DNA of 64,000 nucleotides, from contig CP126122.1 in the NCBI GenBank assembly GCA_030123565.1, positions 2,305,001 through 2,369,000 on the forward strand, given 5' to 3'. Positions 1 to 64,000 of the stretch are shown here, piece after piece. The notes under the pieces were generated by a model, which was not told the origin of the DNA, made no database searches, and saw only the letters and a list, made by a program, of their open reading frames with translations. Within the stretch, counting starts at the first letter, position 1. Each line of letters starts with the position of its first letter. The DNA is from Nitrospira sp. (GTDB taxonomy: Bacteria; Nitrospirota; Nitrospiria; Nitrospirales; Nitrospiraceae). Position numbers and translations under genes: made by a program.

Positions 1-205
1 GCGGAACGGTCCAATCGAACACGCGAGTTCCGCTCGCTACCTCACGGATTTCCAGAGGAATCTGACGCTGGAGGTATTGCAAGGTTTCGCGGACCCCCTG
101 TCCGGTAATACTCCTGCATATCGGGTATAACACCGCCATCAAATCATGGAGTTCTCGCCCCCCCTTGGTCCCTCCCAACGATGTCTGAATGTCACTCAGT
201 TCCAT
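1..205 (-). CDS. DUF4910 aminopeptidase-like protein, partial
   Basis: The C-terminal part lies outside the window; only the first 68 or so residues are visible. They include LYPICRSITGQGVRETL followed by IPLEIREVASGTRVFDWTVP, which I recognise as the N-terminus of the DUF4910 family, predicted zinc aminopeptidase-like proteins often found in polysaccharide loci. The start at 205 is ATG and overlaps the last 14 bases of the upstream rfbC-like gene, so the two are translationally coupled. Its role in the sugar cluster is unknown. It may act on an aminoacyl or N-acyl sugar, but that is inference from location only. The family call is fairly sure; the function is not. Confidence 0.7.
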   Translation of the reverse strand, partial: MELSDIQTSLGGTKGGRELHDLMAVLYPICRSITGQGVRETLQYLQRQIPLEIREVASGTRVFDWTVP

Positions 206-743
206 GGCATTCACGATCTGAGTAGTCCGGATAGCTAGAGTCTTTTTCAGAGATGACCTGTACCTTTTCCGGCCAGGAAATCTGAAAATTTGGGTCGTTC
301 CATCGGAAGCCCCGCGCACAGCCTGGCGTATAGAACTCGGACATCTGGTACAAAATTTCCGTATCGTCTGAGAGGGTGAGGAATCCATGGGCAAACCGTT
401 GCGGAATGTAGAGCATTCGACGATTGTCGGCCGTCAAAACTACAGAAAGAAATTTTTTGTATGTTGGGGCCTCAGGACGGAGATCTACGATCACGTCATA
501 GATCGCTCCCCTGGTACAACGTACGACTCTTGTTTCCGCAGCAGGTGCAACTTGATAATGCATCCCCCGCAGAGTACCCCGCAACCTATTGTAGGAGACA
601 TTGCACTGAACCAGTCGAGTGTCCAGACCATTCACGGCAAACTCCTTTACACAGTAACTCCTTGCAAAGAACCCCCGTTCGTCCTGCAGCCGATCCATCT
701 CGATAATAAAGGCCCCCTTCAAAGCCGTCTCCTGAAAAATCAC
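192..743 (-). CDS. rfbC: dTDP-4-dehydrorhamnose 3,5-epimerase family protein
   Basis: A cupin-fold NDP-4-keto-6-deoxysugar 3- or 3,5-epimerase of 183 residues, the usual family length. Signatures are LRGMHYQ, which carries the catalytic histidine, a DVIVDLR strand and the PQRFAHGF segment. I place the start at a GTG (743), giving MIFQETALKGAFIIEMD. A longer ATG-initiated frame exists, but the GTG overlaps the TGA of the upstream methyltransferase as GTGA, and homologues begin here. It sits in a run of sugar-modifying genes. In this cluster the substrate may be a CDP-linked keto-sugar rather than dTDP-4-keto-rhamnose, because the cluster carries a cytidylyltransferase and no rmlA, rmlB or rmlD is in view. 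Confidence 0.88.
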   Translation of the reverse strand: MIFQETALKGAFIIEMDRLQDERGFFARSYCVKEFAVNGLDTRLVQCNVSYNRLRGTLRGMHYQVAPAAETRVVRCTRGAIYDVIVDLRPEAPTYKKFLSVVLTADNRRMLYIPQRFAHGFLTLSDDTEILYQMSEFYTPGCARGFRWNDPNFQISWPEKVQVISEKDSSYPDYSDRECHGTE

Positions 744-1975
744 GACAGAACCCTCACCTCCGGAATCGGCACGACGAATTTCCCTCCCCACGCTCCGATG
801 AAAGCCATTTGTTGCATGACTTCCTCCCGGATATTCCACGGCAGAATGAGGACGTAGTCGGGTTTCGTTTCCTTGATTTTGTCCGGCGGATGAATGGGAA
901 TCCGCACCCCTGGAAGCAATTGGCCTTGTTTATACGGGCTCAGATCGACCGTATAGTCGAGAAAATCGGTCCGGACGCCACAGTAATTGAGAAGGGTATT
1001 GCCCTTGGCAGGCGCGCCGTAGCCCACCACGGATTTGCCGTTCTCCTTTGCTTCAACGAGAAAGCTCAACAATTTTCGCTTCGTTCTCGAAACCTGTTCG
1101 GCGAAAGAGAGATAGTGCTGTAAATTCCCGAATCCCGCGCGGTCTTCGCGTTGCCGCAACTCGAACACCCGTTTCTCGACAGGCTTTGAAGTATCATCGC
1201 TGTGTCGTGCGTAAACTCTCAGAGATCCGCCATGCGTAGGCAGTTCTTCAACATCGAAGAGGGCGAGCCCATGTCGTTCGAACACCCGTTCCACCGCAAG
1301 CAGCGACAAGTAGGAAAAATGCTCGTGATAGATCGTGTCGAACTGATTTTCCGCCATCAGCCGCATAAGATGGGGAAACTCCATCGTGATCACTCCTTGC
1401 GGCTTAAGCAGAATCTTCAGCCCTCCGACAAAATCATTGATGTTGGGCACGTGTGCCAGGACGTTGTTTCCGATCAGGAGATCGGCCCGCTTCTTTCGCT
1501 TTGCCAGTTCCCGAGCGGTCTTCACCCCGAGGAACTTCACGACAGTCTGGACGCCCTTTTTTTGGGCGACAGCGGCCACATTCGCGGCCGGTTCAACCCC
1601 TAACACCGGCACTCCTCGTTGCACAAAATATTGCAAGAGATAGCCGTCGTTACTCGCGATTTCCACGACATGATGCCGCGGGCCAAGGGCAAATCGTTCG
1701 CTGACCTTTTCGACATAGCGCTTCGCATGCGCCAGCCAACTCTCGGAAAAGGATGAGAAATAGGCGTAATCGCCAAAAATGCTCTGCGGGCTCGTAAACT
1801 CTTCAAGCTGTACCAAGAGGCATCCGCTACACACGTAAACATGGAGCGGATAGAACGGCTCCATTCGATTGGACTCATCAGCTTTGATGTAGGAATTTGC
1901 CAACGGCGACATGCCGAGATCGACAAACGTGTGCGCCAACACGGCTCCGCACGACCGGCACTGTGGTCCTCCCAT
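740..1975 (-). CDS. SAM-dependent sugar C-methyltransferase
   Basis: Three-part architecture typical of NDP-hexose C-methyltransferases: an N-terminal zinc-binding domain (CRSCG near the start and VCSGC about 40 residues later), a Rossmann SAM-binding domain with VVEIASNDGYLLQYF, and a C-terminal Methyltransf_14-type domain with VVGYGAPAKGNTLLN. It would add a methyl branch to a 4-keto-deoxysugar. The ATG at 1975 is preceded by AAGGAGG at good spacing; a second ATG at 1996, with a weaker GGAG, would add seven residues. The stop overlaps the next start. Together with the 3,5-epimerase, the reductase-like epimerase and rfbF, it suggests a branched deoxysugar. The exact methylation position cannot be read from sequence. 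Confidence 0.88.
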   Translation of the reverse strand: MGGPQCRSCGAVLAHTFVDLGMSPLANSYIKADESNRMEPFYPLHVYVCSGCLLVQLEEFTSPQSIFGDYAYFSSFSESWLAHAKRYVEKVSERFALGPRHHVVEIASNDGYLLQYFVQRGVPVLGVEPAANVAAVAQKKGVQTVVKFLGVKTARELAKRKKRADLLIGNNVLAHVPNINDFVGGLKILLKPQGVITMEFPHLMRLMAENQFDTIYHEHFSYLSLLAVERVFERHGLALFDVEELPTHGGSLRVYARHSDDTSKPVEKRVFELRQREDRAGFGNLQHYLSFAEQVSRTKRKLLSFLVEAKENGKSVVGYGAPAKGNTLLNYCGVRTDFLDYTVDLSPYKQGQLLPGVRIPIHPPDKIKETKPDYVLILPWNIREEVMQQMAFIGAWGGKFVVPIPEVRVLS

Positions 1976-2051
1976 GGAAACATCCTCCTTCTTCATCGCG
2001 ACTCTCCAGTTTCCTCGTTTCGCGGGGCCCGCATGGCGTCAATTATGGACG

Positions 2052-3110
2052 TCATCGAGAGGCTCGGTCGGTCCATTCAAGGTTATCCGTGAGATGCGCG
2101 GTTTCCCGGAGGCGCTTCAATGTCACCAAACGAATGAACTCCCCCGTCCTGAAATTGGGATCCTGGAAATGCATAGCCGTAAGGCCATCACGGAGATCGA
2201 CGACGGCTTGATGAAGGTCTACTTCGGGAAGGAATCCTTGGGCCACCTTGGTGAACTTGTCAAAATTCACCCGGTAGGATCGTTTATCGGGCTGTGCATC
2301 TTTGTTGATCGACACTTCCACGCCGGGAATAAGCTTGGCGACCGCCCCCGCCAAATCCTTGACCTGATAATTCCACCCATCACTCCCCACATTCAGCGTC
2401 AAGAAGGTCCCGCCGTCCCGATGCTCACGTTGCACGGCCCAATCGATGGCTCGAGCCATATCTTTGACGTGAATAAGCGGACGCCAGGGAGTTCCATCAC
2501 TCAGAATGTTAATGCGCTTGGACGCGAGTGCACCGGCTACGAAGTCATTTAATACCAGGTCGAGCCGCAGCCGATCACTCATTCCGCAAGCGGTGGCGAA
2601 CCGGAGACAGGTTGCCGTGAAGGTTTCCGATGCCAGCGCTGCAAGGTCTCGTTCGGTGGAGACTTTCGATTTGGCATAGGCCGTCAGAGGATTGAGGGCG
2701 TCCTCTTCTCGACGCGGCCCGCCTTCGGCAAACCCATAGACGCTGCAACTCGACGCAAACACGAACTTCTTGACCCCGGCCCGCTTTGCCTTCTGCGCAA
2801 GCTCGATGCTGGCCCGATAGTTAATCGCCGTCGTTACATCTTCATAGAGGGCCCCCATGGGATCGTTGGAGATGGCGCACAGATGCACGATTCCATCAAC
2901 ACCTCGCAGAATCTCCTCCGGAATCCGCCGAATGTCTCCGAAGTGTTGCACGTCAACTCGACTTTCCGGAAAGCGCGACACACCCGTCAGGCAGTGCGCA
3001 AAGTAGCCCATGTCATACCCGATGAGCGTCGCTCCTGGATGGGACTCGCGCAAACGGCGCAACACTAATGGTCCGACATACCCCATATTGCCGGTGACCA
3101 AGATCTTCAT
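2052..3110 (-). CDS. NAD-dependent epimerase/dehydratase (extended SDR)
   Basis: An extended short-chain dehydrogenase of 352 residues. It starts MKILVTGNMGYVG, the TGxxGxxG nucleotide-binding loop. A serine-rich SSCSVYG segment and YAKSK (YxxxK catalytic pair) follow at about residues 120-150. Later sequence (RLRLDLVLNDFVAGAL, PWRPLIHVKDMARAI) is typical of sugar-nucleotide epimerases and reductases. It lies 9 bp downstream of the lhgO-like gene and about 75 bp upstream of the methyltransferase. The likely role is epimerisation or reduction of the 4-keto-sugar made in this pathway. The precise reaction (4-epimerase, reductase or dehydratase) cannot be decided here. Confidence 0.85.
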   Translation of the reverse strand: MKILVTGNMGYVGPLVLRRLRESHPGATLIGYDMGYFAHCLTGVSRFPESRVDVQHFGDIRRIPEEILRGVDGIVHLCAISNDPMGALYEDVTTAINYRASIELAQKAKRAGVKKFVFASSCSVYGFAEGGPRREEDALNPLTAYAKSKVSTERDLAALASETFTATCLRFATACGMSDRLRLDLVLNDFVAGALASKRINILSDGTPWRPLIHVKDMARAIDWAVQREHRDGGTFLTLNVGSDGWNYQVKDLAGAVAKLIPGVEVSINKDAQPDKRSYRVNFDKFTKVAQGFLPEVDLHQAVVDLRDGLTAMHFQDPNFRTGEFIRLVTLKRLRETAHLTDNLEWTDRASR

Positions 3111-3119
3111 GGCACTCCT

Positions 3120-4316
3120 CTAACTTAAGGTGGCTTTGATTTGCTGGCATACGTACTCTGAAAACGGAAGCGAACAAGTGAACGCCGGAGAGACGGCGTT
3201 GAGGATATGCATCGAGTGTTTGTCGCCCTCCAAGACAAAATCCATTTCGAGTTTCCGCTTTCTGATATCGACGAGTTGCGCCCGGATCCCTGGTTTCCCC
3301 CAGCTCTGATAATGCTCGGGTTTGACTCCCTCCGCCAATTGACTCGCCAGGGAAATCATCGTCGATTTCGAATACTTCGCCATCTCACGGATCGCAAGGG
3401 TTTTGAAGTCAAAGTTGGACGCGGCCAGCAAACTCGCCCCACGCGCGGCGACCTCGAAAAATTCGCTCCAACGAAAGTTTGCGACGCCGCCGTAATGTTC
3501 CCGCCAGAGTCCCGGGATTGCCGTGGGACCGATCTTAGCTTTCCCGCTGGCCGCCACCGTGAAGTGTACTCCCAGAAAGGGATTCTTTAGATCAGGAACA
3601 GGATAGATGTTCGTGCGAATCGATCCGGCAGGCTCGCTGGAGTAAAGGTAGAGGCCCTTAAAAGGAAGGATTCGATAGTGCTCGGAAAACCCGAATTCCC
3701 GTGCGATACGGTCCGCATAGAGTCCGGCCGCATTGACGACATACCCCACGTCGAATAAGCCTTTCGTCGTCAACACTCGCCCTTGGGATGACGAGAGGTA
3801 TCGCACCCCGCAATGGAGCTGCACGCCTTCATCAACGGCATCTTTTTTCATGGCCTGCATGACCTGCACAGGGTCAACCGTTGACGTCGCGGGCGAGAAC
3901 AACGCGCGCCCGCAGGTCTTCACACGAGGTTCTATCGACTTGGCATCCTTCTCGGAGATCTCCTCAAGCGGTATGCCGTTCGCGCGCCCTCGCCGAAGCA
4001 ATTCATCGAGCCCCGCGTGATCAGCCTGATTTCTTGCAACAACCAACTTTCCGCATTTATTCAGAGGGATCCCCTTCGCGTCGCAGTATTCAGTCAAGAG
4101 GCGATTCCCCCTCCACGTAAACTTCGCCTTCAGACTGTCTGGTGAATAGTAAAACCCTGCGTGCAAGACACCGCTATTGCGACCACTGGCATGCAATCCG
4201 CAATCAATCTCTTTTTCGAGGAGGTGCACCGATGCGCCAGAAAACATTCGTCGAAGCCTGCGCGCGATATTCAGACCGATAACTCCGCCACCAATGACCA
4301 AGAAGTCCGATTGCAC
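3120..4316 (-). CDS. lhgO: L-2-hydroxyglutarate oxidase-like FAD enzyme
   Basis: A FAD-dependent oxidoreductase of the DAO family, 398 residues. The N-terminal dinucleotide-binding loop is GGGVIGLNIARRL, followed by HASGRNSGVLHAGFYY, which is characteristic of L-2-hydroxyglutarate oxidases (LhgO/YgaF). The C-terminal half carries a GPTAIPG-type segment and a conserved HILNAVSPAFTCSLPF tail. It sits 6 bp after rfbF and 9 bp before the epimerase, inside a sugar-nucleotide operon. That is an odd place for a central-metabolism enzyme. Either it is a general LhgO carried along, or it oxidises a hydroxy-acid linked to the polysaccharide. The family call is strong; the role here is open. Confidence 0.85.
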   Translation of the reverse strand: MQSDFLVIGGGVIGLNIARRLRRMFSGASVHLLEKEIDCGLHASGRNSGVLHAGFYYSPDSLKAKFTWRGNRLLTEYCDAKGIPLNKCGKLVVARNQADHAGLDELLRRGRANGIPLEEISEKDAKSIEPRVKTCGRALFSPATSTVDPVQVMQAMKKDAVDEGVQLHCGVRYLSSSQGRVLTTKGLFDVGYVVNAAGLYADRIAREFGFSEHYRILPFKGLYLYSSEPAGSIRTNIYPVPDLKNPFLGVHFTVAASGKAKIGPTAIPGLWREHYGGVANFRWSEFFEVAARGASLLAASNFDFKTLAIREMAKYSKSTMISLASQLAEGVKPEHYQSWGKPGIRAQLVDIRKRKLEMDFVLEGDKHSMHILNAVSPAFTCSLPFSEYVCQQIKATLS

Positions 4317-4322
4317 AGCGGC

Positions 4323-5093
4323 TTACCACATCTTCCACGGGGCCTTGCCGGATTGCCACAGCCCCTCCAAGTATTCTTTTTCCTTCAGCGTATCCATGCA
4401 AGACCAGAAACCATAATGTTTGAACCCCACCATCTGGCCAGCATGGGCAAGGCGCTCGACGGGATCACGTTCCCAGATTGTATGATCCCCTTCGATATAA
4501 TCCAGCGCCTTAATGTTCAGAACAAAAAATCCTCCGTTAATCCACCCCTCCCCCGCCTCCGGCTTCTCGAAAAATTCAGTCACCCGGTCTCCTTCAAAGC
4601 CGATGCGGCCAAATCGCGCAGGAGAACGGACCGAAGTCATTGTCGCAAGTTTGCCGTGAGAGTGATGGAACTTCAATAACTTGTCGATATTCAGATCGGC
4701 CACCCCATCTCCGTACGTCAACATGAACGTCTCATCCGTCCCCAGCCATTTTCTCAGACGTTTGACCCGCCCCCCGGTTTGCGTCGTCAGGCCGGTGTCC
4801 GCCAAATGGACTGTCCATTTCGGCTGGTTGCCGTCGTGAATGATCGTTTTCCCGGTAGACAGATCAACTGACAAATCATTGTTAATGGCAAAAAAATTCA
4901 GGAAGTACTCTTTGATCATTTCGCCCTTATACCCAAGCGCCACCACGAATTCTGTGATGCCATACACGGCATGAATCTGCATGATATGCCAGAGGATTGG
5001 CTTGCCACCAATTTCTACCATAGGCTTTGGACGGAGCACTGTCTCCTCGGACAACCGAGTTCCCAATCCGCCAGCCAAAATCACCGCTTTCAT
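4323..5093 (-). CDS. rfbF: glucose-1-phosphate cytidylyltransferase
   Basis: Makes CDP-glucose from CTP and glucose-1-phosphate, the entry step to CDP-3,6-dideoxy and branched sugars. The 256-residue length is normal. The N-terminal signature GGLGTRLSEETVLRPKPM is the nucleotidyltransferase loop with the SEE variant typical of RfbF, and FMLTYGDGVADLNI carries the metal-binding aspartates. It is the first gene of the sugar-modification run and lies 155 bp downstream of wzt. The usual next enzyme, CDP-glucose 4,6-dehydratase (rfbG), is not in the window and may lie to the left or elsewhere. Confidence 0.93.
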   Translation of the reverse strand: MKAVILAGGLGTRLSEETVLRPKPMVEIGGKPILWHIMQIHAVYGITEFVVALGYKGEMIKEYFLNFFAINNDLSVDLSTGKTIIHDGNQPKWTVHLADTGLTTQTGGRVKRLRKWLGTDETFMLTYGDGVADLNIDKLLKFHHSHGKLATMTSVRSPARFGRIGFEGDRVTEFFEKPEAGEGWINGGFFVLNIKALDYIEGDHTIWERDPVERLAHAGQMVGFKHYGFWSCMDTLKEKEYLEGLWQSGKAPWKMW

Positions 5094-5248
5094 GTGCGTA
5101 CCTCCTGCAATCGACGGTTTCCGCTACGTCATCCGGCAATGAACTACATCATCTCCGAAACTAAGCAACCTAGGAACGCCATCGTTTCATTCCCTACAAC
5201 GTTGCAGGAGGAGAAAAGAGTGCGAACTGACGCCTTACCGAATCGACG

Positions 5249-6520
5249 CTACGATGAGAGGTGCTCGGTAGTCCACTTGAGCAAGGGCCTCACAACGCCC
5301 TCCCATCGTCCCGTCACATCGCCTCTGGCCGTATCTCCCGTCCCCGGGTCTATTACTCGAAAGCCCACAACTCGCGGAACATCACAGTGTTCCTGCCAGG
5401 GGTCCTCTGAAAAGATCCCTCCTCCTACGACCATGGTACCTTCCGACAAGAAATTTCCGGGAATCCAAACTGTGCTGATATAGTGACCTGTTGGTCGAGG
5501 TCGTCTGTACCATGCGGGATCTCGGTCATTGACCACGAAAGCGATAACATCGTCTTCCGTATTGAAACCGAACTGCGCCACAATCGTGTGTCCCGGTTTG
5601 AGAATGTCATATTCGATCTCAACTCGTATTGGCTTTCTAATATCCATGACATCTGCAACCTGGCCGGCGGCGGATTTCACCCGCACGGCCCGCAGGCGCA
5701 CGACCTCGTTGCCGGGCGCCTGTGCCGGGTCCGGCCATGCCGCACAGGCCTGAATATGGCCGGCGTGCAGGTACTGATTCACCACGTCGTGGGCCGTGCC
5801 CTCCTGCACCACCTCGCCCTGGTGCAACAGCATCGCCCGTTTGCATAACCGGGTAATGGCCTGCATGTCGTGCGACACCAGGATCACCGTCCGCCCGTGC
5901 TGCCCCACAGCCTCCATCTTCCCCATGCACTTCTTCTGGAACCGCACGTCCCCCACCGCCAGCACCTCGTCCACGATCAGAATGTCCGGGTCCATATGGG
6001 CCAACACCGAGAACCCCAACCGGACATACATCCCGCTGGAGTAATGTTTCACCGGCGTGTCGATAAAGGCCTCCACTTCGGCGAAGGCCACGATCTCGTC
6101 GAACTTCCGGGCAATTTCCTGGCGGGTCATGCCCAGAATGGCCCCGCTCATGTAGACGTTGTCCCGCCCGGTCAGTTCCGGATGGAAGCCGGTTCCCACT
6201 TCCAGCAAGCCGCAGAAGCGCCCCGTGAGGACTACCCGGCCCCGCGTGGGTTCGGTCACCCGCGAGAGGATCTTCAGGAGGGTGCTCTTGCCCGACCCAT
6301 TGGTGCCGATCACCCCGAACACTTCCCCCTGTTTGATCTCAAACGACACGTCGCGCAGCGCCCAGAGGCTCGCCGCAGCCCGGGGGACGGCCGGCTGCGG
6401 CCGCCAGAGCCGGCTCAGCCCTCGCGCCAGGGCGCCGGCCAGGGAGGTCTCCGAGGCATGGGTCGCCCCCAGGCGATACCGCTTCGACAACTGCTCGACT
6501 CGTACCGCGGTGTCTCCCAT
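5249..6520 (-). CDS. wzt: polysaccharide ABC exporter ATP-binding protein
   Basis: The ATPase of an ABC-2 polysaccharide/O-antigen exporter, 423 residues. Walker A is GTNGSGKSTLL, the signature region is HYSSGMYVRLGFS, and Walker B is DILIVDEVLAVGD. After about residue 250 there is a Wzt-type C-terminal extension (ALRDV and RVEIEY strands, then WIPGNFLSEGTMVVGGGIFS). In known systems that domain binds the modified glycan end and couples chain termination to export. The ATG directly follows the TGA of the permease gene (TGAATG), so the two are translated together. The 3' end is 155 bp from rfbF. Confidence 0.93.
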   Translation of the reverse strand: MGDTAVRVEQLSKRYRLGATHASETSLAGALARGLSRLWRPQPAVPRAAASLWALRDVSFEIKQGEVFGVIGTNGSGKSTLLKILSRVTEPTRGRVVLTGRFCGLLEVGTGFHPELTGRDNVYMSGAILGMTRQEIARKFDEIVAFAEVEAFIDTPVKHYSSGMYVRLGFSVLAHMDPDILIVDEVLAVGDVRFQKKCMGKMEAVGQHGRTVILVSHDMQAITRLCKRAMLLHQGEVVQEGTAHDVVNQYLHAGHIQACAAWPDPAQAPGNEVVRLRAVRVKSAAGQVADVMDIRKPIRVEIEYDILKPGHTIVAQFGFNTEDDVIAFVVNDRDPAWYRRPRPTGHYISTVWIPGNFLSEGTMVVGGGIFSEDPWQEHCDVPRVVGFRVIDPGTGDTARGDVTGRWEGVVRPLLKWTTEHLSS

Positions 6521-7366
6521 TCAGATCACATCGGCGAAGGTTCGCTCCACCCTCCGAAAAAACATCACGCCGCCTCCCAACAAGATCGTGACCACCCCCA
6601 GACTCACCGCCACCATCCCCCACTCCGGGGCCGCCTTGCCCAAAAGCGCCCAGCGAACCCCCTCAATGACCCCCGCCATGGGGTTCAATCCATAGTACAC
6701 ACGCACGGGCTCCGGCACCAGGGACGCGGGATACAGGACCGGGGAGGCAAACATCCACAATTGCGTCATCAAGGGCACGATCGACGCCACATCCCGGTAT
6801 TTGACATTGAGCGCCGACAGCCACAGGCTCACGGACAGCGCGGTGACCACCGCCCCCCCCACGAACAGGGGCAGGCACACCAGCGTCCAGGGCGGCACGA
6901 TCTGGTACCACAGCATCATCCCGAGCAGGAGGAGCAGCCCGACGGCAAAATCCACCAGGTTGATGAAGGTGGCGGCGATCGGAATGATCAGCCGCGGAAA
7001 ATAGACCTTCTTGATCAGGCCGCCCTCCGTCACCACACTCAGGGTGCTCCGTTCGAGGCTGCGCGCAAACAGCGCCCAGGGCAGTATCGCCGCGAACACG
7101 AACAGGGGATAGGGCACGCCGTCCGAGGGCACTTTGACCACATAACTGAAGACCACCGTGAAGATCATGGTACTGAGCAGCGGCTGCAGGAGGGCCCACC
7201 CCGCCCCGATGGCCGTCTGGGCATACCGCGTTTTCAGGTCCCGCCAGGCCAGAAAATAGAACAACTCCCGCGCCGCCCACAGCTCTCCCCACCCCACCCG
7301 GACATACCCCTGGCTCGGTTCAATGACTATTGAAGAAGAATCACTTTGTGCCACGGCATATTCCAT
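6521..7366 (-). CDS. wzm: polysaccharide ABC exporter permease
   Basis: ABC-2 type membrane component, 281 residues, with about six hydrophobic segments. The segment FLAWRDLKTRYAQTAIGAGW just before the first membrane span is a hallmark of polysaccharide exporters (TagG/Wzm/KpsM-like). It pairs with the adjacent ATPase to move undecaprenol-linked glycan across the inner membrane. It is the first gene of the region 1 transcription unit. The 468-bp gap upstream is the likely place of its promoter, although I see no clear -35/-10 pair. Confidence 0.93.
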   Translation of the reverse strand: MEYAVAQSDSSSIVIEPSQGYVRVGWGELWAARELFYFLAWRDLKTRYAQTAIGAGWALLQPLLSTMIFTVVFSYVVKVPSDGVPYPLFVFAAILPWALFARSLERSTLSVVTEGGLIKKVYFPRLIIPIAATFINLVDFAVGLLLLLGMMLWYQIVPPWTLVCLPLFVGGAVVTALSVSLWLSALNVKYRDVASIVPLMTQLWMFASPVLYPASLVPEPVRVYYGLNPMAGVIEGVRWALLGKAAPEWGMVAVSLGVVTILLGGGVMFFRRVERTFADVI

Positions 7367-7834
7367 TATCGTAGTCGGGTATCAGCATCCAGGAAGTACA
7401 AGAGACTTGGCGACATTACCCCTTATCCGACTCGAGGATTGAGAGGAGACCACCGCAAGTCTTAACCTTTGAATGAATGGTCTGAACAAAACGCACTGGA
7501 AGATCCTAGGTATGCCCGCACCACAAGAATAGCACAATGCGATGCAAGGGACTCCTGCCCTTGACTAAACCGAACGGCTTAAGACCTATGGGCAGCAACA
7601 ATTGAATTTTGGTAGGGAGCTAACTTTCCTGACTGATGAAGCTATGTCTTAGTGCAGAGAATCACAATGTTCCTAATCGTGCTTCGTGATACTCTACTTC
7701 ATTCGGAGACGACCGAGAAGTCTCCAGTAAAGCCGGACGATCGTCGACAAACAGCGCGACTCTCACTTGAATTCACATCACCAGAAAGACTGCGAAAGGA
7801 TGTTCGCCTGAAGCATACATTCATAAGCACTACG
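7367..7834. other. non-coding gap between two polysaccharide units
   Basis: This 468-bp stretch separates the ABC-exporter/sugar unit from the 3' end of the exopolysaccharide operon; both run leftwards. It is noticeably more AT-rich than the wzt/wzm genes. A 63-codon open frame on the plus strand has no ribosome-binding site and no recognisable sequence. The gap should hold the terminator of the exopolysaccharide operon and the promoter of wzm. I see no strong GC hairpin with a T-run and no convincing promoter. Confidence 0.5.
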
Positions 7835-8764
7835 TTAACTTAATATGACAGTTGGTATGGTTGTAGAAGAAGTTGAATGTCTCGCGAGAGGCCGCGAAAG
7901 CAACCGCTCATGGTACATCCGTTCAATTGGAGAGAACACTTGTCGAATCGGTGCAAAAGAAAAATCCTGTAAGAGTGCACGCATTCTGCATTCCGTTTTA
8001 TCTAAATTAAGATAATGCCGCAATCGTGACAGCAACGATCCTTCCATTCTCGGTTGGTCTGGATCGAATTCCCATGGATGCATGTACATGACTAACGAAG
8101 AACCTTGTCCTTCCAGCTTTTTCAAGAATGCCCGCAGAACCACATAGGGATATAATCGAAAATATCCCCCCCCAGCGACCGGCAATCGAACTCCCATATA
8201 TTTAACGGTCGAGGGAGGCACTTCCCATAGTAGGCCGGACGCCGTCAAAAGCTGATGCACCTCCGGATTGGCAGAGGGCACACCATAGCGATCATGCAGC
8301 ACTGGAAAGATGCTGGAGTCATATCCATAACCTTCCTCAACAAGAATCTGGGTGGCCCACATCGTATCCTTTGTAATGGAAAAACTTGGCGCGCGATATC
8401 CCACTACCGGTTCCGAGAGAATATTTTCCAGAATACCCTTGGCCTTCCGAATATCTTCACGAAAAGCGACGGGAGTTTGGCTTGTAATAAGCTCATGCCC
8501 ATATCCATGCGATGCAATTTCATGCCCTCCCGATGCAATTCGTCGGACCAAAGACGGATACCGTTCCGCCACCCATCCAAGGACAAAGAATGTTGCTTGC
8601 ACTCCGTTATCGGCCAAGAGTCCCAGCAGTTTTTCGGTATTTTCTTCTACTCGGCTCTCAAATTGTCCCCAATGCCGTCGGCGCATCGGAGATTCGAACG
8701 CCGATACCTGAAAATGCTCTTCGACATCGAATGACAAGCAATTTTTAGGACCCACCACAGCCAT
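7835..8764 (-). CDS. polysaccharide deacetylase, XrtA/DUF3473 type
   Basis: A NodB-fold carbohydrate esterase. LSFDVEEHFQVSAF near the N-terminus has the first metal-ligand/catalytic Asp of the family, GHEIASHGYGHELI is the second metal motif (HxxxH), and GYRAPSFSITKDTMWA is the third. The C-terminal part (YFRLYPYVVLRAFLK, YMHPWEFDPDQP) matches the DUF3473 extension of deacetylases linked to exosortase (PEP-CTERM) exopolysaccharide loci. The start at 8764 follows the upstream TAA by 7 bp with AAGGAG in front; a GTG at 8788 is possible. It probably trims N-acetyl groups in the periplasm, though no signal peptide is visible. It is the last gene of the operon. Confidence 0.88.
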   Translation of the reverse strand: MAVVGPKNCLSFDVEEHFQVSAFESPMRRRHWGQFESRVEENTEKLLGLLADNGVQATFFVLGWVAERYPSLVRRIASGGHEIASHGYGHELITSQTPVAFREDIRKAKGILENILSEPVVGYRAPSFSITKDTMWATQILVEEGYGYDSSIFPVLHDRYGVPSANPEVHQLLTASGLLWEVPPSTVKYMGVRLPVAGGGYFRLYPYVVLRAFLKKLEGQGSSLVMYMHPWEFDPDQPRMEGSLLSRLRHYLNLDKTECRMRALLQDFSFAPIRQVFSPIERMYHERLLSRPLARHSTSSTTIPTVILS

Positions 8765-8771
8765 ATGCTCC

Positions 8772-9839
8772 TTACCGCGCCCCTTCACCCATGAACATAA
8801 CCTTCACAGTATAAACGACGATTCGTAAGTCAAGAATTAATGACAGATTCTTCACATAAAAAAGATCGTACTGAAGTTTCACATGAGAATCTTCCTTCGA
8901 AGCCCCGTACCGAAAACGCGTTTGTGCCCAACCGGTAATTCCTGGACGAACGGTGTGTCTTAAATCGTAGTATGGTATTGTATTCCTCAATTCCTGCACG
9001 AATACAGGACGTTCGGGTCTGGGCCCGACCAGACTCATTTCGCCCTTCATAACGTTTATCAACTGAGGCAGTTCATCCAATCTCCATTTTCGGATCCATC
9101 GTCCGACCCTGGATATACGTGGATCTTGCGTCGATGCCCATCTTGCCCCACTTTGTTCAGCATCCTGACGCATGGACCTGAACTTCCAAATCATATAAGG
9201 ACGGCCACGCAATCCCACTCGCATTTGCCTGTAAAAAACAGGACCTGAAGAATCGAGCTTGATGAGAATTGCCAGAAAAAATACCAACGGTAGAAGTACT
9301 ATCATCCCCACAATCGAAATTAAGATATCCAGACACCGCTTCAAAACCATGGTGACCAATCGACGGCGAAACCCTGTCGAAAAAATGAGAGCACTCGGTT
9401 TGAGATGGTCAATCGAAAGCCGTCCAGACTCTTCTTCATACAAGTAGTGGCCATCGACAACATCTCGGCCCATGGCCTTCATGTCCAAGAGAGTTTGGAC
9501 CGGCAGAACCGCACGACGGTCTTCTAGACATACCGCCACCGTATGAACTTGATACCGCTCAGCAATCTCAAACAGTTGATCGTATGTGCCGATGATACTC
9601 GGATTGACCAATCGTTCGCCGATACGACTCATATCCTTATCAAGAAAACCGACTACTTCTGTAAATCCTGTACGCTTCGACATCAGGGTTTGACACAGAT
9701 CTCGGGCTAGGGGTCCGACTCCAAGAATCAACACTCGGCGTTTTAGCTTAGGAAAGCTAACCGATACTGAAACCAGAGGTTGTTGAAGTGCTACACCCTC
9801 TACCTCAATTTCCTGTTCGGACTTACTTGAGCTGTTCAT
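8772..9839 (-). CDS. undecaprenyl-phosphate sugar phosphotransferase, short form
   Basis: The initiating sugar-phosphate transferase that loads the first sugar on the lipid carrier. The catalytic C-terminal half is complete: membrane segment CLDILISIVGMIVLLPLV, then YRQMRVGLRGRPYMIWKFRSM, WRLDELPQLINVMKGEMSLV, GPRPERP and RPGITGWAQ. The N-terminal half is a Rossmann-like domain (RRVLILGVGPLARDLCQTLM). Typical EpsB/WbaP-like members are about 460 residues and begin with four membrane spans; these are missing here, leaving about 355 residues. The ATG at 9839 overlaps the kinase gene by 17 bp, and a longer frame from 9893 adds no membrane segment. Confidence 0.88.
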   Translation of the reverse strand: MNSSSKSEQEIEVEGVALQQPLVSVSVSFPKLKRRVLILGVGPLARDLCQTLMSKRTGFTEVVGFLDKDMSRIGERLVNPSIIGTYDQLFEIAERYQVHTVAVCLEDRRAVLPVQTLLDMKAMGRDVVDGHYLYEEESGRLSIDHLKPSALIFSTGFRRRLVTMVLKRCLDILISIVGMIVLLPLVFFLAILIKLDSSGPVFYRQMRVGLRGRPYMIWKFRSMRQDAEQSGARWASTQDPRISRVGRWIRKWRLDELPQLINVMKGEMSLVGPRPERPVFVQELRNTIPYYDLRHTVRPGITGWAQTRFRYGASKEDSHVKLQYDLFYVKNLSLILDLRIVVYTVKVMFMGEGAR

Positions 9840-12171
9840 GGTGAGCTTCGCGGTAATACTCTTGCTGCATGTAATAGGGGGTGGTATGAGCATCTAAGCC
9901 ATTCAGAATAATTCCAACATGAACGGTGTCACCAATGGCCTTCAACGCTTTTTGTACGACATCGCGACCTGTCATGCTTGCCTTAACGACATAGGCAAGA
10001 ACATCCGCCATACTCGCCAGTACATGCATATCTGCAAGAGGTAACACGGGCGGAGCATCAATGATCACATAGTCAAACTTTTCTTTCAGTTCTGAAATCA
10101 AATCAGCCAGCTGATGCATCTTGGATAAAGCCAACGGGTTATCCCCCACTCCCCCTGCGGTAAGGATCCATGGTCCCACCTCGCCCAGTCGCTGCATACA
10201 ATCCTCAACGACCTTAGTTCCACGAAGTACTTCCGCCAACCCTGGTTGCTGCCAAACGCCTGCGTAGATATGCTGCATAGGCCGCTTGAGGTCACAATCA
10301 ATCACGACGGTTCTGCGGTCAAGGTCTTTTGCCAGAACGTATCCAAGATTGAGCGCTGTGGACGACTTTCCTTCGCCCATTACGGCACTTGTAACAACAA
10401 TTGCCGTGCTCTTTCGTTCACCGGTCATTAACTCAAGGCGCGTAGCCGCAACCCGATATTGTTCTGCTACAAATGAGAGTGGTCTCCACATCGAAACCAA
10501 TTCAAGGCCTGGTGTCGGGTTATGTAGCTGACCACTCTGACTTCGATGCTTTCCGGTTGTAGCAATGGGAAGCCCTCCCGTCATTTGGAAGTCATCGTTT
10601 TGCCTGTTTTGCCCGGATAACAACAATGCAGACGAACGATTCTTTTGCGAAAGCGCTCGTACAGTCTGCATGGTGCCCCCGAATGCACTTTCATATAGTG
10701 GAATAGATGCAATAACAGGAAGGCCTAATGTGATTTCGACTTCTTCAGCAGACCGGAATCCTCGTCCCATGAGTTCAAGACCCACCGCTCCCCCGAACCC
10801 TAACACACAACCTAGCGCGAGACCAGCGAGCATAATGAGAGGAATGTTAGGAACAACGGGAACCACCGGAGTATAGGCTGGATCTACCACACTAAATTTT
10901 GCACCCTTACGACCTTGGGCCAAACTTTTTTGCATTCCCGCACTAAGCTTCTTGTCTAACAACGACTGATAATTTTTCTGAAGATTGTCGTAATCCCGCT
11001 CCAGCGTCTTTAATTTTTGCTCTCGCTCAGGGGTTCGCTCCACCCTTCGCTCATACTGAGACATTTCCACAGAAATGTGTGCTTGGCGGCGCTTCACTGC
11101 ATCCAGTTCAAGAACTATATCCTCTCTCTGCTTCAATAGTTCGGCATGATACGGATCAATTACCTTCCGTTTTGTTTTTTTCCCGCCAGATGGCTCATCA
11201 GCCGTCTCATTATCAGGTAATAAGTCACGATACTGCGCCGACGTCATCTCCCTAAGCTTCTTGATCTCTTCCTTGACTTGTACAAGATCAGGATACGTTT
11301 CCTTATATACCGAAGAAAGCTCCACTAACCGTCGTTCCAACTCTTTGATCCGCGCCAAACGAGGATCTTTATTGCGTTTGGGTGAGTTCCCAGGAGAATC
11401 ACTGATTTCTCCCGTCTCCTCATAATCTTTAATTGATTTATCAATTTGGACCAAGCGGTTGGCCAAATTCTGAGCTTGCTCACTCTGCGACTTCATGTCG
11501 TCCTGAAGCCTGTCTAACTTGCGAAGATTAGCGTCAATTTGCTGAGGAAGCTCGCCTAAATGTTGTTGTTTGAACTCCGAAATTATTTTTTCTTTTGCTT
11601 CTAAATCTGCTTTCGCGTGTTTAAGCTCCAGCCCCAGAAAATCTTCTGCAGCTTCAACCCCTCGCTCCCGATCCTTGAGTGTTTCTTCAATGAACAGATC
11701 GCTGAGTCGCGAAGTTACATCTCTGGCAACAATGGGGTCTTCATTTAAAAATGACAGCGTAATAAACAACTTGTCTTTGGTGGGATCAACCTTGATGGAT
11801 CCTCGCATGGCTCGAATGGCATTCTCCGACTGCGCAGCATCGGGATGATCCTTTTCATATCCAAAAAGTCCAAACTCCCCGGCAATTTGCCCAAGTGTTT
11901 TTCTGCCCATCACAAACTGCCGCACTTCCATAACACGATCCTCGAGAGTAGGCGCGTATGGCCCACCCGCCGGGTGAGGGCCACTCACAATAGACTCTTG
12001 TATCTTTGCACCCTCAAACCACATTTTTGTACTTGACTGATAGATCTTTGGCATGAGCGCACATACCACGCCGGCGATGCTAAGCGATACAAGGATCGAA
12101 GATATAACCAGCCATTTCCGGCTGACGATTGCTCGCCAATAGTCCTCTGGGGCTAACGTACGTGTGTTCAT
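9823..12171 (-). CDS. Wzz-type chain-length regulator fused to BY-kinase
   Basis: A 782-residue fusion controlling exopolysaccharide length and assembly at the inner membrane. The N-terminus has a membrane span (about 16-37) and a Wzz domain. Long coiled-coil helices occupy about 170-410, and a second span lies near 440-465 (IPLIMLAGLALGCVLG). The cytoplasmic tyrosine kinase follows: Walker A GEGKSS at 599-604, Walker A' VVIDCDLKRP at about 622-631 and Walker B YVIIDAPP near 702-709. The tail carries a tyrosine cluster (PYYMQQEYY, Y766/767/772/773), the usual autophosphorylation site. The ATG overlaps the upstream stop as ATGA. Confidence 0.93.
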   Translation of the reverse strand: MNTRTLAPEDYWRAIVSRKWLVISSILVSLSIAGVVCALMPKIYQSSTKMWFEGAKIQESIVSGPHPAGGPYAPTLEDRVMEVRQFVMGRKTLGQIAGEFGLFGYEKDHPDAAQSENAIRAMRGSIKVDPTKDKLFITLSFLNEDPIVARDVTSRLSDLFIEETLKDRERGVEAAEDFLGLELKHAKADLEAKEKIISEFKQQHLGELPQQIDANLRKLDRLQDDMKSQSEQAQNLANRLVQIDKSIKDYEETGEISDSPGNSPKRNKDPRLARIKELERRLVELSSVYKETYPDLVQVKEEIKKLREMTSAQYRDLLPDNETADEPSGGKKTKRKVIDPYHAELLKQREDIVLELDAVKRRQAHISVEMSQYERRVERTPEREQKLKTLERDYDNLQKNYQSLLDKKLSAGMQKSLAQGRKGAKFSVVDPAYTPVVPVVPNIPLIMLAGLALGCVLGFGGAVGLELMGRGFRSAEEVEITLGLPVIASIPLYESAFGGTMQTVRALSQKNRSSALLLSGQNRQNDDFQMTGGLPIATTGKHRSQSGQLHNPTPGLELVSMWRPLSFVAEQYRVAATRLELMTGERKSTAIVVTSAVMGEGKSSTALNLGYVLAKDLDRRTVVIDCDLKRPMQHIYAGVWQQPGLAEVLRGTKVVEDCMQRLGEVGPWILTAGGVGDNPLALSKMHQLADLISELKEKFDYVIIDAPPVLPLADMHVLASMADVLAYVVKASMTGRDVVQKALKAIGDTVHVGIILNGLDAHTTPYYMQQEYYREAHHEQLK

Positions 12172-13799
12172 TTTTTTGTATCGCCCCCTCCTCCCAATTC
12201 AGATTTTCCAGTTGCCGAAGACGATCCTCCAGATGGACTTTCCCAAAAAGCGCCAGACCGAAAAAAATCGCCGCGCGGTGCATACGCATAAGTAAATCCG
12301 ATGAGGACGACGTGCTTGGAGAAACTCAAGTCTCCCACGCCGGCAGTATTCACCTGATTGTCGAACATTAGCCATCGATGACTGACCATTGCAGTCAACG
12401 TAGGAGTGATGAGGTAGTTAAGCATGACGGTAGTGCCGTAACTATTGAATGTCGTACCGATGTTCTGGCTTGTGAAACTACTATGAGAAAAGTTGAGAAG
12501 GGCTTGCCCGGTCAATCGATCGGTAATGCCGGCAGCCCCTCCTAAACTGACCACATGGCTATAAATAGGGCCAGCCGATTGAACAAAACTTGGATATACT
12601 CCCAAATTATACATAAGCGTTGCACGGTATGAACCAGGCGCGGCAATCCCACCTGGAATATTCATCCCGGACATAATCGGAAGAAAGCCTCCACCGGTCA
12701 ATCCAGCCCCTCCCTGCGAACCGGTAACATCCTGGATTTCACTGCCAATCTTCCTGAGGAACGATGACCCGGACGCATAGCTCACAGAAAATCCCCCCGT
12801 CGGAATCAGCGCCGCCGGCCTTCTGCCCTGACCTCCCGAAGCACTCGAATCGGGAACAGGCTCGATAAGTGCCGCTCCGCCGTTGACTGTTGAACTCAGT
12901 TCTCGCGTCCAGATCCTTCCCCAGGCGAGGGCTGCATTGTGCGTGGCATAGTCACCAAATTGCGCTTGAGACATGTGATTGTACGTATACCTAACATTCA
13001 ACATATCTGCGGCAGAAAGTCTCGCTGTAGGTCCAGCACTGATTGAATGTGCAGTAGTGTCGAATACCGTATTTCCCGTCTGACCAGAAGAAGGTGTGAC
13101 TGGGGTAAGAGATCCGCCAAAACTCATTTGTGAATAGAGATATGTGGTCTGAAAATCGGTGGTTGGTGAAAGCGCGTATGAATTGGCAAATCCTACGCTG
13201 TACATAGAGGTTCTAATGCGCTGGGTGATCTGTCCCGAGTCAACGGGCCCTGCGACACCAATACCACCGCCCCCGAACCCTCCGAAGCCACCGCCCCCGA
13301 AACCGCTAAACCCACCACCACCGAAACCGCCACCACCTAGTCCATTTGCACCGAAAGCCGAAGTCGACGGTGAATAGCGATAGGTACCCAACAGATTGAA
13401 TGCCGTCATTCGCGGCAGAAGCCGACGCACTACCTCGGACACATTTATACCGCCGGATGCAAAAAGCCCCACGTTATCAAGTCCTGAGTTATGCGCAAAT
13501 TTTTGAATGACCGCTCCAGCTGACAGATTTGTCTTCACAAGCATATTGCCCTGAGACAAGTTCAACTGAGGAGTGAATGTCGTGATGAGGTCATCTGCTT
13601 TTGTTCCGGCAGTGAGTTGTGATTTGGGGGCAAAAAAAACGTTGCTATCATATTGTTCCATGATTGAAAGCGACGGAACAAGACGAAGCTGCTGAGCAAC
13701 AGAGTCGGTTGCGCTCCACCACGACACAACAACCAGTGCCGAAACCCAAAAACTAACTCGACAAACCTTCAAGAACTGGTCACGGCACAACAATGACAT
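12168..13799 (-). CDS. outer-membrane beta-barrel exopolysaccharide protein
   Basis: About 543 residues with an N-terminal signal (CRVSFWVSALVVVSWWSA, probable cleavage after SVA), then long alternating amphipathic strands typical of an outer-membrane barrel. It resembles the barrel proteins (TIGR03016-like) of PEP-CTERM/XrtA exopolysaccharide loci. A Gly/Phe-rich stretch of GGGGF and GFGGF units is encoded at about 13,258-13,340 and probably forms a flexible loop. I place the start at ATG 13799, overlapping the upstream stop by 20 bp, because the longer frame from 13940 runs through the coding sequence of its neighbour. It may form the pore or docking site for secreted polymer. The exact function is inferred. 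Confidence 0.75.
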   Translation of the reverse strand: MSLLCRDQFLKVCRVSFWVSALVVVSWWSATDSVAQQLRLVPSLSIMEQYDSNVFFAPKSQLTAGTKADDLITTFTPQLNLSQGNMLVKTNLSAGAVIQKFAHNSGLDNVGLFASGGINVSEVVRRLLPRMTAFNLLGTYRYSPSTSAFGANGLGGGGFGGGGFSGFGGGGFGGFGGGGIGVAGPVDSGQITQRIRTSMYSVGFANSYALSPTTDFQTTYLYSQMSFGGSLTPVTPSSGQTGNTVFDTTAHSISAGPTARLSAADMLNVRYTYNHMSQAQFGDYATHNAALAWGRIWTRELSSTVNGGAALIEPVPDSSASGGQGRRPAALIPTGGFSVSYASGSSFLRKIGSEIQDVTGSQGGAGLTGGGFLPIMSGMNIPGGIAAPGSYRATLMYNLGVYPSFVQSAGPIYSHVVSLGGAAGITDRLTGQALLNFSHSSFTSQNIGTTFNSYGTTVMLNYLITPTLTAMVSHRWLMFDNQVNTAGVGDLSFSKHVVLIGFTYAYAPRGDFFRSGAFWESPSGGSSSATGKSELGGGGDTKK

Positions 13800-14403
13800 C
13801 ACCAGCCTTGAGGAAGAAATTTCCCTCCGAGTTTTTGCCTTGAATGATATCTTCATAGGGAACGGGAATCTGAATCTGCTTTGGTTGACCTTGACCATTC
13901 GGGACGACCCGCAGCACATGAATCTTGTTTCGAGAAGCAAATGTCGTAAAACCCCCGGCTAATGAAATACCTTGCAAAACGGTCGCGTAGGACTTTAGCG
14001 GTACCTTCCCTGGCTTTGAAACTTCCCCCAATACATAGACATAGTAACTATTCACCTCTTTGACTTGCACCGACACGGTTGGGTTTGACATAAATTCTGC
14101 CAACCCGTCTGCAATTCTCTTAGCCAGGACATTAGCCGTCATTCCTGCTGCCTGCACATCACCAATCAACGGCATTGAAATTTTCCCATCAGGGCGAATG
14201 ATCACTTCCCGCGATAACTCTTGATTTCGCCACACATTTACAACCACGATGTCCTCTGGTCCTAACAAAAACTCATTCGGAGGGATATAGGTAACGTTAA
14301 AATCCACTTGTTCATTGCCTATCCAGCATCCTGGAAGGGTCAGAAGAACACTAAAGGCAATACATACCCCCCCTTGCAACCTTCTGCAACCGAAAGTTTT
14401 CAA
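13780..14403 (-). CDS. Wza-like polysaccharide export lipoprotein
   Basis: A polysaccharide export protein of 207 residues. The signal ends in a lipobox (LTLPGC), so it is likely lipidated. The Poly_export domain starts at FLLGPEDIVVVNVWRNQELS and runs through IRPDGKISMPLIGDVQAAG, followed by one SLBB-type domain (VYVLGEVSKPGKVPLKS). It is shorter than Escherichia coli Wza (about 380 residues) and lacks the C-terminal membrane helix, so it may line a periplasmic gate with the separate barrel protein forming the outer pore. It is paralogous to the next gene upstream, 61 bp away. Confidence 0.9.
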   Translation of the reverse strand: MKTFGCRRLQGGVCIAFSVLLTLPGCWIGNEQVDFNVTYIPPNEFLLGPEDIVVVNVWRNQELSREVIIRPDGKISMPLIGDVQAAGMTANVLAKRIADGLAEFMSNPTVSVQVKEVNSYYVYVLGEVSKPGKVPLKSYATVLQGISLAGGFTTFASRNKIHVLRVVPNGQGQPKQIQIPVPYEDIIQGKNSEGNFFLKAGDVIVVP

Positions 14404-14464
14404 TTTCCAAACTCCTTTTAGTTCTCTTCTGCGGACGTCATGGGCTAAATCGTATCAACAGCCT

Positions 14465-15166
14465 TTACCTCGAAGGCAATACCACCATGGTTTCAGACGG
14501 CACGACAATTTGATCTCCCGGTTTCAATTCTATGTTTTGATCAGAGCCATCTCTTAGGACAATATCGTCATAACTTGCCTTAATCTTATTTAACCCTTCA
14601 CCATCTTTTCCAAATCGAAAGACTACGATCTTATTGCGCGCAGCCACTTGTGTAAAGCCATGCGCAATCGTAATTGCCTGCAGTAAAGTGGTTTTGCTCT
14701 TGAGTGGATATTTACCGGGTGCATTTACCTCGCCAAGAACATAAATTTGATAACTGTTCACCTCACGAACCAGGATCGAAACTGTTGGATTTTCCATATA
14801 GGATTTCAGCCGCGCCGAAATTTCTTCAGTCAACTGCGCCGCAGTCCGTCCGACTGCCGACACATCACCAATCAGCGGCAAAGAGATTCTTCCATCAGGC
14901 CGAACCTGAACTTGCTTGGAAAGGTCTGCGTTTTTCCATACCGTAATTTCTAGGACATCTTCGGGACCCATAATGTAATCTGGCGTTACCGTAAGAGAAG
15001 ATTTTTCTGCTCCCTCTATTCCATGTCTCGTACCGGAGGGGCTTGTCCCTGGGGATGATCCGGCCACCAAGATCAATCTGGGCACCTGGTCCAATTGACC
15101 TGCAAACACCATATTCGTCAAACTGCCAATAAAAACACTCACACAAATTAACACTTTTGCATTCAT
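14465..15166 (-). CDS. Wza-like polysaccharide export protein (second copy)
   Basis: A paralogue of the downstream gene, 233 residues. It has the same Poly_export core (YIMGPEDVLEITVWKNADLS, RPDGRISLPLIGDVSAVG) and SLBB domain (IYVLGEVNAPGKYPLKS). The N-terminus looks like a Sec signal (VLICVSVFIGSLTNMVFAG) with cleavage near VFA, and there is no lipobox cysteine. One copy is therefore soluble and one lipidated, which suggests the two form different rings or a hetero-oligomer. It lies 53 bp downstream of the PilZ gene and is cotranscribed with the rest of the operon. Confidence 0.9.
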   Translation of the reverse strand: MNAKVLICVSVFIGSLTNMVFAGQLDQVPRLILVAGSSPGTSPSGTRHGIEGAEKSSLTVTPDYIMGPEDVLEITVWKNADLSKQVQVRPDGRISLPLIGDVSAVGRTAAQLTEEISARLKSYMENPTVSILVREVNSYQIYVLGEVNAPGKYPLKSKTTLLQAITIAHGFTQVAARNKIVVFRFGKDGEGLNKIKASYDDIVLRDGSDQNIELKPGDQIVVPSETMVVLPSR

Positions 15167-15219
15167 GACTTATTCTCCTGAAGAAATTCGGACCAGCCAC
15201 TTTCAACTAACATTGGCAA

Positions 15220-15624
15220 CTATCTGTCCCCCATCGAGAATAGAAATTTGAGCCCGACAAAGTAGAACTTATCGTTCGCAGATGGGGGAAACGGCAATTT
15301 TCTCGTCCACCGAACCTCCGCCAAAGTTGGAGTTTCAGCGAGCGCGACAGGGGTCGGCACATGTACCTTCATCACCTGATCAAGTAATGGAACCTGATCC
15401 ATCAGCACCAGCATCCCTCCACTACTGATATTCAATGATAATGCTCGACCATGAATCACTCTAGCCGGTGCCTCGCCATTAGGAATAGACAATTCATACG
15501 GGATGGGTCGAAGAAGCGCCATTCTTTCGGCATGCTTCTGATGGGTTAGGACGATGGGCCAATCCCATTCTTGTTCTTGCCGAGCTAAAGAATTACTTTC
15601 ACGGCGAAAGTCATGCATCACCAC
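15220..15624 (-). CDS. PilZ domain protein
   Basis: A single PilZ domain protein of about 134 residues. The NISSGG motif (N/DxSxxG) and the following strands (GMLVLMDQVPLLDQVMKVHV) are clear; the arginine pair before them (RMALLRPIPYELSI) is a degenerate RxxxR box. PilZ domains bind cyclic di-GMP, so as the first gene of the exopolysaccharide operon it probably makes polymer production respond to that signal. AAAGGAG lies close to three possible starts (GTG 15624, GTG 15621, ATG 15618), and the choice between them is uncertain. Whether it still binds the ligand is uncertain because of the imperfect first motif. Confidence 0.8.
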   Translation of the reverse strand: MVMHDFRRESNSLARQEQEWDWPIVLTHQKHAERMALLRPIPYELSIPNGEAPARVIHGRALSLNISSGGMLVLMDQVPLLDQVMKVHVPTPVALAETPTLAEVRWTRKLPFPPSANDKFYFVGLKFLFSMGDR

Positions 15625-15676
15625 TAGACTCCTTTACTCATGCCATAAATTCACTTGCTCAACGAGATGGAACATT

Positions 15677-15700
15677 AACAGATACCAAAACAGATACCAA
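15677..15700. repeat. 12-bp perfect tandem repeat upstream of EPS operon
   Basis: AACAGATACCAA occurs twice without a gap, 50 bp upstream of the PilZ start in the 405-bp divergent region between the exopolysaccharide operon and the LuxR gene. A period of 12 bp close to one helical turn, in an intergenic region with a nearby regulator, suggests a protein-binding site. No transcription-factor family can be named from this motif. Confidence 0.55.
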
Positions 15701-15909
15701 TCGTTAAAAAACCCACACTATTCATCGTCTTACATGAGAAGCCTCGGCAAACCTATGATGATGTGTTCTCTCAGCCAATCAAGTGGGATGGAATCTGGAA
15801 GGAGTTGGCGTCTGTTAGGATCAACACCTTTAATTTGATTTTCTTTGTACCGAGTATAGAAGCAAGTGACTGACCGGACAATACCAACGATGCAGGAATA
15901 TTTCCCGCA

Positions 15910-15948
15910 AAAGTATTATTTGACTCCCTCGAAAGTATTATGTAGCAT
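15910..15948 (+). promoter_or_regulatory. candidate sigma-70 promoter of the LuxR gene with paired AAAGTATTAT boxes
   Basis: TTGACT at 15920-15925 and TAGCAT at 15943-15948 are separated by 17 bp, a good vegetative promoter spacing, giving a leader of about 75 nt before the GTG at 16030. Two copies of AAAGTATTAT (15910-15919 and 15932-15941) straddle the promoter, 22 bp apart or about two helical turns, so one face of the DNA could be bound by a dimer. This may be autoregulation by the LuxR-type protein; that is inference. Confidence 0.4.
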
Positions 15949-16029
15949 TACTAGTAGAACCATCACGCTTTAGGGTATCAGAAATAGTCCAATTGTCTAG
16001 CGAGGTCAAGGACCTTAGGGAGTAATGCC

Positions 16030-16641
16030 GTGACTCAAAGCGCAATCAACTCTCAGGAACCGGTAGATAACCTGGCCGACCAACGTACAGGTTCAGGAAT
16101 CGTCGTTCTGTCTTCTTCTATGCAACTCTTACACATGAATCGCCAAGCTACTGAACTGTCCAAGCTCATAAATATGGCGGAAAACGGCGGAAAACCAGCA
16201 AAAGCAGCCCAAGGAGTACTCCCCTCAGCCCTTACCGAACTTTGTGCTGAAATTATAAATGCATTGCAAGTTCGCACCGAGGCTAAAGATTGGGAGCAAT
16301 TCGAGATCAAGCGAGTGGCAGGGAATCCAAATCAACCCGTGCTCCTTCGCGGCTTTGGACTTCCTGACCGAAGCGGAATACAGCATGCTCGACTTGTTGT
16401 GACATTAGAAGAACTCGGGCGTCGCCAACAGCTTAATACGGATCAGGCCAAAGAACGATTTCAGCTTACGAACCGAGAACAATCGGTGGTCGAAAACCTT
16501 GCTAAGGGTTGGACCAATAAGGAAATTGCAAACGCCCTCAAAATCACCGAACAGACCGTCAAGGAACATATTAAACACATCATGCGGAAAACAAATTCCA
16601 CAACCCGCACAGGAGTTCTGGTTCAGATCTTCCGTTCTTAG
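16030..16641 (+). CDS. LuxR-family regulator with PAS-like N-terminus
   Basis: A 203-residue transcription factor. The C-terminal GerE-type HTH is complete: LTNREQSVVENLAKGWTNKE, then IANALKITEQTVKEHIKHIM, with the canonical LTxRE entry and VKxH recognition helix. The N-terminal 130 residues show a PAS-like opening (GIVVLSSSMQLLHMNRQATEL) and no receiver Asp, so it is not a classical response regulator. The start is a GTG preceded by GGGAG. It is divergent from the exopolysaccharide operon, and I infer it controls that operon. Confidence 0.88.
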   Translation: MTQSAINSQEPVDNLADQRTGSGIVVLSSSMQLLHMNRQATELSKLINMAENGGKPAKAAQGVLPSALTELCAEIINALQVRTEAKDWEQFEIKRVAGNPNQPVLLRGFGLPDRSGIQHARLVVTLEELGRRQQLNTDQAKERFQLTNREQSVVENLAKGWTNKEIANALKITEQTVKEHIKHIMRKTNSTTRTGVLVQIFRS

Positions 16642-17043
16642 GTCTCCTACAAGCCCCTTTGAACGCCTTGTCGATGGAACTCCCCCTATTAGGGCGACAT
16701 TTCTTTGACGTTGCTCCCATTCCGAGATAGTCATCAGCCAAAACAGACGATTTCTCCGGCGTCTTGGATGACCGACATTGGGTGATGAATTCATTCGACG
16801 TTGAGCTCTCTGGGCTTAATAAAATCCATCTGCCCAGCAAAGCTTGTTGCACGCTGACCCTACCATTCATCCAATATAGTAGCCTATTCAACACAGTGAA
16901 ATATTTTTGAGACATTCAGTCGCCCCATAACGGAACGACGCCTCATTATTTCAGCAACTTATATCGAGTGAAAATGGTCCAACATTTGCTCATACTCAAA
17001 CCGTCCCCTTTAAGAGGCTAGGGGGAGTGAAGGACTTCAACAG
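16642..17043. other. non-coding gap after the LuxR gene
   Basis: 402 bp without a supported gene, with moderately AT-rich sequence. A short imperfect hairpin (CCCCTTTAAGAGGCTAGGGG) lies just before the ribosome-binding site of the following lipoprotein gene, at about 17,005-17,025. I see no strong terminator or RNA gene. Confidence 0.45.
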
Positions 17044-17541
17044 ATGAGTAAGAAAAGGGAACTTAAATTGAGCCTGTTGGCCATCATGGCCATGGCTTTC
17101 TCTGCCGTTGGATGTCAGTCTAATCCCGTCACCACAGCTGTTCGATATGATAACGTCCGATTTATGGATTTATGGAATACGTACACCCATTGCCTGTCCA
17201 GCGAACAAGCGCACGCTGCAATGCTGGACTCGACCAAGTTATACGAGGTCAGCTTGGTTCAAGCACAGCGGTCGAGTCTCAAGACCTTCCTCCCCGCCCA
17301 GCTCAACAACATGGTGGCTCAACCTTCATTCAGACTGGCTGTAGATGTTCACGCGATGGCAGCTTCCTGCAGCCTTCACACTGGAGATCTGGCGCTGTCA
17401 GTCGGAGAGCATGACCTCGCAAGAAACCAGTTCCGACAGATTCTGAACGGCCATGTGCAATCCGACTCTTCGTACTATGCGGTACAAGCGCAGGCGCGGC
17501 TGGCTGCCCTCGAACTGACCCTTCAAGCTTCTCTCCAATAA
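17044..17541 (+). CDS. hypothetical lipoprotein
   Basis: 165 residues with a signal peptide and lipobox (MAMAFSAVGC), so probably a membrane-anchored lipoprotein. The mature part is mostly helical. Its ending (ARNQFRQILNGHV, then YYAVQAQARLAALELTL) resembles a tetratricopeptide-type helix pair, but I cannot name a family. It is followed 9 bp later by the convergent end of glgA, with no terminator hairpin visible between them. It is a monocistronic plus-strand gene downstream of the LuxR regulator, and a link to the exopolysaccharide system is possible but unsupported. Confidence 0.65.
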   Translation: MSKKRELKLSLLAIMAMAFSAVGCQSNPVTTAVRYDNVRFMDLWNTYTHCLSSEQAHAAMLDSTKLYEVSLVQAQRSSLKTFLPAQLNNMVAQPSFRLAVDVHAMAASCSLHTGDLALSVGEHDLARNQFRQILNGHVQSDSSYYAVQAQARLAALELTLQASLQ

Positions 17542-17550
17542 ACCGCTCGT

Positions 17551-19101
17551 TCATCTCACAGGGACGGTCGCGCCCCTCGCACCTTCGGTTCCTGCACGAA
17601 CCAAATCTTGGAATAATTGTCCGTAGATCGCGGCGGAACGTGTCCAGGAAAGATCCTGTTCCATCCCGGCCTTGACGATGCGCTGCCAGTCCGCCTTCTT
17701 CCGATACACACACAGTGCTAATAGTAGACAGGTCAGCAGTGACGTCGCACTGGTATCGGCAAAGCTAAAACCGGTGGCCTGTGATTCCTTGAAGGCACAG
17801 GGCGTATAGTTGACAACGGTATCGGCCAATCCTCCGGTATTTCTCACGACGGGAACTGTTCCATAACGCAAACTATACAGTTGACTGAGTCCACAGGGTT
17901 CATAGCGAGACGGCATGACAAAGATATCCGCCCCGGCCTCGATACGATGGGCCAATCCTTCATCGAACACATTGCGGAACGCGATTTTTCCAGGATACTC
18001 GTCCGCCAACTTACGTACCTGATGCTCATAGGACGCCTCACCCGTCCCCAGAATGGCCATCTGCACATTCAGCTCCATCAGCTCCGGAATAATATCGATC
18101 ACGAGATCGATACCCTTTTGAGTGGTCAGGCGTGCTATGACTCCCAGCAGTGGAGCCTTCTGTCGGCGCAGCCCCAGTTCCTGCTGAAGGGCTTTCTTGC
18201 ACTGAGCCTTACCGGACATGTCCGAAAGAGAGTAGTGAGCAGGCACATAGACATCCTTGGCAGGATTCCAGATATCCGCATCAATGCCGTTCACGATGCC
18301 GTGAAGCACGTGGTTGCGCTCGCGCAAGACGCCGTCAAGACCAAACCCATACTCAGCGGTTTGGATCTCCTCACTATAGGTCGGACTCACGGTGGTTAAA
18401 AGATCGGCGAAGACAAGACCGCCCTTCAATAGATTGACGGAACCATAAAATTCGAGCGCGGTAGGCGCGAACAAGTGTGCAGGCAATCCCGTGAGGGAAA
18501 AACTCTCCGCTGGGAACAATCCCTGGTACCCGAGGTTGTGAATGGTCAAGACGCTTCGGATGGTTTTGAGCGACGCTCGCCCTTGATAGAGCGATCGCAA
18601 ATACACGGCGCACAAAGCCGTTTGCCAGTCGTGCAGATGAAGAAGATCGGCGTGCCACCGGTCCTGCTCGCCGAAATGTACCAATAATTCCATCACGGCT
18701 CGGCAAAAAAATACGAACCGGTCGAGATTGTCGGGATAGTCCAGACCGGCCTCTTGATATAGCCCAGGCCGAGCAAAAAATGGGTCATGGCGTACGACGA
18801 ACACTCGCAGGCGACCAGAACCCGCCGTCTGGACGGAAGGCCAGACGACCTCCTGAATACCGGCCTCAATCATCCCGTGAGCGGTGGGAACCGGCAACCG
18901 ACCATAGTCCGTCAGTTCATAGCCACCTGAAAGAACCTGCCTATAACAGGGAAGAATGACGTAGACATCGTGTCCCAGCTTGGCGAATTCAACAGCCAGT
19001 GCACCGACGACATCGGCGAGCCCACCCGTTTTCGCATAGGGCACGACCTCCGACGACACCAGGCACATCTTGAGCGGGCGCGGATCCTGAGTCGGTGTCA
19101 T
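17551..19101 (-). CDS. glgA: glycogen synthase
   Basis: A GT5 ADP-glucose-dependent glycogen/starch synthase, 516 residues, a normal length. The substrate-binding loop is AKTGGLADVVGALA near residue 24 (KxGGL). The domain linker region has LLGVIARLTTQKGIDL, and the C-terminal GT-B domain has MPSRYEPCGLSQLYSLRYGT with the conserved E and the PVVRNTGGLADTV loop. It extends an alpha-1,4-glucan in the cytoplasm. It stands alone, with no glgB, glgC or glgP adjacent, and is transcribed after the lipoprotein gene at 19,581, 18 bp away. Confidence 0.95.
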   Translation of the reverse strand: MTPTQDPRPLKMCLVSSEVVPYAKTGGLADVVGALAVEFAKLGHDVYVILPCYRQVLSGGYELTDYGRLPVPTAHGMIEAGIQEVVWPSVQTAGSGRLRVFVVRHDPFFARPGLYQEAGLDYPDNLDRFVFFCRAVMELLVHFGEQDRWHADLLHLHDWQTALCAVYLRSLYQGRASLKTIRSVLTIHNLGYQGLFPAESFSLTGLPAHLFAPTALEFYGSVNLLKGGLVFADLLTTVSPTYSEEIQTAEYGFGLDGVLRERNHVLHGIVNGIDADIWNPAKDVYVPAHYSLSDMSGKAQCKKALQQELGLRRQKAPLLGVIARLTTQKGIDLVIDIIPELMELNVQMAILGTGEASYEHQVRKLADEYPGKIAFRNVFDEGLAHRIEAGADIFVMPSRYEPCGLSQLYSLRYGTVPVVRNTGGLADTVVNYTPCAFKESQATGFSFADTSATSLLTCLLLALCVYRKKADWQRIVKAGMEQDLSWTRSAAIYGQLFQDLVRAGTEGARGATVPVR

Positions 19102-19119
19102 AGGGCGGGAAACCCTCGG

Positions 19120-19581
19120 TTACTGTGAGGCCGGCGACGATTCGAGTCGCGTCTTGAATTGTGATTCGTGCTTCCAATTTTTGCCGACGGCGTGCACCTT
19201 CTCCGACGTCATCGCTTCCTGGTACACAAGCACATTGTCGAGAAACACGAGGTAGTGGCCGCGATCCGCATAGGCTAAGAACAACGCGTCTCCGGCCTCA
19301 AGCCCTGTTTCCCACCCTTGCGGCGATTCTCCAAGCGCCATACGAGCCTGCGGAATCAAACGCCCGTCCTTCATGCCGAAAAAATGGGTGAACTGCTGAT
19401 GGATATAGGTCGGCTCACCCCAAATCTCGACGAAGGCACGCGGCGTCAATTGGCGAATTTGAAAGTCCCCTTGTTGTACCAACCGTTTCTGTTGATCGAA
19501 AGGCGGCAATCCTGAACAGGCCACAGGCAGGATCGCGACAAACAGCAACCATCCGGTTCCGGCCAATCGACCGAGCTTCAT
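19120..19581 (-). CDS. hypothetical lipoprotein
   Basis: 153 residues with a signal peptide ending in a lipobox (AILPVAC). The mature domain has a strand-rich centre (FVEIWGEPTYIHQQFTHFFG, then GDALFLAYADRGHYLVFLDN). Parts resemble small outer-membrane lipoproteins of the SmpA/BamE type in style (LTPRAFVEIWGEPTYIH resembles the repeated 'G.P' strand), but the similarity is too weak to claim. It lies 18 bp upstream of glgA and 48 bp downstream of the DUF971 gene, so all three may be cotranscribed. Confidence 0.65.
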   Translation of the reverse strand: MKLGRLAGTGWLLFVAILPVACSGLPPFDQQKRLVQQGDFQIRQLTPRAFVEIWGEPTYIHQQFTHFFGMKDGRLIPQARMALGESPQGWETGLEAGDALFLAYADRGHYLVFLDNVLVYQEAMTSEKVHAVGKNWKHESQFKTRLESSPASQ

Positions 19582-19629
19582 CCGAGCGAACCTCCTATTT
19601 TTTTGATGCCTTGCTGTCTCCCTGCCCGA

Positions 19630-19995
19630 TCACAGTAACCGTCTGGACTTCGGTTCCACGGGCTTCACCGGCTGGCAGACATCGCACTGACACAACCGTC
19701 GTAAAAAGGCATAGGAGTAGAGGCCGGTATCGTGCCCGTCACTCCAGGTGAACTGGAGCGCGTAGCGACCGACCGGCTGAACGTCCTGCAACATGATCAC
19801 CACCGGCACATCATCCGGCTTCAAACGAAGCTCGCCCGTCCATTCATCGGTACAGGCGGCGCAGGGACAGTGCTGCCGCAGATACCGAACCGGATAGAGA
19901 GCCTTGTGACCATCGCTCCAGGTAATCCCCAACAAACCCTTCTGCACCCATTCCATATCCGTGGGTTCGAGTACGCTGTCGCTCATAGCAACCAA
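19630..19995 (-). CDS. DUF971 domain protein
   Basis: 121 residues matching the DUF971 family, the N-terminal domain of gamma-butyrobetaine hydroxylases that also occurs as a stand-alone protein near iron-sulfur genes. Features are WSDGHKALYPVRYLRQHCPC with following CxxC-type cysteines (CPCAAC), an RYALQFTWSDGHDTGLYSYA repeat-like segment and a second cysteine group (CQCDVCQP). The cysteines suggest metal or iron-sulfur binding. The biochemical role of the stand-alone form is not established. Confidence 0.85.
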   Translation of the reverse strand: MVAMSDSVLEPTDMEWVQKGLLGITWSDGHKALYPVRYLRQHCPCAACTDEWTGELRLKPDDVPVVIMLQDVQPVGRYALQFTWSDGHDTGLYSYAFLRRLCQCDVCQPVKPVEPKSRRLL

Positions 19996-20047
19996 CCATC
20001 CCCCTCTCTTATCGTACTGGAGGCTCGACGCTCTAACCGGCCGCGTC

Positions 20048-20806
20048 CTACGCGGGGCTCCCGCTTGTCAGAAAATCTACCGGCGGGAGGCGTCGACCCG
20101 CCACCACCGTGACATAGCTTTCGATAGCCGATTCGACTTCAGCCCGCACTTGACCGACCGCATGCAAGCGACTCATGAGTGCCGGCTGCATCTGCAAGGC
20201 TTGCTGGAGAAACGCGACGCTTCCGCGCGACAACGTCGTGCAACGAAACGGCTGGTGACTTGCACAACGTTCGCACACAATCCCTCCGGCGGTCGGTGAG
20301 AACTGAGGGAACGGGCTGCGATGGAGCCTGCCGCAAGCCGCGCATTGATCGGTTTGAGGCCGAAACCCGGTGACAGCCAGCAAGCGAATCTGAAACAGCA
20401 ACGTCGTCCAGGCCGCATCACGACTCTCCAATAACGTTCGCAACCCCGTCTCCAACACCTCGAACACCAGCGGCTCGGCATCGCCCTCCGCCATCACCGC
20501 GCTCACAAGGTTGACCATGCGTCCCGCTGCGGCCATCAAGGTCAGATCGCTGCGAAACTTGGCAAAGGGCTCATCCAGCGCAACTTGCGAAATTCGATAG
20601 AGGGAGTCGCCTGGCTTTTCGAAGAGGTCCAGATGGCAGAGGGTAAAGGGTTCGATCATGCCGCCCAAACGGCTCTTCAACCGGCGCGCCCCACGCGCTA
20701 CCCCGCGCAACTTTCCGAAGCGCATCGTATAGAACGTGACGATACGGTCGGCGTCACCCCACTTTCTGCTATGCAGCACGATGGCAGCGGTCTTCACCAA
20801 CGGCAT
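20048..20806 (-). CDS. recO: DNA repair protein RecO
   Basis: Recombination mediator of the RecFOR pathway, 252 residues. The N-terminal OB fold starts MPLVKTAAIVLHSRKWGDAD, followed by GKLRGVARGARRLKSRLGG, a typical RecO stretch. The C-terminal zinc motif is present (CAACG about 25 residues before CERC). I set the start at ATG 20806, where homologues begin, with GAGGCGG upstream; the longer frame from 20908 has no family support. The mgtE 3' end lies 52 bp upstream, so the genes from eno to recO form one minus-strand run. Confidence 0.93.
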   Translation of the reverse strand: MPLVKTAAIVLHSRKWGDADRIVTFYTMRFGKLRGVARGARRLKSRLGGMIEPFTLCHLDLFEKPGDSLYRISQVALDEPFAKFRSDLTLMAAAGRMVNLVSAVMAEGDAEPLVFEVLETGLRTLLESRDAAWTTLLFQIRLLAVTGFRPQTDQCAACGRLHRSPFPQFSPTAGGIVCERCASHQPFRCTTLSRGSVAFLQQALQMQPALMSRLHAVGQVRAEVESAIESYVTVVAGRRLPPVDFLTSGSPA

Positions 20807-20858
20807 CTCAACACCGCCTCGCAGGATTCTATCGGAAAGAAGAGGTGCACGCCGGGCG

Positions 20859-22355
20859 CTATCGAATCTGTTCGAGGAACAACGTCGCCAGCGTGAGGTA
20901 AATGGCAATGCCCGTGATGTCGTTGGCCGTCGTCACAAAGGGACCGGCCGCGACGGCCGGATCCACGCCCATTCGTTTCAACACGATCGGCATCACGGTG
21001 GCCATGCTGGTCGAAACGAGGAAGGCCGTAATGAGCGACACCCCCACGACCATGCCGAGAAACACCTGGTGCCACAACCAGCCGACCACGGTCAACATCA
21101 AGCTACAGGCAATACCCATCAGGAACGCGATCTTGGCTTCACGGAAGAAAATTTTCCAGACGTCCGTGAGTTCCACGTGACCGGTGGCAAGCCCGCGAAT
21201 GATGAGTGTAGAAGACTGCAGGCCGACATTGCCTCCCATCGCCGCGATGACCGGAATGAAACTGACGATGGCCACCACTTCTTGAATCGTGTACCGGAAA
21301 ATCCACAAGAGCATGCCGGACAACAGGCTTCCGACCAGATTCGTGAACAACCAGGGCAGCCGCACGCGAGCGGCGGTAAAACTCGACGACTTGGACGTCG
21401 CCTCCTCCTCGATGGCTCCGGCCATTTTCAGCATGTCCTCGGTCGCTTCTTCCCGAATGACGTCCACCACGTCGTCGACCGTAATGATGCCCACCAATTT
21501 CCCGTCTTTCTCCACCACCGGAATGGCCAGCAGGTTGTAACTCGCGACCTGGCGCGACACTTCCTCCTGATCCATGTCCACGGCCACGCTGATCAGATCA
21601 CGGGTCATGATGTTCTTGAGCGGGGTGGCAGGGGGAACCGTCAACAGTTGGCGGAGCGACAAGACCCCCACGAGCCGGTCTTCCTTATCCGTCACATAGA
21701 TGTAGAACACCATTTCGGCGTCCGTCGCCTGCTGCAGGCGGCGGATGGCCTCCTGGGCCGTGGCATCTTCGGAGAGCGCGAAAAACTCGGTGGTCATGAT
21801 ACCGCCGGCCGTTCCCTTGGGGTACTTCAGCAAATCGGCGATTTCCGTCGAATCCTCCGTCCGCATCAACGCAAGGATCTCCTTCGCGCGATCGGTCGGA
21901 ATCACACTCAAGATATGGGCGATGTCGTCGGAGCCGAGATCTTTCAACAACCACGCGGCATCGGATGGCAACAAGTCCGACAACACCAGCGTAATGCTGT
22001 CACCGTCCAACTCGCTGAGCACTTGCCCGCGTTTGACCTCCCCGCGCACCAATTCGAAAATTTCGCGCTTTTCTTTCAACGAGGAGAGGTGGTCGATGAC
22101 GTTGGCGATATCCGCCGGATGCATGCGGGCCAGCATCTTGGCCAAATTGGTGATGGCGCCGCGACGCAGGAGCCGCTGGATGGAGACCAGGCGCATGTCG
22201 GGCTTGGCCTGTTGACCGCGTTCCACAGCTTCACGGGACGCATCTTTCCCGAGCGGCTCCTTTTCGGGAAGTCGCGGACGTTCCGACGGTTGGATGGTGG
22301 CTTCGTTAATAACCCAGCTCCGCGAGGGTCTGTTCGTCCTCTCGCCACGATTCAC
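20859..22355 (-). CDS. mgtE: magnesium transporter MgtE
   Basis: A cytoplasmic N domain (LVSIQRLLRRGAITNLAKML, LHPADIA-like MHPADIANVIDHL), two CBS domains (centred on IMTTEFFALSEDATAQEAI and IMTRDLISVAVDMDQEEV) and five membrane spans in the C-terminal 190 residues. The pore signature AMGGNVGLQSSTLIIRGLA and FVTTANDITGIAIYL, with the conserved Asn-Asp, mark a channel-like MgtE gated by Mg2+. The ATG at 22355 overlaps the era stop by 50 bp. An internal Met at about 22,196 is an alternative that would remove a charged, poorly conserved leader. Confidence 0.93.
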   Translation of the reverse strand: MNRGERTNRPSRSWVINEATIQPSERPRLPEKEPLGKDASREAVERGQQAKPDMRLVSIQRLLRRGAITNLAKMLARMHPADIANVIDHLSSLKEKREIFELVRGEVKRGQVLSELDGDSITLVLSDLLPSDAAWLLKDLGSDDIAHILSVIPTDRAKEILALMRTEDSTEIADLLKYPKGTAGGIMTTEFFALSEDATAQEAIRRLQQATDAEMVFYIYVTDKEDRLVGVLSLRQLLTVPPATPLKNIMTRDLISVAVDMDQEEVSRQVASYNLLAIPVVEKDGKLVGIITVDDVVDVIREEATEDMLKMAGAIEEEATSKSSSFTAARVRLPWLFTNLVGSLLSGMLLWIFRYTIQEVVAIVSFIPVIAAMGGNVGLQSSTLIIRGLATGHVELTDVWKIFFREAKIAFLMGIACSLMLTVVGWLWHQVFLGMVVGVSLITAFLVSTSMATVMPIVLKRMGVDPAVAAGPFVTTANDITGIAIYLTLATLFLEQIR

Positions 22356-23190
22356 GCACCTTCACCCACAACTGCAAAAACACCTTCATCCCAAACAGCC
22401 GTTCCATATCCTGCCGTGCCGCCGTCCCCACAATCTTGAGGCGCTCGCCCTGCTTGCCGATCAAGATGCCCTTTTGTGATTCCTTTTCCACCAGCACGAC
22501 GGCGGCAATCTTGGTCATTTTTTTCGTTTCTTGAAACTGTTCGATCTCGACCGCCACCGAGTGGGGCACTTCTTCATAGGTCTGTTGCAGAATCTTCTCA
22601 CGGATCAGTTCTGCCGCGAGGGTCCGCATCGACTGATCCGTGACGACGTCTTCATTGTACGTCGCTTCCCCTTCCGCCAACAGCGACGGCGTCACCGCCA
22701 GTAGCCGATCCACATTGTCGCCGGTTTCCGCCGACAGCGGGACCATTTCCGTCCAGGGGAAGATCCGCAGGTACTGCTCCATCAAGGGAAGGAGCCGCGC
22801 CTTGTTCACCAGATCGACCTTGTTGATCACCAAGACCACCGGACGGGCCTGCTTTGCGACCGCCTGTTTCACATGTTCGATCACGGCCAGATCGCCGGGA
22901 CCGGGCTGAGACGTCGCCTCGACGACGACGTACAGCACATCCGCATCGTCAAAGGTTTCCAGCGTCGTCCGCACCATCCGGCGGTTCAACAAATGATGCG
23001 GTTCGTGCAACCCGGGCGTGTCGAGAAAGACGATCTGAGCGCCCTCCATATGGGCCACGCCCAAGATGCGCGTCCTGGTCGTCTGCGGCTTGTCGGACAC
23101 GATTGCGATCTTTTCGTTCAGCAGACGATTCAAGAGCGTCGACTTCCCGACATTCGACCGGCCGATGATGGCGACACTGCCGAACTTCAT
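22306..23190 (-). CDS. era: GTPase Era
   Basis: Ribosome-assembly GTPase acting on the 16S rRNA 3' end. G1 is GRSNVGKSTLLNRL, G3 is FLDTPGL, G4 is VINKVD, and the C-terminal KH domain has a typical IGKQGERLKIVGTAARQDME stretch. The usual length is about 300 residues; here it is 294. The ATG overlaps the ftsB stop as ATGA, and the 3' end overlaps the 5' part of the mgtE frame. The arrangement eno-ftsB-era-mgtE-recO runs leftwards and looks like one operon. Confidence 0.95.
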   Translation of the reverse strand: MKFGSVAIIGRSNVGKSTLLNRLLNEKIAIVSDKPQTTRTRILGVAHMEGAQIVFLDTPGLHEPHHLLNRRMVRTTLETFDDADVLYVVVEATSQPGPGDLAVIEHVKQAVAKQARPVVLVINKVDLVNKARLLPLMEQYLRIFPWTEMVPLSAETGDNVDRLLAVTPSLLAEGEATYNEDVVTDQSMRTLAAELIREKILQQTYEEVPHSVAVEIEQFQETKKMTKIAAVVLVEKESQKGILIGKQGERLKIVGTAARQDMERLFGMKVFLQLWVKVRESWREDEQTLAELGY

Positions 23191-23546
23191 GGCGTCTTCA
23201 CCAGAGGAGCCCGTTCCTTCTCTCCGGTTGGAGCGAGTTGATACACCGTTTCCCCCTTCCGCACATAACCCAACTGTTCCCTGGCCAATTCCTCGATGCG
23301 AGTCGGATCGTATTGCACGCGATCCAAGTCCATCCGCAATTCGCCGTTCAACCGCCGGAGGTCGGAGAGTTCTTGATCAAGCTGCTCCGCATGGTCGCGC
23401 AGATGCAGGTAGCGCGAAATCCCCATCTCACCGAACAGCAACGCTCCCAGCATCAGCAGCAGCGCCCCGAGCCCCACCCACTTCCCGGCGGCACAGAGCT
23501 TCCGCTGCCAATCCAACCAGTCGCGACCACGGTTCGGCTTGATCAT
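23187..23546 (-). CDS. ftsB: cell-division protein FtsB/DivIC family
   Basis: A 119-residue septum formation initiator: a short basic N-terminus, one membrane span (GLGALLLMLGALLFGEMGI), then a coiled coil (HLRDHAEQLDQELSDLRRLN) and the ARE(Q)LGYVRKGETVYQL tail typical of FtsB/DivIC. The open frame extends further upstream, but that part lies inside eno and is a shadow. The ATG at 23546 comes just after the eno TAA, as expected, because ftsB often follows eno. It should bridge FtsL and FtsQ in the divisome. Confidence 0.9.
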   Translation of the reverse strand: MIKPNRGRDWLDWQRKLCAAGKWVGLGALLLMLGALLFGEMGISRYLHLRDHAEQLDQELSDLRRLNGELRMDLDRVQYDPTRIEELAREQLGYVRKGETVYQLAPTGEKERAPLVKTP

Positions 23547-23554
23547 CACAACGA

Positions 23555-24859
<1,305 letters not shown>

Positions 24860-24928
24860 CTACTGACGCTGAACAATCCCTGCACTGATCTACCAACTCA
24901 TCTTTCGGTCGAGTTTCGGTCAAGGTTG

Positions 24929-25279
24929 CTAGAACACCATGACATGGTCAACTAAATAGCGTGAGTCCTGTTCAACCAATACCATTTCGGCGACGAACTC
25001 GCCCGCCTGCTTCGTGAACCATTGCCTCCACACGATTGCCACAGACTGGGGCCGCCGGAATATGGCGACATATTCTCTTTTCGAGAAAAATCCCTTTTCA
25101 GCTTGGTACTGCCTACACACCTTCTCCAAATAGTCCTTCGTGACGAGAGTCTTCAATCTCTCCGTAAAATCTCTCACATGCCGTTCATGATCGATGTCGG
25201 TCGATGCCTCCAACAGGTTGTCCATGATCGGTTCAGCAACCTTCAGAATTTCTTCATCAGACTGTCGGGCGAGTTTCAT
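24929..25279 (-). CDS. hypothetical protein
   Basis: 116 residues starting MKLARQSDEEILKVAEPIMD. A longer frame from 25345 is unlikely, because its extra residues are encoded by the intergenic palindrome. The protein is highly charged, probably helical at the N-terminus and strand-rich at the C-terminus (AIFRRPQSVAIVWRQWFTK, VAEMVLVEQDSRYLVDHVMV), a pattern like small NTF2-type folds. I do not recognise a family. There is no strong ribosome-binding site. Eno lies downstream on the same strand, 87 bp away. Confidence 0.55.
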   Translation of the reverse strand: MKLARQSDEEILKVAEPIMDNLLEASTDIDHERHVRDFTERLKTLVTKDYLEKVCRQYQAEKGFFSKREYVAIFRRPQSVAIVWRQWFTKQAGEFVAEMVLVEQDSRYLVDHVMVF

Positions 25280-25308
25280 GTGAGGCACTCTACCTGTACA
25301 TGTTTTCG

Positions 25309-25402
25309 GGATGAGGCTAGGTTGCTTCCCACTGCGCGCGTCCAACGAGGGTCTTCTGAGGCCGCGCGTTGCGCGAGCAAGGGAAGCAACCTAGCCTCAT
25401 CC
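25309..25402. repeat. perfect 22-bp inverted repeat element (94 bp)
   Basis: Two arms of 22 bp (25309-25330 and 25381-25402) are exact reverse complements, separated by 50 bp. The right arm starts with GGGAAGCAACCTAGCC. The loop is rich in GCGC runs that could form smaller hairpins. The right arm overlaps the stop codon of gatB. The element may serve as a bidirectional terminator or be a palindromic mobile repeat. There is no clear T-run for a classical terminator. Confidence 0.75.
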
Positions 25403-26827
25403 GAGCAATTCCTTCTTCAACAGCTCATTCACCTTCCCCGGGTTCGCCTTGCCGCCCGAAGCCTTCATCACCTGTCCGACCAGGAAACCGAGGACCTGCT
25501 GCTTGCCTTCCTTCAATTGCGCCACTTGAGCGGGATTCTTCTTCAAGACTTCATCAATAATAGTCGTCAGCGCCCCTTCGTCGGACACCTGCGTGAGCCC
25601 CTTTTCTTGAACAATTTTGGCCGGCGCCTTTCCCGACGTATAGACCTCCGGGAAGATCTCCCGAGCCACCTTGAGGCTGATCATGCCTCGATCAACGAGG
25701 GTCAGCAATTCGACCAGCCGCTCCGGGGTGACGGGGGACGCATCGGCTTCGATCCCCGCATGATTCAACTCACGCAGCAATTCCCCCATCACCCAATTGC
25801 TCACCGTCTTGGGATGAGGGTACAGCTTCACACAGGCCTCAAAGTACAGCGACAAGGTTTTGCTGGAGGTCAGAATCCCCGCGTCGTACTCGGGCAGCTC
25901 ATATTGCGAGACAAACCGTTCCTGCTTTGCAGAGGCCAGTTCCGGCAACCCCTGACGGAGTTGTTCGATCCATTCGGCCGAAATGTCCAACGGCACCAAA
26001 TCAGGGTCCGGGAAATACCGATAGTCGTGCGCCTCTTCCTTGCTCCGCATCACCGCCGTCTCACCACGATCCAGGTTCCAGAGCCTGGTTTCTTGATGGA
26101 TCGTCCCGCCTTCGTTCAACACCTTGGTTTGCCGCTTCACTTCATAGTCCACGGCGTCCTTGACGAACTTGAACGAGTTGATGTTCTTCAGCTCGACCTT
26201 GGTCCCGAACGCGGCCTGGCCCACCGGACGCAGCGACAGGTTCGGCTCGCAGCGGAAACTCCCCTCCTCCATGTTGCCGTCACAGACATCCAGGTACATC
26301 AAGAGCTCGCGCAGGGCCTTGAGATAGGCGACGACCTCTTCCGACGAACTCAAGTCCGGTTCGGTCACAATTTCAAGCAGGGGTGTACCGGCGCGATTGA
26401 GATCCACCAGGCTCATGCCGCTGCCGGCCCCATGCAGGTTTTTCCCCGCATCCTCTTCCAAATGGGCCCGCCTGATGCGCACATGCTTGCGATTCCCGCC
26501 GGCGGCGATGTCGATCCACCCGTTCTCACAAATCGGGGCTTCGTATTGCGAAATCTGATAGCCCTTCGGCAGGTCGGGGTAAAAATAGTTCTTGCGGGCG
26601 AACCGATTCTGCGCGCGAATCGTGCTGTTCAGCGCCAGGCCCGCGCGGACCGCCATCTCCACCGCTTTCTCATTGATCACCGGCAGCGACCCCGGCAGGC
26701 CCAGACAGACCGGACAGGTCTGCGAGTTCGCCGTGCGGCCGAACGTCGTCCCGCAGGGGCAAAACAGTTTCGACTGCGTGCGCAGTTGCGCATGGACCTC
26801 CACGCCGATGACGACTTCGTACGCCAC
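25397..26827 (-). CDS. gatB: Asp/Glu-tRNA(Asn/Gln) amidotransferase subunit B
   Basis: The tRNA-binding and kinase subunit of GatCAB, 476 residues, full length. N-terminal sequence [20 protein letters not shown] and zinc-type cysteines (CPCG, then CPVC) fit, as do [20 protein letters not shown] and the [19 protein letters not shown] signature. The C-terminal YqeY-like helical tail is present. It is separated from gatA by two small membrane-linked genes (YtxH and DUF948) and stops inside the palindromic element. Confidence 0.96.
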
Positions 26828-26829
26828 GC

Positions 26830-27150
26830 TCAGCCCTGCTCTCCCTTGGTGAAATGCTCACGTTCCCGGCGCATCGCCTCTCGCCCGGCCTCGAACGCAT
26901 CGCGCAACACGGTTTTCTTGGACTCGATGAAGTCGCGGCCATCCTCGACGACGCCTTCGAGCCGTTCACCGGCTTCCCCGACCAATTCCCGCAACTCATC
27001 CTCCGCACGCTTCGCGTAGCCGCGCAACAGCTCGCGCGATTCCTGTCCGGTCCGTGGGGCCAGCAAGAGCGCCGCCATGGCCCCCAACGCTGCTCCGCTC
27101 AAAAATCCCAACAGAACCACCGCCGACGAAGAGTCTCGATTATCCGCCAT
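26830..27150 (-). CDS. YtxH domain protein
   Basis: 106 residues with one N-terminal membrane span ([20 protein letters not shown]) followed directly by [18 protein letters not shown], the YtxH signature, and then a long charged amphipathic helix. YtxH proteins are small membrane-anchored general-stress proteins of unclear function. It overlaps the upstream DUF948 gene by 11 bp and is 2 bp from gatB, so it is cotranslated with both. Confidence 0.85.
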
Positions 27151-27547
27151 TGTGATGCCCTCCCTCTTTGAACCGTTCCTTCACCACATGTTTCGCAGCC
27201 CTGAGCCCCGCGACCATGCTTGCCACATTGGCCAGAAGCGAATTCCCGGAGCCCCGCACCAGACTATGGACCTGATTGACCGACTCCCCCACCTCACCGA
27301 CTGCGTGCAACAAGACGGCCGCATGCTCGACCCCGCCGCGCGCCTGTTCGGTCACGTCGTTCAGGTTTTGACTCATCGCCCGCAACTCGGCGATCAACGT
27401 CGGCAACTCGGCATTCATCTTCACGAAAAGCTGCTCCGATTCAACCACCGTCTTTCGAATTTGAATCAACAATGGCACCAGGTAGCCGACCAGCACCGCA
27501 AAGGCGACCGCCACCAGAATCGCGGCAACATCAACGATCATAAGCAC
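27140..27547 (-). CDS. DUF948 family membrane protein
   Basis: 135 residues with an N-terminal span (VAAILVAVAFAVLVGYLVPL) and a methyl-accepting-chemotaxis-like coiled-coil tail (QIRKTVVESEQLFVKMNAEL, LRAMSQNLNDVTEQARGGVE), which is the usual DUF948 layout. DUF948 and YtxH genes are often neighbours, as here, and are thought to act in the cell envelope. Why they sit between gatA and gatB is unknown. The gene lies 12 bp downstream of gatA. Confidence 0.82.
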   Translation of the reverse strand: MLMIVDVAAILVAVAFAVLVGYLVPLLIQIRKTVVESEQLFVKMNAELPTLIAELRAMSQNLNDVTEQARGGVEHAAVLLHAVGEVGESVNQVHSLVRGSGNSLLANVASMVAGLRAAKHVVKERFKEGGHHNGG

Positions 27548-27559
27548 CTCCCGTCACAT

Positions 27560-29035
27560 TCACCGAATCTGCGGCCTCTTCATGCGCCAATTGGTCGCCT
27601 GCTCGTAGGCATGCGCCCCGCGCAGCAGCGTTTCTTCTTCGAACGGCCGACCGATCAACTGCAGGCCGATCGGCAACCCCGCCTTGCTGAATCCGCAGGG
27701 AAGCGCGATGGCCGGAAGCCCAGCCAGATTGGCGGAGATGGTGTAGATGTCGGACAGATACATCTGCAACGGATCCTGGGATTTTTCACCGAACTTGAAC
27801 GCGGTGGTCGGAGTCACCGGTGTCACGATCAGATCCACGGTCTGAAACGCCGCCTCGAATTCCCGGCGGATCAAGGTCCGCACCGCCTGGGCCTTCCCAT
27901 AGTAGGCGTCATAGTAACCGGCGCTGAGCACATAGGTGCCCAGCATGATCCGACGTTTGACTTCCGGGCCGAATCCTTCCGCTCTGGTCTTGAGGTACAA
28001 GTCCAGGAGATCCTTACTCTCCCTCGCCCGCAACCCGTACTTCACTCCATCATACCGGGCCAAGTTTGAGCTGGCCTCGGCAGTGGCGATGACATAATAG
28101 GTAGCCACGGCCGCGTCGGTGGTCGGCAACTTGATTTCGCGAATGTCGGCGCCGAGTTCCCGCAGGCCCTCGATCGCCGCGCGGACCGCCTGCTCCACTT
28201 CCGGATCGAGGCCGTCGGCGAAATATTCGACCGGCACGCCGACCTTGAGCCGCTTCAGATCTTTCTTCCTGAGCGCCTTGAGGTAATCCGGAACCGGTAC
28301 GTTCGCCGAGGTCGAATCGCGAGGATCATGGCCTGCAATGACGCCCAACAACAGTGCGGCATCGGTCACATCCTTCGTGATCGGACCGATTTGGTCCAAC
28401 GACGAGGCGAAGGCCACCAGTCCATAACGAGAGACACGGCCGTAGGTCGGCTTCAAGCCCACCACCCCACAGAATGCCGCCGGCTGGCGAATGGAGCCAC
28501 CGGTATCCGACCCCAAGGCCGCGACACATTCATCCGCCGCCACCGCCGCCGCCGATCCGCCGCTCGACCCTCCCGGGACGGCGCGGACGTTCCAGGGATT
28601 GCAGCTGGCGCCGAAGGCGGAATTCTCGGTGGAGGACCCCATCGCAAATTCGTCCAGATTCGTCTTGCCGACCAAGAGATAACTTTGCGCGCGTAATTTG
28701 GCGACGACGGTCGCATCATAGGGCGGCACGAATGTCTCCAGCATGCGGGAAGCACAGGTCGTGCGCACGCCTTCGGTACAGATATTGTCCTTGACTGCGA
28801 GCGGCATGGCCATCATCGGCGTCGTCTTGCGCCAGCCCTTCAGCGCCTGATCGAGGCGCTCCGCCTGCGCAACGGCCGCCTCCCTGCATTGCGTGAGGTA
28901 GGCCTTCACCTTCGGTTCGACCTGCGTCACCCGCAGGAAGTAGGCGCGGACGATCTCCGCCGCCGTCACATCCCCGGCCGTAAACTTCCGCTGCAACTCC
29001 GCCAACGTGAGCTTGTGGATCGACATCAAGGACAT
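27560..29035 (-). CDS. gatA: Asp/Glu-tRNA(Asn/Gln) amidotransferase subunit A
   Basis: The amidase subunit that releases ammonia from glutamine, 491 residues. The Ser-cisSer-Lys triad is visible: lysine in [12 protein letters not shown], serines in [19 protein letters not shown] and [16 protein letters not shown]. The initial ATG overlaps the panD stop (TGATG), showing coupling; an ATG three codons later is an alternative. It works with GatB and GatC to convert misacylated Glu-tRNA(Gln) or Asp-tRNA(Asn). Confidence 0.96.
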
Positions 29036-29400
29036 CAGACTTTCGCAACCTTCCGGGCGATCCGGTTTTTCGCATCGACCTGGATGATCTTCGGCTTGTG
29101 CCGTTTGATTTCCTCGTCGCTATAATATTCGTAACAGAAGATGATGATCTGATCGCCCACCGCCGCCTTGCGGGCGGTCGGACCGTTCAGGACGATCTCG
29201 CCGCGCCCCCGTTTCCCCTTCATCGCATAGGTCATGAACCGTTCGCCGTTATTGAGATTGGAACAGACGATGGCTTCATAGGGCAAGATACCCGCCGCGT
29301 CCAGGAGGTCTTCGTCCACGGTGAGACTGCCCTCATATTCCAGACAGGCCTCCGTCACCGTGGCCCGATGGATCTTCGCCCGCAACATTTGTCGAAACAT
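29035..29400 (-). CDS. panD: aspartate 1-decarboxylase
   Basis: Makes beta-alanine for pantothenate and coenzyme A. It is a 121-residue pyruvoyl enzyme made as a proenzyme; the self-cleavage site is Gly24-Ser25 in [17 protein letters not shown]. Other signatures are [29 protein letters not shown] and [17 protein letters not shown]. The start is ATG 29400; the longer frame upstream belongs to the gatC region in another register. It sits between gatC (25 bp) and gatA (overlap), which is not the usual place for panD. Confidence 0.95.
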
Positions 29401-29425
29401 AGGGTTCTCTTCTCTCCTTGCCTGA

Positions 29426-29719
29426 TTACGATTCCTGAATAATCTTCGGCACCCGGAAACAATGCTCCTCCGCATCGGGAGCGTTCGCCAATGCTTGGTC
29501 GGGGGAGAGGGACGTCTGGGTTTCGTCCGGACGAAACACGTTGGTCTGCCCCAACACGGTCGCCGTCGGTTCCACATCCTCGGTGGAAAACGTCTTGAGC
29601 TTCTGCACATAGGCCACGATCTGATTCAACTGCTGGCCGAAGGCCTCCGTCTCGGCCTCGCTCAAGGCCAACCGCGCCAGCTTCGCCACCCTCTCGACTT
29701 CCTGTTTCGTGATCTCCAT
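29426..29719 (-). CDS. gatC: Asp/Glu-tRNA(Asn/Gln) amidotransferase subunit C
   Basis: 97 residues, the small clamp subunit of GatCAB. It begins MEITKQEVERVAKLARLALS, the canonical start, and continues FGQQLNQIVAYVQKLKTFST with EDVEPTA, which matches the conserved DVEPT motif. It is the first gene of the run gatC-panD-gatA-DUF948-ytxH-gatB. A short palindromic intergenic repeat lies just upstream, between it and glmS. Confidence 0.95.
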   Translation of the reverse strand: MEITKQEVERVAKLARLALSEAETEAFGQQLNQIVAYVQKLKTFSTEDVEPTATVLGQTNVFRPDETQTSLSPDQALANAPDAEEHCFRVPKIIQES

Positions 29720-29739
29720 AAGGTCCTCTTGCTAGTCTT

Positions 29740-29807
29740 CAGCAGTCAGCTCTCAGCCGTCAGCTTAGGAGAATTGTCTTTCACACTGAAAGCTGATAGC
29801 TGACGGC
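29740..29807. repeat. palindromic intergenic repeat between glmS and gatC
   Basis: GCCGTCAGCT (29756-29765) and AGCTGACGGC (29798-29807) form a perfect 10-bp stem with a 32-bp loop. Around them are further copies of the CAGTCAGCT/AGCTGA type, the AGCTGAC-rich style of dispersed repeat often seen between genes in this kind of genome. It could act as a weak terminator for glmS transcripts. Confidence 0.55.
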
Positions 29808-29818
29808 CATTCTGCTTG

Positions 29819-31651
29819 TCATTCCACCGTCACGCTCTTCGCCAGGTTCCTCGGCTGATCCACGTCCTCGCCGCGCAAGACCGCGATGTGATAGGCCAAC
29901 AACTGCAACGGAATCGTAAAGAGGATAGGCGACAGCAGCGGGTGCACGTCGGGAATCGTAAACACCGCGTCGGCGGTCTTGCCCAACTCGCGCTCCCCTT
30001 CCGCCACGAACGCAATCACCGGAGCCCGGCGCGCCTTCACCTCCATGAGGTTGCTGACCGTCTTCTCATACAACCGATCCCGCGGCGCCAACACCACCAC
30101 CGGCATGTCCTTGTCGATAAGCGCGATCGGCCCATGTTTCATCTCTCCCGCGGCATAGCCCTCCGCATGGATGTAGGAAATCTCCTTGAGCTTCAGCGCC
30201 CCCTCCAACGCGATCGGATAGTTGATCCCGCGCGCCAGATACAAGAAATCCGATTTCTTGTAATAGCGTTTCGCGATCGCCAGGATCTCCGCTTCCCGGC
30301 CGAGCACATGTTTCACCAAGGCCGGCAGCGTGACCAAGCGATCGAGCCAAGCCTTCCCGTCCGCCACACTCAGTACACCCCGTACCCGCCCCAGATGCAA
30401 GGCCAGCATGTACAGCGCCGCCAGCTGACTGGTAAACGCCTTCGTCGAAGCGACCCCGATCTCAGGGCCGCAATGGGTATAGAGCACGCCGTCGGACTCG
30501 CGGGCCAAGGTGCTGCCCACCACGTTGACGATCGAGACGACTCGCGCCCCCTTTTGCTTCGCTTCGCGAGCTGCGGCCAAGGTGTCGGCGGTTTCGCCCG
30601 ACTGCGAGATCGTGATGAACAGGTCGTTCTTTTCGATCAAGGGATCGCGATAGCGAAACTCGCTGCCGATATCGACCTGCACCGGCGTCCGGACCATCTC
30701 TTCCAGCAGGTACTTCCCCACCAGGCCGGCATGCCAACTCGTCCCGCAAGCCACGATCCAGATGCGGCCGACCTCGGCGAACTGTTTCGGCGTCAAACCG
30801 ATGTCCGGCAGATCCGCCTCGCCACTCTCATAGGAATAGCGCCCCCGAATGGTATCCAGAATAGTTTGCGGCTGTTCGTGGATCTCCTTCAACATGAAAT
30901 GGGGGTAGCCGCTCTTTTCGGCGGCGGACGCATCCCACGTGACGGTGGTCTTTTTTCGCGCGACCGCCCGGCCGTCGAGATCCGTAAACGTCACCGTCCC
31001 GGCCGTGACTTCGGCGACATCACCCTCTTCGAGAAACGTCACGTCCCTGGTGTGGGACAACATCGCCATGACATCCGACCCGACGAACGCCGCCTCAGCG
31101 GTGCGGCCGATGACCAATGGACAACCGGATCGAGCGGCCACCAGCATGCCCGGCTCGCGCTCTGAAATCACCGTGATCGCATAACTCCCTCGAATCTCTT
31201 TCGCCGCCGCGCGAACGGCATCCGCCAGGCACAGACCGTTTTTCTTCATCTGCTTGTCGATCAAATGCGCGACGACCTCGGTATCCGTCTCGGACTGAAA
31301 CTTGTAGCCGTCCTTGACCAAACGCTGTTTGAGTTCGACGTAGTTTTCGATGATCCCGTTATGCACGAGCACGCAGCTCTCGGAACGGTGCGGATGCGCG
31401 TTCTGCTCGGAAGGCTTGCCGTGCGTGGCCCAGCGCGTATGCCCGATCCCGCACGTCCCCGCCACCTGCTTCTGCTCCAGCGATTTCTGCAGATTGATCA
31501 ATTTGCCGACGCTGCGGCGAATCTCGATTTTCTCTCCACGTTGCACCGCCACACCGGCCGAGTCATACCCCCGGTATTCCAGTTTCGACAACCCGTTCAA
31601 CAAAATCGGAACCGCATCCTGGTTGCCCACGTAGCCAACGATGCCACACAT
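29819..31651 (-). CDS. glmS: glutamine-fructose-6-phosphate aminotransferase
   Basis: First step of UDP-GlcNAc synthesis, 610 residues. The N-terminal nucleophile is Cys2 (MCGIVGYVG); the glutaminase domain has GIGHTRWATHGKPSEQNAHP. Two SIS domains follow (WIVACGTSWHAGLVGKYLL; SQSGETADTLAAAREAKQKG) and the C-terminal LAKSVTVE motif is complete. The stop of the upstream glmU gene is 9 bp away, so glmU-glmS is one unit feeding amino-sugar supply. No glmM is visible between them. Confidence 0.97.
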   Translation of the reverse strand: MCGIVGYVGNQDAVPILLNGLSKLEYRGYDSAGVAVQRGEKIEIRRSVGKLINLQKSLEQKQVAGTCGIGHTRWATHGKPSEQNAHPHRSESCVLVHNGIIENYVELKQRLVKDGYKFQSETDTEVVAHLIDKQMKKNGLCLADAVRAAAKEIRGSYAITVISEREPGMLVAARSGCPLVIGRTAEAAFVGSDVMAMLSHTRDVTFLEEGDVAEVTAGTVTFTDLDGRAVARKKTTVTWDASAAEKSGYPHFMLKEIHEQPQTILDTIRGRYSYESGEADLPDIGLTPKQFAEVGRIWIVACGTSWHAGLVGKYLLEEMVRTPVQVDIGSEFRYRDPLIEKNDLFITISQSGETADTLAAAREAKQKGARVVSIVNVVGSTLARESDGVLYTHCGPEIGVASTKAFTSQLAALYMLALHLGRVRGVLSVADGKAWLDRLVTLPALVKHVLGREAEILAIAKRYYKKSDFLYLARGINYPIALEGALKLKEISYIHAEGYAAGEMKHGPIALIDKDMPVVVLAPRDRLYEKTVSNLMEVKARRAPVIAFVAEGERELGKTADAVFTIPDVHPLLSPILFTIPLQLLAYHIAVLRGEDVDQPRNLAKSVTVE

Positions 31652-31660
31652 AGGTCGTCG

Positions 31661-33256
31661 TTACCTCCGCTTCGTACGTTGAACCGCCGGTTGCTGTTTC
31701 TTCACGGCACGTTTCGATCCCTTGGAAACCTTGGCCCCTTCGACAGCCTTCGCGCCGGTCGCGGCAGGAGTCGGAGACGGAGTGGAAGCCTGCCCGCTCT
31801 GCAACGCGCGCCGACGGGCGGCCCAGCCCTCGCGCGTCACCTGCGGCACCCGTGAGATGACGAGCGCATCCGGCGGCACATCCTGCGTCACGGTGGCGCC
31901 GGCCGCGATGACGGAGCCCTGTCCGACGGTCACTGGCGCCACCAGTTGCACATCGCTCCCGATGAATACTCCATCTCCGACCACTGTCTGGAACTTCTTA
32001 TACCCATCGTAATTGCAGGTGATCGTCCCGGCCCCGATATTCACACCCGCTCCGATCCGCGCATCACCGAGATAACTGAGATGGTTGGCCTTCGATCCTT
32101 CGCCGAGTTCGGCTTTCTTCATCTCGACGAAATTCCCGACCTTCGCCTTGCGTCGCACGATTGCACCGGGCCGCAGGTGCGCAAACGGTCCGAGGTGAGC
32201 CCCCTCCTCGACCTGCGACTCGCGCAAAATGCAGTGATCCAAAATCTCCACTCTGTTTCCGATGGTGCAATCGGTGATGCGTGAACCGGAATGCACGACC
32301 GTCTCTTCCCCGATCACCGTCCGCCCTTCAAGCGTCACATTCGGATAGAGTACCGTGTCCCGGCCGATCGTCACCCCTGCATCGATCCAGGTCGAGGCAG
32401 GGTCCCACATCGTCACACCGGCCTCCAGCCACCGTTCCCTGATCCGCCGGCGGATCACCCGCTCGACCTCCGCCAATTGCACGCGGCTGTTGATGCCCAA
32501 TCCTTCGTCGATCGTGCGCAGACGCAGAGCCGAACAGGTGCGCCCCTGCTGCACCGCCATCTGTACGATGTCCGTGAGGTAATACTCACCCTGGGCATTG
32601 TGAGGATCGAGCTTGTCGAGGGCCGGAAAGAGGAAGTCGCCGTCGACGATGTAGGTCCCGACGTTGATTTCGCGCACCAGTCGCTCATCCTCGGACGCAT
32701 CTTTCTCTTCCACGATGGCCTGCACCGCGTTGTCGGCCGCCCCCTGCAGCCACTCGTCACGGCGGCGGCGAATGACCCGCCCATAACCGGACGCATCGTC
32801 GAGCACCGATGTCAACAGGGTCACTGCTGCGCGCTGCGCCTCATGCACCGCCAACAGCTCCCGCACCGTGGCCTCCGTGAGGAGCGGCGTGTCCCCGTTG
32901 AGGATCACATACCGGGACGGCTTTCGATGGAGACGGTCGAAGATGGAACGCGTCTGCAACACCGCATGCCCGGTGCCCAGCTGCCTGGCCTGCTCCGCCA
33001 CGGCAATCTGGCCCCCGACTGCTTCGACGACCTTCCGGACCTCGGCCCCCTGATGCCCGACGACGACCGCCACGCCCTGTTCTGCCAGACGACAGGCGAT
33101 GTCGAGGACATAGAGCACCATCGGCCGTCCCGCCACCGGATGGAGCACCTTGGCCACAGCAGACTTCATGCGCTTGCCGAGTCCCGCCGCCAAGATGATG
33201 ACCGCGAGGCCGGGAACGGAATTCGCCGATGCGTGGTGCTGCGATGAATGGGTCAT
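31661..33256 (-). CDS. glmU: bifunctional GlcNAc-1-P uridyltransferase/GlcN-1-P acetyltransferase
   Basis: The uridyltransferase domain starts VIILAAGLGKRMKSAVAKVL and contains QLGTGHAVLQT and ILNGDTPLL. The second half is a left-handed beta-helix with hexapeptide repeats and the acetyltransferase histidine/lysine region (HLRPGAIVRRKAKVGNFVEM; NYDGYKKFQTVVGDGVFIGS). The ATG at 33256 gives the domain a short N-terminal leader; a longer frame runs to 33376. The C-terminus has an unusual Ala/Thr/Pro- and Lys/Arg-rich tail of about 45 residues, which is probably disordered. Confidence 0.96.
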   Translation of the reverse strand: MTHSSQHHASANSVPGLAVIILAAGLGKRMKSAVAKVLHPVAGRPMVLYVLDIACRLAEQGVAVVVGHQGAEVRKVVEAVGGQIAVAEQARQLGTGHAVLQTRSIFDRLHRKPSRYVILNGDTPLLTEATVRELLAVHEAQRAAVTLLTSVLDDASGYGRVIRRRRDEWLQGAADNAVQAIVEEKDASEDERLVREINVGTYIVDGDFLFPALDKLDPHNAQGEYYLTDIVQMAVQQGRTCSALRLRTIDEGLGINSRVQLAEVERVIRRRIRERWLEAGVTMWDPASTWIDAGVTIGRDTVLYPNVTLEGRTVIGEETVVHSGSRITDCTIGNRVEILDHCILRESQVEEGAHLGPFAHLRPGAIVRRKAKVGNFVEMKKAELGEGSKANHLSYLGDARIGAGVNIGAGTITCNYDGYKKFQTVVGDGVFIGSDVQLVAPVTVGQGSVIAAGATVTQDVPPDALVISRVPQVTREGWAARRRALQSGQASTPSPTPAATGAKAVEGAKVSKGSKRAVKKQQPAVQRTKRR

Positions 33257-33320
33257 TGAGTCTTCACCATGAGGGTCTTCAGCGTAAAGGTCTGCTACGG
33301 TGCCGTCGATCAATGTGCGA

Positions 33321-33995
33321 TCAGCCGACCTGCACGCCTGCGTCCGGTTGTTTGATCGGCGCCCACTGCTTCCCATCGGCCTGCGGCGCCGCGCCGGAGG
33401 GAGGAGCCGGTGTGTACAGACCGCCCGAGACGATCAGCTTCATGGCCTCTTCAACCGTGATGTCCACGGCGATCACCTCCCGCTCCGGCACCAACAAAAA
33501 GTACCCGGAGGTGGGGTTGGGCGAGGTCGGCACATACACATGTACCAGTGGATCCGGCGAGAGCTGCTGCATCTCCCCTTTCGTCACGCCGGTCACAAAG
33601 GCGAAACAATAATGTCCGTTCTTGGGAAACTGGATCAGCACGACGCGGCGGTAGGTTTCGCGTTCCGCGAACGACAGAATGTCCATCATGGACTTGATGG
33701 TCGAGTAGATCCCACGGACGACCGGCACACGGTTGAGCAAATTCTCCCACTGCCGTACGACATGGCGACCGATAAAGTTCGCCGCGAAGAGTCCGGTCGC
33801 AAAGATGAGCAGGACCAGGGCGACGATCCCCAACCCCGGCACATAATAGCCGGGCGTCACGAGACTGGCAGCCGCGTCTCCAAGAATTCCGTCCAGACTG
33901 ACGAACAGGGTCTTCAAAATCAGGACAGTCCCCCAAAAGGGGATCATGACCAGCAAACCGGTCAGAAAATAACGTTTTAACGAGGCTTTCAACAT
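33321..33995 (-). CDS. DUF502 membrane protein
   Basis: 224 residues matching the DUF502 family: two N-terminal spans (FLTGLLVMIPFWGTVLILKT and GLGIVALVLLIFATGLFAAN) and the conserved region IGRHVVRQWENLLNRVPVVR, then YSTIKSMMD. A strand-rich domain and a proline-rich tail follow. DUF502 proteins are widespread inner-membrane proteins of unknown role. It lies 64 bp upstream of the glmU start on the same strand and diverges from tmk, with a 120-bp shared intergenic region. Confidence 0.85.
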   Translation of the reverse strand: MLKASLKRYFLTGLLVMIPFWGTVLILKTLFVSLDGILGDAAASLVTPGYYVPGLGIVALVLLIFATGLFAANFIGRHVVRQWENLLNRVPVVRGIYSTIKSMMDILSFAERETYRRVVLIQFPKNGHYCFAFVTGVTKGEMQQLSPDPLVHVYVPTSPNPTSGYFLLVPEREVIAVDITVEEAMKLIVSGGLYTPAPPSGAAPQADGKQWAPIKQPDAGVQVG

Positions 33996-34115
33996 GCGTG
34001 GCTGAGGGGTCCAGGTAGAGCGTCATGATACCGGTGTTTCGCCAGTCGTCGCAAGCCTTTTATTGCTATTTTCAAGCACTTGGAATAGGATTCCGCGCTC
34101 CTTCTCCAGGATTTT

Positions 34116-34853
34116 GTGACCGGAATGATGACTCAACCCAGGCGACCTCCCCAAGGCCTATTCATGACGCTCGAGGGGATTGAAGGTTGTGGCAAATCGA
34201 CCCAGGCCAAGCTCCTTGGGAAGTACCTTCGGAGCGAGGGATACGTCACTGTGGAAACCAGAGAACCGGGCGGAACCCCGCTCGCGGAACACATCCGCTC
34301 GCTCCTGCTGGATCGCACCGGTGAACCGGTCGCGCCGGAAACCGAGGCCTTCCTTGTCTTCGCCGCCCGCCGGCAACATGTCGCGCAGGTCATCGAACCG
34401 GCCCTCGCACAAGGCGCCATCGTGATCTGCGACCGTTTCAGCGATTCCACCCTGGCCTACCAGGGTTATGCGCGTGGACTGGACCTCCCGACGCTCCGGA
34501 CACTCAACCGCATCGCCACGCAAACCATCATGCCGGACCTGACCCTGCTCTTCGACCTCCCGGTCTCCACCGGCTTGGCGCGGCGACGGAACGCAGCCGG
34601 AACGAATCGACTGGATCGCGAGTCCATCCGATTCCATCGAAAAGTTCGCGCCGGTTTTCTCGACCTGGCGAAGCGCGAACCCGCACGGATCAAGATCATC
34701 CCGTCACGGGCCGCGAAAGAAACGGTCGCCCGCGCAGTGGTACAGGTCGTCACACCGTTGCTCAACAAACATCTGCGGGGCGCAACGAAGCACTCACCGT
34801 CACCAGGCACACATGCCCCTCGTACATCACAGGCCCGCCATGCCCTTCGCTGA
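34116..34853 (+). CDS. tmk: thymidylate kinase
   Basis: dTMP kinase for dTTP synthesis. The P-loop is LEGIEGCGKSTQAKLL, and the substrate/LID motifs are DRFSDSTLAYQGYARGLD and the RRNAAGTNRLDRES lid. At 245 residues it is about 30 longer than usual, the excess being a low-complexity C-terminal tail (KHSPSPGTHAPRTSQARHAL). The frame opens with GTG at 34116, and ATGs at 34125 and 34128 are alternative starts. The 3' end overlaps holB, a common pairing. Confidence 0.95.
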   Translation: MTGMMTQPRRPPQGLFMTLEGIEGCGKSTQAKLLGKYLRSEGYVTVETREPGGTPLAEHIRSLLLDRTGEPVAPETEAFLVFAARRQHVAQVIEPALAQGAIVICDRFSDSTLAYQGYARGLDLPTLRTLNRIATQTIMPDLTLLFDLPVSTGLARRRNAAGTNRLDRESIRFHRKVRAGFLDLAKREPARIKIIPSRAAKETVARAVVQVVTPLLNKHLRGATKHSPSPGTHAPRTSQARHALR

Positions 34854-35871
34854 GATCATCGGACATGACAGTGCCAAAATGCTGCTCAAGTCGGCGATCG
34901 TGCAAAACCGTCTCGCCCATGCCTACCTCTTCCACGGAGACGACCGCATCGGCAAACGCCTCCTGGCCCTGCGTTTGGCGCAAGCGCTCCTCTGCGAGAG
35001 CCTGCCGATCGATCACGAACCGGATGCCTGCGGCACCTGTCGCGCCTGTCGCCAGGTCGAGGCACGGACCCATCCCGATTTCCTGGTGATCGAACCGGAC
35101 CGCGAACAAGCCAATCCCCAGATCAAGATCGAACTCATTCGCGACATCGAACAGCAGATGATCTATCGCCCGCTGATCGGCGATCGCAAAATCTGCCTGA
35201 TCGACGACGCGGACCGCATGACGATCGGGGCCGCCAATGCGCTGCTCAAAACCCTGGAGGAACCGCCCGACCACAGCCTGTTCGTGCTGGTTTCGAGCAG
35301 GCCCTATGCCCTGCCTGCCACGATCCGGTCACGCTGCCAAGCCCTGCGGCTCGCGGCACCCGCGCAAACCCAAGTGGAAGCCGCCATCATTTTGAAGCGC
35401 GAACTTCCACCGGCCGATGCGCGCTTCCTGGCAGTCCTGAGTGATGGGCAATTGGGGCGGGCACTGGAATGTGACCTGGATCAGGCGCGGAACAACCAGA
35501 AGGAATTTTCCGTCCTGTTTTCATCGAAGGGGCTGCAGTCCTTTTCCACCGTCCTCGCGACTGCGGAAACCCTCGCCAAGGCGGACCGTGCCCCGGAGGC
35601 GTTCGACTGGCTGCTCCGTTGGTTGCACGACCTGTTGCTCCTGGCAGTCTGCGTCGGCTCCGACTACGTGCTCAATGTGGAGCAACGCAAAGAGATGCAG
35701 GCGCTGGCCGAACGCATCGACATCGACGAACTTCTGGACCTCATCGGCGACCTCGAAAAATTGGAACGGCAGGCGCACCGCAATTTGAATCTCCAGATGG
35801 CCCTCGAAACGACCTTGTTACGGGTGCGTCACCTGATCATCCCACAACAGACAGTCGGTACGGCGCGCTGA
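34840..35871 (+). CDS. holB: DNA polymerase III subunit delta'
   Basis: Clamp-loader subunit, about 343 residues. It starts MPFAEIIGHDSAKMLLKSAI and has YLFHGDDRIGKRLLALRLAQ, a zinc-type group (CGTCRACRQ), the sensor region LIDDADRMTIGAANALLKTL and EEPPDHSLFVL, then SRCQALRL. The P-loop is degenerate (GDDRIGKR), as in delta' rather than the ATPase subunit tau/gamma. The ATG at 34840 matches homologues; the frame also opens at 34813. It overlaps tmk by 14 bp. Confidence 0.93.
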   Translation: MPFAEIIGHDSAKMLLKSAIVQNRLAHAYLFHGDDRIGKRLLALRLAQALLCESLPIDHEPDACGTCRACRQVEARTHPDFLVIEPDREQANPQIKIELIRDIEQQMIYRPLIGDRKICLIDDADRMTIGAANALLKTLEEPPDHSLFVLVSSRPYALPATIRSRCQALRLAAPAQTQVEAAIILKRELPPADARFLAVLSDGQLGRALECDLDQARNNQKEFSVLFSSKGLQSFSTVLATAETLAKADRAPEAFDWLLRWLHDLLLLAVCVGSDYVLNVEQRKEMQALAERIDIDELLDLIGDLEKLERQAHRNLNLQMALETTLLRVRHLIIPQQTVGTAR

Positions 35872-35915
35872 CCTAGCTTTCCCCTCAACTGAACTGCTAT
35901 CTTGACTTTCGAGCC

Positions 35916-37922
35916 ATGAGCAACGCGAAAACCTTCTACATCACGACGCCGATCTATTACGTCAACGACGTGCCGCACATCGGCCATGCCTACACGACCA
36001 TCGCCGCCGACGTGCTCGCACGCTACTGGCGATTACGTGGGCGCGAGGTGTTCTTTCTGACAGGTCTGGACGAGCATGGACAAAAGGTGCAGCAGGCAGC
36101 CGCCAAGGCAGGCATCGACCCGCAAGCCCATTGCGACCGGCTCGCGCCACAGTTTACAAACCTCTGGAAACGGTTGAACATCTCCAATGACGCCTTCATC
36201 AGGACCACCGACAGCCGGCACCAGACAGTGGTTCAACGATATCTTCAGCAGCTGTTCGATAAGCAACTGATTTACAAGGCTGACTACACCGGATGGTATT
36301 GTACGTTCGACGAACGATTCTGGCCTGAGAAAGACGTCGTCGATGGCCTGTGCCCGGACTGCAAGCGACCCATCGAACGTCTCAGCGAACACAATTATTT
36401 CTTCAGGATGGGCCAATATCAGGACCGGCTGATCGACCACATCCGAAACCATGAAGACTTCATTCGCCCCGCCTCCCGGCGCAATGAAGTCCTGGGCTTT
36501 CTTCAGAACCAAACGCTGGGAGACCTGTCGATCTCCCGTCCGAAATCCCGACTCTCCTGGGGCATCGAGCTGCCGTTCGACAAAGACTACGTCACCTACG
36601 TCTGGTTCGATGCGCTCGTGAATTATGTCTCAGCGCTCGAGTACAAACCGGGGCTCGATCGGTTCTGGCCCGCCGATGTCCACCTGGTCGGCAAGGACAT
36701 CCTCACGACCCACGCGGTCTACTGGTCAACCATGTTGATGGCGCTGGAACTGCCGCTTCCAAAAACGATCTTCGCCCACGGCTGGTGGACGGTGGACGGC
36801 GAGAAGATGTCCAAGAGCCGCGGCAACGTCGTCGATCCCTACGCCATGGTCGATCAATTCGGCGCGGATGCCTTCCGCTATTTCCTGCTGCGCGAGGTGC
36901 CGTTCGGGCAGGATGGGGACTTTTCACAAGATGCGATGGTAGCCAGGATCAACAGCGATCTTGCGAACGGGCTTGGCAATCTGTTGAGCCGGACATTGAC
37001 GATGATCGATCGATTTTCAGAAGGTAAGGTCCCCGGCCAAGGATCTCCTATGCAAATAGGAACAGGACTGGAAATGCCCATAGCCGAGGCTCAAGAATAC
37101 TTGCCTGTAAGTGCCAACGAAAAACTTTCAGGTCTCAGATTCAAGGAACATATTGAAGACATTTGGGCATTAGTAGCATTTTGTGACCAATTGATTGAGG
37201 AAACTAAACCCTGGAACCTTGCGAAGAAACCTGAGACGAGACCAGAACTTAACAACGTGTTAAATGCCCTAGCTAAGGCTCTTCGCTCTCTTTGTCTCTA
37301 CACATACCCTTTTATGCCCAATATGGCTGCGGAGATGAGCCAGCAGCTGGGGCTAAACCTGGATTTCACCAAACCGCTTTTAAGCGAAGGGTACCCATCC
37401 GAAGGCATAGTGCCTGGTACTAGAATTCAGAAGGGAAGAGCCTTGCTCCCTCGCATCGAATCGAAACCACAAGGAGCCAAGAACGTGACCGACGCACCAG
37501 CCTCTTCGCAACCGACAACCGTCACGCCGCCCTCGACTGCCGCCGCGTCACAGAGCCAGCCTCCCGCGGCATCGGCTCCCGCCCCTGCCGCTGCGCCACC
37601 CCAGATCACCATCGACGAATTCATGAAGATTCAACTCAAGACAGCGAAGGTCCTGACGGCGGAGCGCGTCCCGAAATCCGAGAAACTGCTCAAGCTTCAA
37701 GTCAGCCTGGGCAGTGAACAGCGGCAGATCGTTGCCGGCATCGGCAAGAAATACGAACCGGAGGCCCTGGTCGGCAAAACCATTGTCATCGTGGCGAATT
37801 TGAAACCGGCTAAACTGATGGGTATCGAATCGCAGGGGATGGTGCTCGCGGCAGGCGACAGCGAGGTCCGTGGCCTCGCGACCTTTATCGAAGACGTGGA
37901 GCCCGGCACCAAGGTGAAATGA
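35916..37922 (+). CDS. metG: methionyl-tRNA synthetase with C-terminal tRNA-binding domain
   Basis: Class I synthetase, 668 residues. The HIGH motif is VPHIGHAYTTIAADVLARYW, the KMSKS loop is GEKMSKSRGNVVDPYA, and a single zinc-type CPDC lies near residue 150. The anticodon-binding domain spans about 370-510, an Ala/Pro-rich linker about 525-555, and a C-terminal EMAP-II/Arc1p-like tRNA-binding domain about 565-668 (ITIDEFMKIQLKTAKVLTAE). The DNA between about 37,015 and 37,440, the anticodon domain, is much more AT-rich than both flanks and uses codons such as ATA, AGA and TTA that are rare nearby. This suggests a mosaic gene. Confidence 0.96.
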   Translation: MSNAKTFYITTPIYYVNDVPHIGHAYTTIAADVLARYWRLRGREVFFLTGLDEHGQKVQQAAAKAGIDPQAHCDRLAPQFTNLWKRLNISNDAFIRTTDSRHQTVVQRYLQQLFDKQLIYKADYTGWYCTFDERFWPEKDVVDGLCPDCKRPIERLSEHNYFFRMGQYQDRLIDHIRNHEDFIRPASRRNEVLGFLQNQTLGDLSISRPKSRLSWGIELPFDKDYVTYVWFDALVNYVSALEYKPGLDRFWPADVHLVGKDILTTHAVYWSTMLMALELPLPKTIFAHGWWTVDGEKMSKSRGNVVDPYAMVDQFGADAFRYFLLREVPFGQDGDFSQDAMVARINSDLANGLGNLLSRTLTMIDRFSEGKVPGQGSPMQIGTGLEMPIAEAQEYLPVSANEKLSGLRFKEHIEDIWALVAFCDQLIEETKPWNLAKKPETRPELNNVLNALAKALRSLCLYTYPFMPNMAAEMSQQLGLNLDFTKPLLSEGYPSEGIVPGTRIQKGRALLPRIESKPQGAKNVTDAPASSQPTTVTPPSTAAASQSQPPAASAPAPAAAPPQITIDEFMKIQLKTAKVLTAERVPKSEKLLKLQVSLGSEQRQIVAGIGKKYEPEALVGKTIVIVANLKPAKLMGIESQGMVLAAGDSEVRGLATFIEDVEPGTKVK

Positions 37923-38785
37923 CTCGCTCACCCTTCACCAGACTGGTCGGCACCTGCCTCCTCGTGCTGTTGAGCAGTACCGGTGCGGGGTTCGTTTCAG
38001 AACCCTCCGAATCCGAACTCGAATCCAAGGCCCATTACAACGACCCCCTGCCCACCACCGTGGTGGTGCGGGTCGTCGCCCACCGTTCGTTGGTCCTGGG
38101 CCACGAGGTCGGCGGTGCGCGCGTGACGATCACCGACGTGGCCACCCGCCAACTCCTGGCGTCCGGCCTACAGCAGGGAGAACAGGGCGACCAAAGCCAG
38201 ATCATGCGCACGCCGCACCTCATGGACGAGCCCCTCTACAGCGCACGACCGGCCGCCTCGTTCACCACCACGCTCGAACTCGCGCGCCCGACGTTGGTCG
38301 AAATTGCCGCCGAGGGCCCCCTGGCCTATCCCAGCGCGTTGCAACGGGCCAGCAAAACCGTCCTGCTCATTCCCGGTCACGACCTCACCAACGACGGCAT
38401 CGTGCTGCACCTCTACGGCTACCTGGTGCAGGTCGAACAGCCGAAACCAGGCGAATCCCTGATCGCCAAGGAGGACGTCATGCTTCGGGCTTCCGTCCGC
38501 ACCCTCTCCGGTGCGCTGGTCCGCCCGCACAGCGACTGGGATTCCCGCAAGATTCACATTTACGGCGAACTCTTGATCGGAGACCGCGTGGTCGAGCGAT
38601 TGCAGATGTTCTATTCAGGAGAAAAGAGCCGCTTCGAAGCGCCCTTCTTCGTGCCGATCCCCAAGGATGCGCCAGACGGCATTACACTGCGGGTCATTGC
38701 CGCCGATGCGGGCACCGGCAACTTCGGAATGGGAACGGCGCAATATCCGGTGCTGTCGGAGCGGCTGCGCACGAAAAAGAATTGA
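37919..38785 (+). CDS. hypothetical exported protein
   Basis: 288 residues with an N-terminal signal-like stretch (LVGTCLLVLLSSTGAGFV). The rest is strand-rich and probably immunoglobulin-like in fold (TTVVVRVVAHRSLVLGHEVG, SFTTTLELARPTLVEIAAEG, SKTVLLIPGHDLTNDGIVLH, FFVPIPKDAPDGITLRVIAA). I do not recognise a family. The ATG overlaps the metG stop (ATGA), so it is co-translated with metG, and ftsH follows. Location suggests the periplasm; the role is unknown. Confidence 0.7.
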   Translation: MTRSPFTRLVGTCLLVLLSSTGAGFVSEPSESELESKAHYNDPLPTTVVVRVVAHRSLVLGHEVGGARVTITDVATRQLLASGLQQGEQGDQSQIMRTPHLMDEPLYSARPAASFTTTLELARPTLVEIAAEGPLAYPSALQRASKTVLLIPGHDLTNDGIVLHLYGYLVQVEQPKPGESLIAKEDVMLRASVRTLSGALVRPHSDWDSRKIHIYGELLIGDRVVERLQMFYSGEKSRFEAPFFVPIPKDAPDGITLRVIAADAGTGNFGMGTAQYPVLSERLRTKKN

Positions 38786-38825
38786 CCAGCGACTGATTCG
38801 ATGATTGCAGGATAAGGTCTCCGAC

Positions 38826-40610
38826 ATGGACCCCAAACAACGGCAGTTCTCCATCTGGTACATGTTCATCGCCCTCTGGGTCTTGATGTTGATCCAGATG
38901 TTCCTCCCCTCGTTCTTCAACCCCACGGAAATCCCTTACAGCGAGTTCAAAGAGGCCGTGGAGGCCGGCAAGGTGACCGAGGTCGCGGTCTCGTCGCAGA
39001 TCATTCACGGGAAGATGAAGGAGGATAAAACCTTCAACACGATCCGCATCGAAGACCCGGACCTCTTGCGGAGCCTCGCGCAACATCAGGTGAAGGTCAC
39101 CGGCGTCATCGAGAGCACACTATTCCGCGACGTGTTGTCCTGGATCGTGCCGATCGTGCTCTTCTTCGGTGTCTGGTGGTTCATGCTGCGGCGCATGGGG
39201 CAGAGTCAGGGCTTCATGACCGTCGGGCAGAGCAAAGCGAAAATCTATGTGGAGAAGGAAGTGAAGGTCACCTTCGCCGACGTGGCAGGCGTCGATGAAG
39301 CCAAACAGGAGCTGGAAGAGATCATCGAGTTTCTTAAAACCCCGGACAAGTTCCGGCGACTGGGCGGCAAGATTCCCAAGGGCATCCTCTTGGTCGGCCC
39401 TCCGGGTACCGGCAAAACCCTCCTCGCCAAAGCCGTGGCGGGCGAAGCGGGCGTGCCGTTTTTCTCGATCAGCGGGTCTGAGTTCGTGGAGATGTTCGTC
39501 GGAGTCGGCGCGGCTCGCGTGCGGGACCTCTTCGAACAGGCCAAGGGCAAGGCTCCCTGCATCATTTTCCTGGACGAGCTCGACGCGCTGGGCAAGGCTC
39601 GCGGGGTCGGTCCGATGGCGCATGAAGAACGGGAACAGACGCTGAATCAGTTGCTGGTTGAAATGGACGGCTTCGATTCACGCGTCGGAGTCATTCTCGT
39701 GGCCGCCACCAACCGCCCCGAAATACTGGACCCCGCCCTGCTGCGGGCCGGACGATTCGATCGCCAGGTGCTCGTGGACCGGCCGGACAAGATCGGGCGG
39801 CTCGCCATTCTAAAAGTTCACGCCCGCACGATCACGCTCGCCAATCCGGCGGATCTGGAAACGATCGCGGCCATGACGCCCGGCTTCGTCGGCGCCGATC
39901 TGGCCAATCTGCTGAATGAGGCGGCCCTGCTCGCAGTCCGGCGAGGTAAGGACACCGTGAGCCTGTCCGAGTTGCAGGAAGCCGTGGAACGGGTCATCGG
40001 CGGGCTTGAAAAGAAAAATCGGGTCTTGAACAAAATGGAAAAAGCGCGGGTCGCTCACCATGAGGTCGGCCACGCGTTGGTGGCCATGTCCATCCCGGGT
40101 GGCGACGCCGTGCACAAAATTTCCATCATCCCGCGAGGGATCGCCGCTCTCGGCTATACGATGCAACTTCCGACTGAAGATCGATTCCTCATGACCGTAT
40201 CTGAACTCAAGAACCGAATCGCCATTCTCTTGGGCGGACGCGCGGCGGAGGAAATCATTTACGGCGAAGTCTCGACCGGCGCGCAGGACGATTTGCGAAA
40301 GGCCACGGACATCGCAAAAAGCATGGTCAAGGTCTACGGCATGAGCGAGAAGCTGGGCCAGGTGAGCCTGGAGCGGGACCGTCAATCCTTATTTCTTCAG
40401 ACCAGCCCCTCACAAACACCGGGAGACTATAGCGAGCAGACCTCTCGCGAAATCGATTGTGAGGTCCGGCTGTTGATCGACGACCAGTACGAGCGCGCGC
40501 GCGCGCTGATCAAATCCCAGGAACCTATCCTCCGCAATGCGGCGCAGGTTTTGCTCGAGAAAGAGACCATCACCGGAAAAGAGCTGAAGGCGTTGGCGGA
40601 GGCAAAATGA
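38826..40610 (+). CDS. ftsH: ATP-dependent zinc metalloprotease FtsH
   Basis: Membrane-bound AAA+ protease for quality control and regulatory turnover. Two membrane spans near the N-terminus flank a short periplasmic domain. The AAA module has Walker A GPPGTGKT (about 191-198), Walker [17 protein letters not shown] and the second region of homology [20 protein letters not shown]. The zinc protease site is HEVGH, a HExxH variant of the usual HEAGH. The ATG at 38826 fits homologues; a TTG at 38805 is possible. About 594 residues with a shorter tail than in E. coli. It follows the metG-linked gene by 40 bp. Confidence 0.96.
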
Positions 40611-40685
40611 CACCGAACCTCCGGCCTTCTCGCGAATGCCGTGCAGTCCTTGCCCTTGTCAGGTTCCCGTGAGACACTGACAAGC

Positions 40686-41627
40686 ATGGTCCCCCACACC
40701 TACCATGAACTCCGCTCCCGGTTGAGGATTGCGCTCGCTCTCAACGCAGTCATCATCATCGCCGAATTTGTCGGAGGCTTCCTGACCAACAGCATCGGCT
40801 TGATCGGGGACGCGGGACACAATCTCGTCGATCAGGGCTCCCTCTTCCTCGCCCTGTACGCACACATCCTGACGGCCAAGCCTGCAACCGACAGTCGGAC
40901 CTTCGGTTATCACCGGGCCGGCATCGTGGCCGCCTTCTTGAATTCCTTCATCCTGCTGCTCACCGCCGTCGGCATCACGCTCGTCAGCGTCAAACGGCTC
41001 ATGGCCCCGGTTCCGATTCCAGGCGGATGGGTCATGTTGATCGCCCTGGTGAGCTTTGTCGCCAACCTCTCGATCGCGCTGCTCCTTCAGCATGGGGCGA
41101 AGGATGACCTCAACATCCGCAGCGCCTTCTGGCACATGCTGGCCGATGCATGGGTATCGTTGGGCGTCGTCGTCAGTGGAGGGACCATCCTGTTGACCGG
41201 CTGGTCGATTCTGGACCCGTTGGTGAGCCTCTTGGTCGTGGTGGCGATCCTCAAGGGGGCCTGGCCGCTCTTTAAGGAATCGCTTGAAGTATTGCTGGAA
41301 TCCACGCCGCCCGGTGTCAGCCCCGCCCAGGTCGCGGCCACCATCGAATCCATTCCCGGCGTGAAGAACGTCCATGATCTGCACATTTGGGCGGTCGAAC
41401 CGCGCCTGATCATGATGACGACGCACGTGCAGGTCGAGGGGGATGATGCGGCCCTGACGAACGAGCTGCTCCATACCATACGGAATCGCGTCGTCACCGA
41501 GTACGGCATCAAACACCTCACGATTCAACTCGAGACCCAGTGCTGCCATCCCGACGCCGTCCACTGCGACCTCAACCACCTCGCCGCGCAACATCCCGCG
41601 TCCGAAATCCTACACAGCCATCACTAA
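40686..41627 (+). CDS. CDF family cation efflux transporter
   Basis: Cation diffusion facilitator, about 313 residues, with six predicted membrane spans. Metal-site motifs are IGDAGHNLVDQGSLFLALYA (HxxxD) in the second span and HMLADAWVSLGVVVSG (HxxxD) in the fifth, the zinc/cadmium-type pattern. The cytoplasmic C-terminal domain (VKNVHDLHIWAVEPRLIMMT) carries the usual HDLHIW motif and ends in a His-rich tail (HPASEILHSHH). The likely substrate is Zn2+ or a similar divalent cation. The frame also opens at a GTG at 40641. Confidence 0.93.
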   Translation: MVPHTYHELRSRLRIALALNAVIIIAEFVGGFLTNSIGLIGDAGHNLVDQGSLFLALYAHILTAKPATDSRTFGYHRAGIVAAFLNSFILLLTAVGITLVSVKRLMAPVPIPGGWVMLIALVSFVANLSIALLLQHGAKDDLNIRSAFWHMLADAWVSLGVVVSGGTILLTGWSILDPLVSLLVVVAILKGAWPLFKESLEVLLESTPPGVSPAQVAATIESIPGVKNVHDLHIWAVEPRLIMMTTHVQVEGDDAALTNELLHTIRNRVVTEYGIKHLTIQLETQCCHPDAVHCDLNHLAAQHPASEILHSHH

Positions 41628-41629
41628 CG

Positions 41630-41771
41630 GGATGGTGAAAAAGGCCGCCGGCTTTGTTCTCGCAAGACACGGCCGGCTCACCGTCTCGCCGGCGTCCGCA
41701 CACGTGACGCTCATTATGCTTTGCGTCGCGGACCTCGCTGCGGCCGCGCTGAACGGCCTTTTTGACCATCC
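41630..41771. repeat. 142-bp palindromic intergenic repeat
   Basis: Arms at 41630-41646 and 41755-41771 are reverse complements with one mismatch in 17 bp (GGATGGTGAAAAAGGCC against GGATGGTCAAAAAGGCC). The interior carries further GC palindromes such as GCCGGC and GGCCGCG. The outline (GGATGGTCAAAAAGGCC at one end, a GCAGCGAGG-type core, and GGCCTTTTTCACCATCC at the other) matches, from memory, a dispersed repeat in Nitrospira genomes. Not checked against any database. It lies between the CDF gene and the G3E GTPase gene and may end the CDF transcript. Confidence 0.7.
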
Positions 41772-41887
41772 TGCGAGGCGCTTTCGACCTCGTCTTCACC
41801 TTCACTCCATCTGTGTGTGTATGCATAGAAATGAGTTTTCAACAGCCTGCTAGCCCGAACCCGACTCCAGCAGATAGAATAGCGCTC

Positions 41888-42880
41888 ATGACGCAGACAC
41901 TCCCCGTCCCCTTCTACATCCTTTGCGGATCGCTCGGCGCGGGCAAGACCACCCTGCTCATGCGCTTGCTCGAATTCTGGAACGGTCAGGGACACAGGGT
42001 CGGCGTGCTCATGAACGAAGCGGGGGCAGTCAGCATCGATGGCCCGCGCGCCGGCACGATCGCCGAGCAGGTCCTCAACCTGGCCAGCGGCTGCATCTGT
42101 TGCGATACCAAGGATGACCTGGCCTGGAGCATCACGCAACTCGTGCAGGATTACGAGTCCACCTTGATCGTGCTGGAATGCTCCGGCATGGCAGACCCGG
42201 CGGAAGTCGTCGATGCCGTGACGGATGTCTACGTCTCACGGATTGCGAAGCTCGAACGGATCCTCGCGCTGTTGCACCCGGTGCCGCTCCCGGATACCGG
42301 CATGGCGGAACTCGTCACCCGCAATGCGATTCGTTATGCCGACGACCTCATCCTGAATAAACGAGACCTCTACATTCCCGGCCACTGGGAACGGTTTCGC
42401 GATACCATCACCCGCCATAATCCCCATGGACGGCTCTGGGAAACCAGCCATGCGAGATTGGATCTTACCGCCTTGCTCGCCGCTCCCTCGACGCGGCCCC
42501 TGCCGACCAATGTACTGCTCGAAAAAGCGTCCGCACGCAACGTGACACGTGAACTCCGCGCCTCCCATCATCCCATGGTGACGACCGTGCGGTTGCCGGG
42601 ACCGATGGACCGGAACCGTTTCATGCAATGGATGCAGACCTTGCCGGAAGGACTGGAACGGGCGAAAGGATTTTTTCGCTTCGCGCAGGAGCCGGAACTG
42701 CAGGAGTTTCAATTTTTCCCGCCGCGCACCGGCACGATCGCCCCGGTCATGCTGCTCGATGAACCGAACCATGTGGTGGTGTTGATCGGGCGGGACTTCG
42801 ACCAGGAACTCTGTCGCAAGTCCCTACTCGCCTGCCTCACATCAGAACCGCATCAGGAAATGGATTCGGCGGAAGTCTGA
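41888..42880 (+). CDS. G3E-family GTP-binding protein (CobW/COG0523-like)
   Basis: A metal-handling P-loop GTPase. Walker A is CGSLGAGKTTLLMRLLE and the CxCC metal motif is GCICCDTKDDLAWSI. The G3-type LECSGMADPAEVVDAVT and G4 LILNKRDLY are in order. The C-terminal CobW domain follows (TVRLPGPMDRNRFMQWMQT). The family inserts Ni, Zn or Co into proteins or acts in metal starvation. The ATG at 41888 gives the natural N-terminus (MTQTLPVPFYILCGSLGAG), with an upstream ATG at 41831 as an alternative. It ends 28 bp inside the convergent PAP2 gene. Confidence 0.92.
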   Translation: MTQTLPVPFYILCGSLGAGKTTLLMRLLEFWNGQGHRVGVLMNEAGAVSIDGPRAGTIAEQVLNLASGCICCDTKDDLAWSITQLVQDYESTLIVLECSGMADPAEVVDAVTDVYVSRIAKLERILALLHPVPLPDTGMAELVTRNAIRYADDLILNKRDLYIPGHWERFRDTITRHNPHGRLWETSHARLDLTALLAAPSTRPLPTNVLLEKASARNVTRELRASHHPMVTTVRLPGPMDRNRFMQWMQTLPEGLERAKGFFRFAQEPELQEFQFFPPRTGTIAPVMLLDEPNHVVVLIGRDFDQELCRKSLLACLTSEPHQEMDSAEV

Positions 42881-43440
42881 GGAGCGGGTTCAGATATGGC
42901 ACCGGCGCGAGCCGGACGGAAGCGAGCCCAGCGGCGCAACGTCCAGGCAGTTCCCGCGCCGATCAATCCACCGACCAGCCACCCGCCGATCACATCGGTC
43001 AGGTAATGGGCACCGATGTAGACGCGGGAGAGGCCGATCGCCGTGACGAGGGGCCAACTGATCCAGCCCGATCGCGGATACAGGACTTGAAAGAAGGCGG
43101 CGGCAGCCGCCGTATTGGCCGCGTGGTTGGATGGAAAGGAAAAGGCCCCGCCGCAGCCGAGCAGCTTCTGGACTTCCTGCAGGGTCAGGCAAGGCCGCGG
43201 ACGCTGGACCAGCCCTTTGATCTGCGTACCCAGCAGGTCCGTGATACCGGTGACGGCAGCCAACATCGCCGAGCCGATCACACATTCCCGCCTGTTCGTC
43301 CATAGCCAAAAGCCTGCCGCGAGGATCATGGGATACAACAGGTTCCCCGGCTTGGCCAGTTCCACCATCAGCCAGTCGAGGAGTTCCGACCGACCGGCCA
43401 AACCGTTGATCGTGCGAAAGAGCGTTTCGTCCAGCCCCAT
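42853..43440 (-). CDS. PAP2-family phosphatase
   Basis: A 195-residue membrane phosphatase starting MGLDETLFRTINGLAGRSEL. All three motifs are present: KGLVQRPRP (KxxxxxxRP), FPSNHAANT (PSNH) and SRVYIGAHYLTDV (SRxxxxxHxxxD). The likely substrate is undecaprenyl pyrophosphate or a lipid phosphate. The longer frame to 43665 lacks family support, so I start at ATG 43440. Convergent overlap with the preceding GTPase gene is 28 bp. Confidence 0.9.
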   Translation of the reverse strand: MGLDETLFRTINGLAGRSELLDWLMVELAKPGNLLYPMILAAGFWLWTNRRECVIGSAMLAAVTGITDLLGTQIKGLVQRPRPCLTLQEVQKLLGCGGAFSFPSNHAANTAAAAAFFQVLYPRSGWISWPLVTAIGLSRVYIGAHYLTDVIGGWLVGGLIGAGTAWTLRRWARFRPARAGAISEPAPQTSAESIS

Positions 43441-43763
43441 GCCCGCGACGATAAAGGGTCGGGAGAGATCAGTCAAATGGTTCGTGCGACGTGGGATGAT
43501 GCCTGGCTGCCGACGCTGCGCCGGGGCCTTGTTGGCCGCCGTTCGCCTCAATGGCCCTTGGCAGCGCAACTCGTTCCATTGCAAGCCAGCTTGAATGGAA
43601 CTTCGAACAGCGCTCACCACCTGTCGGAACAGGCCGTGCCAGATTCGGCCAGACGGCGGAAACACAAGGCCCGATGGGCGCGCCGACAGCCAAGCCCCTC
43701 ATCCCATCCTATTTGATAGATAGTAGAAAGCATAGTTGAGGAAAAAGCATTGGGGAGATGGCC
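43441..43763. other. intergenic region between PAP2 and the antitoxin remnant
   Basis: About 320 bp of divergent spacer holding the PAP2 upstream region. In this position a HigB-type toxin would be expected directly upstream of the antitoxin-like gene, but no frame here resembles one. The last 60 bp turn AT-rich (TTTGATAGATAGTAGAAAGC) and may hold the promoter of the next small gene. Confidence 0.45.
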
Positions 43764-43973
43764 ATGAAAAAGAGCAGAGCATATCAGCCGGATCTGAGCG
43801 AGAGTCTACGGGCTAGAGAAGCTGAAGTGTATTTGAATGCGGCACTGGAGGAAGAGGAGCCGCAGCTGCTGGTGCTAAGAAACGTGACTGAGGCGCGGAA
43901 CCCAAAATCCAGACGCCCGGCCGTCTCGCTGCACGCCTTGGGATTTCGGCGCACGCTCACCTTAAATCGGTAG
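43764..43973 (+). pseudogene. HI1420-type antitoxin remnant lacking its HTH centre
   Basis: 69 residues. The N-terminus (YQPDLSESLRAREAEVYLNA, AALEEEEPQLLVLRNVTEAR) matches the start of HI1420/HigA-like addiction-module antitoxins, and the C-terminus (SLHALGFRRTLTLN) matches their tail. The roughly 30-residue helix-turn-helix between (the G-S-Q-L-A-T-E-L type region) is missing, replaced by NPKSRRPAV. This looks like an in-frame internal deletion. GGGGAG lies 6 bp before the second ATG, so the gene may still be translated. No toxin partner is next to it. Family call from memory. Confidence 0.6.
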
Positions 43974-44181
43974 AGACTGGATACATCTGAAATTTAGAAG
44001 CACACTGCCAGGGGCAGGAGTCTGTATGCGATCCAGCCTTCGAATAAAGCCTCCAGAAGTCTTTTTTCGTCAGTTCTCGTCTCAAAACAAAAGAATGGGC
44101 GACAACGCGCAGCTACCTGACTGAGTAAGGGTAGACTGATCGCTCCATTCAATTGTGCACTGAAAGTTGATAGGAGGTCGC

Positions 44182-44444
44182 ATGGCAAAAGGAGCATGGT
44201 GTCCGAATTGTAATGAGTCAACATTTCACGACCAAGGCAGCCTAAGCTCTGCAGTACTTGCCATGCAGTAGGTTGGTCTTGGCAGAAAGCCGTGAGGGAA
44301 GTCGGAAAGGGCAAGGTGAACAAATGCCCTAACTGCCGTAATCAGACCCTTCGCAGAGTTGGAGAGGCGAAGTCCTCGAACGGGAAACACGTTCATGCTA
44401 TCCGGCGGTGCGGGATATGTGACTATAGCCTCATCGAACCTTGA
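44182..44444 (+). pseudogene. zinc-ribbon protein gene with a -1 frameshift
   Basis: An excellent ribosome-binding site (AGGAGG, 5 bp spacing) precedes ATG 44182. The first frame gives MAKGAWCPNCNESTFHDQGS and reaches a TAG about 30 codons in. A frame shifted by one base then continues CSTCHAVGWSWQKAVREVG, CPNCRNQTLRRVGEAKSS and CGICDYSLIEP to a TGA at 44442. Joined near 44,241-44,252, the product has four CxxC pairs, that is two zinc ribbons. Either a base was lost, the sequence has an error, or the ribosome shifts. It is likely the first gene of the module with the CxxC and TIR genes. Confidence 0.6.
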
Positions 44445-44459
44445 AGTGCGAGGTAACCG

Positions 44460-44597
44460 GTGGCTCAAGACCTCGATGACACTCGCGCATGCTTACTCTG
44501 CAAGTTTTCCCAGCGGGCTGGTTTTTCCGTCTGGCAACGTAGAAACGCTCTGCGTGGGGATGAAGCCGGGTCAAGGACATTACGCGACGAATGGTGA
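44460..44597 (+). CDS. small CxxC ORF, 45 residues
   Basis: GTG start with GAGG at about 6 bp spacing. The product contains ACLLCKFSQRAGFSVWQRRN, with a CxxC pair and a basic aromatic C-terminus ending TLRDEW. It sits between the zinc-ribbon gene (15 bp after its TGA) and the TIR-like gene (8 bp before its ATG). The tight spacing and the cysteine pair argue that it is real. I know no family for it, and a chance open frame cannot be excluded. Confidence 0.45.
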   Translation: MAQDLDDTRACLLCKFSQRAGFSVWQRRNALRGDEAGSRTLRDEW

Positions 44598-44605
44598 GGG
44601 AAGTT

Positions 44606-45736
44606 ATGGCGAGTGAACCAGAAAATGAGCTACTTGAAGTGCATAAGCACCTCCTCGATTTTGCCGAGCAGTACGACGCCAATCCTGCAACATCCAGACT
44701 CAATGAGATATTCAACCGTGCTAAAGAGCTTGGAAGGAGCGCAAGTGGGTCGTGGCTAGGATATCACGCCAATGTATACTACAAGGACTTCAGTGCGCCG
44801 CCAGCCGGGGAATCCTTCAACATTCAATATGGAACTGGTGGGTCGTATTTTTCTGAATCGGACCCAGACTGGATTGAGCGCACAGATCAAGAAATCACTA
44901 ACCTTCTATTAGGCCCTGCTGGAAAGGAAGCTCTCGCGGTCGCCGATCAATTATCAGAGAAAGGTCGTTTACTTCTGAGCAGGGCCAAAATGGATGTGTC
45001 TTCCGTACTCACGGTCTACATCGGAGTTCATGATGACCCGTTCGTTCGCCGGATAGCGGAAGAGATTGAGAAGGTCGAGGTGCTAGATGCGGCGGCCATC
45101 GCTAATGAATTGGCGCCGAAGCGACCGTTGATCACGGGCGACATGCGAGCCTTACAGCAGGGCACGCGTACGCCTCCACACGTTCACGTGCTGGCGCACA
45201 TCTCAGCAACGCATCAGCCTGCCCTACACTGCCGGGAGTTAGCAGGGCGACTTGAAAAACTTGCCGCACACTTCGCGCGCACCAAGCGAAAGCAAGTGCG
45301 GGACGCTCGGGTCGGGACAAACATCTTCATCGGCCATGGACGCTCTCCGGCCTGGAGAGAGATCAAAGACTTCATCCGGGACCAGCTTGGTTTACCGTAT
45401 GATGAGTTCAATCGTGTCCCTGTCGCTGGCATTACCAACATTGCCCGTCTTTCTGAAATGCTTGATGCCGCAGCATGTGCCTTCATTATTATGACTGCTG
45501 AGGACGAGCGAGCTGATGGTAAGGTCCAAGCGCGCATGAACGTGATTCATGAAGTTGGTCTCTTTCAGGGCAGACTGGGATTCACAAAAGCCATCGTCTT
45601 GATCGAAGAAGGCTGCGAAGAGTTCACCAACATTCAGGGACTGGGGCAGATCCGTTTTCCGCAAGGCAATATCTCAGCTAAATTTGAGGAAATCAGGCAA
45701 GTCCTCGAGCGCGAAGATGTAAGTGCTAGAACTTAA
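44606..45736 (+). CDS. protein with C-terminal TIR-like (Cap12/Pycsar-type) domain
   Basis: A 376-residue protein. The C-terminal 130 residues are a predicted nucleotide-binding TIR-like domain of the PF10137 kind: NIFIGHGRSPAWREIKDFI, then AACAFIIMTAEDERADGK, RMNVIHEVGLFQGRLGFTKA and IVLIEEGCEE. Related domains act as NAD-consuming effectors in anti-phage systems. The N-terminal 240 residues look helical with two short strand blocks and are not recognised. The ATG at 44606 has GAGGGAAG in front. The last codons and TAA fall in the inverted repeat of the IS481 element, so the original C-terminus may have been changed. Confidence 0.75.
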   Translation: MASEPENELLEVHKHLLDFAEQYDANPATSRLNEIFNRAKELGRSASGSWLGYHANVYYKDFSAPPAGESFNIQYGTGGSYFSESDPDWIERTDQEITNLLLGPAGKEALAVADQLSEKGRLLLSRAKMDVSSVLTVYIGVHDDPFVRRIAEEIEKVEVLDAAAIANELAPKRPLITGDMRALQQGTRTPPHVHVLAHISATHQPALHCRELAGRLEKLAAHFARTKRKQVRDARVGTNIFIGHGRSPAWREIKDFIRDQLGLPYDEFNRVPVAGITNIARLSEMLDAAACAFIIMTAEDERADGKVQARMNVIHEVGLFQGRLGFTKAIVLIEEGCEEFTNIQGLGQIRFPQGNISAKFEEIRQVLEREDVSART

Positions 45737-45753
45737 TCTGACAGTCCGGTAGA

Positions 45754-45782
45754 GTCCTCTCCTTCACGAAAGGAGTGAGGAC
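45754..45782 (+). promoter_or_regulatory. hairpin covering the transposase ribosome-binding site
   Basis: GTCCTC and TCCTT pair with AAGGA and GAGGAC (right arm 45770-45782, with a two-base bulge). The loop is CACGA. The right arm contains AGGAG, the ribosome-binding site of the transposase ATG at 45784. In a transcript reading in from the left this hairpin would hide the site, a known way for insertion sequences to stay silent when read through. Confidence 0.5.
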
Positions 45783-45783
45783 C

Positions 45784-46818
45784 ATGACCACCGAACAAAA
45801 GATCATCAGGGCGAAGGTCGGCGTGTTGGAATTGGCGAAGCAACTGGGCAATGTCTCCAAGGCCTGTCAGCTGATGGGCTATAGCCGGGACAGCTTCTAT
45901 CGCTTCAAAGAACTCTATGAGACCGGCGGTGAGGCAGCCCTTCAGGAGCTCTCCCGCCAGAAGCCACTGCTAAAGAATCGGGTAGCGGCGGAGGTCGAAC
46001 AGGCCATTGTGTCCATGGCGGTGGCCCAACCAGCCTGGGGCCAAGTGCGGGTGGCCAATGAACTGCGCAAGCAGGCGGTGACCATCTCGCCGGCGGGGGT
46101 CCGGTGCATCTGGCTCCGGCATGATTTGGAAACCATGCGGAAACGACTCAAGGCGCTGGAGGCCAAGGTGGCCCAAGAGGGCCTGGTCTTGACGGAAGCC
46201 CAGGTCGTAGCGTTGGAGAAGGCGAAGGCGGACAAAGAAGCCCATGGCGAATTCGAGAGCGAGTGTCCGGGCTACTGCGGCGCCCAAGACACCTTCTATG
46301 TCGGCACGCTCAAGGGCGTCGGGCGGATCTATCAACAGACCTTCATCGACACCTATAGTAAGGTCGGGTTTGCGAAACTGTATGACCGGAAGACGCCGGT
46401 CATGGCCGCCGATCTCCTGAATGATCGGGTACTGCCCTTCTTCGAGCAGCAGGAGATTCCCTTGAACCGAGTGCTGACCGACCGCGGGACCGAGTACTGC
46501 GGCACACCCGAGCGGCATGAGTATGAACTGTACCTGGCCGTGGAAAACATCGACCACACGCGGACTAAGACGCGGCATCCCCAAACGAACGGGATCTGCG
46601 AACGGTTCCACAAGACGATGCTGAATGAATTCTATCGGGTTACGTTTCGGAAAAAGATCTATCGCACGATCGAGGAGTTGCAGACCGATCTCGATGCGTG
46701 GATGGCAGACTACAACCACCAGCGCCCACATCAAGGCCGCTGGTGTTATGGCAAGACCCCGATGCAGACATTCCTGGACAGTGTGGCGTTGGCAAAGGAG
46801 AAAATCTTAGCGGCATAA
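45784..46818 (+). CDS. IS481-family transposase
   Basis: A 344-residue DDE transposase. The N-terminal HTH is [20 protein letters not shown], and the arrangement [20 protein letters not shown] is typical of the family. The rve-type catalytic core has [20 protein letters not shown] (first Asp), [11 protein letters not shown] (second Asp) and [19 protein letters not shown] (Glu), so the triad is complete. The ATG at 45784 has AGGAG eight bases upstream; a GTG at 45775 in the same frame is less likely. Confidence 0.93.
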
Positions 46819-46852
46819 ACCCGGTGAGGACTCGCTGTCTGTCCGATGAAGT

Positions 46853-47379
46853 CTTGACTTATACAGCGAAGATGTCCTGTAAACGTCATACAAAGATTCA
46901 CTTGTGGGCTTGATTAGATGGTATCCAAACGGATCGTGAGTCTCTGCTGGTGGTATCCTGCCTGGTACGAGCCGGCCGCTATAGACTGTGGCGCATGGCG
47001 GAACGCTCCCTTCGCGCCTTGGGTCACAGGCTGTCAGCGAAGATTTTCCTCATCACTTCTCGCTCAGATCCGCAACCATGACACCATGGGCTACTGCGGT
47101 TCATCCACTCGCCCTTGAGTAAGACCATCTTCTGACGCCCATGCTCAGAACGGGACACCGCAACTCTCCGCCCACCCACATGAATACACGTCTTTATCCG
47201 CGCGCTTGAAGGGGAAATGGTGTCAGAATCCATACCGCACTCCCAGCGACTGCTTTTGGGGTCGGCTTTGGTTTCCAAGCTAGAGCAACTCTCCAACTAG
47301 GGCCCTTCCTAGGGTCGGCCCTGTCTCTTGATGTGGTATCTCACACCTATACACAACGGGCGAACCAGGAGGCCCTATA
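46853..47379. other. non-coding region right of the IS
   Basis: 527 bp without a supported gene. Small open frames of 66 and 90 codons on opposite strands have no ribosome-binding site and no recognisable sequence. This may be decayed accessory DNA. The last 20 bp carry a strong ribosome-binding site (CCAGGAGG) for the lipoprotein that follows. Confidence 0.5.
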
Positions 47380-47856
47380 TTGAAAAGCAGCTTTGGACTG
47401 ATACTCGGTTTATTCCTCACCCTGACCGGCTGTATGACGGATGCCACCGTTGAGTTGACGAAGGCGCCGTTCGACGCCACGACCCAACTCACCAACGGCA
47501 CATCCGGAGCAACCAGAGAGTTTCTTGACCCGTTGACCGAATTGACGTCGAGTACCACACCGGGCGCGCTCGCGGACGGACGTCTGCTCCGGGCCAAACA
47601 AAAAGCCACCGTCTTCGCGATGCATACCCACGAAAACCTCCGCTCGGATATCGCCCGCGGCCGGGGAGAATATCTGGCCTCGCTGGCAACCCTGACCGGT
47701 GTATCGGCTGATCACTGGATGGAATTCCAGGACAACATGAGAGACTCTTATACGGCGCTCTTCGATGAGCAACTGTCGTTATCGCAATCAAGCGAACGAG
47801 TCGTCGAGTCCGCCTGGGTACGCGGGTACGGCATGCCTATGGCTGCACGCAGATGA
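47380..47856 (+). CDS. DUF3015-like lipoprotein
   Basis: 158 residues with a lipobox (LFLTLTGC). A repetitive low-complexity stretch (TELTSSTTPGALADGRLL) is followed by HTHENLRSDIARGRGEYLAS and LATLTGVSADHWMEFQDNM, which fits the DUF3015 pattern. The start is a TTG, supported by AGGAGG eight bases before it. It precedes the giant-protein operon by 395 bp on the same strand; a functional link is not shown. Confidence 0.65.
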   Translation: MKSSFGLILGLFLTLTGCMTDATVELTKAPFDATTQLTNGTSGATREFLDPLTELTSSTTPGALADGRLLRAKQKATVFAMHTHENLRSDIARGRGEYLASLATLTGVSADHWMEFQDNMRDSYTALFDEQLSLSQSSERVVESAWVRGYGMPMAARR

Positions 47857-48251
47857 GTCTCGCGTCGGCCGACCAAGCCCCGACGCCTCCCCAACACAGC
47901 CGGCTCCCACCCGGATCAATGCTCCAATTCCACCCTGATCCATGCGAGTGATCGGTTCGATCCATGGCGTAGATTGCCGTTGCCGGACATAATCTACGGC
48001 CAACACCAGCACCCATATCGTGTGTTGATGAAGAAGCACCCGGTATCTCTGGTGTGACGGTCCGCACCATCGGCTTCGATCCATTCCTCGCGAAGACGAT
48101 CCCATGGGCACCGCCAACAAGCGGCCGCGCCCGTCCGCCGCCGTAGTCGCACCATCACTTCACCCCATCACCGCACCGCTACACCATGTCCGCGCAACGC
48201 GGCCGGATCACCCGCCGACGCGTGCGGAGTTGCCCTCCTCCTGTCGCGTGA
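47857..48251. other. leader region of the giant-protein operon
   Basis: 395 bp with no supported gene. The sequence is GC-rich and has no usable ribosome-binding site. It should hold the promoter of the large operon. I cannot pick a convincing -35/-10 pair by eye. Confidence 0.4.
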
Positions 48252-50948
48252 ATGCACGTATTTGCCGCGATGACGCGTTTGACAGCCCGGTGCGAGCGGT
48301 GTACCTTTCGGCTTCGCGAAATCTCCCGATTCACACTCGATAAGTTGCGCACCTCATATCAACTCACTCAGGCCGACATGCCCATCACCGGAATCAATTG
48401 GAAAGCGAATGAAGGGTATGACCTCCATCTCCTACGCGGTCGCACCAGCCGTGCATTTCGGACCTTGGTGGAATTCACGAGGGATGACGGAACCAAACAG
48501 GATGCAGCCGATTACTTAGCCGCGAATGCCGATGTGACCCTCGGTTTCCAGCCCTCATTCAGAAACGTGCTGGATATGACGAAGAATCCTCCCGTCTGTA
48601 CCGGTTTCGAGATGACCATCAATCACGAGACCGGCGAAATCGAAGTGCCGATCACGGCGGATCTCGACATCCACAACTTCCTGCTCCATGCGACCGCGGA
48701 GGATTCGAGCGACGATAAAGAATATCGCATCAGCATTCGCATCCATTTACACGACCGGGTCACCTCCGCATGGCTGACGCCCCCCATCTTGACCCTCCGT
48801 CCCGATGGAGCCGCCCTTCCCCAAACCACCATGACCCGGTTCAGCGTTCGGGCTCAGTTCGACGACGGCACCGTGGGAGACCTGACCCACCACCATGGTC
48901 TCGTCTGGGGCCCGGCTTCGAACGTGAACGCGGAAGGACGATTGATCATTGCCGCAGGCAACAGCCCGAGCGACCAACCGGTTCAAATTACGGCGACCCT
49001 ACCCGCTGATTTGCGGGACGCGTTTCTTCCGAACCCGCCGACGCTGACCGCGACCGGCCATGTGCGATTCGCCGTGGATTGGGCGGCGGACGCCACCATC
49101 CAAGCCGAGGCCGTGCAGATTCAGGATACCTGGCCCGGCACCATCAACCCGGACCTTGTTCCGAACTTCCTCTTTCTCTGTGACGGCTACAAAACCGAAG
49201 ACAAGCCGCATTTCGAGTCGCAGGTTCGGAGCATGCTGAGTCTCATGAAGAAAAGCCGGATAACCCGTCCCTTCGATCTCCTCTCCACCTCCATGAACTA
49301 CTTCCAAGCCTTCATCCCATCCAATCACCACGGGATCTCCGTGCTCTGCGAGGTGTATCCGGAGCAAGAAGCAAACGGCAACGTCAAAACCGCCTCGAAT
49401 GGGATCGTCAACTTCTATTGTGTGCCCAACCCGGAAGATCCTTCAGGGGACGCCAAGTGGGATGTGGGCAACGTCATCTTTCGTCTGGGACTGCCGGTGC
49501 CGGGACAAGGACTCGAACGGACGATTCAACAGACGCGCGACTATTGGAACAGGGTTCAAGACGACATTCCTCACAACAGGATTTCCGACAAGACCGTTCG
49601 CGCCTGGCAAAAGCTCTCGAAACGGACGTTCTTGGAGGAAACCGATTCAACCCTCGGACTCAGCTACGGCGAATACCCCTCCATCATGACGGAAAGTGAC
49701 AGCTTCGAAATCGGATTTCAGTTCTCCAGAATGTCGCGCATTCGACTGGACCCGCTGTTGAACCGATTGCGGGATGCTCACAACAATCCCCTGGGACAGC
49801 TGTGGGCCGAACGGCCGGACGGCACTCGCCCCAACAGCTATCCGCTGATTTTCATCCTTTCCTCGCTGAAATGGGATCGAGGCGTGAACTACGGCCGGGG
49901 GTACATCGCCATGAATGTGGAGGATCGCGATGCGATTCCCGCTCGACCGGTGACCGGCAAACCGACCTACAGCATCGACCTCACCGGCCGGATCACCAAA
50001 ACCATTTCCCATGGCCGTCTGATTCGCGGATGCCACGAGGTGGCGCACTCATTCGGATTGGGGGACGAATACGAAGAAAAAGGAACCCTGCCGCAGAGTC
50101 TCGACATTGACACCCGTTATGGCAATCTCCAAAAGCACAGTGATCTTGAAGACCCGGCGAGCCACGACCTCGACGGCGACTTGATCAAGTGGCGTTGGCC
50201 GCGCATTCGTAAGGCCGCGGTGATCGTGCGGGCGGTCACGGAAGTCCAGCCGGGAAAATTTCAGATCCCCGTCGTCTTGGGACAGGCCAAACAATTTGCC
50301 ATCGGAGACACGGTCTTGCTCCGCCTGCGTCAATATCCGAATCCGTTGCCGCGTGACCCAAACCCCAGCGGACAGCTGACAATCATCGGAATTGCCGATC
50401 CCGGGGGAGCCACCGACCCGTCGAGACCGGCCGGACCCGACAATCCCTTGCTCGCCGTCGTGATCGTCTCGGCGAAAGGCGGCCACACCTTCACGCAGGC
50501 GGACGCCGCAAGATACACACCCGGCTGCATTGCTTACCTCCCAACGGCGGCGCCCTCGTCAGTCCGTAATGAGAACTATCCCTTCGCGGAACTCGTCGCC
50601 CTGAATATCAAAAATCACATCACCAAGCGAGGTCGTGCGCTCAACCAAGACCCGGCTCATGACGACATCTGCGTGCCGGACAAGAACGGCATTCAACAGC
50701 CGGTGAAGCTGGACGTGGACCTGCCGTTTTGTTTCAAACACAAAAATCGCATCGTGGGCCTGTTCACCGGCGGCAAGACCTACAGTTGCGGCGTCTACCA
50801 CCCGACCGGCTCCTGCATCATGCGTAATTCCAATGAAGACGGGAAAGAGTTTTGCGCGGTCTGTCGCTATATTCTGGTGGACATCATCGATCCATTCAAA
50901 CACTTTTCCATCGACCTCGATTACGGCGAGATCTACCCGCAAACATGA
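48252..50948 (+). CDS. large metzincin/M64-like metallopeptidase
   Basis: 898 residues with no signal peptide. The catalytic site is HEVAHSFGLGDEY at about 595-607; the HExxHxxGxxD arrangement is a metzincin-type zinc site with Asp as third ligand. It also resembles the M64 (IgA peptidase) motif HExGHxxGxLxDEY with one residue fewer. A Met-turn follows downstream (PTGSCIMRNSNEDGK, then FCAVC). The N-terminal half is strand-rich and probably immunoglobulin-like. The start is uncertain: 48252 has no good ribosome-binding site, and an internal Met at 48378 gives MPITGINWKANEGYDLHLLR. It is the first gene of the five-gene run and overlaps the next as ATGA. Confidence 0.75.
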   Translation: MHVFAAMTRLTARCERCTFRLREISRFTLDKLRTSYQLTQADMPITGINWKANEGYDLHLLRGRTSRAFRTLVEFTRDDGTKQDAADYLAANADVTLGFQPSFRNVLDMTKNPPVCTGFEMTINHETGEIEVPITADLDIHNFLLHATAEDSSDDKEYRISIRIHLHDRVTSAWLTPPILTLRPDGAALPQTTMTRFSVRAQFDDGTVGDLTHHHGLVWGPASNVNAEGRLIIAAGNSPSDQPVQITATLPADLRDAFLPNPPTLTATGHVRFAVDWAADATIQAEAVQIQDTWPGTINPDLVPNFLFLCDGYKTEDKPHFESQVRSMLSLMKKSRITRPFDLLSTSMNYFQAFIPSNHHGISVLCEVYPEQEANGNVKTASNGIVNFYCVPNPEDPSGDAKWDVGNVIFRLGLPVPGQGLERTIQQTRDYWNRVQDDIPHNRISDKTVRAWQKLSKRTFLEETDSTLGLSYGEYPSIMTESDSFEIGFQFSRMSRIRLDPLLNRLRDAHNNPLGQLWAERPDGTRPNSYPLIFILSSLKWDRGVNYGRGYIAMNVEDRDAIPARPVTGKPTYSIDLTGRITKTISHGRLIRGCHEVAHSFGLGDEYEEKGTLPQSLDIDTRYGNLQKHSDLEDPASHDLDGDLIKWRWPRIRKAAVIVRAVTEVQPGKFQIPVVLGQAKQFAIGDTVLLRLRQYPNPLPRDPNPSGQLTIIGIADPGGATDPSRPAGPDNPLLAVVIVSAKGGHTFTQADAARYTPGCIAYLPTAAPSSVRNENYPFAELVALNIKNHITKRGRALNQDPAHDDICVPDKNGIQQPVKLDVDLPFCFKHKNRIVGLFTGGKTYSCGVYHPTGSCIMRNSNEDGKEFCAVCRYILVDIIDPFKHFSIDLDYGEIYPQT

Positions 50949-53900
50949 GCGCCTCAAGTACCCTGGAGCAAGCGGCGAAAGCCGTCATCGGGGCATTGGA
51001 ACCCCTCAGCAGAGCGTTCAGCAGCGTCGATTCATTCAAGGCCTTCATGCGGCGCCTCGGCTGGGACACGGCAGGCCTTCCTCCGGCCTATCTCGCACTG
51101 GGAGAATCGGTCAACGAAGCCGTACAAGCGCTCAATGCCCTGCGCGACGAGCCGACTGCGGAAGAGATCGGCGCCCTCATCCTCAAGGCCAAGTCCGCCT
51201 ACACCGCCGCTCACGCCCTCCAAACGGCCCCGCCCGACGTCGATGCCGCGGCATTCGCCGCTGAGATCGGTGAACGGCTGTTCGAAATCCTGTGGACCGA
51301 TTATCTCGCCTTGCACCAGCCGGCCCTGTTCAATCTCCTATCGATGCTCGACGTGATCACAACGGACGACGTGCCTGCCACCGCCCAACGGCCTGGTTAT
51401 GTGCGCACGCGCTTCAAGTGGAATGAACTACCCACGATTATCTCTGATCCCCTGTCGCTGCCCGAGCGGGTCTATGGATGGGGCACCCCGCAGCTGAATT
51501 TCCCGCTTCTGGCGCAGCATCTCGGCGAGTTGTTGTTCGCGTTGGATTTTCCCGTCGTAGTCGGCAAGGCAGACAGGCTTCTCGCGGAGGCCTATGCCGA
51601 CGACGAGGTCGGTGTCGACGAAGATGTCTGGGCGCTCAAGGTTCCGTTCTACTACATCACCGTCGCGGGGAAAAATCTGGAGGCCTCGTTCAGGCTCCTG
51701 GAGAAAAAGGGCGCCGGCGCTGCGTTGCCCGGCCTGGTCATCGAGCCGCAGATCCCAGAAGAATTCCCCCTGACGCTGCACCTCGCGCCGACGATCGATC
51801 TCAGGATAAGGGCCGGGACCAACGCTGCGTCACAACTGGGCATCGTGATACGGCCGGGCGACGCCTCAATCACCTATCCATTCCAGCCCGGCACTGTTCC
51901 GCCGTCTGCCGGAATCGGCCTGGGCTTCGACTTCAACCCGACGATTCCGACATTGTTGTTTGGGTCATCCAATGCCACGCGACTGGAATTCCAAGGCGCG
52001 TCCGTCGATCTCGACGCCTCAATGATCGATGGGGAATTGGATATTCTTCTGAGCGCGCAGCTAAAACGACTCGCCATGGTTCTGGCACCGGGTGACGGAG
52101 ACTCGTTCCTGCGCACCATGCTTGGCGACGGTGAACGCCGCTTTGAGATACCGCTCGGCATCGAATGGTCACGCCGCAACGGACTCCATTTCAACGGAAG
52201 CACCGCCTTCGAGGCAGCGGTCTATCCCCGTCAACGCATCGGGCCGATTACGCTGGACGGAATTGCGCTGCGCCTCTTTGCTCCATCGGACCATTCAGCC
52301 GACCTCAGCCTGGCAGTCGGCGCACAACTCTCGGGACGGCTCGGTCCCGTTTCGTTTGCAGTGGAAGGACTGGGCTTCCTCGTCGATGCCAGGTTCTCGC
52401 CGGGGAACGTCGGGCCGTTCGATCTTCAACTTGGGTTCAAACCCCCGACCGGCCTGGGCCTCGCAATCGACGCGACGGTGGTGCAGGGCGGGGGATTCCT
52501 CTCGTTCGATCGAGACAAGGAACAATACGCCGGGGCCGTCTACCTGGAGATCACCGGCGGCCTCGCGATCACTGCCCTCGGGCTGTTGAGCACGCGCCTG
52601 CCCGACGGCACCAAGGGCTTCTCCCTGGTCGTGGTCCTCACCGCCGAAGGCTTCCAGCCCATCCCGCTCGGCTTCGGTTTCCTGCTGACGGGCATCGGCG
52701 GCCTGCTCGGCATCCACCGGACCGTCAATGAAGGAGCGTTGCAAGCGGGCGTGCGCAATCACAGCCTCAACGCCGTCTTGGCGCCGGACGATCCCGTCCG
52801 CCATGCCCCGCAGTACCTCAGCGCGCTGAATACGATTTTCCCGCCGGCCCGCGACCACTATCTCTTCGGCCCGGTCGTCCAGGTGACCTGGGGCACCCCG
52901 ACCCTGGTCACGATCAACCTGGCCCTCGTCTTTGAGTTCGGGGCCCGAACCCGCTGCTTCCTGCTGGGAACGATCTCGGCCGTGCTCCCCAAACCGGATC
53001 TGGACCTCGTGCGGCTGCAGATGAATGTGGCCGGCGGCATCGACTTCGACCAGCAGCGCGCCTTCCTCGACGCGGCACTCTATGACTCGCGCCTGCTCAA
53101 CAAGTTCATCATCACCGGCGAGATGCGGATGCGCATGAGTTGGAGCAACCGGCCGTTCTTCGCGCTGGCCGTCGGCGGGCTGCACCCGGCCTTCACGCCG
53201 CCGCCTGGGCTGGAGCAGATGCAGCGCACGGCCATCGTCTTCGCCGACGCCGACGACCTCAAGATCCGCTGCGAAGCCTACTTCGCCCTCACCTCGAACA
53301 CGGTCCAGTTCGGCGCGCGGGTCGAGCTGTTCGCCAGGGCCTCGAAGTTCAGCGTCATCGGCCAGGCCGGCTTCGACGTGCTGGTCCAGTTTGATCCGTT
53401 CTCGTTCATTGCCTCCCTATACGCCTCGCTCCAGCTGAAGTGCGGGTCGCGCAACCTCTTCAAGGTGAAGTTCGCAGGAGAGCTGTCGGGCCCTCGCCCA
53501 TTGCAGGCCCGCGGCAAGGCCACCTTTGAAATTCTCTGGTGGGACTATTCGGTGTCGTTCAACCGCACGTTGATCAGCGGCGAACGCCCGCCCCTGCCGC
53601 CGGTGACGGATGTCGCAGCCCTCCTGCGCCAGGCCCTCACAAGCCCGGCCGGTTGGAGCACCACGGCACCGGGAGCCGGCGAGCGGCTGGTGAGCCTGCG
53701 GGACCGGCCCGGCACGCCGACTGCCATCCCCGTCCATCCCTTGAGCCGGCTGACCCTCACACAGAAGGTGGTGCCGTTGAATGTGCAGATCACGCGGTTC
53801 GGCAACAGCCCGATCCTGGGAGGGCCGCAGGAGTTTCGGATCCGACAGGTCACGGTGGGAATCGGAGCGGCGACGACGGAGCCGGTGCGGGACCATTTTG

Positions 53901-54361
53901 CCCCCGCGCAGTTCCGCGACCTGTCCGACGACGAGAAACTCTCCAGTCCCTCGTTCGAGCTGCTGGAAGCCGGCGTCCAGATCGGGGCAGAGCCGCCGGA
54001 CTGCGGCAGCGCAGTCACGGCAACCGTCGAGTACGAGGAGATCCTCATCCCCGAACCGATGCCACCCGACCCGGCGGTCCCTGGCCGCAGACGACTCGGC
54101 CTGGACGCGGGGGTGGCAGCACGGTTCGCCCAGTGGAGCGCCGTCGGCTTGCGTAGTACCTCGAAACAGGGTGCCACGGCCTACCGCGGGCCGGCTGTGG
54201 CCCTGGCGACGCCAAGCCGAACCTATAGGGTGGTCTCGCAGCGAGACCTGACGATACGCGGCATCATGACGGACTTCTCCACGCGCACCGAGGCCATCGA
54301 CGCCCTCCGGGCGCTCACAGGAGACCCGCGCGAAGGGCTGCAGATCATCGCAGTAAGATAA
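50945..54361 (+). CDS. DUF6603 domain protein
   Basis: 1138 residues, start ATG 50945 overlapping the upstream stop. After a helical N-terminal 150 residues, the protein is almost wholly amphipathic strands. Segments such as YAGAVYLEITGGLAITALGL, then LPDGTKGFSLVVVLTAEGFQ, GFGFLLTGIGGLLGIHRTVN, FGPVVQVTWGTPTLVTINLA and FALAVGGLHPAFTPPPGLEQ match the DUF6603 pattern as I remember it. The family has no established function. The C-terminal 250 residues are a separate strand-rich region. There is no signal peptide or membrane helix. Family assignment is from memory. Confidence 0.7.
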   Translation: MSASSTLEQAAKAVIGALEPLSRAFSSVDSFKAFMRRLGWDTAGLPPAYLALGESVNEAVQALNALRDEPTAEEIGALILKAKSAYTAAHALQTAPPDVDAAAFAAEIGERLFEILWTDYLALHQPALFNLLSMLDVITTDDVPATAQRPGYVRTRFKWNELPTIISDPLSLPERVYGWGTPQLNFPLLAQHLGELLFALDFPVVVGKADRLLAEAYADDEVGVDEDVWALKVPFYYITVAGKNLEASFRLLEKKGAGAALPGLVIEPQIPEEFPLTLHLAPTIDLRIRAGTNAASQLGIVIRPGDASITYPFQPGTVPPSAGIGLGFDFNPTIPTLLFGSSNATRLEFQGASVDLDASMIDGELDILLSAQLKRLAMVLAPGDGDSFLRTMLGDGERRFEIPLGIEWSRRNGLHFNGSTAFEAAVYPRQRIGPITLDGIALRLFAPSDHSADLSLAVGAQLSGRLGPVSFAVEGLGFLVDARFSPGNVGPFDLQLGFKPPTGLGLAIDATVVQGGGFLSFDRDKEQYAGAVYLEITGGLAITALGLLSTRLPDGTKGFSLVVVLTAEGFQPIPLGFGFLLTGIGGLLGIHRTVNEGALQAGVRNHSLNAVLAPDDPVRHAPQYLSALNTIFPPARDHYLFGPVVQVTWGTPTLVTINLALVFEFGARTRCFLLGTISAVLPKPDLDLVRLQMNVAGGIDFDQQRAFLDAALYDSRLLNKFIITGEMRMRMSWSNRPFFALAVGGLHPAFTPPPGLEQMQRTAIVFADADDLKIRCEAYFALTSNTVQFGARVELFARASKFSVIGQAGFDVLVQFDPFSFIASLYASLQLKCGSRNLFKVKFAGELSGPRPLQARGKATFEILWWDYSVSFNRTLISGERPPLPPVTDVAALLRQALTSPAGWSTTAPGAGERLVSLRDRPGTPTAIPVHPLSRLTLTQKVVPLNVQITRFGNSPILGGPQEFRIRQVTVGIGAATTEPVRDHFAPAQFRDLSDDEKLSSPSFELLEAGVQIGAEPPDCGSAVTATVEYEEILIPEPMPPDPAVPGRRRLGLDAGVAARFAQWSAVGLRSTSKQGATAYRGPAVALATPSRTYRVVSQRDLTIRGIMTDFSTRTEAIDALRALTGDPREGLQIIAVR

Positions 54362-54387
54362 TGACCGCATGAACAGAGGAACGAGCC

Positions 54388-57198
54388 ATGGCTGACAATG
54401 CGGCGCTTCACTTTCTGCCCTGGGCGAGACAGGGCGCGACAGCCGGAATCCCCACGGCGGATTCGCTCACGCCTGGTCAGGCGGCGCAGGTGGCGCTGCC
54501 GATTACGGTGAGACTCGCTCAATTCGAGGTGACGTCACAGATTCACCTCGCAGGCCCCGCCGAGGTCACATCCATCGACCCACGGCAGATCGTTCGCACC
54601 GAGCCGCGACACCTCACCACGAACTTCGCCGTCAACCTGTTTCCCCACATTGAATTCGACCGGCCCGATTTCCCCTGGTTGTTCACCCCCGCCAAGCCGG
54701 GCCAGCAGGAACGACTCCGTCCCTGGCTGTATCTGGTCGTGATCAAGAAACAAGAAGGCGTCAGCTTGAGCGGGGCCCAGCCCTCCTCCTTGCCGCGCCT
54801 GGCAATTACGGCGCCGGCTAGGCCGGGCAAGGAGTTGCCGGACCTCTCGGAATCCTGGGCCTGGGCCCATGCTCAGATCACCGGCGGCCTGGCCGATACG
54901 GTCCCTTCGCTCAAGGCCGCGATCGACCAGGCGCCTGAGCGCACCCTCTCACGCCTCTTGTGTCCCCGGCGGCTCGAACAGGCCACGGCCTATTACGCCT
55001 GCCTGGTTCCCACATTTGAAGTCGGTCGCAAGACCGGACTCGGCCTCCCTGTGCCGGACAATGAACTCTCGCAACTCGCCCCGGCCTGGCAACAGGACGC
55101 GACGGACGTACTGTTGCCCGTCTATTTCTCCTGGGAGTTCAGCACTGGGCAAGAAGGCGACTTCGAATCGCTGGTGCGGTTGCTCCAACCAAGACCGATC
55201 CCAGCCCAGGTAGGAACGACCACGCTCGACATCGGCCATCCGGGGTTCGGATTGCCGGAGCAGGCGGATGCGGTCGTGCCGATGCCCGGCCTATTGCAGC
55301 CGGTACCGCTTCCCGCCGTGCCGGCGCCGGCCGTTCCACCGGCCCTGCAGGCAGGACTCGTCAAGATCCTCAATGCACCGGCCGACGCCCTGACTCAACC
55401 GACGAACGATCCGATCGTGGCCCCCCCGATTTACGGCGCGACCTATCCACCGAAGCAGCGGGTCGACCTGACCAACCAGCCGCCCCCCTGGCTGAACGAA
55501 CTGAACCTCGATCCGCGCCACAGGATCGCCGCAAGCTTCGGCACCCAAGTCGTGCAACAGGATCAGGAAGCGCTGATGGCCTCGGCCTGGCAGCAGATCG
55601 ACGCAGTGCAGAAGGACAACCTCGACCGCCGCCGCCGCCAACTGGCGCTGGTCAATCGCACCCTGCTCTTCACCAAACAACTGAGCCGGCTCGACCCGGA
55701 TGAGCTGTTGCAGATCATGGGGCCAAGCCTCACCAAGGTACAGGCGAGCGAGACGGCCGGCGCCAAGACCGTCGCAACGGACATCTGGTCGTCCGAATTT
55801 CCCGCCTTCTGCACGGCGGTGCTGCGGCGCGTCGCACGCCCGCGTGGTCCCGTGAATCGGCGGTTCCTCCCAGCTCAGTTTCTTTCCACGCAAACCAGGC
55901 CGCTCGTGAAACTCCTGAACCACCTGCCCACGGCTCCACCCAGGCTGCCGTTCCTGCTCCGGCCGCTTCGCTTGCGAATCGCCGGTATGGTGACGGCCAA
56001 GCGGGTGTCCGATGCAGCAGGGCTTCCCCTGATCGATGTTTCGAAGATGACACCGGCGAAGGTGCAGGCAGAACCGGCCCATGGTTTCTTTATTTGGAAG
56101 GTCGATCACTGGGAACGGAGTTCCGTCTTGCTCGGGCAGGAATTTCGCCAAGCGGCCTTCGATCACCTGAGCCGGGTGGTTCGCCAGGGGGTCGTACTCC
56201 GGCCGACCTTCACCAAGCCCAACGCCCAAACGTTGCTGAACAGCCTGAACCCCCGGTCAGCCGGCATGACGGCCCGGCCGAGGGGGCCGGCGATCGCCTC
56301 GGAGGAAGATGGTATCCTCGCGCATCCGCAATTCGACCGGCCGATGTCGGAACGGCTGATCGACCTCGCACCGGAGTTTCTCCTGCCGGGATTGGAATCG
56401 GTTCCGGCCAACAGCGTCACGCTCGTTCAAGCCAACAACCGGTTCATCGAGGCCTTCATGCTGGGGCTCAACCACGAGATGGGACGAGAATTACTCTGGC
56501 GCGAATACCCCACCGATCGGCGCGGGACCTACTTCCGTTCCTTCTGGGACCAGCGCGGCGCGCAAGCCGACGGCCAGTCCCTCGCCTTGCCGCCCATTCA
56601 CGAATGGACCGGACCGTTGGGGCAGAACGGGGCGGGAGCCGGAACGACGCCTTTGATCCTGCTGGTTCGCGGCGAACTGTTGCGCCGGTATCCGACCGCC
56701 GTCATCTTTGCCGCCAAGGCCCAACGGGACCAGGCCTGGCGTCTGACACCGAGTCAGACTGCGCGCTATCCGCTCTTCCGTGGCTCGGCGCCGCCGGATG
56801 TCACCTTCTTCGGATTTGACCTGCGCGAAGAGGAGGTCCGGGGCGACAGCCGGCCTGACGGAGACCCAGGCTGGTTCTTCGTCATCCAGCAACAGCCGGG
56901 CGAACCGACCTTCGGACTCGATGTCGATCCCGGCGGACAACCTCCGCGCATCACCAACTGGAACGAACTCACATGGCGGCATCTGGTGCGCTCAGAAGAA
57001 GAACTCGCAAGCCTCACATACGTCCGCGTGGCACAGGGCAACCCTCCCCTTCCCGACACCTCGGCCAATCCGCCCGGTGCGCAATGGGGGCGGAATTCCG
57101 CCCACATGGCACGCATCACCTGGCAACAGCCGGTCCGCATCGCCATCCACGCCGGCAAGATGCTGCCGCCGGCCACGGGAGGCGGGTCCCATGCCTGA
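54388..57198 (+). CDS. giant uncharacterised protein of the operon (C)
   Basis: 936 residues, no signal peptide, no membrane span. The ATG has GAGGAACGAGCC ahead of it. The N-terminal block FAVNLFPHIEFDRPDFPWLF, then RPWLYLVVIKK is strand-rich. A basic helical block lies near 385-430 (DNLDRRRRQLALVNRTLLFT). A conserved-looking core appears at about 660-710 (NNRFIEAFMLGLNHEMGREL, LWREYPTDRRGTYFRSFWD). Proteins with such a core occur in other bacteria, as I recall, but I cannot name a family or function. It ends 8 bp inside the start of the next gene. Confidence 0.7.
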   Translation: MADNAALHFLPWARQGATAGIPTADSLTPGQAAQVALPITVRLAQFEVTSQIHLAGPAEVTSIDPRQIVRTEPRHLTTNFAVNLFPHIEFDRPDFPWLFTPAKPGQQERLRPWLYLVVIKKQEGVSLSGAQPSSLPRLAITAPARPGKELPDLSESWAWAHAQITGGLADTVPSLKAAIDQAPERTLSRLLCPRRLEQATAYYACLVPTFEVGRKTGLGLPVPDNELSQLAPAWQQDATDVLLPVYFSWEFSTGQEGDFESLVRLLQPRPIPAQVGTTTLDIGHPGFGLPEQADAVVPMPGLLQPVPLPAVPAPAVPPALQAGLVKILNAPADALTQPTNDPIVAPPIYGATYPPKQRVDLTNQPPPWLNELNLDPRHRIAASFGTQVVQQDQEALMASAWQQIDAVQKDNLDRRRRQLALVNRTLLFTKQLSRLDPDELLQIMGPSLTKVQASETAGAKTVATDIWSSEFPAFCTAVLRRVARPRGPVNRRFLPAQFLSTQTRPLVKLLNHLPTAPPRLPFLLRPLRLRIAGMVTAKRVSDAAGLPLIDVSKMTPAKVQAEPAHGFFIWKVDHWERSSVLLGQEFRQAAFDHLSRVVRQGVVLRPTFTKPNAQTLLNSLNPRSAGMTARPRGPAIASEEDGILAHPQFDRPMSERLIDLAPEFLLPGLESVPANSVTLVQANNRFIEAFMLGLNHEMGRELLWREYPTDRRGTYFRSFWDQRGAQADGQSLALPPIHEWTGPLGQNGAGAGTTPLILLVRGELLRRYPTAVIFAAKAQRDQAWRLTPSQTARYPLFRGSAPPDVTFFGFDLREEEVRGDSRPDGDPGWFFVIQQQPGEPTFGLDVDPGGQPPRITNWNELTWRHLVRSEEELASLTYVRVAQGNPPLPDTSANPPGAQWGRNSAHMARITWQQPVRIAIHAGKMLPPATGGGSHA

Positions 57199-60100
57199 AC
57201 CGACATTGCTGCATGCGGACCGCCCGCTGGTACTCCTGCCCGTTCGCCTGGAAACCAGATTTTTCGGCAATGAACTGCGGATCCGCGTCTACCCCGATAC
57301 CATCCACATCGACACCCATGAACCGGAACTCACCGCGGACGAATTGCAGTGGGGCCGGCATTTTCACGAACTGCTGTGGCGAGCCGCCACCGATGAGGGA
57401 AGAACGCAGGCGGCCTGGAGCCAACTGGCCGATCGGTACGGCGCGGAACGGGCCGCCTGGATCGCCCTGCAACTCACACCGGTAAACGGCGCCGATCGAC
57501 CGCAGGCGCCCCTGCCGCCCACCGAACCCCTTCCGATTCCACCGCGCTTTCCCGACGTGCCCACGCGCCCCGCATCGCAACCACAGTCATCCTGGACCCG
57601 CGCGCCACGGACGCAAGTCCTGCCTGATCGCTGGATCGTCACCGCCTTCGTCGGAGCGAATGTCGTCGCCACCGCAACAGGACGAGCGATCCCGGATCCC
57701 CTGCCTGTCGGTCCCGACCCGCAGGCTGCCATCCCGGAAAGCGACGATCAATTGCCTCTGGACGAGGGCATGACATGGATGGTGGACTTCGACGTGGCCG
57801 AACAATCGGGCATGGCCCTGCGACTCCGCCTGCCGCCTCCGGCTCCCGGCACGGTTCAACGCATCGACCGTCTCATCGTGATGGGCGTGAAGGAGTCCCT
57901 CGATCAAACTGCCTCCGCCGATCGCCTGCACGGCCTCTTGCAGGCCCACCGTTATACCGACGGCTTCAGCCTGCTCGCGCAAGGCACGCCCACCAACAAC
58001 AGCGCCGACAGCCCATCCGGTTTCGGCTCCGAGGACCCAGGGCACAGGAACAGTTCGCGCCTCGTCCTGGGCGGCCCCTTGTTCACATCCGACGACTCCT
58101 CCGACGGCGACGAACTGCACAAGGTGCTCGGCTTGCCGGTCGATCTGCTGACCAGGACGGCTGGTACGGACGGCCATGAACAGACCGACGCGCGCCACAT
58201 GAACCGCTCCCTCTGGGCCGCCACCTGGGGCTACTACCTCGAACAGATGATGAACGGCATCTTTCCCGACGCGGAGGTCGATGCCGACCTCACCTGGGCC
58301 AGGACCCACTTCATCGAACATGTGCGGGCGGCCGGGCCCCTGCCGGCCTTGCGCCTCGGCAAACAGCCCTACGGCCTCCTGCCCGTGACCTCGCTCGACC
58401 TATGGAAGCCGGCTCCCGGTGACGGGACGGATGCGGCCCGCGATGCCGCCGTCGTCGCCTTCCTCCGCCGCCAGGTTCCCTACTGGCTTCAGCTAAGCGA
58501 AGCAGCGCCCCGCATGGGCCGAACCGGCGATCCTGACCAGGACTTCCTCGCGCTGTTCTCGACCGAAGCGCTCTCCGTTCGGTACGCGGCGCGCAACGTC
58601 ATGGGGGAGAAGTACGTGTGGCATCTGCTCGGGTTTTTGGGTCAGTTCCCGACGGACAGCTCAGGCGGAAACACCACCTTCCAACGCTGGAACACTCAGC
58701 ACCTGAGCCTCGCCAGGGCTGCGTTCAACCGGCTCAATCTCGGACGGGACGGCATGGGGTCGCGGCTGGCCATGGCGCTGCATGCCGCCCAGGCGGATGA
58801 CCTCGGACTCCTCCCGCTCATTCAGGCCGCCCCAGGACCTGCCCTGACCTTCAACTACATCGATCGGCTCGCGCAGGCACCGGATCTGGCGTCGATCCTG
58901 AGTAACGTTGCCATCCCTCAACCCTTGAGCCTGCTGTATCTCCTGTTGCGCCATGCCCTCCTGTTGGAATATGCGGCGGCAGCCGGTCGGAGCCTCAACC
59001 TGACGCCGACGCAACGAGTCGAGCCGGACCAAATCGGCTTCACCCAATTCGGACCGGTGGAGACCCCCTTGGCCCGTATAACGCGGGCGGGCTTGCAAGC
59101 CGGGGTTGCCTTCACGAGCCCGACCGATCCGAGGATGAAGGAATTCCGTGACAGCCTGCTCCATCTCAAGACCTTGAACGTAGAGCGGCTTGATCTCCTC
59201 CTGCGCGGCACGTTGGACCTCTCGACCCACCGGCTCGATGCCTGGGTCACCTCCTTCGCCACCCAACGGTTGAAAAACCTGCGGCGCACGAATCCCACAG
59301 GCATCTACCTGGGAGGGTATGGCTGGATAGAGAATCTGCAGGCAGCGCCCGCAACCCCGACCGTCCCGGCCCCGCCCGGAGAACCGGCGCCCGTGACCAT
59401 CGCACCCAACAATCCCGGCTTTGTCCATGCGCCCTCGCTCAACCAGGCCGCCACCGTGGCGGTCCTCCGCAGCGGACACCTCACCCACGCCGCGACCGGC
59501 AAGAGCGATCTGTTGGCGGTAGATCTGTCGTCGGAGCGGGCGCGTCTCGCGCAATGGCTGCTGGACGGCGTGAAGGCGGGGCAACCGCTGGGAGCCCTGC
59601 TCGGCTACCGCTTCGAACGGGGGCTGCACGAAAACCATCCCGGCCTGACACTCGACCGCTTCATTGCACCGCTGCGCAAGTTGGTGCCGATCACCGCCAC
59701 GCGTGTGGACCAGAACGGTCAACCGGTCGAGTCTGTTCCTGCGACGCATGTCGTCGATGGGCTGAAGCTGTATCGTCGATGGAAAGCCCAGCCGACGTTT
59801 CTTGCCACCGACCTGCAGATTTCGCCGCCAGCACAACAGGCGGACCTGACCGCCCTGGACACAGAACTGCGCGCGCTCGACAACGCGGTGGATGCGGTCA
59901 GCGATGCCTTGATCGCGGAAAGCGTCCATCAAGTCGTTCGCGGCAATCCCAGTCGAGCCGCCGCCACCCTGGATGCACTCGAACGGGGCGAGGCTCCGCC
60001 GCCTGAACTCGACGTGATCCGCACGCCCCGTTCCGGCTCGGCCCTGACCCATCGAGTTCTCGTCCTGTGCGCAAGCGACATGACCGCGCCGGCCTGGTCC

Positions 60101-61561
60101 GGCGATGCAAATTGTCCTCGCGCCCTCGCAGAACCGGCGCTGAACTCATGGGCCGCGAAGCTGCTCGGTGATCCCGGCAAGGTACGTTGTCGCATCGAAC
60201 GGATCGACCAGGCCACCGGACAACCGACCGCTGTACGCGAGTTGCTTCTGAGTGAGCTACAGTTGTCGCCCCTGGATGTGCTCTACTCCGCCGAACAGGC
60301 TGAAGGGACCGGTCAGTCTGAATTGGAACTACTCCTGCTGTATACGGCCCGTCGCACCATGCCGAACCTGTCGCCGGACGTTGTCCTGCGATTGAATCCG
60401 GCACGCGACCAGGCTTGGCCCCTCACCGACCTGAGTTGGCGGGAGTTCATGGAGGTGGCCTGCACGGCTCGCCGTTTGATCGGCGCGGCCCGCGCACTGC
60501 AACCGGCCGACCTCACGATGGACGACAATTCCGGTATCGACGGCATCGACGGCGCAGACCTGCAACGCCGGGCCGATGCGGCAGCGGCCGCGCTTCGCCG
60601 GACGGAAGAGGCGATCCGGAACGCCGTCGCCGCGACGACCTCAACCGCGGAGGCGCTCCGCGAATCTATGCTGGCCCTGACGCAATTCGGCATCATGGGA
60701 GCCGTGCCGCTCTCGCAGGTCGGCCGCACCGATGACGATCTGCGCGTCCTCACTGTGCAGGCTCAGTCCCTCGCCAAGGAGGCAGCCGCGCGACTCGCGA
60801 AGCAGGATACGATCGAGCAGGCCCTGACCGACCAGACGCTCACCGACGAAGCCAACCTGAAACTCCACCAACAACGGGTCCGAGCGGTCTTCGGGGAAGG
60901 GTTTGCGGTCCTGCCTCGGTTCCGTCCGCCGAATGCAACATCGATTCAACAGGCCCTGGCAGCCAGTACGGACGTGCAGGGCGGCGATCCCTTTGCCGTC
61001 CTCACCTTTCATCAACGTATTGCCCGCGTCCGTGAAGCGGTCGCACAGTTGGACGACACGTTGCGGTATGCCGAAGCGCTCGGTACGGGAGACAGCCTCA
61101 CATTCCAGGTCGCGCAGCTTCCCTATCGCGAACAGGACCGTTGGATCGGCCTGCCGGCCACGCCGGAACAGCCGCTTACCGCCGGTCGGCTTTCCCTCGT
61201 GATCCACCTGACGGGATCCGTCGATTTCACGCAACCATTCGCCGGTCTCATGGTCGACGAATGGGTGGAAGTCGTACCCAATGCGAGCGAAACCACCGGC
61301 CTGGTATTTCAATACAACCAGCCTGATGCCTGCCCGCCGCAGGCCATCCTGCTGGCTGTGCCGCCGAATCCGGCGGAGCAGAATGTCTGGACTCAGTCGT
61401 CGTTATTGCAGGTCCTGCGGGAGACCATGGACCTGGCGCGCATCCGTGCCGTGACGCCCGACCTGCTCGACGAATTGAACCAATATCTGCCGGCGCTCTA
61501 TTTTTCCTTGAACGCCAAGGGCGACACGATCAGCACCGATTTCCTCAACCCCGGCCGTTAA
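57191..61561 (+). CDS. giant uncharacterised protein of the operon (D)
   Basis: 1456 residues, starting MPEPTLLHADRPLVLLPVRL at ATG 57191; the longer open frame upstream is inside gene C. The N-terminal PVRLETRFFGNELRIRVYPD, then IHIDTHEPELTADE is distinctive. Later blocks include RTHFIEHVRAAGPLPALRLG, then KQPYGLLPVTSLDLW near 400, and a predicted coiled coil near 1,120-1,160 (RRADAAAAALRRTEEAIRNA). No signal peptide or membrane span. Overlaps gene C by 8 bp, so translation is coupled. I recognise no family. Confidence 0.7.
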   Translation: MPEPTLLHADRPLVLLPVRLETRFFGNELRIRVYPDTIHIDTHEPELTADELQWGRHFHELLWRAATDEGRTQAAWSQLADRYGAERAAWIALQLTPVNGADRPQAPLPPTEPLPIPPRFPDVPTRPASQPQSSWTRAPRTQVLPDRWIVTAFVGANVVATATGRAIPDPLPVGPDPQAAIPESDDQLPLDEGMTWMVDFDVAEQSGMALRLRLPPPAPGTVQRIDRLIVMGVKESLDQTASADRLHGLLQAHRYTDGFSLLAQGTPTNNSADSPSGFGSEDPGHRNSSRLVLGGPLFTSDDSSDGDELHKVLGLPVDLLTRTAGTDGHEQTDARHMNRSLWAATWGYYLEQMMNGIFPDAEVDADLTWARTHFIEHVRAAGPLPALRLGKQPYGLLPVTSLDLWKPAPGDGTDAARDAAVVAFLRRQVPYWLQLSEAAPRMGRTGDPDQDFLALFSTEALSVRYAARNVMGEKYVWHLLGFLGQFPTDSSGGNTTFQRWNTQHLSLARAAFNRLNLGRDGMGSRLAMALHAAQADDLGLLPLIQAAPGPALTFNYIDRLAQAPDLASILSNVAIPQPLSLLYLLLRHALLLEYAAAAGRSLNLTPTQRVEPDQIGFTQFGPVETPLARITRAGLQAGVAFTSPTDPRMKEFRDSLLHLKTLNVERLDLLLRGTLDLSTHRLDAWVTSFATQRLKNLRRTNPTGIYLGGYGWIENLQAAPATPTVPAPPGEPAPVTIAPNNPGFVHAPSLNQAATVAVLRSGHLTHAATGKSDLLAVDLSSERARLAQWLLDGVKAGQPLGALLGYRFERGLHENHPGLTLDRFIAPLRKLVPITATRVDQNGQPVESVPATHVVDGLKLYRRWKAQPTFLATDLQISPPAQQADLTALDTELRALDNAVDAVSDALIAESVHQVVRGNPSRAAATLDALERGEAPPPELDVIRTPRSGSALTHRVLVLCASDMTAPAWSGDANCPRALAEPALNSWAAKLLGDPGKVRCRIERIDQATGQPTAVRELLLSELQLSPLDVLYSAEQAEGTGQSELELLLLYTARRTMPNLSPDVVLRLNPARDQAWPLTDLSWREFMEVACTARRLIGAARALQPADLTMDDNSGIDGIDGADLQRRADAAAAALRRTEEAIRNAVAATTSTAEALRESMLALTQFGIMGAVPLSQVGRTDDDLRVLTVQAQSLAKEAAARLAKQDTIEQALTDQTLTDEANLKLHQQRVRAVFGEGFAVLPRFRPPNATSIQQALAASTDVQGGDPFAVLTFHQRIARVREAVAQLDDTLRYAEALGTGDSLTFQVAQLPYREQDRWIGLPATPEQPLTAGRLSLVIHLTGSVDFTQPFAGLMVDEWVEVVPNASETTGLVFQYNQPDACPPQAILLAVPPNPAEQNVWTQSSLLQVLRETMDLARIRAVTPDLLDELNQYLPALYFSLNAKGDTISTDFLNPGR

Positions 61562-61575
61562 CCGAGGACTCTCCC

Positions 61576-63378
61576 ATGCCGTCGATCACCACCTGGACCA
61601 GACTGGAGCCGAACGCCGCCGGCGCCGCGCCGGCCGACACGTTGCAAGCACGCCTCTATGATCCCCTTTGGCTCTTGACCCGTCAGTGGCAATTGGGCGA
61701 GTTCCAAGGAGACGATGCCGGTACGCCGCTGTCGGCGGTGCTGCGTGGAAACTGCGCCGGACTCACCCGCTACAGGTCCGGCCCTGCAGCGACTCAGCCG
61801 GTACAGGGCGAGCCCTACGATGTCCGAAACGTTCCCCTCGAAACCCTCGTGGAGCGAGAACGAGTGCGGCCCCGTCCCCTCTCGACCGCCCCTGAGCGGC
61901 TGCAGCCGGCCGCCGAAGCGGGACAACAGTTTCTCCGCCTGCTCGCGCGCGAACCGTTCGGCTCCCGTTACCACGCGGCATTCATCGCAACCTTTCCCTT
62001 GCCCATCTTGAGTGAGGAGCAACGGACGGCAGCCGGGCGAGATAGCCTGCGTTTTCTGGATGTCATGGCTGGTCGCGTTCCGAACGGGACGACGCTCGCC
62101 GCCGCAGTGAGGAAACCCACGTTGCCGGCCGGCCTCGGCATCGAGCCGGTACACCAGACTGCCGTCCGCCATGCCTGCGATCTGTTTCTCCGCTGGTATG
62201 ACCAATTGTTCAGTGAGCCGTCCGGCGACGCCCTCAACAACCAGGCCTGGTCTTCCGAGCGCATGGAATACGCCTTCTGCACCGCCGCGCCAACCTCCGC
62301 CGACCCCTCCGCGGGAGAAACGGTCCTCACGGCGCGCGAATACTACGGCGGCACCCTCGACTGGTACGATTTCGACCTGAGTCCATCGGCCTCACTCGGC
62401 GCTGCCGCGGATCGAGCAGCAGGCAAGAATCCCCTGCCCATCGTCCGCACCGTCATCCCTGCGCCGGTCACCTATCGCGGCATGCCCTCACCCCGCTGGT
62501 GGGAATTCGAAGACAGCGCGGTCGATTTTGGCGGGATCGAGACGGAGCCGGAGGACTTCGCACGCCTGTTGTTGGTGGAATTCGCCGTGACCTACGGCAA
62601 CGATTGGTTCGTGATTCCGGTCGATCTCCCCGTCGGCTCACTCTGCCAAATCCAGTCGCTGGTCGTGGCCGACACCTTCGGGGTACGGACGTTGATTCCC
62701 TCCATCGGCGCCTCCACCCATCCCGCTGCTTCCTCCTGGCGGATGTTCACCCAATCGATAGACCGCACGGCTGGAGCCGCACTCAGCAGCAGGCGCAGAC
62801 CTGACGCATTGTTCCTCGCCCCCACGCTCTTGCGCACCATCGAAGGGAAGCCGCTCGAAGAGGTGCTCTTTCTCCGCGACGAAATGGCCAATCTGGCCTG
62901 GGGCGTCGAACGGCTTGCCGAGGGACTTTCCGGCCGTTCCGTCAACCGGCGCGAAGCCTACCTTGAGGCACAGAGTCGCACCGCCTCGACAGGGCAGGCG
63001 GAGGAACAGAAGCACCTCACCTGGCGCCTCGCCACCGAGGTGCCGGACTATTGGATTCCGTTGGTTCCCGTCCAGCAGAAGGCAGGCGAGAGTGCGATCG
63101 TCTTTCGTCGCGGCGCGACGCTCAGGCAGGACGGGTCTATCCGGCCACAATCGGCGCAAAGCCAGGTGCTGCTTCCCGACCCGACCGAGAAGCTCGACAT
63201 CTACGAGGAAGAACTCCCCAGGGAAGGCCTGCGTATCACGCGATCCTACCAATACAGCAACTGGCTCGACGGTTCCCACCTGCTCTGGATCGGCCGGCGC
63301 AAACAACCGGGCCGCGGCGAAGGATCGAGTGGCTTGCAGTTCGATGTGGTGGAAAAGAAGGAAGGAAGGAATTCGTAG
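61576..63378 (+). CDS. large uncharacterised protein of the operon (E)
   Basis: 600 residues, 14 bp after gene D, with GAGG before the ATG. The N-terminus (ARLYDPLWLLTRQWQLGEFQ, then GDDAGTPLSAVLRGNCAGLT) and the later LLVEFAVTYGNDWFVIPVDL, VGSLCQIQSLVVADTFGV and LFLRDEMANLAWGVERLAEG look strongly constrained and full length. No signal peptide or membrane span. I recall similar uncharacterised proteins in other phyla but no assigned function. It is the last gene of the run. Confidence 0.7.
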   Translation: MPSITTWTRLEPNAAGAAPADTLQARLYDPLWLLTRQWQLGEFQGDDAGTPLSAVLRGNCAGLTRYRSGPAATQPVQGEPYDVRNVPLETLVERERVRPRPLSTAPERLQPAAEAGQQFLRLLAREPFGSRYHAAFIATFPLPILSEEQRTAAGRDSLRFLDVMAGRVPNGTTLAAAVRKPTLPAGLGIEPVHQTAVRHACDLFLRWYDQLFSEPSGDALNNQAWSSERMEYAFCTAAPTSADPSAGETVLTAREYYGGTLDWYDFDLSPSASLGAAADRAAGKNPLPIVRTVIPAPVTYRGMPSPRWWEFEDSAVDFGGIETEPEDFARLLLVEFAVTYGNDWFVIPVDLPVGSLCQIQSLVVADTFGVRTLIPSIGASTHPAASSWRMFTQSIDRTAGAALSSRRRPDALFLAPTLLRTIEGKPLEEVLFLRDEMANLAWGVERLAEGLSGRSVNRREAYLEAQSRTASTGQAEEQKHLTWRLATEVPDYWIPLVPVQQKAGESAIVFRRGATLRQDGSIRPQSAQSQVLLPDPTEKLDIYEEELPREGLRITRSYQYSNWLDGSHLLWIGRRKQPGRGEGSSGLQFDVVEKKEGRNS

Positions 63379-63387
63379 ATGCCTGAC

Positions 63388-63403
63388 GACTCTTAATCAG
63401 CGG
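63388..63403 (+). repeat. attachment-site-like repeat, copy 1 (tRNA-Lys anticodon arm)
   Basis: GACTCTTAATCAGCGG, identical to the anticodon stem-loop sequence of a bacterial tRNA-Lys (CUU anticodon). No acceptor or T arm surrounds it, so it is not a tRNA gene. An identical copy lies at 63,854. Tyrosine recombinases often use anticodon-arm sequence as att core, so this is likely an integration scar. Confidence 0.6.
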
Positions 63404-63448
63404 GCTTTCTGGCCCACAATCGGTCTGTCTAAGTTTAGATTTCTGGAT

Positions 63449-63673
63449 CTACAAGTTAAGGTTGAGGGTAATCAACGTCTCAACAGAACCGAGTTCTGCG
63501 TTATTCATAAAATCGGCGATGTGATAGTGATTTGCCGGCGTCTTCGCTTCCTCGTCAGTCAGGCCACTCAGTGCGAGACAAATTTCCCCGAGATCCTTGA
63601 GTCCAGCCCGGTTACCTATAATTTCGATCTTGCCATCTCTATACGTTGTCTTGAGCTTTCCAACTTCAGGCAT
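63449..63673 (-). CDS. Imm32-like immunity protein
   Basis: 74 residues starting MPEVGKLKTTYRDGKIEIIG with GGAGG seven bases before the ATG at 63673; a longer frame to 63757 has no support. The core IEIIGNRAGLKDLGEICLAL, then ANHYHIADFMNNAELGSVET matches the immunity protein 32 pattern as I know it (NxAGL and HYH motifs). No toxin gene is next to it in the window. It is transcribed against the giant-protein operon and lies between the two tRNA-Lys-like repeats. Confidence 0.65.
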   Translation of the reverse strand: MPEVGKLKTTYRDGKIEIIGNRAGLKDLGEICLALSGLTDEEAKTPANHYHIADFMNNAELGSVETLITLNLNL

Positions 63674-63728
63674 GTGTGACCTCCACTCCCCCGACGGGCC
63701 GAAAATAAAAAATTTTAGCGATCCTGTT

Positions 63729-63749
63729 TTGGTGCCAACTTGGTGCCAA
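63729..63749. repeat. TTGGTGCCAA direct repeat
   Basis: Two copies of TTGGTGCCAA at 63729-63738 and 63740-63749, 11 bp apart, one helical turn. Each copy is nearly palindromic. Such arrays are common next to tyrosine-recombinase att sites and may be arm-type binding sites for an integrase; this is inference from position between the two att-like repeats. Confidence 0.45.
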
Positions 63750-63853
63750 AACACCATTACACACCATGATCCCTGATGATCTGAGCTATCACGAATCTTT
63801 TACTTTTGCTAATGATTCGTTGTCTTGAGTGTCCTGAGATCGGTCTTCGGCGG

Positions 63854-63869
63854 GACTCTTAATCAGCGG
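63854..63869 (+). repeat. attachment-site-like repeat, copy 2 (tRNA-Lys anticodon arm)
   Basis: Second exact copy of GACTCTTAATCAGCGG, 466 bp right of the first and in the same orientation. With copy 1 it brackets the Imm32 gene and the TTGGTGCCAA repeats. It may be the end of an element that continues beyond the window, or the scar of one that left. Confidence 0.6.
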
Positions 63870-64000
63870 ATCGGCAGGAGCGGCCGATCCGATGCTGTTG
63901 GCGCATTCACATGTGAAACCGCAACTCGCCACATGAGGGATGCGGTTGCACAGGACTCACGAGACATGCTAACCAAAAAGAGGGGCCGTGCACGCTCGCG

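What the first reader, a model, noticed from the sequence alone, without database searches (positions are those of the whole stretch)
48252..63378. A 15-kb coupled operon of five giant proteins, possibly one undescribed machine
Five plus-strand genes encode proteins of about 898, 1138, 936, 1456 and 600 residues. Junctions are ATGA overlap, 26 bp, 8-bp overlap and 14 bp, so they are almost certainly one transcription unit. None has a signal peptide or membrane span that I can see. One end is a metallopeptidase, one member is DUF6603, and three are unassigned. The size, order and coupling suggest a multi-subunit assembly, perhaps a giant soluble complex or a non-Sec-exported protease system. 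The function is unknown to me.
Basis: partly seen in the sequence, partly recalled or inferred. Interest (0 to 1): 0.8.

Follow-up and report, generated by a model that had tools for sequence, protein, structure and literature searches.

The report
Swappable enzyme on a giant-protein chassis
This operon is one example of a widespread, apparently undescribed bacterial and archaeal gene system in which four giant proteins stay constant while the first gene is swapped between different destructive enzymes (protease, phospholipase, phosphatase, cell-wall amidase), each paired with its own version of the first half of the adjoining protein; what it is used for is still inferred.

Summary
The five genes are real and tightly coupled. 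The last four (P2 = DUF6603, P3, P4, P5) recur in the same order: 53 of 54 genome loci with enough flanking DNA, spanning at least seven bacterial phyla, plus plasmids including a haloarchaeal one. Profile searches with P3–P5 gave no confident match, and the P5 model matches no known fold.

The first gene is an exchangeable slot. Here it is an M64 metallopeptidase; elsewhere a PhoD-like phosphatase, phospholipase D, subtilase, Nal1/trypsin-type protease or peptidoglycan amidase.

P2 is modular. Its first ~480 residues come in hydrolase-specific versions (nearest neighbour shares the hydrolase type in 33–34 of 35 cases). Its DUF6603 half instead tracks the host core. Seven Nitrospirota genomes carry two hydrolase–P2 units; their P2 genes share 1.7–2.3 kb of mostly 97–100% identical DNA at the 3' end, and nothing alignable before it. 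In the window, base composition changes at the same point.

Best explanation: a chassis (DUF6603 + P3–P5) that carries exchangeable hydrolases through cognate P2 adaptors, probably for antagonism or envelope attack. Modularity is shown; delivery and target are inferred. No paper mentioning DUF6603 was found in the library searched.

The parts
48252..50948 (+). P1: exchangeable hydrolase slot, here an M64-type zinc metallopeptidase (true start probably 48378)
   Evidence: PF09471 E 6e-10; HEVAHSFGLGDEYEE intact; start by comparison with relatives; in other genomes the slot holds PhoD, PLD, S8, Nal1-type or Amidase_2
50945..52384 (+). P2 residues 1-480: hydrolase-specific N-terminal half (proposed adaptor); predicted mostly helical over the first ~220 residues, low confidence
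   Evidence: nearest neighbour shares hydrolase type in 33/35 and 34/35; about 50-88% identical per 40-residue block to the M64-paired P2 of another Nitrospira but ~20% to P2s paired with other hydrolases; composition closer to P1 than to the rest of P2
52385..54361 (+). P2 residues ~481-1138: constant DUF6603 half, long amphipathic beta-strands
   Evidence: PF20248 at 430-996; AF2 model pLDDT 85-95 over most of 460-880; amphipathicity; 1.7-2.3 kb near-identical between two P2 copies of one genome
54388..57198 (+). P3: core protein, 936 aa, no known family; split in two genes in Rhizobium lusitanum
57191..61561 (+). P4: core protein, 1456 aa, no known family; fused to P5 in two genomes
61576..63378 (+). 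P5: core protein, 600 aa, no known family; AF2 model without a PDB or viral structural match

Best explanation
This is a modular system: a conserved chassis (the DUF6603 half of P2 plus P3, P4 and P5) combined with an exchangeable hydrolase (P1) that is matched to it by a hydrolase-specific version of P2's N-terminal half. SHOWN by sequence: conserved core order, slot exchange, the two-part make-up of P2, several hydrolase-P2 units sharing one P3-P5, and near-identity of the DUF6603 halves within a genome. INFERRED: the P2 N-terminal half is a cognate adaptor that docks the hydrolase; DUF6603, a long amphipathic beta-sheet, with P3-P5 forms a large particle that holds the enzyme and presents it at, or carries it to, a membrane; the complex leaves the cell without Sec/Tat (lysis or an unknown route) and the enzymes (peptidoglycan amidase, phospholipase D, PhoD-like phosphatase, proteases) attack the envelope or proteins of competing or predatory cells. 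In the window the payload is an M64 metallopeptidase.
For: Core order P3-P4-P5 in 53 of 54 loci with >=9 kb upstream DNA; P2 seen in 47; Streptomyces, Rhizobium and haloarchaeal plasmids too. Slot contents: PhoD, PLD, S8, Nal1-type, M64, Amidase_2, all directly upstream of P2 on the same strand and mostly overlapping or abutting. P2 halves: N-terminal nearest neighbour has the same hydrolase in 33/35, DUF half 8/35 when pairs of 85% identity or more are ignored; without that cap 34/35 against a shuffle maximum of 17. Pairs with DUF identity >60%: same-type N identity mean 68%, different-type mean 21% and maximum 26%. Two P2 copies in six genomes share 1735-1785 bp at 97-100% DNA identity in five and 87% in one; a seventh (G029, amidase vs PhoD) shares 2259 bp at 99.6%. 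Tandem [PLD-P2][S8-P2]-P3-x-P4-P5 and [PLD-P2][M64-P2]-P3-x-P4-P5. Composition break inside P2 in the window. S8 and Nal1-type proteases share a ~105-residue C-terminal domain. PLD HKD motifs intact. Accessory LTD, lectin, FG-GAP and PG-binding domains in some homologues hint at work outside the cytoplasm.
Against: No secretion gene and no consistent immunity-like gene next to the locus; no signal peptides, so the route out is unexplained and a purely intracellular role is possible. Linkage alone (hydrolase gene and the 5' half of the P2 gene moved as one DNA piece) could produce the N-terminal correlation without physical docking. The P2 sample is weighted towards Nitrospirota, so the nearest-neighbour counts are not independent events. 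Several upstream genes could not be assigned (e.g. L072, L089, L098), and some loci show no clear hydrolase upstream.
Confidence: 0.5

Rival explanations
1. Intracellular immunity: the giant core senses phage or another invader and unleashes the coupled hydrolase inside the cell; effector swapping is the usual diversification of defence systems.
For: Patchy presence (DUF6603 in 30/296 Nitrospirota, 4/198 in the actinobacterial sample, 10-11/198 in the Bacteroidota sample, 0/14 controls); plasmid-borne copies; no signal peptides; a TIR-domain gene 2.5 kb upstream in the window; proteases as effectors recall NTP-dependent conflict systems (PMC7159879).
Against: No NTPase, STAND or nucleotide-sensing domain was found in P1-P5, no PADLOC hit, and no recurring defence neighbour in other loci. 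A peptidoglycan amidase and PG-binding or lectin modules make little sense in the cytoplasm.
Confidence: 0.22
2. A surface or envelope-associated enzyme complex for the cell's own use (nutrient scavenging or envelope remodelling): P2-P5 scaffold a hydrolase on the outer surface or matrix, with enzymes swapped to suit diet.
For: Hydrolases of nutrient type (phosphatase, proteases); lectin, LTD and FG-GAP additions; OMP- or ApoB-like amphipathic sheet in DUF6603.
Against: No signal peptides or anchors in any family; occurs in diderms, monoderms and haloarchaea, so no common outer-membrane site; near-identical DUF6603 halves with exchanged N-terminal halves resemble polymorphic effector loci more than nutrient enzymes.
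Confidence: 0.18
3. Linked genes without a joint machine: a mobile cluster of large proteins that happen to travel together.
For: An IS481 transposase lies just upstream in the window; phyla are intermixed in the P5 tree.
Against: Order kept across phyla, correlated divergence of P2-P5, P4-P5 fusions, type-matched P2 N-terminal halves.
Confidence: 0.05

Closest known systems
Polymorphic toxin systems (general knowledge)
   Same: Constant delivery part joined to exchangeable enzymatic parts; exchange by recombination in the constant region; amidase, phospholipase and protease activities.
   Different: There the toxin is the C-terminal domain of one long protein, with an immunity gene downstream; here the enzyme is a separate upstream gene, the variable region is the N-terminal half of the next gene, and no consistent immunity gene was seen.
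Type VI secretion effectors with cognate adaptor proteins (general knowledge)
   Same: Hydrolase effectors (amidase, phospholipase, protease) each matched to a specific adaptor that loads them on a common machine.
   Different: No sheath, tube, baseplate or ClpV-like genes; no PHROG match for P1-P5; P5 has no viral structural match.
Tc toxin complexes and extracellular contractile injection particles (general knowledge)
   Same: Very large proteins without Sec signals forming a carrier with exchangeable cargo.
   Different: No Pfam, PHROG or PDB sequence relation of P2-P5 to their parts. The strongest PDB profile match, P4 to TAL effectors near E 1e-6, lies in a helical stretch and was taken as compositional.
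NTP-dependent biological conflict systems with effector-associated domains (PMC7159879)
   Same: Exchangeable effectors including trypsin-like proteases; a domain shared between unrelated catalytic domains.
   Different: No NTPase found; only a sub-threshold EAD1 match (E 0.095) at the P2 N-terminus, not seen in other family members.
Pfam DUF6603 (PF20248)
   Same: P2 is a clear member (E 7e-132).
   Different: Pfam gives no function; the domain covers only the constant half of P2.

Membership tests
DUF6603 (PF20248) | Score above the curated cut-off over most of the model | tested here: met
   441 bits against cut-off 27, positions 3-501 of 502; all 44 aligned P2 proteins match
Peptidase M64 (PF09471) | Score above the cut-off | tested here: met
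   39.2 bits against 26, two short stretches only, so a divergent member
Peptidase M64 (PF09471) | HExxH zinc motif | tested here: met
   HEVAHSFGLGDEYEE near residue 595
Polymorphic toxin systems | Exchangeable enzymatic module on a constant part | tested here: met
   six hydrolase types; P2 mosaic
Polymorphic toxin systems | Cognate immunity gene next to the toxin | tested here: not met
   no recurring gene other than the hydrolases and core among neighbours; genes under 110 aa were not examined
Polymorphic toxin systems | Known secretion signal or trafficking domain | tested here: not met
   no Pfam trafficking domain; no signal peptide by hydropathy screen
Type VI secretion / contractile injection systems | Sheath, tube and baseplate genes | tested here: not met
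   no Pfam or PHROG hits to such parts in P2-P5; absent among recurring neighbours
Tc toxin complexes | TcA/TcB/TcC sequence families | tested here: not met
   no Pfam or PDB profile match of P2-P5 to Tc subunits
Known anti-phage defence systems | Match to a PADLOC model | tested here: not met
   no hit for P1-P5
Outer-membrane beta-barrels (for DUF6603) | Closed transmembrane barrel with an export signal | tested here: inconclusive
   Z 14-15 to porins but rmsd 10-12 A; no signal peptide; family also present in monoderms and haloarchaea

The most novel reading that the evidence does not exclude
A previously unrecognised, cross-domain effector-deployment machine: hydrolases are loaded through cognate N-terminal halves of DUF6603 proteins onto a common P3-P4-P5 particle, and the repertoire diversifies by recombination at a fixed junction inside the P2 gene. 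It would be a further way, besides contractile, Tc and contact-dependent systems, to carry enzymes to other cells.
Probability: 0.35. Interest if true: 0.9.

Novelty: categorically new. Interest (0 to 1): 0.74.

Why it matters
A 12-15 kb gene set present in many phyla and in haloarchaea, carrying proteases, phospholipases, phosphatases and a peptidoglycan amidase as exchangeable cargo, appears to be absent from the literature I could search. If the particle model is right it is a new kind of effector delivery and, because cargo specificity seems to sit in one half of one protein, a natural loading code that can be tested directly. If it is instead defence or envelope biology, it still assigns function to DUF6603 and three large unnamed protein families.

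Tried and rejected
Profile searches of the PDB with P2-P5: no match for P5, nothing significant for P3. P2 hits only de novo helical coiled-coil designs at its N-terminus, and the P4 hits to TAL effectors (E ~1e-6) fall in a helical stretch and were taken as compositional. Homology among P3, P4 and P5: none; the apparent P5-P4 match comes from a P4-P5 fused ORF (L025) in the alignment. P5 fold search in PDB and viral models: nothing. EAD1 at the P2 N-terminus: sub-threshold, not seen in the other members. First idea that the P2 N-terminal halves of different types are unrelated domains: rejected, they are detectably homologous (306 of 468 different-type pairs at E<1e-5) but strongly type-specific. 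Suffix comparison of P2 copies was misaligned at the 3' ends for most genomes; redone with blastn. A common downstream gene: none recurs beyond a few related genomes. Promoter scan found nothing useful upstream of P1. I did not test neighbours against PADLOC with a matched control, so defence-island enrichment is untested.

Full report
WHAT IS THERE. The five + strand ORFs are present at the stated coordinates with the stated junctions. P1 has a weak but significant M64 peptidase match (E 6e-10) with an intact HEVAHSFGLGDEYEE site; comparison with relatives puts its start at about 48378. P2 is DUF6603 (E 7e-132). P3, P4 and P5 have no significant match in Pfam, NCBIfam, PHROGs or PADLOC. No signal peptide or strong transmembrane segment was seen in the five, nor N-terminal signal-like stretches in their families, by a simple hydropathy screen. 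The genome appears to be Nitrospira or a close relative: its P5 groups with Nitrospira sequences at full support.

THE CORE RECURS. One scan of GTDB species genomes with P5 returned 80 loci. Where at least about 9 kb upstream of P5 was held, 53 of 54 loci carry P4 and P3 upstream on the same strand, and 47 also show P2 at the edge; the one exception has a very long P4 that fills the flank. They lie in Nitrospirota, Acidobacteriota, Pseudomonadota, Actinomycetota, Bacteroidota, Myxococcota and Cyanobacteriota; further P5 loci come from Cloacimonadota, Ignavibacteriota and haloarchaea. Annotated plasmids show the same series in Streptomyces, Rhizobium (P3 and P4 each split in two) and the haloarchaeon Salinigranum. 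Distances of P2-P5 are correlated between loci (Mantel rho 0.64-0.81, above all permutations). P4 and P5 are fused in one ORF in L025 and L171. Presence is patchy: 30/296 Nitrospirota, 4/198 and 10-11/198 genomes in two other phylum samples, 0/14 controls.

THE FIRST GENE IS A SLOT. Upstream DNA of P2 was fetched for about 50 loci. The gene directly upstream, same strand and mostly overlapping or abutting, is a PhoD-like phosphatase, a phospholipase D with two HKD motifs, an S8 subtilase, a Nal1/trypsin-type protease, an M64 peptidase, a peptidoglycan amidase (Amidase_2) or DUF4056; some could not be assigned. Subtilases and Nal1-type proteases share a C-terminal domain of about 105 residues despite unrelated catalytic parts. 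Among 296 Nitrospirota genomes the M64 version occurs in four.

P2 IS A MOSAIC. For 35 P2 proteins with a classified upstream hydrolase, the nearest neighbour over residues 1-400 has the same hydrolase type in 33 (pairs of 85% identity or more ignored) or 34 cases (no such limit; shuffles reach at most 17). Over the DUF6603 half the figures are 8 and 23 of 35, and over the last 140 residues 7. Among pairs whose DUF halves are more than 60% identical, N-terminal identity averages 68% within a type and 21% (maximum 26%) between types. The N-terminal halves of different types are still detectable homologues, so they look like diverged versions of one module. Several Nitrospira loci read [PLD-P2][S8-P2]-P3-x-P4-P5 or [PLD-P2][M64-P2]-P3-x-P4-P5: the second slot differs between genomes while the surroundings stay. 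In six such genomes the two P2 genes share 1735-1785 bp at 97-100% DNA identity in five and 87% in one, with no alignable DNA before it; in G029 an amidase-paired and a PhoD-paired P2 share 2259 bp at 99.6%. In the window, P1 and P2 residues 1-480 have GC 0.58-0.62 and GC3 0.71-0.72, the rest of P2 0.67 and 0.86. The window's P2 N-terminal half is closest to other M64-paired P2s (about 50-88% per 40-residue block) although its DUF half is closest to PhoD-paired ones. Cassette exchange with a junction near residue 480-500 of P2 explains all of this.

STRUCTURE. The AF2 model of P5 (pLDDT 81, pTM 0.80) has no PDB match (best Foldseek E 0.035, probability 0.05; best VIA Z 3.4, rmsd 6.6 A over 88 residues) and no viral match. 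Its most conserved stretch (RQWQLGEFQGEDAG) has low confidence, as a partner interface might. The P2 model (pLDDT 70, pTM 0.51) is good only over about 460-880, a long antiparallel beta meander with strands of 12-16 residues and strong two-sidedness (mean face difference 2.9 against 0.8-1.0 in P3-P5). Best resemblances are apolipoprotein B100 (Z 15.8, rmsd 10.0 A, 297 residues) and porins (Z 14-15, rmsd 10-12 A), with ushers and LptD at Foldseek E about 3e-4. The high rmsd means shared strand pattern, not shared architecture. A sheet with one greasy face suggests lipid or membrane contact or a large closed shell; I cannot choose.

HOW IT MOST LIKELY WORKS. Shown: constant chassis, exchangeable hydrolase, type-matched P2 half, several hydrolase-P2 units per P3-P5. 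Inferred: P2's first half docks its hydrolase and its DUF6603 half joins the P3-P5 assembly, so different enzymes use one particle. The enzyme list (amidase, phospholipase D, phosphatase, proteases) resembles effectors used against other cells, and lectin, lamin-tail, FG-GAP and peptidoglycan-binding additions in some homologues point outside the cytoplasm; without signal peptides the exit route would be lysis or unknown. Delivery against other cells gets the most weight, intracellular defence and envelope or nutrient functions the rest.

NOVELTY. No paper in the library held mentions DUF6603 or PF20248; most subscription papers and all bioRxiv preprints are outside it. Systems with the same logic exist (polymorphic toxins, type VI adaptors), but their tested defining parts are absent here, so I place the chassis outside known kinds while its logic is familiar.

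Noticed in passing
window 44591-45736: TIR-domain protein of the CAP12/Pycsar effector type (PF10137, E 7e-20) followed by an IS481 transposase (45775-46818) just upstream of the operon.
   Followed up: no
L162 1744-15436 (G057); L163, L165-L170 (Bacteroidota): A second kind of DUF6603 locus: DUF6603 protein (1243-3223 aa) followed by different large proteins (about 500-960, 280-320 and 1220-1410 aa); only the N-terminus of the first resembles P3 faintly. In L165 the gene before DUF6603 carries DUF4135, which I recall as lantibiotic-synthetase related.
   Followed up: partly
L025:4746-11159, L171:9192-15497: P4 and P5 fused in one open reading frame in two unrelated genomes.
   Followed up: partly
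L164:9629-16237 (- strand): A P2 of 2203 aa with a ~1270-residue N-terminal extension without a significant Pfam match; possibly hydrolase and P2 fused.
   Followed up: partly
L149:9838-10647, L152:7807-8733 and similar: A coiled-coil-rich gene of about 270-345 aa between P3 and P4 in most Nitrospira versions, absent from the window's version.
   Followed up: partly
L052:11943-15336, L100:1796-4511, L106:30333-35281: A two-gene set (one starting MLEYSPQESRLQ in L052/L100, one with a VGLGDCFLL-like N-terminus, perhaps metallo-beta-lactamase-like) recurs near the core in three genomes.
   Followed up: no
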